Positions 1 to 35,266 of a stretch of 35,266 nucleotides of DNA are shown here, one piece after another. Made by a program: the position numbers and the translations under genes. The stretch is from NCBI GenBank assembly GCA_007132905.1, contig SLNR01000106.1, positions 1-35,266 of the forward strand. The letters run 5' to 3'. Every line of letters begins with the position of its first letter. The stretch's first letter is position 1. Below the pieces are notes generated by a model, which worked only from the letters and a program-made list of their open reading frames with translations, searched no databases and was not told where the DNA came from. This DNA is from Candidatus Sumerlaeota bacterium. Its GTDB lineage: Bacteria; Bacillota; SLNR01.

Positions 1-82
1 GACAGACATTTTTAAGCAAAGATAGAAGAATATGATCATAATTCTGATTTGTTAAAATCCATGAAAAGGAGGGGGGGTATCC

Positions 83-598
83 GTGAATTTTATCGTTGTT
101 TCTTTCATTGCTTTTGTTGCATATCTTTTATTAGCTGTCGGCACGGGAGATTTTCTTGGATTATGGAGTAGTCAGGAATTGATTGCGGGTGTAGTTGTTG
201 CCTTAGTTACAGGCTATTTAGCGAATAAGGTTTTTTTCTACAAAGACGCATCGTCCATGACCAAGCTCGCTAATCCATTGCGTTGGGCAATATGGATGGT
301 CTATCTTTTAGGTCCGTTTGCCGTCGGCCTAGTGAAAGCGAATATCGATGTCGCAATGAGAGTAATCACTGGGGACATTAATCCTGGTATTGTGAAAGTT
401 GATCCGGATTTGAAAACGGATTTAGGGGCAGCTATGCTTGCCAACTCGATTACACTCACACCAGGGACATTAACCGTTGATTTAGACGAAGAAGAGAAAA
501 ACCTTTATATTCACTGGATCGATGTAAAAAACTCAAGTCCGTCGCCAAACGAAGTGTATGGAAGTTTTGGCGATTGGGTAAGGAGGATCGTTGAATGA
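83..598 (+). CDS. mbhA: MbhA / MrpE-like Na+/H+ antiporter subunit E
   Basis: ORF with strong RBS (aaggagggggg); MrpE-like sequence (LANSITLTPGTLTVD); first gene of an Mrp-type order E-F-G. Confidence 0.9.
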   Translation: MNFIVVSFIAFVAYLLLAVGTGDFLGLWSSQELIAGVVVALVTGYLANKVFFYKDASSMTKLANPLRWAIWMVYLLGPFAVGLVKANIDVAMRVITGDINPGIVKVDPDLKTDLGAAMLANSITLTPGTLTVDLDEEEKNLYIHWIDVKNSSPSPNEVYGSFGDWVRRIVE

Positions 599-855
599 TG
601 CAGCAGCATTTTTTGATAGTCGGTATTGCTTTGATCGTTTTGACGGTAGCTTCCGGCCTGAGATGTCTTATCGGTCCAACTTTGCCCGACCGGGTAGTGG
701 GGTTGGATACCGTAAACACGCTGATAGTCGCCGCAATGGTGATTTTGGCAGTGGCGTTTGACCAAGTGATTTTTGTCGACGTTGCTATAGTGTATGCCTT
801 GTTGGCATATGTTACTACCCTCTATATAGCAAAATACCTGGAGGGAGGATTTTGA
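595..855 (+). CDS. mbhB: MbhB / MrpF-like antiporter subunit F
   Basis: Small 3-TM ORF with GPTLPDRVVGLDTVN motif typical of MrpF; overlaps upstream stop. Confidence 0.9.
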   Translation: MMQQHFLIVGIALIVLTVASGLRCLIGPTLPDRVVGLDTVNTLIVAAMVILAVAFDQVIFVDVAIVYALLAYVTTLYIAKYLEGGF

Positions 856-859
856 AACA

Positions 860-1234
860 ATGGGAATAATTCAGATTTTGATATATGTTTGTCTTGGAAT
901 TGGAGTTACTTTTAATTTGCTGGGATCGCTGGCTTTATTTAGGTTTCCCGATGTATATACGAGACTGCACGGAGCCACGAAATGCACAACTTTTGGAACG
1001 GTTTTTATGGTTTTCGCTGTGGTGTTTTACAGCATTCATAGTCATTCTGCTGCGGCCGGCTCAAGATATATTGTTTTGGGTGTCCATGCTTTGATTGCTT
1101 TGGCTGCTTTGCTGCTCACAAACCCTACCGGAGCGCATGCTATTGCGCGGGCGGCTCACCGGGTCGGCATTATGCCGAAATTTGCCGTGGTGGATCGGCT
1201 GGCTGAAGATGAAAGGGGGAGGGCAGATGACTGA
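860..1234 (+). CDS. mbhC: MbhC / MrpG-like antiporter subunit G
   Basis: FNLLGSLALFRFPDVYTRLHGATKCTTFGT motif typical of MrpG. Confidence 0.9.
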   Translation: MGIIQILIYVCLGIGVTFNLLGSLALFRFPDVYTRLHGATKCTTFGTVFMVFAVVFYSIHSHSAAAGSRYIVLGVHALIALAALLLTNPTGAHAIARAAHRVGIMPKFAVVDRLAEDERGRADD

Positions 1235-1481
1235 AGTTTTATTTGTTTTAGTACCTATCCTACTAATCGGGGTTGGCATTTTGGTTGTAAAATTTGATAA
1301 TATTTTAGCCGCCATTGTGGCGCTGGCTATTTTGAGTCTCTTGGCGTCTCTGCAGTTTTACATCATGCAGGCCCCCGATGTAGCAATTACTGAAGCGGCG
1401 ATTGGTGCAGCTTTAACCACTGCCGTTTATTTGTTGGCTATGAAAGCAATGTCTCGAAAGGAGGCGGACAAGATTGAATAA
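1227..1481 (+). CDS. mbhD: MbhD-like subunit (DUF4040 / MrpB N-terminal-like)
   Basis: In-frame ATG at 1227 with RBS gggggagggcag is preferable to ORF-track start 1095; ITEAAIGAALTTAVYLLAMK motif. Confidence 0.85.
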   Translation: MTEVLFVLVPILLIGVGILVVKFDNILAAIVALAILSLLASLQFYIMQAPDVAITEAAIGAALTTAVYLLAMKAMSRKEADKIE

Positions 1482-1740
1482 GAGTATTAAACTCATCGTG
1501 CTTGTTTTTTTGGCCGCAGTGTTGTTAGCCGGATTCATGATGGTCCGACCCTTTGGACAATTAGAGTATAGTGATATGGACGACTATTACCTGGATCATG
1601 CCCAACAAGAGACAGGTTCAAATAACATTGTTACCAGTGTTGTTTATGATTACCGGGGATTTGACACCCTCGGTGAAGCAACGGTTTTATTTGGGACGGC
1701 CGTTGGGATGCTGGCGTTGTTTAGGGGGGTGCCTAGATGA
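1474..1740 (+). CDS. mbhE: MbhE-like subunit
   Basis: TTG start overlapping upstream stop; small membrane protein with NNIVTSVVYDYRGFDTLGEATVLF motif, position conserved. Confidence 0.85.
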   Translation: MNKSIKLIVLVFLAAVLLAGFMMVRPFGQLEYSDMDDYYLDHAQQETGSNNIVTSVVYDYRGFDTLGEATVLFGTAVGMLALFRGVPR

Positions 1741-2276
1741 AGCCCATGAGCAGAATCACCATCATTATTTCGCAATTTGCCTTTGTTTTAGCGGTTGTCT
1801 ATGGGCTTTATATCGTAATACACGGCCATTTGACTCCCGGGGGCGGCTTTCAAGGAGGAGCCATTCTAGCATCAGCGGTAGCGATGGTGTTAGTGGCTTT
1901 TGGGGAAAAAGACATCAAGTCTTTACTGCCCCAAAAACTCGATGTCGTTTATGTTGCGCTAGGGGTCTTTATGTTTCTATCAATTGCCTTTCTCATAATC
2001 ATTCCTGAAGGGGCAAAAATTGAGGGTTCCGTTTTTGCTTCTATTTACAATGCCTTTGCCGGACCCGGAGGATTATTTGGCTATCAGACGCCAATTGGAC
2101 CGAACGATGGGTATCTTAATACCGGCGGTATTGTTTCTGTGAAAAGCGTTATCACAGGGTTGGAAGTAATAGCCGCTCTATATATCATTTTAAAGGTTAT
2201 GTTTTGGGCCGAAAATGATGTTTTATCCAAAGATGAGAGTGGTCTGATGAACTCGGGAGGTGACCACAATGCATAA
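1737..2276 (+). CDS. mbhF: MbhF / MrpB-like antiporter subunit
   Basis: HGHLTPGGGFQGGAILASA motif of MnhB/MrpB; ATGA overlap. Confidence 0.9.
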   Translation: MKPMSRITIIISQFAFVLAVVYGLYIVIHGHLTPGGGFQGGAILASAVAMVLVAFGEKDIKSLLPQKLDVVYVALGVFMFLSIAFLIIIPEGAKIEGSVFASIYNAFAGPGGLFGYQTPIGPNDGYLNTGGIVSVKSVITGLEVIAALYIILKVMFWAENDVLSKDESGLMNSGGDHNA

Positions 2277-2613
2277 TATGCCGTATATCGCTGCCGGAAC
2301 ATTGGCCATATTTGGTTTGTACATTATACTTTTCCAGCGAAATCTAATTAAAATTGCTATCGGCCTGAGTTTGCTGGAAATTGGCGTCAATTTGTTTCTT
2401 GTGTCACTGGGATATCGAGAAGGTGGTCAAGCACCGGTCTATACCATGTCGCCAATGACAGGTGAAATGGTGCTCCCGGTACCACAGGCCCTCACACTGA
2501 CGGCTATCGTCATAGGCTTTGCAACAACGGCTTTGCTTTTGGCGATTATCGTTGGTATTTATAGGCACTACGGAACACTTGATATCGCTGAAGTAAGGAG
2601 GTTGCGCGGATGA
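2269..2613 (+). CDS. mbhG: MbhG / MrpC / NuoK-like subunit
   Basis: ATG 2269 preceded by gggaggtgacc; 3-TM NuoK-like (NLIKIAIGLSLLEIGVNLFLV ... QALTLTAIVIGFATTALLLAI). Confidence 0.9.
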   Translation: MHNMPYIAAGTLAIFGLYIILFQRNLIKIAIGLSLLEIGVNLFLVSLGYREGGQAPVYTMSPMTGEMVLPVPQALTLTAIVIGFATTALLLAIIVGIYRHYGTLDIAEVRRLRG

Positions 2614-4178
2614 GTGAATTGTTAAACCAGTCAGTAATACTCGCAATAGCTATCCCTTTAGTCGGCGCATTTTTAGCTCCTGTGATTAATGCCATAGGGA
2701 AAAAACTGACTAAGATATGGTTGGTAGTTGTTTTCTCAGCTACGATGGGCGTCGTTGTTTACAATTTATACAAAGTTCTAACTTTGGGAACGCAAATTTA
2801 TGTAGTGGGCGGAGAGAATGTTACCCTTCCGCTTTTGTCGGGAATGGCAGTCCCAATCCGCATTATTATGCACCTTGATGCGCTGAGTGCGTTTATGGCT
2901 TTCTCCGGAACGCTGGTTGCTCTTTCAGTCGCAGTGTATTCGGCGGCCTTCATGAACAAGTCGACGGCAGGCGACAAGTATGACACGCTGCTTATGCTGC
3001 TTCTTGCGGCCATGATGGGCATGGTAATGACAGGGGACGCATTTAACTTCTTTGTTTTTCTTGAGATTGCAGGGATCGCCACAGCTGTCTTAGTGGCTTT
3101 TTGGAGAAATCGCGCCGAAGCTTTTGAAGCTTCATTTAAGTATACGGTTGTCGGTTCCATTGGGGCCTTGATGTTCCTTATCGGAGTTGCTTTCTTGTAT
3201 TCTAAGTATGGTGTCCTGGACATGGGCGCGATCGCGGGCCGCATGGATATTTCGGTTGTTGATAAAATCGCCCTCGGACTTATGGCTGTTTCGCTTGCCA
3301 TGAAAGCCGGAGCTGTTCCTATGCATATGGCGACGCCTGATGCATACCAGCAGGCTCCCGCCTCCATCACAGCGTTTTTAGTCTGCGTGAGTCAAGCTAG
3401 CCTCTACGGTCTGTTTAGGGTTCTGTTTACCGTATTCGGGCTTTCAATGAACGTCGAAACGGTGGGTTGGCTTATCATTGTCCTTGGCGTATTGTCTATG
3501 TTCATAGGCGTTACCATGGCACTCAAGCAGCATGATATAAAACGGTTAATGGCCTATCACAGTGTCTCCCAGACAGGCTATATGCTTATGGGAGTGGGTG
3601 TAGGTCTGGCCGTGCTGAGAATGCCTGAAGCGTTTGAGGCCTTTGGATTCGGAGCTATGCAGGGAGGCATCTTTCACATCATTAACAATGCTTTATATAA
3701 AGGCTTGTTGTTTTTAACAGCAGGAGCTGTCTTCTATGCGACCGGAAAGGATGATTTAGATGAGATGGGTGGTCTTGCCCATAGCATGAAATACACGACC
3801 ATCTTCTATATTATCGGGGCGGCGGCCATTGCCGGCATACCTCCTTTTAACGGCTTTGCTTCCAAACTTATAATTTATCAGTCTGTGTTTGCCTTTAATC
3901 CTCTGCTGGCTATTATTGCCATGGTGGTTAGTATAATGACATTGGCTTCGTTCATAAAAGTATTTCAAGGTGCTTTTTTAGGGCCAAAGCTTGCGGCGTT
4001 TGAGAAAGCGAAAGAAGTACCGACCAGTATGCTAATTGGCATGGGAGTATTGGCCGTCATGATTGTAGTATTTGGTTTATTCCCGAATTTAGTGGTGGAT
4101 AATCTGGTAAGCCCGGCCGTCCAGGCTTTGGTTGATCGGGCCGGATATATTGGTGTTATAGTTGGGGGAGGGATGTAG
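2610..4178 (+). CDS. mbhH: MbhH / MrpD / NuoN-like proton-translocating antiporter subunit
   Basis: 522 aa, many TM helices; NDH-antiporter motifs (KAGAVPMHMATPDAYQQAPASITAFL, HDIKRLMAYHSVSQTGYMLMG). Confidence 0.95.
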   Translation: MSELLNQSVILAIAIPLVGAFLAPVINAIGKKLTKIWLVVVFSATMGVVVYNLYKVLTLGTQIYVVGGENVTLPLLSGMAVPIRIIMHLDALSAFMAFSGTLVALSVAVYSAAFMNKSTAGDKYDTLLMLLLAAMMGMVMTGDAFNFFVFLEIAGIATAVLVAFWRNRAEAFEASFKYTVVGSIGALMFLIGVAFLYSKYGVLDMGAIAGRMDISVVDKIALGLMAVSLAMKAGAVPMHMATPDAYQQAPASITAFLVCVSQASLYGLFRVLFTVFGLSMNVETVGWLIIVLGVLSMFIGVTMALKQHDIKRLMAYHSVSQTGYMLMGVGVGLAVLRMPEAFEAFGFGAMQGGIFHIINNALYKGLLFLTAGAVFYATGKDDLDEMGGLAHSMKYTTIFYIIGAAAIAGIPPFNGFASKLIIYQSVFAFNPLLAIIAMVVSIMTLASFIKVFQGAFLGPKLAAFEKAKEVPTSMLIGMGVLAVMIVVFGLFPNLVVDNLVSPAVQALVDRAGYIGVIVGGGM

Positions 4179-4179
4179 G

Positions 4180-4503
4180 ATGGTATTATTTACAGGGACT
4201 GGTTACTGGAATCCTTTGTTTTGGGTCATCGCTTTTGTGATTGCCGTTGGGATAGGCCTTGTTTTGGTAGCCGGCGCCCCTAAGGGCAAGCGCAACACAG
4301 GCGATGCCGGTATGCCTTTCTTGTCCGGTAACCCTGAAGAAATTAAAAAGAATGTGAAGGTTTCCAATATGTTTTGGGGCCTTATGGAAGCACTAAAAGG
4401 GTATTTTAAGATTATGGATGACATGCATACAGGGATCCTTCACGACTACGTTTTTTGGTTTGTAGCTGTGCTGGCCTTTTCCCTGATCATTGTCCTGTTT
4501 TAG
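4180..4503 (+). CDS. mbhI: MbhI-like membrane subunit
   Basis: Position between MbhH and MbhJ; two predicted TM segments; ATG 4180 chosen over track start 4162. Confidence 0.75.
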   Translation: MVLFTGTGYWNPLFWVIAFVIAVGIGLVLVAGAPKGKRNTGDAGMPFLSGNPEEIKKNVKVSNMFWGLMEALKGYFKIMDDMHTGILHDYVFWFVAVLAFSLIIVLF

Positions 4504-4515
4504 GGAGGTGTTTAG

Positions 4516-4956
4516 ATGGCTAAAGCAATCAATGAGTATTTTCAAAGGTCTTTGTGGGTTTTCCATGTTAACACAGGCTCATGCAATGCTTGTGATATAG
4601 AAATACTGGCAGCACTCACTCCGCGATACGATGTAGAGCGTTTTGGCATTAAGAAAGTCGCCTCACCCCGTCACGCCGATGTCCTTTTAGTGACAGGGCC
4701 GGTAGTAAAAGGAATGGACGAAAGGCTTAAACGGATTTATGCCCAAACTCCGGAGCCTAAAGTTGTCATGGTTATTGGAAGCTGCGGGTCAAGCGGTGGG
4801 GTTTTTTATGACTCTTATAACACAACAGGACCTGTAGATTCAATATTACCTGTAGCGGTATATGTACCCGGGTGTCCGCCAAGGCCAGAGGCAATATCCT
4901 ATGGCGTTGTGAAGGCTTGGGTGATTTTGGAGGAATTGCGGGCCGCAAAATCGTGA
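4516..4956 (+). CDS. mbhJ: MbhJ, [NiFe]-hydrogenase small subunit (NuoB-like)
   Basis: CNAC ... GSCGSSGG ... PGCPPRPEA: four Cys ligands of the proximal [4Fe-4S] cluster. Confidence 0.95.
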   Translation: MAKAINEYFQRSLWVFHVNTGSCNACDIEILAALTPRYDVERFGIKKVASPRHADVLLVTGPVVKGMDERLKRIYAQTPEPKVVMVIGSCGSSGGVFYDSYNTTGPVDSILPVAVYVPGCPPRPEAISYGVVKAWVILEELRAAKS

Positions 4957-4970
4957 AAGGAGGCTGCGCT

Positions 4971-5495
4971 ATGAAAAGATTAAATGGCGAAGAATTTATT
5001 GATTTTATTAGAGAACGAATCGGAAAGATGCTTGAAAACAGCCGGATAGAGACGAAAAAGGCTGGTCTTGCCAAACTAGAATATGAGGTGGTTTGGCTTA
5101 CGATTGATCGAGAAGCGGTGGTTGATTGCGTCAAAGCAATGAAAGAATTAGACCATCCAATGCTTTCGGTCATGTCTTCATACGATGCAGGGGAGAATGT
5201 CGTTGTTTTATACCATATGGCATTATACCGGACGGTAAAGAATGCTACTCTTCATGTAGAATTTGAGGTCAAAGTGCCAAAAGATGATCTTTGGGTTCCT
5301 TCTATCACAGGAGAAATACCGGGGGCGGCTGTGACCGAACAAGAAAAAAGAGAGATGATGGGGTTGGAAATACGGGGACTGGAGGATATGGATAATGTGT
5401 TCCTTCCGACTGATTTCCCGAAGGATGTTTACCCTTGGCGGAAAGATGAAACCGGAGTAGATGAGAAAATGCCTGAAAGAGGAGGTGACGATTAA
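4971..5495 (+). CDS. mbhK: MbhK (NuoC-like) subunit
   Basis: ATG 4971 with RBS aaaggaggctgcgct; NuoC-like end (PGAAVTEQEKREMMGLEIRGLEDMDNVFLPTDFP). Confidence 0.88.
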   Translation: MKRLNGEEFIDFIRERIGKMLENSRIETKKAGLAKLEYEVVWLTIDREAVVDCVKAMKELDHPMLSVMSSYDAGENVVVLYHMALYRTVKNATLHVEFEVKVPKDDLWVPSITGEIPGAAVTEQEKREMMGLEIRGLEDMDNVFLPTDFPKDVYPWRKDETGVDEKMPERGGDD

Positions 5496-6727
5496 TGGAA
5501 AAGCACGAATATTCCTATAGAGTACCAATAGGCCCCAATAATCCTGCTTTAAAGGAACCCGTATCTTTTGATCTAGAAATCGAAGGAGAAGAAATCGTTG
5601 ATGTTACAATTAAACCGGGCTGGGTTCATAGAGGAATCGAGTATTTGGCCACAAAAAGAAATCCGATTCAGGTAATCTACCTTGCAGAAAGGATATGCGG
5701 AATATGTTCAGTGACGCATGCCTACAACTATGTGAGGGCTGTTGAGGATGCCATGGATATGGAAATACCGGCTCGTGCCGAATACATCAGGACCATTGTG
5801 GCCGAACTTGAGAGAATCCATTCTCATATATTGTGGGCTGGATATGCCGCGCATATTATTGGTTTTGACACTTTATTCCATTATTCGTGGAGAGAAAGAG
5901 AAACAGTACTAGATGTTTTAGAAACACTTTGCGGGAACCGGGTTAATTACGGCATTATGACAATCGGTGGCGTACGGCGGGACATGACCTCTGAAGTTGA
6001 GAAACTAACAAGAGAGAATTTAGATCATTGGCTATCCATTTTTAATCGATATGTGGAGGCTTTTGTTGAAGATCCGGTCATTCAAGCCAGGACAAAAGGT
6101 GTCGGAATATTGACGGAGAAAGAAGCCTACGAATACTGTGCCCTAGGACCGACTGTGAGAGGATCGGGGATTCCTGCCGATGTAAGACAAGATCAACCCT
6201 ACAGCGCCTATGGGGATGTAGGATTTGAGGCAATTGTTCCCCAGAAGATTTTGGGCAAAGTGACAGGAGATGTTTTCGACAAAGTTGCGGTTCGGCTTTT
6301 CGAAGTAAAGCAATCGGTGGAGATTATTCAGAAATGTTTGGATGGTCTTCCTGAAGGAGATATTGTGAAGGATTCGAAAGTTGCCAAAATGCTGCCGGCT
6401 TTGAAAAAAGCGGACGGCGAAGGGTTTAGTAGTATCGAGGGGCCAAGGGGGGAAGACTTCCATTATATAAAACTTGAAGAAGGGAATGAGAATATAACAT
6501 CTTGGAAGGTTCGAGCTCCCACTTATTCTAATTTGATGACTTGGAAGCCAATGATGATTGGATCCCAAATTGCGGATGTGCCTCTTATTGTGGCTTCGGT
6601 GGATCCTTGTATGTCGTGTACTGATCGTGTGACCATCATTGATCGTAAGAAAGGAACAAGCTCTGTGCTGACTGAAGAGGACCTCCGTCAAAAATGCACT
6701 GAAAAAACAAGGAGGTTGATGAAATAA
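5495..6727 (+). CDS. mbhL: MbhL, [NiFe]-hydrogenase catalytic large subunit (NuoD-like)
   Basis: N-terminal RICGICSVTH and C-terminal DPCMSCTDR: both CxxC Ni-Fe ligand motifs intact. Confidence 0.96.
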   Translation: MEKHEYSYRVPIGPNNPALKEPVSFDLEIEGEEIVDVTIKPGWVHRGIEYLATKRNPIQVIYLAERICGICSVTHAYNYVRAVEDAMDMEIPARAEYIRTIVAELERIHSHILWAGYAAHIIGFDTLFHYSWRERETVLDVLETLCGNRVNYGIMTIGGVRRDMTSEVEKLTRENLDHWLSIFNRYVEAFVEDPVIQARTKGVGILTEKEAYEYCALGPTVRGSGIPADVRQDQPYSAYGDVGFEAIVPQKILGKVTGDVFDKVAVRLFEVKQSVEIIQKCLDGLPEGDIVKDSKVAKMLPALKKADGEGFSSIEGPRGEDFHYIKLEEGNENITSWKVRAPTYSNLMTWKPMMIGSQIADVPLIVASVDPCMSCTDRVTIIDRKKGTSSVLTEEDLRQKCTEKTRRLMK

Positions 6728-7752
6728 TGAACCCTGCTTTAGATGTTGCTTTAAAAATAGTAGGCGGTATCCTCATAGCGTTAATCAGCATATTCATTGG
6801 CCTGATTTTCAAAGGAATCGACCGAAAAATTCATGCTCGAATGCAGGGGAGAATTGGACCTCCTATATGGCAGCCTTTTTGGGATCTGCGAAAATTAATG
6901 ATAAAGGAAAGCATGGTCCCGGAAAATGCAGTCCCATGGCTTTATAATGCCGCGCCTTTGCTTGGATTGGCTGCGACCATTACCATCCTGTTCTATCTGC
7001 CCATAGGCGGTCTAGCCCCCATCGCAGAGGGAGCTGGAGACTTGATACTAATCTTGTATCTGCTGACTTTGCCGGCCGTCATGATGGTAATAGGAGGTTT
7101 TTCATCAGGTTCTCCTTTTGCCATTGTGGGAGCGCAGCGTGAAATGGTTATGATGATGAGTTATGAGTTTCCCTTGGCTGCTGTCATTGTAACAGTAGTC
7201 TGGAAGATCAATGCAGCGTTGGGTCCTGTCCTTCAAGCTGAAGGGCTAAAAGCCTTTTCGCTTTCGACACTCATGATCTTTCCCATTTGGGGGATTGTTG
7301 GTTTTGTCGGAGCGGCTGGTTTGTTATTGTGTTTAGGCGTGCTGCTGGCCGTAACGCCCGCTGAGTTGTCAAAGGTACCTTTCGATGCACCTGATGCCCA
7401 TGAAGAATTATCAGGAGGCTTTTTGGTAGAGTACTCTGGAAGGAATTTGGCTCTTTATTATTTAATGGAAGCGGCCAAAACCGTGGCAGTAACGGCTTTA
7501 ACAGTGGCCATATTTTTCCCTTACGGTATATCAGGATTATTTGGAATCAGTGGATTAGCTGCCCAAGCGGTTGATTTTGGCTTCTTTTGGGTTAAGGTGT
7601 TTGTTGTTATGTTAGTTTCGGTTACTTTTATTAGAACAGCTATTGCCCGGTTTAAAATTGATCAAATAGCGCAAGTCTTTTGGGCACCTGTTCTCATTGT
7701 TAGCCTGACAGGATTGTTGCTGGTTGCAGTAGATCACTTCCTGTTCTTCTAG
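6727..7752 (+). CDS. mbhM: MbhM (NuoH-like) membrane subunit
   Basis: NuoH-like motifs (ARMQGRIGPP, PFDAPDAHEELSGGFLVEYSG). Confidence 0.95.
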   Translation: MNPALDVALKIVGGILIALISIFIGLIFKGIDRKIHARMQGRIGPPIWQPFWDLRKLMIKESMVPENAVPWLYNAAPLLGLAATITILFYLPIGGLAPIAEGAGDLILILYLLTLPAVMMVIGGFSSGSPFAIVGAQREMVMMMSYEFPLAAVIVTVVWKINAALGPVLQAEGLKAFSLSTLMIFPIWGIVGFVGAAGLLLCLGVLLAVTPAELSKVPFDAPDAHEELSGGFLVEYSGRNLALYYLMEAAKTVAVTALTVAIFFPYGISGLFGISGLAAQAVDFGFFWVKVFVVMLVSVTFIRTAIARFKIDQIAQVFWAPVLIVSLTGLLLVAVDHFLFF

Positions 7753-7832
7753 TGTTTTTGAAGTGATAAAAAAAGTAGAGAAGAGCTTGAAATTGTAGGC
7801 TTTTTTGATTATCAGCGGGAGGTGATGCCAAG

Positions 7833-8426
7833 ATGACGGTAATGATGAGAGAAATTATTGCCCAGCTAGTAAGAAAGCCGGGAACGAATCCTTTTCCGGC
7901 TGTGTATGCTCCCAAATCTGTAACCGCTTTTTTGGAAGCGGTAGGTGAAGGCAAGGCGCAGTTACTGCCGCCTGTAACTCCTCCACCCGGAATGAGAGGG
8001 AAAATTGAATACGATAAGGCAAAGTGTATTGGATGCAAACTTTGCACGCAGGTTTGCCCGGCAAAGGCGGTTGTTTTTGTTCCCGATACCAAGAAAGTGA
8101 AGTTTCATGTTGATAGATGCTCGTTTTGCGGGCAGTGTGCGGATATTTGTCCGGTCAAAGTAATTGTCATGTCAGATAACTTCCTTTTGGCGTATTCAGA
8201 TAGAAAAGGTCCAGAGGCGATTATTGATCCGCCAGAAGAAAAAGAATCAGCTGATAAAGATAAAAAAAAAAAAAAAAAAGGTTTTGATCAGAAAAAAAAG
8301 ACCTGTCTGGTACGCCGAGTGAAGGCTGCCAGCGGGCCTTTTTTATTACCGGATTTTTTGTCGCTTTTTTTTAGAAAGAAGGCGAAGATCACAAAACAGG
8401 TATATTTTGCCAAGAATGCTTTTTAA
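7833..8426 (+). CDS. mbhN: MbhN (NuoI-like) 2[4Fe-4S] ferredoxin subunit; true C-terminus uncertain
   Basis: CIGCKLCTQVCP and CSFCGQCADICP; RBS gggaggtgatg. Residues after the A18 tract (8262-8279) look like read-through into a terminator. Confidence 0.9.
   Translation: MTVMMREIIAQLVRKPGTNPFPAVYAPKSVTAFLEAVGEGKAQLLPPVTPPPGMRGKIEYDKAKCIGCKLCTQVCPAKAVVFVPDTKKVKFHVDRCSFCGQCADICPVKVIVMSDNFLLAYSDRKGPEAIIDPPEEKESADKDKKKKKKGFDQKKKTCLVRRVKAASGPFLLPDFLSLFFRKKAKITKQVYFAKNAF
8282..8351 (+). terminator. Probable intrinsic terminator at the end of the hydrogenase operon
   Basis: aaaaaaaagacctgtctgg ... gccagcgggcctttttt: imperfect stem (one mismatch, a wobble and a bulge) followed by T-run. Confidence 0.45.
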
Positions 8427-8856
8427 GAGCGTCGATAAGTGAGTGAGCTGCCAGGAGGGCTTCTTTTGAAAGCGGGTCACCGATCGTTTTACTTTTTGGT
8501 TCCACACCAATGAGTGTTGCCGGACAATCTGGACATTCATCTTTTAAAAAGCGAATCAAGTATTCCAGAGATATGGTGTGAGTTGAAAAGCCTACTTCTG
8601 CGATGGTGTTTTCTGTAATGATTCTGATAGAACCTGGATGCAGACCCATCAAAGCCGCATCCACAATAATGATCCCTTTTGGGGAGAGCTTTCCTACGGC
8701 GCCTGTAAAGTTTTCCGGAGCTGTCGCACAGTCAATAGTGTGCCAGTCAGGGTGCTCTAAATTGTTTGCACAATAAGGACCTACCCCATCATCGCCATTC
8801 AGCTCGTTGCCGATGCCTAACAGAACCCATTTTTTTATGGTCATAGTAGTAATCAC
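8389..8856 (-). CDS. hycI: HycI-type hydrogenase maturation endopeptidase
   Basis: LGIGNELNGDDGVGPYCAN, IIIVDAALMGLHPGSIRII, FSTHTISLEYLIRFLK motifs of the M52/HycI family; convergent with mbh operon. Confidence 0.92.
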   Translation of the reverse strand: MITTMTIKKWVLLGIGNELNGDDGVGPYCANNLEHPDWHTIDCATAPENFTGAVGKLSPKGIIIVDAALMGLHPGSIRIITENTIAEVGFSTHTISLEYLIRFLKDECPDCPATLIGVEPKSKTIGDPLSKEALLAAHSLIDALKKHSWQNIPVL

Positions 8857-8907
8857 CTAAACAATTGTTTATTTTTGGTGCGAATCAAATTCCCCGGAAT
8901 TGAATTA

Positions 8908-10317
8908 TCAGTATTGATAGATGCCCGGGATAATAAAGCCCGCTAAAGCCCCTAATACAATGATGCAGGTGATGATAACAAACACGCCGGCTTTTGCCAT
9001 ATCGGTACTCTTGAAATAACCCGATCCGTAAGCTACCGCATTGGGAGCTGCGTTAGCGGGAAAAAGAAAAGCGAAGGAAGCGGATAATCCGGCTACGACG
9101 CCAAAAGCAGTTGGATCCCATCCAAAACTTAAGGCAAGACCAATGGCCACCGGAACAAAGGTTGAAGCTGTCCCCGAAAGGCTGCAGAATATGGTGATTC
9201 CAAAGCCGGTGATGGCAGAAAACAAAGCAATGGCCACTCCCTGGTCGAGAGCCCCCAGGCCTGTAGATAAAATGGCAGCCATCCAATCAATTACTCCGGT
9301 TGCACTTAGGCCGGCTCCCATGGACATGCCGCCGCCGACTAAGAAAAGGACATCCCAGCCGATTTCTTTTTGCGCCTGCCCCCAGCTCATAAAGCCGATT
9401 TTGGGCAAAACAATGATTAAAGTAAGCAAGACGGCCACAACATAAAGCCAGCCGCTCATAACCGGGATGAATGTATCCATCAGCCACAGCACAATGGCCG
9501 TAGAGAAAAGGGCGAGGACTTTCTTTTCTTCAAAAGACATAGACCCCATTTCCTCTAGCTGTTTCTTTACTGAGGCAAGACCGCCTTCTACTACTTTGAT
9601 TTCTAAAGGGAAAACTCTCAGCAAAATAAACCAGGTCAAGGGAATCATCACAACTACGAGAGGGAGAGCACGAACCATCCAGTCAACGAAAGTGAGATTT
9701 ATATCGGCCAAGGTATCCAATAGGGCAATCGTAATGAGATTAGCGGGCGTTCCTGTGGGAGTCCCCATACCACCAATATTGGCCGCGAAAGCAATTCCGA
9801 CCAACATAGCCTTTCCTAAATTGCTCTCAAGGGGTTTCGCTTTGGCCATGGTCAAAATACCGGCAGCGATGGGCACCATAATGGCTGTGGTGGCTGTATT
9901 CGACATCCACATGGACATGAAGGCGGTAGCAATCATGATTCCGAAGATAACATTGCCGGTTTTTTCTCCCATCCTGGCGATGATGTTTAGGCTGATTCTT
10001 TTATCCATTCCGGAGTTTACCAAACAAGCCGCGAGCAAATAACCCACTAAAACGACTGCATTGACGGGGTGTCCAATTAAAGCGAGTCCCTCGTTGAGAG
10101 AAACAATACCGGTTATGGATTGGACAAAAATGATAAGTAGGCCTGTGATTCCAAGAGGGAGTGCCTCCGTAACCCATAATAAGGCCCCGCTAAGGGCAAT
10201 AAAAAGCATTCGCAATCCTTGGGGTTCCAATCCCTCGGGAGGTGTGATAAAATTGGACAGAATAAGCATTCCAATGACAAAGGTAAGTATGACCAGTTTT
10301 CGAGTCTCGCCATTCAT
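8908..10317 (-). CDS. DASS/SLC13 family sodium:dicarboxylate/anion symporter
   Basis: 469 aa, multi-TM; SNTATTAIMVPIA, GMGTPTGTPANLI, FPANAAPNAVAYGSG motifs. Confidence 0.9.
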   Translation of the reverse strand: MNGETRKLVILTFVIGMLILSNFITPPEGLEPQGLRMLFIALSGALLWVTEALPLGITGLLIIFVQSITGIVSLNEGLALIGHPVNAVVLVGYLLAACLVNSGMDKRISLNIIARMGEKTGNVIFGIMIATAFMSMWMSNTATTAIMVPIAAGILTMAKAKPLESNLGKAMLVGIAFAANIGGMGTPTGTPANLITIALLDTLADINLTFVDWMVRALPLVVVMIPLTWFILLRVFPLEIKVVEGGLASVKKQLEEMGSMSFEEKKVLALFSTAIVLWLMDTFIPVMSGWLYVVAVLLTLIIVLPKIGFMSWGQAQKEIGWDVLFLVGGGMSMGAGLSATGVIDWMAAILSTGLGALDQGVAIALFSAITGFGITIFCSLSGTASTFVPVAIGLALSFGWDPTAFGVVAGLSASFAFLFPANAAPNAVAYGSGYFKSTDMAKAGVFVIITCIIVLGALAGFIIPGIYQY

Positions 10318-10840
10318 TCAACTGCCTCCTAAAGCATAATTAATTAATAACAAAAAACTCTTTTCTACAATGTTCATTGATTTCCTCTAAAAATGTACGA
10401 GATTCAAGTTAGGTTTTAAGGTGTTTTAGTAATTAATGTATAAAACAGGTATTGCATCGACGGTGTGGGGGCGGCAAACAAAAATTTCATTCATTGGATT
10501 TTTTTGACACCCGGCAGGCTGATAATGACTTGTCTGCCTATACAAAAACTTATGAAACAGACGAGATAATATTCTTAAAATTGTTTGGTAAAAATTTTGG
10601 TGGTTTTCACCGGCAAACTTTTGCAGAAAAAAACGGATTAATCCGGCTAGATGTCTTTTTGAATCAACAATGGCAGGAAAAAATGAACAATCTAAACTTA
10701 TTTTATTAAAACAATCTATGAGAGTCAATGTGTTTATTCAAAACGCACCGAAAGAATAGGGATAGGTTTACTATTTTAAAAATGATCAGCAAATGACTTT
10801 TATTTTATTATGATTTTAACGGGCAGGCAGGCGGGCTGAG

Positions 10841-11890
10841 ATGGAAAATTTGAAAATCCTACACCTTGATATGGATGCTTTTTTTGCAGCAATTGAGCAA
10901 AACGAGCGCCCTTACCTCAAAGGGAGACCAGTTGTGGTTGGTGGTAAACCCGACTCCCGGGGGGTAGTTTCAACTGCCTCTTATGAAGCGCGAGAATATG
11001 GGATTCATTCTGGTATGTCCTGCAAAGAAGCATATAATCTTTGCCCAAAAACAGTGTTTTTGCCTGTTAGGATGGAGAGGTATAAGCAGGTTTCAAGAAC
11101 AATAAGATCCATATTTGAGAAATACGCCTCATCCATCGAGCCATTGTCAATTGATGAAGCTTTTCTAGAAATAGAAGAAAATCCGGTGCAAGAGGCAAAA
11201 AAAATTAAAGAAGAAATATATAAGAAAACGGGGCTGACCGTATCGGTGGGCGTTTCATATAATAAGTACTTAGCTAAACTGGCTTCAGATCTTGAAAAAC
11301 CAGATGGTTTTACAGTCATGACCCGCCAAAAGGCAGAGAAAATCCTACCGGATTTACCAATAAGAAAAATTTGGGGTGTTGGATCAAAAACAGAGAAAGA
11401 TTTACAAGAGCTGGGCATGTTCAAAATTAAGGATATTCAAAGAGCAGATGTTTTGCTGCTTAAAAGGGTTCTCGGTAAAAGAGCCGAAGAGGTTAGGCAG
11501 CTTTCTTATGGAATCGACGAAAGACAGCTTGAGACTGTTCAAACTGCAAAGTCATATGGAGAAGAGCGAACTTTATCGAAAGATGAACACCGTATTGATG
11601 TGCTTCGCACTTATGTGAATGATTTTGCCGAGGAGTTATCAGAAAGGCTGGTTAGATCTCATCTAAAAGCAAGGACCGTCACATTGAAGATGCGTTATGA
11701 TGATTTTGACAGCATCAGCAGGAGCAAAACGGTGGAGAAGGCGGTTGATGATAAAGGGTCAATTGCCAAGATCGCAGTTTCATTGATGAATAAAACCGAC
11801 CTACCCAATAGAAGGGTGCGTCTTATTGGTGTCCAAGTTGGAAATTTCCTTTACCCGGGAGACCCTGAGCAAATGAAATTTCCTTTTTGA
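10841..11890 (+). CDS. dinB: DNA polymerase IV (Y-family)
   Basis: LHLDMDAFFAAIEQNERPYLKGRPVVVGG ... SIDEAFLE catalytic motifs. Confidence 0.96.
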   Translation: MENLKILHLDMDAFFAAIEQNERPYLKGRPVVVGGKPDSRGVVSTASYEAREYGIHSGMSCKEAYNLCPKTVFLPVRMERYKQVSRTIRSIFEKYASSIEPLSIDEAFLEIEENPVQEAKKIKEEIYKKTGLTVSVGVSYNKYLAKLASDLEKPDGFTVMTRQKAEKILPDLPIRKIWGVGSKTEKDLQELGMFKIKDIQRADVLLLKRVLGKRAEEVRQLSYGIDERQLETVQTAKSYGEERTLSKDEHRIDVLRTYVNDFAEELSERLVRSHLKARTVTLKMRYDDFDSISRSKTVEKAVDDKGSIAKIAVSLMNKTDLPNRRVRLIGVQVGNFLYPGDPEQMKFPF

Positions 11891-11921
11891 TGGATAATAA
11901 CAAAGAAAGGAAGGTGAGAAC

Positions 11922-12110
11922 ATGCCGATCCTCCAAGTTACGCTAATCAAAGGGAGAACCCGAGAGCAGAAGCGAGAGGCCGCAAAGAAAATCACAGAAG
12001 CAGTTGTTGAAACATTGAAGTGCCCACCCGATGCTGTTAAAATTTCTTTCCAAGAGATCGAAAAGGAAGATTTTGCCTCAGCCGGTGTCTTGATGGTTGA
12101 TTCAAAGTAA
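11922..12110 (+). CDS. 4-oxalocrotonate tautomerase-like protein
   Basis: 62 aa starting MPILQVTLIKGRTREQKREAAKKITEAVVETL; N-terminal Pro-1. Confidence 0.88.
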   Translation: MPILQVTLIKGRTREQKREAAKKITEAVVETLKCPPDAVKISFQEIEKEDFASAGVLMVDSK

Positions 12111-12140
12111 ATACGCCAGCATGAAAAAAATGGAAACAGG

Positions 12141-12164
12141 AAGATACTATTCTTAAAGTATCTT
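12141..12164. other. Perfect 8-bp stem-loop (AAGATACT/AGTATCTT)
   Basis: Inverted repeat directly visible; no clear T-tract on + strand. Confidence 0.5.
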
Positions 12165-12196
12165 AAAAAACGGTCAATATAATTGCTTAGTTTTTT

Positions 12197-12955
12197 TTGT
12201 TAAGAGATAGATCTAGCGGAAAACGGCTGATTCATTTCGGTTGGTTTTCAAACCGAACAAACCTGGATCAAAAGCAGCTGAAGACCGAGTGTAGCGCATG
12301 GACAAAAAATCAGGCAGCCTCAGGGGTTATTCTAGCCGGCGGAGAAAGCGAGAGGTTTTCATCTGACAATGGCAGTGTGGACAGAGCCTTTCTTGACCTT
12401 GACGGGGAGCCCCTCATTTTTCATGTTGATAAGTCTTTTCGACAGCTTTTTAACAAGGTAATCGTGATTGCAGATACGGATGATTCCCTGTATAAAGACT
12501 TAGATATTGAAATGGCCCCTGACATGGTAAGTTGCAAGAAAAAGAGTTTAATGATGGGCCTGTATTCTGCTTTAAGCATAAAAAAAGAAGCGAGAGTGTG
12601 TATCGGTGCCTGTAATATTCCTTTTGTCCATCCGCAGCTTCTTTTTGGTTTAGCAGGAAAAAGCCCGGCAAAGACCTTGTCATGGCGGTGCAGAATTATC
12701 TCTTCCATCTTTTGCCGACAGTGTGTTCGCCTGAGTGCCTTCCAATGTCGAAAGGCTGATAGAAAATGGGAATTACAGGGTTTTGGATATTTTCCAAAAG
12801 TTGTCTCGAGAAGTTGTTGAAAAGGAAAAGGAAAAGCGGTGGGATCCGAGTTTTTGTTTCTTCTATAATTTTAATACGTGGAAGGATTACCAAAAAGCGC
12901 GACTACTTTGGACTAGTCAAACCGTTCGCTTAAATCAAAAAAAAGAAAAATGGTT
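12197..12955 (+). pseudogene. mobA: Frameshifted mobA-like (Mo-cofactor nucleotidyltransferase) remnant
   Basis: ASGVILAGGESERF in frame 1 to about 12660; KPGKDLVMAVQNYLFHLLPTVCSPECLP in a second frame; PSNVERLIENGNYRVLDIFQK ... FNTWKDYQKA in a third. Confidence 0.8.
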
Positions 12956-12975
12956 ATGAAACAAAGGAGGCCTTT

Positions 12976-13932
12976 ATGAGAATACTAATTCTAGGTAAAC
13001 TGCAGCCGAGCGATGAAATAGTCGAAGAAATAAAAGCGGTTGATTCTGATGTAGAAGTACGTCGGGAAGAAAACTGGAAGGAAGCAGAAAGTGCACTAAA
13101 AAAAGCAGAAGTGATTGTTACTACCAAAGGAGAATTTCCTCGCGAAGCTGTCAATGATGCACCAAACTTAAAATGGGTGCATTCATTGATGGTCGGGGTA
13201 GAATCGTTTTTGTATCCTGAATTTACAGATAGAGATATCATGCTGACTAACCCTCGAGGAGCGGCGGATGTCGCTGTTTCTGAGCATGCTTTTGCATTGA
13301 TGCTCAGCTGGACAAGAGGAATTCCCCGGTCATTAAAACTGCAAAAAGAACGCAAATGGGACAAAGTCCAAGTGAATCACATGAAAGGGAAAACAATGGG
13401 AATCATTGGGTTGGGCAGTATTGGTCAGGAAATTGCCCGCAAAGCGAAGGAAGCTTTTCGGATGAGCGTAATGGCGACCAAAAGAAAGATGACGCAGGTG
13501 GATTATGTTGATAAGTTGCTTTCCCCGGAAGAAATCGATGATTTGTTATGCGAGTCGGATTATATCGTGGTAGCGGCGGCTATGACCAAAGAGACAGATA
13601 AACTCATCGGGGAGCGCGAATTTAAGATTATGAAACCTGATGCTTTTTTTGTTAATATTGCCAGGGGGCAAATTGTCGATGAAAAGGCACTCATAAAAGC
13701 ATTGGAAAATAAGTGGATAGCCGGTGCGGGCTTAGATGTTTTTGAGATGGAGCCTCTTGCGAAGGAAAGCCCTTTATGGCAAATGGAAAATGTAATTATA
13801 ACGCCTCATATAGCGGGTGTTTCCGATAAAAAACTGGCCGATCTAAGAGTGAAAGTCTTTATAGAGAATCTTAAATCATACAAGGCAGGCCGGGGATTAT
13901 TGACGGAAGTAGATAAGGAGCTAGGGTATTAA
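12976..13932 (+). CDS. D-2-hydroxyacid dehydrogenase (NAD-binding)
   Basis: GIIGLGSIGQEIA Rossmann motif, NIARGQIVDEKAL, TPHIAG catalytic His. Confidence 0.93.
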   Translation: MRILILGKLQPSDEIVEEIKAVDSDVEVRREENWKEAESALKKAEVIVTTKGEFPREAVNDAPNLKWVHSLMVGVESFLYPEFTDRDIMLTNPRGAADVAVSEHAFALMLSWTRGIPRSLKLQKERKWDKVQVNHMKGKTMGIIGLGSIGQEIARKAKEAFRMSVMATKRKMTQVDYVDKLLSPEEIDDLLCESDYIVVAAAMTKETDKLIGEREFKIMKPDAFFVNIARGQIVDEKALIKALENKWIAGAGLDVFEMEPLAKESPLWQMENVIITPHIAGVSDKKLADLRVKVFIENLKSYKAGRGLLTEVDKELGY

Positions 13933-13951
13933 CAGAGCAGGAGGTAAATAC

Positions 13952-14917
13952 ATGAATCAACTCACCATTTTAATTATGAGCAAGCTTCATTTTGCTGAAA
14001 AACATAAAAATATGATTTCAGAAGTTTTGCCTAGTGCGGATATTTTTATTGCAAAAAATGCAGAAGAAGCAGGAGAGTCAATTGAAAAGGCCGACATCAT
14101 ACTCGCAAGCAACTGGGATTTTAATCGCGAAATATACAGTAAAGCCAAGAATCTAAAGTGGGTTCATGCAGTAAGTGCCGGAGTAGAGAACATGCTTTTT
14201 CCTGAAATGGTGAAGAGTCAGGTGCTTCTTTCCAATGCCAGAGGGATTTTTGATACACCCGCGGCAGAGCATACTATGGCACTTATACTCTCTTTTTCAA
14301 GAGGGATAGGGGAGGCAGTATGCCATCAGGAGGATAAAAAATGGAGAAGATACAGTGTTGTTGATTTGCAAGGGAGTACTCTTGGTATTGTGGGTTTAGG
14401 GAGTATTGGTCGCGAGATAGCTCGCATTGCCAAACATGGATTTAATATGAGAGTCATTGCCACCAAAAAACGGATCACTAGCGAGCCGGATGTGGATTGT
14501 TTATATCCCGTAGCTGAGCAAGATACTCTTTTGAAGGAATCTGATTTTATCGTAATTGCGGCCGCTTCAACACCGGAGACAGAAGGTTTGATTGGCGAAC
14601 AAGAGTTAAGACTAATGAAAAAAAACGCTGTGTTAATCAATATTGCACGGGGGAAGATTGTTAAAGAAAATGATCTGATCAACGCGTTAAAACAAGGATG
14701 GGTTGCCGGAGCAGGCTTGGATGTTTTTGAAAAAGAACCACTTTCTCACCAAAGTGAACTCTACGAACTAGATAATGTTGTCCTCACGCCGCATCGAGCC
14801 GGTTTTACTTATCATAATTTAAATGATGAAAGAATAGAGAACTTTTGCGAGAATCTGCAGGATTTTTTGAGTGGAAAGCAGCTACGGACACAAGTTGATA
14901 AACAGGCAAAATACTAA
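13952..14917 (+). CDS. D-2-hydroxyacid dehydrogenase (NAD-binding), tandem paralog
   Basis: GIVGLGSIGREIA, NIARGKIVKENDLI, TPHRAG; similar along its full length to upstream ORF. Confidence 0.93.
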   Translation: MNQLTILIMSKLHFAEKHKNMISEVLPSADIFIAKNAEEAGESIEKADIILASNWDFNREIYSKAKNLKWVHAVSAGVENMLFPEMVKSQVLLSNARGIFDTPAAEHTMALILSFSRGIGEAVCHQEDKKWRRYSVVDLQGSTLGIVGLGSIGREIARIAKHGFNMRVIATKKRITSEPDVDCLYPVAEQDTLLKESDFIVIAAASTPETEGLIGEQELRLMKKNAVLINIARGKIVKENDLINALKQGWVAGAGLDVFEKEPLSHQSELYELDNVVLTPHRAGFTYHNLNDERIENFCENLQDFLSGKQLRTQVDKQAKY

Positions 14918-15130
14918 GCTAAGCAGGAAGTACTTTCGAGTAAATTTCTTTTAAAGGGTGCTTTTTCTAGTATGCAAAGCCTGTGATTACCGAAACAGCT
15001 TGATAAGCGGTGGAAAGCCAAAAGAAATATCAATTTTTAAGTCGTCAAAGAACACTTTGATTCTTTATAGACATTGCTAGAAGGGGGTTGAATTTTTGCT
15101 TTCTAAAACTATTGTGCGAGGAGTGATAAG

Positions 15131-15502
15131 ATGAACCGGCTTTATCGGTCAACTGAAAACAAGATGCTGGCAGGCGTATGTGGTGGAATGGCTGAGTATT
15201 TTCAGATTGATGTGTCATTGATACGTTTAGTTTGGATTCTCATGTTTTTAGCTGGTGGATCAGGGCTGTTGTTATACATTATTGCCTGGATTATTATCCC
15301 GGAGAAAGAAGAGGAATACGAACAAAAAATCCCTCAAGACAATAAAACAAATACGCTGTTTGGGATTTTGTTAATAGCCATCGGGGTAGTGCTGCTTTTT
15401 GATAGGTATATACCCTGGCGCTCACTGACTCGATTATGGCCTGCCGGACTTATTATATTGGGGGTCATTATGATTGTCGGCTGGAAAGGAGATCGCTCAT
15501 GA
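15131..15502 (+). CDS. PspC-domain membrane protein
   Basis: LYRSTENKMLAGVCGGMAEYFQIDVSLIRLVWIL is a canonical PspC domain; extra TM segment at C-term. Confidence 0.92.
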   Translation: MNRLYRSTENKMLAGVCGGMAEYFQIDVSLIRLVWILMFLAGGSGLLLYIIAWIIIPEKEEEYEQKIPQDNKTNTLFGILLIAIGVVLLFDRYIPWRSLTRLWPAGLIILGVIMIVGWKGDRS

Positions 15503-16398
15503 GGGTCAATCATTTGTTTCGGGGCGCATTGTTAGTGATTATCGGTATCTTGTTGCTTTTGGTAAACTTTGGCTACATACATCCTTCTATCTGGTGGGAG
15601 CTGTTAAGACTTTGGCCTGTGCTTCTTATTGCATTGGGACTCAAGATGATCGGAAGCAAAGATTCAGTTCTTCTTAGTGTTTTGGCAATTCTTCTGGTAC
15701 TAGGTGCGATAGGTTATTCATATTATTCTTTACAAGAGACTGCTTTGTCAGGTGATTTGAAAAAAGCAAACTTTGATCAAGCAATGCATGAGGACATAGA
15801 GGAAGTTGAGTTGACCATTCATTTTGGAGAAGGGGAGATTGATCTTCGGGGTGGTACAGAACTGCTTGCTGAAGCAAAACTGGATTTCATTCACCAAAGA
15901 CCGACATGGACATATCATGAAGAGGAAACGACGGGCAAGCTTATTATTGAACAAGACACATTTGCTTCCGGAAGGTTTCCAGGCCGGTTTTCTCAAGGGT
16001 CCCATAACATCTGGAATATTAAGCTAAATAATGAGCCTGCCTGGAGCATTGTCTTTAACTCAGGGGCTTGCAAAGTGGAAGCCGATTTTAGAGATTTAGA
16101 TATCTCACGATTAATTGTTAACACAGGAGCAAGCGATGTAAATTTGACCCTGGGAGAACAAAGCATGGACGGTGAAATAGTAGTTAAAGCGGGTGCTTCA
16201 AATATTGAGTTGACTTTCCCTAAAGAGGCAGGCGTTAAAATATCCAAAACGGGAGCATTGAGCAGTGATAATTTGGATAGTTTAAATTTTATCTTTGAAG
16301 AAGACTATTACTATTCCCCCAATTTTTACGAAACAGAGTATGTCTATGAGGTGGATATTACAACCGGCGTGAGCAGCATTAGTGTAAAACTCTATTGA
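15499..16398 (+). CDS. LiaF/DUF5668-like membrane protein with C-terminal beta (toastrack-like) domain
   Basis: ATG 15499 overlapping PspC stop; TM region FRGALLVIIGILLLLVNFG / LWPVLLIALGL then LiaF-like soluble repeats (VNTGASDVNLTLG, VKAGASNIELTFP). Confidence 0.75.
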   Translation: MRVNHLFRGALLVIIGILLLLVNFGYIHPSIWWELLRLWPVLLIALGLKMIGSKDSVLLSVLAILLVLGAIGYSYYSLQETALSGDLKKANFDQAMHEDIEEVELTIHFGEGEIDLRGGTELLAEAKLDFIHQRPTWTYHEEETTGKLIIEQDTFASGRFPGRFSQGSHNIWNIKLNNEPAWSIVFNSGACKVEADFRDLDISRLIVNTGASDVNLTLGEQSMDGEIVVKAGASNIELTFPKEAGVKISKTGALSSDNLDSLNFIFEEDYYYSPNFYETEYVYEVDITTGVSSISVKLY

Positions 16399-16421
16399 TT
16401 TTTGCAAAGGAGGGGTATTTG

Positions 16422-16898
16422 GTGGGCAGCGACCTGGTTATAGACGCAAAAGCAAAAGCAAGCCAGCTGCACTGGGAAGGATTCAGCTGAGCAGAGGCCG
16501 TCTGGCTTAGTTTAAGTCAGGATTTAAGGGAAGAGCAAAGTCGATTTGGTTCAAAATTAGCGGTTGGTTTTGCGGGAGGTATAGGATCAGGTTCGATCTG
16601 TGGTGCTGTGGCAGGCGGGGTGATGTCTTTAGGAGCTTTTTTTGGTAGATACCCCGAAGATCCTCGTTTTGGGCCTCTCAGAGGGCTTGTTCAGTTGTAT
16701 TACCAGGAGATGATTGAACTGCACGGAAGTGCTTATTGCCGGGACTTGAAACCTCAAGATGATACCCAGAAGAAAGTTTGTAATGACATTATATCTTCAT
16801 CGGCTGAAATAGCCGCTCTCATTATCGAAAATAACAAGGCTATGGAAGGATCAATGGATAAAGCAGAGAAAGTTGATGTCAAGCAAGAAACCAAATAA
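16422..16898 (+). CDS. C_GCAxxG_C_C family selenoprotein (UGA=Sec at codon 23); ORF track shows only the part from 16608
   Basis: GTG 16422 with RBS aaaggagggg; translation MGSDLVIDAKAKASQLHWEGFS-U-AEAVWLSLSQDLREEQSRFGSKLAVGFAGGIGSGSICGAVAGGVMSLG...GSAYCRDL...KKVCNDII; TGA 16488-16490 sits at the first Cys of the family signature, the rest of the signature is intact. Confidence 0.85.
16502..16520 (+). promoter_or_regulatory. Putative bacterial SECIS element
   Basis: CTGGCTTA-GTT-TAAGTCAG, 8-bp stem with one G.U pair; loop begins with GU, 19 nt after the TGA. Confidence 0.7.
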
Positions 16899-17007
16899 AA
16901 AAAAGAATCTCCCTAATAAATTGGGAGGCAGGATGAAATACTTTTTAGGAGCCAAAAGACTGTGTCAGCTGCGGTGCAAATGATTATATGTGTAGGGGAA
17001 AAGTTGA

Positions 17008-17041
17008 GAAAAAGAAGGCAGTGCAAAAGCACTGCCTTCTT
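17008..17041 (-). terminator. Intrinsic terminator of butyrate kinase 1
   Basis: AAGAAGGCAGTGC-AAAA-GCACTGCCTTCTT perfect 13-bp stem, T-tract on minus strand. Confidence 0.85.
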
Positions 17042-17053
17042 AACAAGTTGTTT

Positions 17054-18127
17054 TTACTTATTAAAATCAAAATCATATTCCTTCGCGTTTTCTTTTCCTT
17101 GAAGAACGCGAAGAGCTCCCAAAGCCAATGATTCAAGTTCTTTTTCTCCCGGGTAAGTCTTGACGGGGGCAATAAAGGAGACACTATTTTTTATCCAGCC
17201 GGTGAAAAGCTTTGAATGGGCAATACCACCGGTCAAGGCAATAGCATCAACATCTCCGTTTAAAACGGTTGCCATCGCCCCGATGGCTTTGCATACTTGG
17301 TACGCCATAGCTCTATAGATAAGTTCTGCCTGTTCATTTCCTTTTTCTACCATTTTTTCAACTTCTTGCGCATCTTTTGTACCAAGATAAGCGTAAATCC
17401 CGCCTTCTCCGAAAAGCTTTTTGATGACATCTTCCATGTTGTAATTGCCTGAGAAACAAGCCCGGACTAACCCCCCAAGTGGTGGCACAGCTCTTTCGGG
17501 GGTAAAGAGACCGCCTTCTTCTATATTGACATCGACGACTTTCCCTTTTTTATGAGCGCCGACCGAAATGCCTCCGCCCATATGAGCCACAATAAGATTT
17601 GCTTCTTCATAGGGCTTTTCAAGATCAGCGGCTGCCTTTCTGCCGATCGCTTTCTGATTTAAAGCATGAAAACCGCTTCTCCTTGGCAATTCGGGCCAGC
17701 CTGAAAATCTGGCGATATCTTCATATTCATCAACGGTTACCGGGTCAACGACAAAAGAAGGAATATTTAGTTGTTTCTCTAAATCATTAGCAATAATGGG
17801 TCCTAAATTGGCGGCGTGGCGGCCTGGTCGCGATCGTTCTACCATTTCACTGTTTACCCTGTATGTTCCACTGGGGATAGGGCCTAAATCGCCGCCTCGA
17901 CCGGAAACGGCATCGAGTGTTTTCAGCTCAATATTTTTATCACGAAGGGTTTCGAGTATGCAGTTCTTTCGATAATCGTACTGATCAGCTAATGTTTCAA
18001 AAGGGGCTAAATCCTCTGCACTATGGGAAATTGTTTCTTGAAGGATGAGTTTGTCATTGTCGTAGAGAGCGAATTTGGTAGAAGTAGAGCCCGGGTTAAT
18101 TGATAGAATCCGATAAGTTTTATCCAT
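17054..18127 (-). CDS. buk: Butyrate kinase family protein (paralog 1)
   Basis: LSINPGSTSTKFALY, VSGRGGDLGPIPSGTY, HMGGGISVGAHKKGKVVDVN, LTGGIAHSK. Confidence 0.92.
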   Translation of the reverse strand: MDKTYRILSINPGSTSTKFALYDNDKLILQETISHSAEDLAPFETLADQYDYRKNCILETLRDKNIELKTLDAVSGRGGDLGPIPSGTYRVNSEMVERSRPGRHAANLGPIIANDLEKQLNIPSFVVDPVTVDEYEDIARFSGWPELPRRSGFHALNQKAIGRKAAADLEKPYEEANLIVAHMGGGISVGAHKKGKVVDVNIEEGGLFTPERAVPPLGGLVRACFSGNYNMEDVIKKLFGEGGIYAYLGTKDAQEVEKMVEKGNEQAELIYRAMAYQVCKAIGAMATVLNGDVDAIALTGGIAHSKLFTGWIKNSVSFIAPVKTYPGEKELESLALGALRVLQGKENAKEYDFDFNK

Positions 18128-18252
18128 GTCAGATGCCTCCTTAATGCAATGTTTTTATTTTTTAGGTCTGTGTTTGTCTATCTTTCAACGAAAAAGAGAA
18201 AGATTCCTGCTGTTTGAGCTAAGAATAAAGAAGCGAAGCGAGGGTTGGGCCC

Positions 18253-18852
18253 GTGAGTCAGGCAGAAGAAGATACAATAAGAAAAGATAAAGGTAATGAT
18301 CCGAAAAAATGCGATCTATTGGGTTTGTTCTGGACTTTTTTTAAAATTGGCGCGGTTACTTTCGGCGGGGGATTTGCCATGATTCCGCTGATAAAAGATG
18401 AAGTGGTAGAAAAACAATGCTGGCTGCAAGAGGATGAGTGTATTGATATTTTTGGAATTACGCAGGTCGCTCCGGGCGCTATTGCGATTAATACTTCAAT
18501 TTTTATTGGAAATAAACTGATGGGTTTTCCCGGTGCGGTTGCCGCTACCTTAGGGGCTGTAATTCCTTCATTTTTCATAATTCTACTTATTGCCTCTTCG
18601 TTTGCCCGATTTCAAGACAATCCAATGGTCCGGTCATTCTTTGCCGGTGTAAGGCCGGGTGTTGTCGCTCTAATTGCGACGGCGGCCTTCCGATTTGGTA
18701 AGAATGTTTTAAAGTCCGGTTTTAGTTATATGGTTTCCATTTTCGGGGTAATTGGTCTTTTGTTTTTCGGAATTCATCCCATTGCAGCGATCCTGGCTAG
18801 TGCTTTTTTAGGTTTTTTATCAGGTTTATTGGTAAAAGAGCAACAGAGTTAA
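18253..18852 (+). CDS. chrA: Chromate transporter, short-chain (half-size) subunit 1
   Basis: FFKIGAVTFGGGFAMIPLIKDEVV, ITQVAPGAIAINTSIFIG. Confidence 0.92.
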   Translation: MSQAEEDTIRKDKGNDPKKCDLLGLFWTFFKIGAVTFGGGFAMIPLIKDEVVEKQCWLQEDECIDIFGITQVAPGAIAINTSIFIGNKLMGFPGAVAATLGAVIPSFFIILLIASSFARFQDNPMVRSFFAGVRPGVVALIATAAFRFGKNVLKSGFSYMVSIFGVIGLLFFGIHPIAAILASAFLGFLSGLLVKEQQS

Positions 18853-18860
18853 ACAAAGAG

Positions 18861-19388
18861 GTGGTCTTTTTGCTATTACTGACGCTATTTTCGACATTCT
18901 TTAAAATTGGGATGTTTAGCTTTGGTGGGGGATATGCGATGATCCCCCTGATTCAAGAAGAGATTATTAAACGGCACGGGTTTTTGACTACAGAACAGTT
19001 TGGGGATATTATTGCGATTGCGGAAATGACGCCCGGCCCCATTGCAGTTAATTCGGCTACATTTGTAGGCTATAATGTCAGCGGTGTCGCGGGGGCGTTG
19101 GTAAGTACTGTAGGTGTGGTTATGCCTTCCTTCATCATTATTTTAATACTTGCTCGTTTTTTCGTCCAATACCAACATCATTCAATCACGGAATCCTTGT
19201 TTCGAGGCATAAGGCCAATGGTAGTGGCGCTCATCATATCAGCGGGGGTTTTTATTGGGAGCATGGCTTTGGTTGATATGAAGTCGGTGATAATTTGGAT
19301 CGCGGTTTTTGCGGCCATCAATAAAGCGGGAGTCCATCCTATAGCAGCTATTATGAGTGCGGGTCTTTTGGGTATCCTTTTATTCTAG
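18861..19388 (+). CDS. chrA: Chromate transporter, short-chain subunit 2
   Basis: FFKIGMFSFGGGYAMIPLIQEEII, IAEMTPGPIAVNSATFVGY. Confidence 0.92.
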   Translation: MVFLLLLTLFSTFFKIGMFSFGGGYAMIPLIQEEIIKRHGFLTTEQFGDIIAIAEMTPGPIAVNSATFVGYNVSGVAGALVSTVGVVMPSFIIILILARFFVQYQHHSITESLFRGIRPMVVALIISAGVFIGSMALVDMKSVIIWIAVFAAINKAGVHPIAAIMSAGLLGILLF

Positions 19389-19443
19389 GTATATTTTTGT
19401 CTTTCTTCATAAATAAAAGAAGACTCCCCGAAAGGAGCCTTAG

Positions 19444-19477
19444 ACTGTCGACAAAACCCAAGTCGGCAGTTTTTTTT
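19444..19477 (+). terminator. Intrinsic terminator after chromate transporter pair
   Basis: ACTGTCGAC-aaaacccaa-GTCGGCAGT (9 bp, one wobble) followed by T-run. Confidence 0.8.
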
Positions 19478-19501
19478 AATGTCATCAGATTACAAAAACA
19501 A

Positions 19502-20575
19502 TTAATCAGTGGTGGGGTATTCTTTTGCTTTTTCCCCACCGGTAAGTACCCTCAAGGCGCCAAAAGCCAAGGATTCTAGTTCTTTTTCGCCGGGGAAAAC
19601 CATAACAGGTGCGATATAGCTAATGTCTTCTTTGATCCAGTCGGTCAGCATTTTAGAATGAGAACATCCGCCGGTTAGAATGATTGCGTCCACTTTTCCT
19701 TTTAAGACAGTGGATAAGGCTCCGATCGCTTTGCTGACTTGATATCCCATTGCTTTGAAAATAAGCTCGGCTTCTTCATTCCCATCTTGAACCATTTTTT
19801 CGACTTCGCGCAGATCTTTGGTTTTCAAGTGAGCTTGGATGCCGCCGTTGCCCAACATCATCTTCATGATCTCGCCTGCTGTATAGTCCCCGGAAAAACA
19901 AGTGCGCACCAGACCACTGAGGGGAGGGCAGGCCCTTTCGGGAGTAAAAAGTCCGCCTTCGGCGATATTTACGTCAATGATTCTTCCTTGTCGATGGGCT
20001 CCAACAGAAACGCCGCCGCCGATGTGGGCGACAACCAAATTTAGTTCTTCATAAGGTTTCCCAAGTTCTTCGGCAGCTTTGCGGGCGACAGCTTTGTGGT
20101 TTAAAGGATGAAAACCGCTTTTTCTGGGCAATTCCGGCCAGCCGGAGATCCTGGCGATATCTTCGAACTCGTCAACGGAGGTGGGATCTACGACGAAACC
20201 CGGAATGTCAAATTCTTTCGAGAGTTCATCGGCAATTAACGGACCAAGCACGGAGGCATGGCCGCCGGGGGAATTGCGAACATCCTCTACCATGGTTTCA
20301 TTGATGCCAAGAGTCCCGCTTGATACGGGCTTCAGTCCCCCTCCGCGGCCCGATACGGCATCAATTGTGTTGAGATTGATGTCTTTTTCTTTTAGTAAAC
20401 CTAGAATTGTTTCTTTACGCATCTCATATTCATCAGTGACTTTCTGGAAAGGAGCTAAATCTTCGGCCGAATGGTGGATCGTTTCCTGCGTTAATAGTTC
20501 TTCATTTTCGTACACAGCCACCTTCGTGGAAGTAGACCCGGGGTTTATAGCCAGAATGCGAAACTTTTTGCTCAT
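19502..20575 (-). CDS. buk: Butyrate kinase family protein (paralog 2)
   Basis: LAINPGSTSTKVAVY, VSGRGGGLKPVSSGT, HIGGGVSVGAHRQGRIIDVN. Confidence 0.92.
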   Translation of the reverse strand: MSKKFRILAINPGSTSTKVAVYENEELLTQETIHHSAEDLAPFQKVTDEYEMRKETILGLLKEKDINLNTIDAVSGRGGGLKPVSSGTLGINETMVEDVRNSPGGHASVLGPLIADELSKEFDIPGFVVDPTSVDEFEDIARISGWPELPRKSGFHPLNHKAVARKAAEELGKPYEELNLVVAHIGGGVSVGAHRQGRIIDVNIAEGGLFTPERACPPLSGLVRTCFSGDYTAGEIMKMMLGNGGIQAHLKTKDLREVEKMVQDGNEEAELIFKAMGYQVSKAIGALSTVLKGKVDAIILTGGCSHSKMLTDWIKEDISYIAPVMVFPGEKELESLAFGALRVLTGGEKAKEYPTTD

Positions 20576-20600
20576 ATGTTTACCTCCTGAAATTTGATAA

Positions 20601-21674
20601 TCATTCTTCTACTTTTCCACTTGGATACATCTTTGCTTTTTCTTCGCCGGCGAGAACTCGAAGTGCTCCGAGTGCCAGTGATTCCAGCTCGTTTTCACCG
20701 GGGTAAACCAGGATGGGGTCGATGTAGTTACAATAATCTTTCATCCAAGTAACGAACCTTTTCGAGTGGGCAATTCCTCCGGTTAAAACGAGCGCATCGA
20801 CACTGCCTTTCAGGGCAGAATAGCAAGCACCGACCGATTTTGCAATGTTATAAGTCATAGCTTTATAGACAAGTTCAGCTTCTTCATTGCCATCCTCGAT
20901 CATTTTTTCTACATCGCGTACATCCTTCGTTTTGAAATAAGTGAACATTCCTCCTGCACCCATTAGTAGTTTTGCGATTTCCTTTTTGGTGTATTCTCCG
21001 GAAAAACACAATTCCAGCATGTCAAAAGCTCTGGGATTGACTCGTTCAGGAGAAAACAACGGTATTTCAACGTCAATGCACCGCCCTTTCTTATGGGGCG
21101 AAACAGAAATACCTCCTCCCACATGCGCAACAAGCAAATTGAGTTCTTCATAGGGCTTTTTTAAATCGCTAGCTGCCTTTCGAGCCGTTGCCTTGTGGTT
21201 TAAAGCATGAAAACCACTTCTTTTGGGTCGATCTTTAAGGCCGGATATGCGAGAAATTTCATCAAACTCATCGACATTGACCGGATCCACCATAAAGGCG
21301 GGGATGTTCAGTTCTTTGGACAGCTCAAAAGAGATCATGGGTCCTAGAATTGAAGCGTGCTGAATACGAGCATTTTTTGCATCATCGACTAATTCCTCAT
21401 TAACCCGAAAGGTCCCGCTTGGCACCGGTTTTCCTCCGCCGCCTCGACCCGAGATAGCATCAAGAGATGCTAAATCGACTCCTTTATCTTCTAGGGCTTT
21501 CATAACAGCTTCTTTGCGGTATTCATATTCATCAGCGACCTTTTCAAAAGGGGCAAGATCCTCATGAGTATGGTCAACCGCGTGCTGCATGATACAATCG
21601 TTGCCTTCGTACAACGCGATTTTCGTCGAAGTCGAGCCTGGATTGATGGAAAGTATTCGATGTTTTTTTCTCAT
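20601..21674 (-). CDS. buk: Butyrate kinase family protein (paralog 3, divergent)
   Basis: LSINPGSTSTKIALY, ISGRGGGGKPVPSGTF, HVGGGISVSPHKKGRCIDVEIPLFSPER. Confidence 0.9.
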   Translation of the reverse strand: MRKKHRILSINPGSTSTKIALYEGNDCIMQHAVDHTHEDLAPFEKVADEYEYRKEAVMKALEDKGVDLASLDAISGRGGGGKPVPSGTFRVNEELVDDAKNARIQHASILGPMISFELSKELNIPAFMVDPVNVDEFDEISRISGLKDRPKRSGFHALNHKATARKAASDLKKPYEELNLLVAHVGGGISVSPHKKGRCIDVEIPLFSPERVNPRAFDMLELCFSGEYTKKEIAKLLMGAGGMFTYFKTKDVRDVEKMIEDGNEEAELVYKAMTYNIAKSVGACYSALKGSVDALVLTGGIAHSKRFVTWMKDYCNYIDPILVYPGENELESLALGALRVLAGEEKAKMYPSGKVEE

Positions 21675-22134
21675 ATGTTTTCCTCCTTTTATGATAATAA
21701 GACATACTTATTCTTTTATTCTTGTCTGTGGCATAATTTCCTGCCCTTAAGAGATAATCTGCAGAAAATTGAAGAAAAGATTGAACTAAAAGCGCTTTCT
21801 AGCGTAGAAGACGGGAAATAAAGTATTTAATGATGTTCTTTTGTAAAAGGGAATAGAGTTTTAAAAAACTGGTATTTCTTATCATGAAGTCATTTTAAAT
21901 CAAAATTCTGGTAAGATAGGACGCTTTTTAGATGGCTTCCATTGACTTATACAAAATGATCGCATAAAATGAAGACAAAGCGATATGTTCAAACAAACAT
22001 AGTGAAGTTTCGGCTTCATAGCAGGGCAGTGATAAAAAAGATGCTCTTAAATAGGACCTAAAGATGTTTTTCATAAACTGCATGTGATCATGATGTCTAT
22101 AAAGTTGTATGTTTTTATAGGTTTTAGATAGATA

Positions 22135-22183
22135 ACCGAAGGATATCAGCTGAGATCCATATTTTCGGTGGTTTGGTTTTTTT
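22135..22183 (+). promoter_or_regulatory. Candidate attenuator/structured leader upstream of ECF S component
   Basis: Nested inverted repeats ACCGAA/TTCGGT and GGAT/ATCC around TCAGCTGA, followed after a few nt by a T7 run. Confidence 0.4.
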
Positions 22184-22353
22184 CATATATCTTTCCATTT
22201 GCGTTTCTCCTTGGTTTACATTGAAAAGGTGGAAGGTTATTTCGTTTATAAATGGCTTCGCTGTCTTAATATAATAGCTAAGAAATTGGGATCAAAGGAA
22301 GGAAAGGTCTTTAACGAACACACAAATCTTACTAAATTGAAAGGTATGATCTT

Positions 22354-22902
22354 ATGCATACGAAAAATGGTTTCTTGAGCAAGTTCTCAATATTTGATCT
22401 GCTCATCATTTCTTTGATGGCCTGTATCGGGATAGTAATAAAACCTTTTGTTGTGCCGCTGGCCCATATTATAACAGGACCTTTATTTATCCCCGGAGGA
22501 GCCGTGGCGGGAGGATTTTATATGATGTGGATCGTGTTAGGAGCTAGCCTTGTCGGTAAACCCGGCGCAGCTACGTTGATTGCTCTTGTACAGGCTATGG
22601 TAGTCATGTCCATTGGTTTTTTTGGAACCCACGGTTTTGTGAGTTTATTTACTTATGTGCTGCCCGGCGTGGCCGTGGATTCGGTGTTTTTGCTTTCCAA
22701 ACACCGGGGCTGCTGTATAGGATGCTGCTTTGCAGCTGGCATTGCGGCCAATATAAGTGGTGTTTTTTTGGTCAACATCGTATTTTTTAGACTGCCTCTG
22801 GTTCCCTTGGTGCTGAGCTTATCGGCAGCTGCTCTTTCAGGTGGTTTAGGTGGCGTTATTGCCTATAACACTGCAAGACAATTCAAGGATAGAATAGCCT
22901 GA
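22354..22902 (+). CDS. ECF transporter S component-like membrane protein (YkoE-like pattern)
   Basis: Multi-TM ORF; GPLFIPGGAVAGGFYMMWIVLGASLVGKPGAATLIALVQAMV; upstream of ECF A/A'/T genes. Confidence 0.7.
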   Translation: MHTKNGFLSKFSIFDLLIISLMACIGIVIKPFVVPLAHIITGPLFIPGGAVAGGFYMMWIVLGASLVGKPGAATLIALVQAMVVMSIGFFGTHGFVSLFTYVLPGVAVDSVFLLSKHRGCCIGCCFAAGIAANISGVFLVNIVFFRLPLVPLVLSLSAAALSGGLGGVIAYNTARQFKDRIA

Positions 22903-23132
22903 TGCTGGTTTGGATTTGTTAAAAAGTGAAACCTGTGCCAACCATGAATCCAAAAACAAATTTCAATGACGGGCAACAAAAAGGCAATAACCATAACTAC
23001 AAGCTGGGCTTGTGATTAGTCAACTCAAAAAAGAGGGAATAATTTCACTTCAAAAATTTTATTAGAAAAAGATGACGGGGAAACTTATTTGCTGTCAATA
23101 TTTGGTTTGAAAAATGTGATGGAGGTGTAGTA

Positions 23133-23645
23133 ATGACGAGAAAAGTACTAGTAATAATTGTTGCATTGGCTCTTGTCGTGGGAGTGTTCGCGTTTTTAAA
23201 CGTCGGAGACAGGGAGGATCGTTTAGTCACGCAAAGAGAAGCAGAAATAATCCTTAAAGTGGGCGGGGAAGAATTTGACAGAGTAAAATTTGACAATATG
23301 ATGCTTTTAACCCAGCATACATTTGAAGAAGTTTTACAAAGCAGTGACAGCCCGGATCAAACGGATGTTTACAAAGGCGTACTTATGAAAGATGTGTTAG
23401 ATGAGTATCGTATTCCTTATGAAGATAAAGAGCAAATTATGGCCCAATCGGCAGATGGGTTCTCGACTGTTTTCACGATCGAAGAAGTTTTAGAGGATGA
23501 TAATGTTTATATTGTCTATGAAATCAACGGAGAGCCTCTAGCGCCAAAAGATGAGGGGGGGTCGGGGCCGTATCAGTTGGTTGTAAGACAGGATGAATTT
23601 GCAATGAGGTGGATAAAATTTCTCATGGAGTTGGATGTCAATTGA
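23133..23645 (+). CDS. Small exported/anchored protein resembling the sulfite-oxidase-type molybdopterin-binding fold
   Basis: N-terminal TM; YKGVLMKDVLDEYRI ... ADGFSTVFTIEEVL ... LVVRQDEFAMRWIKFLMELDV pattern seen in oxidoreductase_molyb-like domains. Confidence 0.55.
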   Translation: MTRKVLVIIVALALVVGVFAFLNVGDREDRLVTQREAEIILKVGGEEFDRVKFDNMMLLTQHTFEEVLQSSDSPDQTDVYKGVLMKDVLDEYRIPYEDKEQIMAQSADGFSTVFTIEEVLEDDNVYIVYEINGEPLAPKDEGGSGPYQLVVRQDEFAMRWIKFLMELDVN

Positions 23646-24328
23646 CCCATCCAATCGTAATTGAACACCTGGGATTTACTTTCCCCAACAAGAAAGAAAG
23701 CTTGTTTTCGGATATTAATCTGCAAATTGAAAAAGGTGAGGTTGTTTCCATCGTCGGTCTTTCCGGAAGCGGAAAAAGTACGCTTTGCTACTGCTTAAGC
23801 GGGATTATTCCTCACATGAGAAAAGGGCGCTTGGAAGGAAAGGTGATGATCAAAGGGCGATCCACTTCAGAGATGACGATACCTGAAATTTCCACCAAGC
23901 TGGGAATACTGTTTCAAAACCCAGATACTCAATTGTTTTCTCCGACAGTGGAAGATGAGATTGCTTTTGGCCCTGAAAATATGGGGATGACCAGGTCGGC
24001 CATCGCAAAGAGAATTGATGATGTCCTTGAGAAAGTAGGGATAACAAAATTGAGATTTAAAAACCCTAAAGAGCTTTCAGGTGGCGAAAAGCAGCTAGTT
24101 GCTCTGACCTCTGTTTTAAGCCTGGATCCTGAAATTTTGATTTTTGATGAAGCGATGTCCCAACTTGATAGCGACGGGAAAAAAATGATGAAGAAGATGA
24201 TTTCGGAGTTAAAGCATCAAGGAAAAACCTTGATTACCATTGAGCATGATTTTGATAATCTAAGGGTTGCCGATCGTGTGAAATTATTAAAGAATGGGAA
24301 ATTAAAAGATTTCAATGGAGAATTATAA
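23642..24328 (+). CDS. ECF transporter ATPase (A component)
   Basis: GLSGSGKSTL Walker A, LSGGEKQLVAL signature, ILIFDEAMSQLD; TTG 23642 overlaps preceding stop (track start 23609). Confidence 0.92.
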   Translation: MTHPIVIEHLGFTFPNKKESLFSDINLQIEKGEVVSIVGLSGSGKSTLCYCLSGIIPHMRKGRLEGKVMIKGRSTSEMTIPEISTKLGILFQNPDTQLFSPTVEDEIAFGPENMGMTRSAIAKRIDDVLEKVGITKLRFKNPKELSGGEKQLVALTSVLSLDPEILIFDEAMSQLDSDGKKMMKKMISELKHQGKTLITIEHDFDNLRVADRVKLLKNGKLKDFNGEL

Positions 24329-24351
24329 GGAGGTAGGTCAGCCTGCTCTGC

Positions 24352-25014
24352 ATGGACAAAGTTAGTTTCGGCTACGACCAAAAGCATATTGTCGTAAAGA
24401 ACTTGGATCTTACCATAGACAATAGAGGGCTGACTGCCATGACGGGCAAGAATGGGAGTGGGAAAACAACGATTGGCAAGTTATTGGCCGGTATCCTTAA
24501 GCCCAGGAGTGGACACGTATTCATTTCTGGTGAAGATACAAAAAATATGTCTTTGGGCAGGATTGGGGAACAAGTGGGCTACTTATTCCAAGATCCGGAG
24601 AGACAGATTTTTACGCCAACCGTTTCAGAAGAGTTGTCTTTTGTTATGCAGCTAAAAGGTTACCAGGATAAGATTATTGAAGAGAAAGTCGAAGAAATGT
24701 TAGACATGTTTAAGCTTTCGCACCTTAAAGAGAGTTTTCCTTTTTATTTAAGCAGGGGTGAAAAACAACGATTGGCTTTGGCCTCGGTGCTCATCAACCG
24801 TCCAAAATTTTTGATTTTGGACGAGCCTACGACAGCACTGGATATAAAGAGAAAAGCAGAACTTCTGGAAATTTTAAAAGTCCTTATCACACAAGGGGTA
24901 GGGGTGTTGGCGATGAGTCATGATCATAAGTTTGTAACCGGTCATGCCACTAGGGTAATCGAGGTGGTCGGGGGTGAGATCTATCATGATACCGCAGCCA
25001 AGAGTATGGGATAG
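24352..25014 (+). CDS. ECF transporter ATPase (A' component)
   Basis: GKNGSGKTTIGKLLAGIL, LSRGEKQRLALASVL, LILDEPTTALD. Confidence 0.92.
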   Translation: MDKVSFGYDQKHIVVKNLDLTIDNRGLTAMTGKNGSGKTTIGKLLAGILKPRSGHVFISGEDTKNMSLGRIGEQVGYLFQDPERQIFTPTVSEELSFVMQLKGYQDKIIEEKVEEMLDMFKLSHLKESFPFYLSRGEKQRLALASVLINRPKFLILDEPTTALDIKRKAELLEILKVLITQGVGVLAMSHDHKFVTGHATRVIEVVGGEIYHDTAAKSMG

Positions 25015-25759
25015 TTCGCCTCAAAGCGGGTATGACCCCAGGGCCAAATTAGTGATTGTCATGTGCATTTCGAGTCTGGCTGTTTTCTTGCAGAATATTT
25101 GGCTTATGACAGTGGTATTAAGTGCGGCTTTCTTGTTTTCGATGTTTTTTAAGAGTAAACCACTTAGGGCTTTATCCAAACTGAGAAGAATGATATGGGT
25201 ATTTCTGGCGATGGTCTTCATACAGAGCATTTTTACCCAGGGCGGGGAGCCAATCTTGACTATAAGGAATGTCACTTTGATTTCTTCACTCGGCATGACT
25301 AGGGGGATTACCATATTTTTGAGGGTTTTAATCATCATTATTTCGGCTTCCATAATGAATACATCAAATTCTAGAGACATTGTACAGGGACTTTATCAAT
25401 GGAAGGTTCCTTATGAACTTGCTTTTATGGTATCGGTGTCTTTAAGGTTTTTACCGCTTTTAAAAGAAGAAATTGAAGATATGATTACGGCGATTCAACT
25501 CCGCGGCCTAGATTTTGAAAAAGTTCCCACGGGTAAAAAAATCAGAATCTATTCTTATCTGATTATGCCTATGATAGCCAGCGTTATAGGAAAAGCTCAG
25601 GATTTAGCCATAGCCGTGGAGATGAGGGGTTTTCGGGCTTTTCCCTATCGGACAAGTTTTCGTATGCTTCGCTTTGCTCCTAAGGATTATATCTTGATGA
25701 TTACAGCAGGGGTATTGACCGTTCTTGTGTTCTTCTCAAATCATATGGGTTACTTATAA
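24974..25759 (+). CDS. ECF transporter transmembrane T component (EcfT/CbiQ family)
   Basis: DPRAKLVIVMCISS start and the paired Ala-Arg-Gly-type motifs (AIQLRGLDFEK, AVEMRGFRAFPYRT). Confidence 0.9.
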   Translation: MRSIMIPQPRVWDSSPQSGYDPRAKLVIVMCISSLAVFLQNIWLMTVVLSAAFLFSMFFKSKPLRALSKLRRMIWVFLAMVFIQSIFTQGGEPILTIRNVTLISSLGMTRGITIFLRVLIIIISASIMNTSNSRDIVQGLYQWKVPYELAFMVSVSLRFLPLLKEEIEDMITAIQLRGLDFEKVPTGKKIRIYSYLIMPMIASVIGKAQDLAIAVEMRGFRAFPYRTSFRMLRFAPKDYILMITAGVLTVLVFFSNHMGYL

Positions 25760-25785
25760 TAAGAAGGAAGAAAGGAGCGAATCCT

Positions 25786-26541
25786 ATGAAGGTGTTCTCG
25801 GTGGTCGGGACTTCTCTGACAGGAAAAACAACGACCATTGAAAATATTATCCAGGAACTGAGGAAAAGACGTTATTCTATCGGTTCTGTCAAAGACATTC
25901 ATTACGAGAAATTTGCAATTGATACCGAAGGTACCAATACTGACAGGCATTATAAAGCAGGATCTCAATTGGTGACGGCCAGAGGCATTTATGAGACGGA
26001 TATTTTATTTAAAAACAGACTTTCGATAAAAGACATCCTCCGTTTTTATGACCATGATTTTGTAGTGTTGGAAGGGGTGGAGGATTTTGTGGCGCCGAAG
26101 ATTATTTGCGCTTCGACCACCGATGAAATAGATGATAAGCTAGATGCTACAGCGATTGCTATATCGGGTAAAATAGCAAATAAGATAAATGAATATAGAG
26201 GAATCCCGGCGGTCAATGCTTTGGAAGAACCTGTTTTATTAGTGGATTTAATTGAAAAGCAGGTTTGCCCGGTGCTGCCCAATATGGCTGAGGATTGCTG
26301 TAATGAGTGCGGTTACTCTTGCAAGAAACTTCTGGAGAGAATCATTCGGGGAAAAAGTAAGCGAGATGAGTGTTTACTTGAAAGGGAAAGTCAAATCCGA
26401 CTTACAATTGACGGAAAGAAAATCGATATAGTTCCTTTTGTCCAAGCTGTTTTAAAGAATACAGTAAAAGGGGTTGTCAAAGAGCTAGAGGGTTACAAGC
26501 AGCATGCCGAGATTAAAATCGAAATAAAAAAAGAAGAATAA
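25786..26541 (+). CDS. mobB: MobB-like GTPase with Cys-rich C-terminal extension
   Basis: GTSLTGKTTTIENIIQELRKRRYSIGSVKDIHYEKFAIDTEGTNTDRHYKAGS; C-terminal CCNECGYSCKKL...DECLL. Confidence 0.88.
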   Translation: MKVFSVVGTSLTGKTTTIENIIQELRKRRYSIGSVKDIHYEKFAIDTEGTNTDRHYKAGSQLVTARGIYETDILFKNRLSIKDILRFYDHDFVVLEGVEDFVAPKIICASTTDEIDDKLDATAIAISGKIANKINEYRGIPAVNALEEPVLLVDLIEKQVCPVLPNMAEDCCNECGYSCKKLLERIIRGKSKRDECLLERESQIRLTIDGKKIDIVPFVQAVLKNTVKGVVKELEGYKQHAEIKIEIKKEE

Positions 26542-26550
26542 GCATTAAAG

Positions 26551-26637
26551 AACAAGCCGCCAAGGGTTTTTCTGATGGCCATTAGCTAAAGACGAGAATG
26601 TATGTGCATCCCAAAAAAGATTTTTAGGCGGCTTGTT
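26551..26637. repeat. 11-bp perfect inverted repeat flanking about 65 nt (AACAAGCCGCC/GGCGGCTTGTT)
   Basis: Both arms directly visible at 26551-26561 and 26627-26637, between mobB and modE. Confidence 0.75.
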
Positions 26638-26744
26638 AAACATAGAAAGTGTTTCAACACTTGGGGCGCCTCATACAGCTTTTTCTGCATGGATAGAAGG
26701 TGCCGACTCATTTTGGATTTTGTTTCGCGAAGGAAGCTAGGGGG

Positions 26745-27122
26745 ATGGAAATGAGGGTTAATTATAAAGTGTGGATAGAAAATGACCAAGGACAATTAAT
26801 CATCGGCGAGGGATTGTTGGCGTTGTTGACTGCCATCGAAAAAACAGGGTCCATTTATAAAGCTTCAAAAGAGCTCGATATGTCTTATCGAACGGCTTGG
26901 GGAAAACTAAAAAAGCTTGAAGAAAGAATTGGTCTTCAATTGGCAGAGAAGCGCCTAGGCGGCAAAGGGGGGGGAGGTACCGTACTAACCAAAAGGGGCA
27001 TTGAGCTGTTGGAAGGGTTTAATCGACTAGATAAGGAAATAGCCAAGTTTGCAGAACTGAAGTTTATGAACCACTTCAAATCGATTATCCCTTCCGATGA
27101 TAAAGAAAATGTCGATTTTTGA
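26745..27122 (+). CDS. modE: ModE-type N-terminal HTH molybdate/tungstate-responsive regulator (DNA-binding domain only)
   Basis: LLTAIEKTGSIYKASKELDMSYRTAWGKLKKLEERIGLQLAEKRLGGKGGGGTVLTKRG; ATG 26745 preferred over 26700. Confidence 0.9.
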   Translation: MEMRVNYKVWIENDQGQLIIGEGLLALLTAIEKTGSIYKASKELDMSYRTAWGKLKKLEERIGLQLAEKRLGGKGGGGTVLTKRGIELLEGFNRLDKEIAKFAELKFMNHFKSIIPSDDKENVDF

Positions 27123-27274
27123 TTGGTTCCTTAATCTTTTTCAGAAACTATACGGATTAGTTGTTCGTATTTTTATAGCCAAACAGCACGATCATTTGTG
27201 TGGATGAAAACAATTGTTTGGTAATTCCACATTATTGTTTTGATGGAGAGGCAAAAATTATTTTGCTGCTATAT

Positions 27275-27304
27275 CGCGTGTGCAAGCAAACACGCGGATT
27301 TTTT
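27275..27304 (+). terminator. Intrinsic terminator after modE
   Basis: CGCGTGT-gcaagcaa-ACACGCG then gattttttg. Confidence 0.75.
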
Positions 27305-27494
27305 GTTTTATGACGGCTAAATTACAGGTTTTTCATTGCGCTTTAGTAACCTGCATAGATTTTTGAAAGAAGCATTCATTATGGTAATTTTTAGCAGTAT
27401 CATGATCGTTTTAAAAAAAGACAGGATTTAGGTACAATTGGTCGAAAAAGGTAATGATTTGTTATTCAAAAGTGAACTGATACGGAGGGGAATT

Positions 27495-28970
27495 ATGACA
27501 ACAAAAAAAGCAATCGTAATCGGGGCTGGATTCGGGGGTATGACAGCTGCTGCTTTGCTGGCTCGTGACGGTCTAGACGTGACTGTTGTAGAAAAAAACG
27601 AAATGGCAGGCGGGCGTGCTCGCGTTTGGGAACAGGATGGTTTTGTCTTTGACATGGGGCCTTCCTGGTATCTCATGCCGGAAGTATTTGAATCTTATTT
27701 TGAGTCTCTGGGGAAGAAACGGCATGATTACTATCATTTGGAAAAGTTAGACCCTTATTACCGGGTTTTTTTCAGCCCGAAAGAAAGTGTTGATATTACA
27801 TCTGATATGAAACAAAATCAAGAGTACTTTGAAAAACTAGAAAGTGGTGGAAGCGGCAGATTGAAAAAATATTTGGATGCGGCCGAATACAAGTACGATG
27901 TGGCCATGAAGGAATTTATGGAAGTAGAATATACTTCTGTATTTCAGTTTCTTAATCGAAAGATGATGACAGAAGGCCTTAAACTTAATATGTTCTCTCC
28001 GCTTGACAAATACGTTCGCAAATATTTTAAAGACCGCAGGGCTCGGCAGATTCTTGAGTACGCCATGGTTTTTCTTGGAAATAGCCCGCATAATGCCCCT
28101 GCTTTATATTCGATTATGTCTCATGTTGACTTTAACTTAGGTGTTTGGTATCCAGTGGGCGGGATGGGAAAAGTGGTGGCCGGCATGGTCCGCGCGGCAG
28201 AAGAGGTGGGCGTTCAATTTCAATATAATTTACCCGTCGAACGAATCATTGTCCGCGACAATAAGGCGGTGGGCGTGGAAACCAAAGAAGGGGAGATGTT
28301 GGCTGATGTAGTTCTCGTTAATGCAGATTATGCCCATAGCGAGCTAGAACTTTTATCACCTGCTCACCAAACTTACCCAAGCTCTTACTGGAATAAGAAA
28401 GTGATTGCTCCTTCCATGCTGCTTGCCTATCTAGGCGTAGATAAAAAAATTGACAAACTAGCCCACCACACCCTTTATTTTGCCGAAGATTGGGATTTGC
28501 ATTTTAAGCAAATATTTGATGATCCGGCCTGGCCAGAAGATCCTTGTGTCTATGTGGGAGCCACTTCAAAAACGGATCCAAGCATGGCTCCTGAAGGGAA
28601 AGAGAATGTTTTTTTCCTTATTCCGATAGCCCCGGGCTTAGAGGACAATGAAGAGATCAGGGAAAAGGCCTTCCAACAAGGCATTAGCCAGCTGGAAAGA
28701 CTTGTTGGAGAATCGATTCAAGATCATATAATCGTTAAGCGCTTGTTTTCTGTAAATGATTTCAAAAATGAGTACAATTCTTATAAAGGGACCGCTTTGG
28801 GGATGGCGCATACTTTGAATCAAACAGCTGTTTTTCGCCCGGCCCACAAGAGCAAAAAAGTGAAAGGGTTATATTATACAGGGCAGTATGCTCACCCGGG
28901 CGTAGGAGTTCCCATCGTTGTTATTTCCTCACAAATAGTATCAAAATTGATTAGAGAGGATTTGGCATGA
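27495..28970 (+). CDS. crtI: Phytoene desaturase/dehydrogenase (CrtI family)
   Basis: ATG 27495 with RBS cggagggg; VIGAGFGGMTAAALLARDGLDVTVVEKNEMAGGRA dinucleotide-binding motif; YYTGQYAHPGVGVP C-terminal motif. Confidence 0.93.
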   Translation: MTTKKAIVIGAGFGGMTAAALLARDGLDVTVVEKNEMAGGRARVWEQDGFVFDMGPSWYLMPEVFESYFESLGKKRHDYYHLEKLDPYYRVFFSPKESVDITSDMKQNQEYFEKLESGGSGRLKKYLDAAEYKYDVAMKEFMEVEYTSVFQFLNRKMMTEGLKLNMFSPLDKYVRKYFKDRRARQILEYAMVFLGNSPHNAPALYSIMSHVDFNLGVWYPVGGMGKVVAGMVRAAEEVGVQFQYNLPVERIIVRDNKAVGVETKEGEMLADVVLVNADYAHSELELLSPAHQTYPSSYWNKKVIAPSMLLAYLGVDKKIDKLAHHTLYFAEDWDLHFKQIFDDPAWPEDPCVYVGATSKTDPSMAPEGKENVFFLIPIAPGLEDNEEIREKAFQQGISQLERLVGESIQDHIIVKRLFSVNDFKNEYNSYKGTALGMAHTLNQTAVFRPAHKSKKVKGLYYTGQYAHPGVGVPIVVISSQIVSKLIREDLA

Positions 28971-29806
28971 ACAAGCCTTTTGAGCGAATTTTTAGTAAAG
29001 GAAGTAAAACTTACTTTACCTCCAGTCTTTTCTTTCCGCCTGATGTGCGTCAAGATGTTTTTCGGCTTTATGCTTTTGTCCGGACGGCTGATGATTTTGT
29101 AGATCAAAAACCTCCAGATAAGGAAGGGTTTTATCGTTATGTAGACCTTTATCGGTTTGCCGAAGAAAAAGGGACTTCAAAAGAGCCCATTATTGACTCG
29201 TACATCTCTTTGAGCAAAGAAAGAAATTTTGACCCGCAGTGGACAAATGCTTTTTTACGTTCAATGGAGATGGATCTAAAAAAAATCCACTACGAGACAA
29301 TGGAAGAGCTGGTAGAATATATGTATGGATCCGCTGAAGTTATCGGTTTATTTATGGCTAAGATCCTCGGTCTTCCCAAAGAAAGCGAAATGAGCGCCAG
29401 ACTCCAGGGCCGATCAATGCAGATGATTAATTTTATTCGCGATATTGATGAAGATTTGCGATTAGGAAGACAGTATCTTCCTCTCGACGGCAGGAGAGAG
29501 GAACTTCTCAATGAAAACACAGCCAGAAATAATCCTGATGAATTCAAGACATACATTGATAAGATGCTCTCTTATTATTATTCTTGGCAGGAAGAAGCAG
29601 AAAAGGGTTATGAATTTATTCCAAAGAATTATTTGATTCCTATCAAAACGGCCGCCGACATGTACACTTGGACGGCCAAAATGATTGAAAGAAATCCCCC
29701 TATCGTCTATTCGAAAAAGATTAAACCAACTCGAGGGAGAATTATCCTCTCGGCGTTGAAAAATTGGCTCTGGTTGGGAAGGGGAATGCATAGCAATGTT
29801 GGATGA
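28967..29806 (+). CDS. crtB: Phytoene synthase (squalene/phytoene synthase family)
   Basis: FRLYAFVRTADDFVDQ and NFIRDIDEDLRLGRQYLP Asp-rich motifs; ATGA overlap with crtI. Confidence 0.93.
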   Translation: MNKPFERIFSKGSKTYFTSSLFFPPDVRQDVFRLYAFVRTADDFVDQKPPDKEGFYRYVDLYRFAEEKGTSKEPIIDSYISLSKERNFDPQWTNAFLRSMEMDLKKIHYETMEELVEYMYGSAEVIGLFMAKILGLPKESEMSARLQGRSMQMINFIRDIDEDLRLGRQYLPLDGRREELLNENTARNNPDEFKTYIDKMLSYYYSWQEEAEKGYEFIPKNYLIPIKTAADMYTWTAKMIERNPPIVYSKKIKPTRGRIILSALKNWLWLGRGMHSNVG

Positions 29807-30854
29807 AATCAGTTCGGCAAAAACAGAAATATCGAAGTATTTATCGGGTTATTTCGCAAAAAGCAGCGAAGAGACAGTTCATGTAAACAAGTGGGCTCCT
29901 GACTTGCATAACAGATTAGAAAAATTTATGACGCAGGCAAAGATGCTTCGGGGAGGCTTGATTGTAACTACTCATAAATTGCTCAACGGGAAAAATGATG
30001 AGGCGGCGCTAATGTCGGCGGCGGCTATCGAATTAATGCATAGTTCACTTCTCATTCACGATGATATCATGGACCGTGATCAACTCCGCCGGGGAGAGAG
30101 TACGGTCTATTATCAATACGAAAAGTTAGCAGAAGAAAGAAAATATTTGCAGCCGGCTGAATTTGGCCGGGCCATGGGAATATGCGCCGGAGATGAAGCG
30201 TTTTTTATGGCTTATGATATCTTGAGCCAGCTGCCGGTCGAAAAAGACATGCTTCACACTCTTTTAGCAAAATTCACGAAAGAAATGAAGCAGGTGGGTC
30301 TAGCACAGATGGAGGATGTCCATTTCGGGCATAATAAGGATGAACCAACCGAACAAGAAATTTTAAAAGTGTTCTATTTCAAGACAGCTAGATATACCTT
30401 TTCTCTTCCTTTCTTCATGGGAGGATGCCTGGTCGGCCTATCTAATTCAGAACTAGTTTCCTTAGAGGCCATCGGCGAAGCATTGGGAGTGATTTTTCAA
30501 ATTAAAGATGATGAACTGGGCTTGTTTGGCAGTGAGAAGGTTATCGGAAAACCTTCCGGCTCGGATTTGAGAGAGGATAAAAAGACACTGTTTCGCTTGT
30601 ATCTCAAAGAGATGGCAGGGGCTAAAGAACAATCAAAGCTTAAAAAGATCTATGGTTCTTTGGAGATCACGGAGGCAGAAGTTCAATATGTAAGAGATTT
30701 ATGTGAGGAATTGGGTGTAATGGTAAAAGTCCAACGAAAAGTGAGAGAATATGCTGATTATGTTCAAAATGAAGCCGCTTCTCTTAACGAAGCACAAGCC
30801 TTAAAGCCCCTAATATCCGATCTTTTGGCTTACAGCCTGACAAGAGACTATTAG
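29796..30854 (+). CDS. crtE: Polyprenyl (geranylgeranyl) diphosphate synthase
   Basis: HSSLLIHDDIMDRDQLRRGEST (FARM) and FQIKDDELGLFG (SARM). Confidence 0.92.
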   Translation: MLDEISSAKTEISKYLSGYFAKSSEETVHVNKWAPDLHNRLEKFMTQAKMLRGGLIVTTHKLLNGKNDEAALMSAAAIELMHSSLLIHDDIMDRDQLRRGESTVYYQYEKLAEERKYLQPAEFGRAMGICAGDEAFFMAYDILSQLPVEKDMLHTLLAKFTKEMKQVGLAQMEDVHFGHNKDEPTEQEILKVFYFKTARYTFSLPFFMGGCLVGLSNSELVSLEAIGEALGVIFQIKDDELGLFGSEKVIGKPSGSDLREDKKTLFRLYLKEMAGAKEQSKLKKIYGSLEITEAEVQYVRDLCEELGVMVKVQRKVREYADYVQNEAASLNEAQALKPLISDLLAYSLTRDY

Positions 30855-30905
30855 TGACAATTAGAAAGAAAGTGATGCAAAATTTCAGAATGAATAGAGG
30901 GGGCG

Positions 30906-31583
30906 TTGATGCTGTCTTATTTACTGCTGAATGGATTGATCATTTGCATTCCTTTGCTTCTTTCATTTGAGCATAGGGTGTATTATGTTGGTCTTTGGCC
31001 GGCTGTGTTTTTATCAATACTGGTTGTGGGCGGCCTTTATGTGCTCTGGGATGCGTATGTAACCAAACGCGGCGACTGGCGTTTTAACAAAAAATATTTG
31101 ACCGGTTACAGATTATTCGGTCTGCCCATTGAGGAGATTCTTTTTTTTGTGACGGCTCCTTTTAGCTGTATATTTATTTACGAAGCGATCCAATATTTAG
31201 TACCCTTATCTTTGCTGCCGTTTCATTCTTTTTTCTATATCTTGGTAGGAATGGCGTGTCTGTTTTTTGCCTGGCGGTATAAGCGCAAAGATTATACAAG
31301 AACGGTGATGACCGTAACCGGGATTTCCATCATTGTTTTTTCTTTCCTGGGAGAATTCATGTTGGCAACCAACCATTTTTGGATTACCATGGGTTTGTCA
31401 TTTATTGCTTTTTACATCTTTAATGGCTATCTTACCGGGATTCCTATTGTCATTTACAACCCGGAGGCCATCACAGGTAGGCGGATCAAAACGATACCAA
31501 TAGAAGACTTTTTTTATAATTTTGCTATGTTAGGTTCTTATTTTCTTGTGTACTTCTATGCCAAAGATTTTTTGGGCTTATGA
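30906..31583 (+). CDS. Lycopene cyclase, fused CrtYc/CrtYd-type domains
   Basis: Two internally repeated blocks: YLTGYRLFGLPIEEILFF and AITGRRIKTIPIEDFFYNF; multi-TM. Confidence 0.88.
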   Translation: MMLSYLLLNGLIICIPLLLSFEHRVYYVGLWPAVFLSILVVGGLYVLWDAYVTKRGDWRFNKKYLTGYRLFGLPIEEILFFVTAPFSCIFIYEAIQYLVPLSLLPFHSFFYILVGMACLFFAWRYKRKDYTRTVMTVTGISIIVFSFLGEFMLATNHFWITMGLSFIAFYIFNGYLTGIPIVIYNPEAITGRRIKTIPIEDFFYNFAMLGSYFLVYFYAKDFLGL

Positions 31584-31616
31584 TTTTTAAAAAGAAGGTT
31601 AGCTAAAGAAGTTTGC

Positions 31617-31642
31617 AAAAAAAACAGACGAAAATTCGTCTG
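31617..31642 (-). terminator. Intrinsic terminator of the minus-strand msrA operon
   Basis: CAGACGAA-AA-TTCGTCTG stem followed on minus strand by T8. Confidence 0.85.
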
Positions 31643-31751
31643 CCAAAAGGTGCGAGCCAGTCATACCTTTTTGCAAAGAGAATAAGAGTTTTGCAATCAG
31701 GATCTAGGTGTGTTGTGTTCTTACCAATCGGACGAATAGAAGCTAGAACAG

Positions 31752-32414
31752 TTAATAGATGGAAAAGATCCTATTTTTGACTTTGCTGTGAAAAGGCAGG
31801 TCATGGAGAATGTTTTCTGCCAGTTCCAATGACCCTTGACCCGAAAGCAACCCATTAATTTTGGTGGCGGAGGTTGAATGGTTAAAGTCCTTGAAATAGA
31901 CGAAAATATTTTCGAATTCTTTCATGACCAAAGGATTTTGTTGGAGATAGTACTTTTGGTGATAGTCTTCGGCTGTCGTAAAAAGATCAAGCTTTCTTAT
32001 GTCGGTCAAAAGAGGCCGATTTTTATTTTCTTCCAATTCTTCTTTGAGCTTTTGGGCTTTCACCAGTTGGTTTTCATCGTGACATAGTATGATGGATTGA
32101 TATTGATCTGACCAGCTGGGCAAAAAAGCATTGTGCTGCTGGAAAAACTCCTGTAACAAACAATCGAAGGTGATTTCTTCAGGATTAAAATCAAACTGCA
32201 AGCATTCTGTGTGGTTTCCGATATTCTCATAGGTTGGCTCAGCTGTATCGCCGCCTGCATAGCCGACTCTTGTTCGGAAAACACCTTCTAATAGCCCGAA
32301 CCGGGCTTCCGGTTTCCAAAATCATCCCAGTCCGAAAGTGGCTGTTTCATATTCTGATGGCTGACGGCGATCCATCAGCGGAAGTTCTTTTTTATCGTTG
32401 TTTAGTTTATTCAT
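31752..32414 (-). CDS. msrA: Selenoprotein peptide methionine sulfoxide reductase MsrA (UGA=Sec at codon 31); ORF track shows only the C-terminal part
   Basis: ATG 32414; MNKLNNDKKELPLMDRRQPSEYETATFGLG-U-FWKPEARFGLLEGVFRTRVGYAGGDTAEPTYENIGNHTECLQFDFNPEEI...; TGA (minus 32324-32322) replaces catalytic Cys of GCFW; reading frame otherwise continuous to 31752. Confidence 0.88.
32293..32307 (-). promoter_or_regulatory. Putative bacterial SECIS element of msrA
   Basis: minus strand AGCCCG-GTT-CGGGCT, perfect 6-bp stem, loop starts GU, 20 nt after TGA. Confidence 0.7.
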
Positions 32415-33810
32415 AATCATCACTCTCCGATAACATAGCGGTATTGAAAATACCTTCTGATAGGGTTGGGTGAATATGAATCATGTCTTGAATATCGGCT
32501 ACGGTCCCTCCATTGTCCATGGCATAGACAAATTCATGGATGATCTCTCCTGCTTGTTCGCCGATGATATGAGCGCCGATAATTCTTTTACCGGGTTTTT
32601 CCGCTATCATTTTAATGAAACCTTCTGTATTTTCTGTTACTTTCGCTCTTCCGATTTTTTTGAAAGGCACAGAGTATACTTCATAAGAAATTTCTTTATT
32701 GTCTGCTTCTTGTTCTGTTATTCCTACCGAGGCCATTTCCGGATCGGTGAATACGGCCCAGGGGACAAGAAAATGACGGTTTGAAATTTTTTTCTTATTT
32801 ACTAAATGCTTAGCTAAATAAAGACCGTCATGGCGTGCTTTGTGGGTAAACATGGCCCCTCCAATGATATCTCCGATGGCCCAAACTCCTTCTTTACTGG
32901 TGGCATAAGCATCATCTACTTTGATAAAACCTCTCTTATCAACGGCAATATCAGCTGCCTCTAAATTAAGCAAGTCGCTGTTTGGTTTTCGACCCGCAGC
33001 AATCATTAACGAATTCGTTTGGATGGATCTTTCTCCATCGGAAGTATCCAGGTGAAGAAGAATTTGTTGATGCCGGGCAGAGACTTGATTGACCTTGGCA
33101 TTTGTCAAAATTTCAATCCCTTCATCTTTAAGGACTTCTGAGAAAAGCTTGGATATATCCGGATCAAGGTTTGCTAAAATTGTGTCGTTCATCTCGATTA
33201 TGCTGACCTTTGTCCCCAGCCGATTAAAGATTTGAGCAAATTCCACGGCTAAAACTCCGCCGCCGAGGATGGTGATTTTTTCCGGAAGGGATTCAAGATC
33301 AAGTGCTTCTCGTGATGTCATATAATCAATTTCATCTAGCCCCGGTATAGGCGGCACAGCACTGCGCGCCCCGGCGGCGATGACAATTCGGTCGGCTTCT
33401 AAAGTTTCCTCATTCACAACAATTTGATGAGGACTTTTAAAAGAAGCTTCCCCGCGAAACAAAGTAATGTTGGGGTATTTTTGGGGAAATTTTTCACTTC
33501 CTGAGCGGAGTTTGCGAATAAGTTTGTCTTTTCTTTTTTTTATACTCGACCAGTCTCCGCTTGCTTGCGAGATTCTAATTCCGTGTTCTGATGCTTTTTT
33601 TATTTTATGCAGTAAATGAGCCGACGAAAGAAGGGCCTTGGTAGGCATGCAGCCGAAATTGGTGCAGGTACCACCCATAAACTCTTGTTCTACCATAGCG
33701 ATCTGCCAGCCTTTTTCTGCCGGCGCCCTTGCTGTGCTGATGCCGGCTGCGCCTCCTCCAATGATGATCAAATCAAAATTTTTCACGGTTTTCATCTCCT
33801 TAGAAGTCAA
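32407..33810 (-). CDS. Pyridine nucleotide-disulfide oxidoreductase (dihydrolipoamide dehydrogenase/mercuric reductase-like)
   Basis: IIIGGGAAGISTA, GGTCTNFGCMPTK redox CxxxxC, C-terminal HIHPTLSEG; start may be an internal ATG/GTG. Confidence 0.92.
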   Translation of the reverse strand: MTSKEMKTVKNFDLIIIGGGAAGISTARAPAEKGWQIAMVEQEFMGGTCTNFGCMPTKALLSSAHLLHKIKKASEHGIRISQASGDWSSIKKRKDKLIRKLRSGSEKFPQKYPNITLFRGEASFKSPHQIVVNEETLEADRIVIAAGARSAVPPIPGLDEIDYMTSREALDLESLPEKITILGGGVLAVEFAQIFNRLGTKVSIIEMNDTILANLDPDISKLFSEVLKDEGIEILTNAKVNQVSARHQQILLHLDTSDGERSIQTNSLMIAAGRKPNSDLLNLEAADIAVDKRGFIKVDDAYATSKEGVWAIGDIIGGAMFTHKARHDGLYLAKHLVNKKKISNRHFLVPWAVFTDPEMASVGITEQEADNKEISYEVYSVPFKKIGRAKVTENTEGFIKMIAEKPGKRIIGAHIIGEQAGEIIHEFVYAMDNGGTVADIQDMIHIHPTLSEGIFNTAMLSESDDYE

Positions 33811-35071
33811 ACATTTCGTAATGGATATTCTTTTTATCGATGTCGGTTTCTTTTAATTCCTTGAGAATGCTTTGCGTCATGGGCGGTGGCCCGCAGACAA
33901 AGAATTGAGTGTAGCTTTCCCAGGGGTGGTACTTTTTGATCAAATCGGCGGTAATAAAGCCTTTTTCTCCGGGCCAATCTTTTTGATCTGACATTACGAT
34001 CACCAGAGAGAAAGAAGGCATTTCATCCAGCAAATCCTTTAGTTCGTCCTGAAAACAGAGATATTCTTCACTGCGATTTCCCCAAAAGAATGTTATGCGC
34101 TGGTCGTCAAAGTTGTCCTTTAAATAGCGAAGCATGCTCATAAAGGGAGTAATACCGATGCCTCCGGCAATAAAGATATTATCAGAGGAAACAACATTAA
34201 GGTTGCTGAAGATGCCGTAAGGAGCATCTATGAAAGCCTGGTCACCTTCTTTGGTATCTTTTATAGTCGAAGTAAAATCACCAAGCTCTTTTATGGTAAT
34301 GGCCGGTTCCTTAGATTCGGGACTTGATGTTATGGTAAATGGATGAGCTTCGGATAATTTCCCGTTTCTAAGCAGCTGAACAAAAAGAAATTGGCCGGGT
34401 TTATGGTCAATGTCGGGTCCTGAAAAAAGCAAAGACCAAATGTCTTTTGCTTCTTGCTTCACCGACGAGACAGTATAGGGTTGCCTGCGAATTAAAAAAA
34501 TCCGGTACAGTCGATAAAGCGTCAACGCCGCAAAGCCTGCCGCCATGGCCACCCAAACATAGTAAAAGAAAGAGCCGGGGTTAGCATAGTTAAAGGCATG
34601 GAGCAGAGCCAATGGGAAGATGACATAATTTATCAGGTGAATGTTTTTCCAGATCTGGTAAGGGAGTCGGATAAACTTGTAGGTTGAAGCGAGGCCGGCG
34701 GTCAAATACATTGCAAGAAGGACGACAATCCCAATAATCACATAAGTTGTGAAATTAAAATGCCCTAATCTTCTCCACTGGCTGTTTAATACAAGGGCTC
34801 CGTGAATTGTAAAAGCGAAAACCGCCGCTCTCCCAAAATATTGATGTAAGTGGAGCATTTTATCAAGTCCGAAACCATCTTCCAAGATTTTCAATCGCGA
34901 ACTTAGTATGTATTGAACAAAGAAGAAAAGCATCCCTAAGATGGCGGCAATATTTTGGATAGGTCGGAGGTTATCCACGATGGTTGCTCCAAATGTGGTG
35001 GTAGCGGCCCACACGTAAATGAAAAGCAAAGAGAAACCAGCAAACAATTGCAAAAACAAAGTATATTTCAT
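33800..35071 (-). CDS. Ferric reductase-like membrane cytochrome b with FNR-type FAD/NAD domain
   Basis: TM helices with paired His (LHLHQYFGRAAVFAFTIHGA, WKNIHLINYVIFPLALLHAF); HPFTITSSPES, GGIGITPFMSML, FVCGPPPM. Confidence 0.9.
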   Translation of the reverse strand: MKYTLFLQLFAGFSLLFIYVWAATTTFGATIVDNLRPIQNIAAILGMLFFFVQYILSSRLKILEDGFGLDKMLHLHQYFGRAAVFAFTIHGALVLNSQWRRLGHFNFTTYVIIGIVVLLAMYLTAGLASTYKFIRLPYQIWKNIHLINYVIFPLALLHAFNYANPGSFFYYVWVAMAAGFAALTLYRLYRIFLIRRQPYTVSSVKQEAKDIWSLLFSGPDIDHKPGQFLFVQLLRNGKLSEAHPFTITSSPESKEPAITIKELGDFTSTIKDTKEGDQAFIDAPYGIFSNLNVVSSDNIFIAGGIGITPFMSMLRYLKDNFDDQRITFFWGNRSEEYLCFQDELKDLLDEMPSFSLVIVMSDQKDWPGEKGFITADLIKKYHPWESYTQFFVCGPPPMTQSILKELKETDIDKKNIHYEMFDF

Positions 35072-35154
35072 TTAGATATATTCCTCCTTCTATCTATCAA
35101 GTAACTAAGTGATATTTTCTCTAAATACCAAAAAAACCCTTCCTGGATTAAGTC

Positions 35155-35266
35155 CATATAATGGTGTAAAAAGAAAAAGAGCCAAAAACTCATTCCTCGG
35201 TTAGAATATAAGTGTCAAGCAAATACCAAACCGAGGAGGATGAATCATGGCTCAGTTCAATATTAC
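35155..35266 (+). mobile_element. Probable left end of an insertion sequence with start of a transposase gene (truncated by window)
   Basis: RBS gaggagg and ATG 35247 (MAQFNI...) resembling starts of IS256-like transposases; hairpin over RBS. Only 20 nt of coding sequence visible. Confidence 0.35.

Follow-up and report, generated by a model that had tools for sequence, protein, structure and literature searches.

The DNA analysed here, referred to as the window, is a complete contig of 35,266 nucleotides (C45) from the draft genome of a Candidatus Sumerlaeota bacterium (2.07 Mb, 94.5% complete, 6.28% estimated contamination). Toward its right end, three overlapping genes on the minus strand form what appears to be a redox operon. 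The last of these encodes an MsrA interrupted by a single in-frame TGA, and the unit closes with a terminator-like hairpin. The features of this region are as follows.

31623..31644, minus strand: terminator-like hairpin (9 bp stem, loop of 4) with a T run, closing the three-gene unit at its 3' end
31752..32414, minus strand: msrA, predicted selenoprotein MsrA of 220 aa (frame, translation, Pfam PMSR, AlphaFold model)
32293..32307, minus strand: predicted bacterial SECIS apical hairpin (6 bp stem AGCCCG/CGGGCU, loop GUU)
32322..32324, minus strand: UGA, predicted Sec codon at catalytic position 31, GLG-U-FW (same codon in homologues)
32425..32428, minus strand: possible Shine-Dalgarno sequence GGAG, 4 nt before the ATG at 32420 and 10 nt before the ATG at 32414
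32407..33810, minus strand: dihydrolipoyl-dehydrogenase / mercuric-reductase-like flavoprotein (TIGR01350, 458.5 bits, cut-off 408.8)
33800..35071, minus strand: NOX-like flavocytochrome with ferric-reductase transmembrane and FAD/NAD(P) domains (Pfam, PDB sequence match)

Elsewhere in the window, the plus strand carries Mrp antiporter/NADH-dehydrogenase-like and NiFe-hydrogenase-like large subunit genes at 83-8426, which suggests a membrane-bound hydrogenase or Mbh/Mbx-type complex. A carotenoid cluster follows at 27438-31583 (plus strand), in what is probably an anaerobe, and encodes a CrtI-type phytoene/3,4-desaturase (NF058655, 704 bits), a phytoene synthase, a prenyl synthase and a lycopene cyclase domain protein. 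Three ORFs of 357 aa each lie on the minus strand (17054-18127, 19502-20575 and 20601-21674); the first two are paralogues of the acetokinase family that share 65% identity and are separated by a split chromate transporter pair.

The msrA frame extends from an ATG at 32414, with an alternative in-frame ATG at 32420, to a TAA at 31754-31752. An initial sequence-only reading had proposed that the table-11 ORF at 32201-31752 is the C-terminal part of an MsrA whose frame continues upstream through a TGA. Re-reading of the frame confirmed this downstream portion together with the coordinates, the strand and the position of the TGA (32324-32322, residue 31), which is the sole stop between the ATG at 32414 and the terminal TAA. 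When msrA was resampled by a first-order model, only 2 of 20,000 sequences contained no TAA or TAG and at most one TGA; given this result, and with homology to the whole family extending to either side of the TGA, the open frame is more than chance.

The Pfam PMSR domain (PF01625) matches residues 24-159, directly across the TGA (1.3e-34; 120.1 bits against a cut-off of 23.7), and the corresponding codon of homologues is likewise TGA, in agreement with the proposal that the TGA occupies the codon of the catalytic Cys. The narrower MsrA model NCBIfam TIGR00401 scores 103.8 bits, just below its cut-off of 108.1. PF01625, the GxFW motif and the catalytic Glu and Tyr place the protein in the MsrA family. 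Every residue that is invariant in an alignment of 40 rows is retained, including Sec31, F32, W33, Y52, E70, Y105 and H152, while K34 (G in 36 of the 40 rows), E36 and N67 are unusual. Two of these, G34K and D67N, are changes at near-invariant positions, and G34K adjoins the active site. The remaining Cys residues, at positions 71, 85 and 111, are each rare or absent at that position in the family, and no Cys lies C-terminal to residue 111; none of the three is conserved or C-terminal, and the sequence-only reading had placed no other Cys in a typical C-terminal resolving position. In a tree, the window MsrA groups within the family, with an uncertain placement and a long branch (length 1.4; median 0.33).

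An AlphaFold model of the protein (mean pLDDT 95.7) was compared with known structures. The seven best PDB fold matches are all chains of the Clostridium (Alkaliphilus) oremlandii MsrA (CoMsrA), including 4lwj, with TMq values of 0.80-0.82 over about 200 columns; the alignment with 4lwj covers about 200 columns out of 205 residues. Matches to MsrAs without a helical domain reach a TMq of about 0.6. A C-terminal helical domain is present in the model, with helices at 161-170, 174-178, 181-190, 196-204 and 210-217.

Comparison with homologues showed the TGA to be a recurrent feature. A close homologue (41-47% identity) occurs in three of 60 further genomes from the phylum, in each case with one in-frame TGA at the same codon, and one of the three is fused to MsrB. 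The best 80 named loci span about eleven bacterial phyla and the haloarchaea, and 69 of them have TGA at the catalytic codon. Taken together with the window gene and its three relatives, 73 of 84 loci carry TGA and 11 carry Cys, the latter comprising seven haloarchaeal forms, two from Halanaerobium, one from Dehalococcoidia and one from Acetothermia; since the named loci were chosen by their likeness to Sec-MsrA, this Sec/Cys ratio does not hold for MsrA at large. On these comparisons, the Sec form of MsrA is plainly common, occurring in many bacterial phyla that are often anaerobic. The sequence-only reading, which knew Sec-MsrA from a few organisms, had called it plausible and rare; it is less rare than that.

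If the UGA directs Sec insertion, a SECIS hairpin is expected just 3' of it. The bacterial SECIS model of PMC13188914 calls for an upper stem of 4-16 bp, a loop of 3-9 nt with a G in its first two positions, a spacing of 16-37 nt and a minimum free energy at or below -7.5. Numbered from the U of the UGA, the predicted window hairpin spans bases 18-32; 20 nt separate its loop from the UGA, and its local minimum free energy is -9.6 kcal/mol. It conforms to the model in all four respects. Its stem pairs recur across the family: among the 73 Sec relatives, +22/+28, +21/+29, +20/+30 and +19/+31 are formed in 72, 72, 71 and 59, and the corresponding numbers among the 11 Cys relatives are 9, 8, 1 and 2. 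The Gly codon within the stem is GGG in 71/73 Sec loci and 1/11 Cys loci (Fisher 2.6e-10 for that pair), and GGG makes up just 38 of 291 Gly codons slightly downstream in the same Sec genes; the loop sequence GTT is found in 70/73 and 4/11, respectively. All of these counts include many Sec loci that are related rather than independent, and seven of the 11 Cys forms belong to one haloarchaeal group. The two outer stem pairs vary in type (G-C, U-A and U-G; C-G, U-A and A-U), a pattern that looks like covariation. No other evidence speaks as strongly for decoding of the UGA as Sec as this conservation of the putative stem at synonymous sites. The GGG codon for Gly, nine codons past the UGA, may also serve as a useful marker for truncated msrA genes that have been mis-annotated.

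Searches based on covariance models and on folding energy were less informative. An Rfam scan of the window returned nothing at the gathering threshold, which is not evidence against a SECIS element because bacterial SECIS elements are short and variable. The region after the TGA is not unusually stable relative to dinucleotide shuffles (z -0.85). Relative to synonymous shuffles that use the codons of the family, a test biased by a codon pool that already contains the SECIS codons, z was about +0.6 for the window and -0.24 on average for the Sec forms. As the energy does not fall below that of the shuffles, the case for the SECIS hairpin rests on comparison rather than on stability.

The sequence-only reading had made its claim depend on Sec machinery being present in the genome, and SelA, SelB, SelD and tRNA-Sec were all found, on contigs of the draft bin other than that of msrA. 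On contig C46, selA (586.6 bits, cut-off 268), selB (376.5 bits, cut-off 242) and tRNA-Sec (75.3 bits, gathering threshold 47; ARAGORN anticodon tca) are adjacent, while contig C145 carries selD (381.7 bits), itself with an in-frame TGA in GSGU. The tetranucleotide signatures of C45, C46 and C145 correlate mutually at r 0.63-0.70, within the range of other contigs in the bin, as against 0.24-0.53 in comparisons with three other genomes of the phylum, so that the assignment of these contigs to one genome is supported by composition.

A second apparent selenoprotein gene lies on the window contig itself (16386-16898, plus strand; start probably near 16420-16423), with a TGA at 16488-16490 that would place Sec at the first redox Cys (GFSUAEAV) of a C-GCAxxG-C-C family protein (TIGR01909, 70.2 bits; PF09719). 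The use of Sec by this organism thus does not depend on binning alone. An Arsenate-reductase/Spx-like protein with a TGA in FYCFPTUNTCRKA, encoded on contig C113 (18560-18667), is likely a further selenoprotein of the same genome.

These observations lead us to propose that the gene encodes a C. oremlandii-type selenoprotein MsrA with Sec at residue 31, a reading to which we assign a probability of about 0.95. If the gene is expressed, as we infer, SelB carrying Sec-tRNA-Sec would bind the hairpin just 3' of the UGA and Sec would be inserted at residue 31. The selenolate would then attack the sulfoxide of methionine-S-sulfoxide, aided by Glu70 and Tyr105, releasing methionine and converting Sec to a selenenic acid. 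Because this MsrA appears to have no conserved resolving Cys, the selenenic acid would most likely be reduced by an external thiol protein, probably glutaredoxin-like. In the C. oremlandii Sec-MsrA, the selenenic acid is reduced by a glutaredoxin-like protein (PMC4333827, PMC4479559), and by analogy the window protein is probably a 1-Cys-type MsrA reduced in this way rather than through an internal resolving Cys. Reduction of the CoMsrA type is expected to use glutaredoxin and not thioredoxin. Two CxxC glutaredoxin-like proteins encoded in the genome are candidate reductants.

The genes upstream of msrA point to another conceivable source of electrons. The flavoprotein gene, whose product contains a CxxxxC motif (GGTCTNFGCMPTK) and a C-terminal HxHPT, has a stop that overlaps the msrA start by 8 bases (ATGAATAA), and is in turn overlapped by 11 bases by the flavocytochrome gene (Pfam Ferric_reduct 8.4e-13, NAD_binding_1 1.9e-21). 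In the PDB, the flavocytochrome is closest in sequence to the 8qt6 group, whose entries bear the name FAD-binding FR-type domain-containing protein and which we take to be Streptococcus pneumoniae NOX. This arrangement suggests that the three genes are transcribed as a redox operon with msrA last. It is a tentative and rather doubtful proposal that the flavoprotein, acting directly or via a small thiol carrier, regenerates Sec-MsrA and is paired with the NOX-like flavocytochrome in a dedicated system. A search for dihydrolipoyl-dehydrogenase-like genes near Sec-MsrA in the 80 named loci gave one weak match and no strong copy, so that the link between reductase and MsrA is drawn only from the gene overlap; MsrB lies within a few kb of Sec-MsrA in 13 of these loci. 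Homologues of the flavoprotein are common in the phylum, which says nothing about their linkage to msrA. Were the operon partner the reductase, it would represent a new way of reducing a 1-Cys selenoprotein MsrA and would show how such a protein is recycled in at least one lineage.

Several other explanations of the TGA were considered. The gene might be a Cys MsrA of the ordinary kind in which a nonsense mutation or a sequencing error has left a pseudogene or a mis-read gene, as could be suspected from a lone TGA in a draft assembly, the long branch and several changes at near-invariant positions. We regard this as very unlikely, given that the TGA coincides with the catalytic codon, just as it does in 72 further loci, that the SECIS-specific GGG and CGG codons, atypical of the Cys relatives, are present, and that the rest of the 220-codon frame is open with every invariant catalytic residue in place. 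It is more improbable still that translation ends at the TGA and that the ORF downstream of it, which starts at TTG, is the only one used: the product would be without the catalytic residue and would miss the fold's first strand and helix, and homology continues through the TGA. A changed genetic code in which TGA is read as an ordinary amino acid would also yield an in-frame TGA in a conserved gene, and was rejected as the least probable of all, since 9 of the 26 annotated window genes terminate in TGA and the codon is thus also a stop in this organism. Just two in-frame TGAs flanked on both sides by family homology were recognised in the window, each at the position of a redox Cys, and the genome encodes a complete Sec machinery.

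A different question is whether a selenoprotein is made whose main task is no longer the reduction of methionine sulfoxide. Such a divergent paralogue would have a different substrate or a different partner, perhaps the operon reductase. The long branch, G34K beside the active site, D67N, the unusual operon and the presence in the same genome of a second, ordinary Cys-type MsrA-MsrB fusion (contig C72) would all accord with such a shift. Against these stand the retention of Sec31, F32, W33, Y52, E70 and Y105 and of the helical domain, and we consider the shift unlikely, if less so than an error, an early stop or a changed code. A methionine sulfoxide-reducing selenoprotein MsrA is therefore the preferred reading.

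The biochemistry and structure of Sec-MsrA have already been described (PMC4333827, PMC4479559), and reviews list it (PMC13188914). CoMsrA (PDB 4lwj, 4lwk, 4lwl, 4lwm, 4u66, 4w8c) is the closest solved structure both by sequence (5e-38) and by predicted fold, and the window MsrA resembles it in the catalytic Sec within GUFW, the catalytic Glu, the C-terminal helical domain and the apparent lack of a C-terminal resolving Cys. The two differ in that they share about 37-38% identity, that the window protein has an N-terminal extension of about 15 residues and reads GUFWK where CoMsrA has GUFWG (the family usually has GUFWG/H), and that it has the non-conserved Cys 71, 85 and 111 where none occurs in CoMsrA (PMC4333827). 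Ordinary Cys MsrAs and MsrA-MsrB fusions (TIGR00401) share the catalytic domain and active-site residues, with Cys instead of Sec. In one other genome (G046, contig C22; L020 / L053), MsrB is fused in frame to Sec-MsrA, giving an apparent MsrB-MsrA(Sec) bifunctional selenoprotein. The Sec-MsrAs of Halobacteroidaceae (L056), Desulforamulus aeronauticus (L087), Desulfosarcina widdelii (L068) and G046 have the same TGA codon and share the SECIS stem and helical tail with the window MsrA; they differ from it in their gene neighbours, with MsrB nearby at some named loci and a dihydrolipoyl-dehydrogenase-like gene weakly matched near just one. Judged by these sequence comparisons, the window MsrA is a divergent addition to an already known family that is more widespread than had been supposed.
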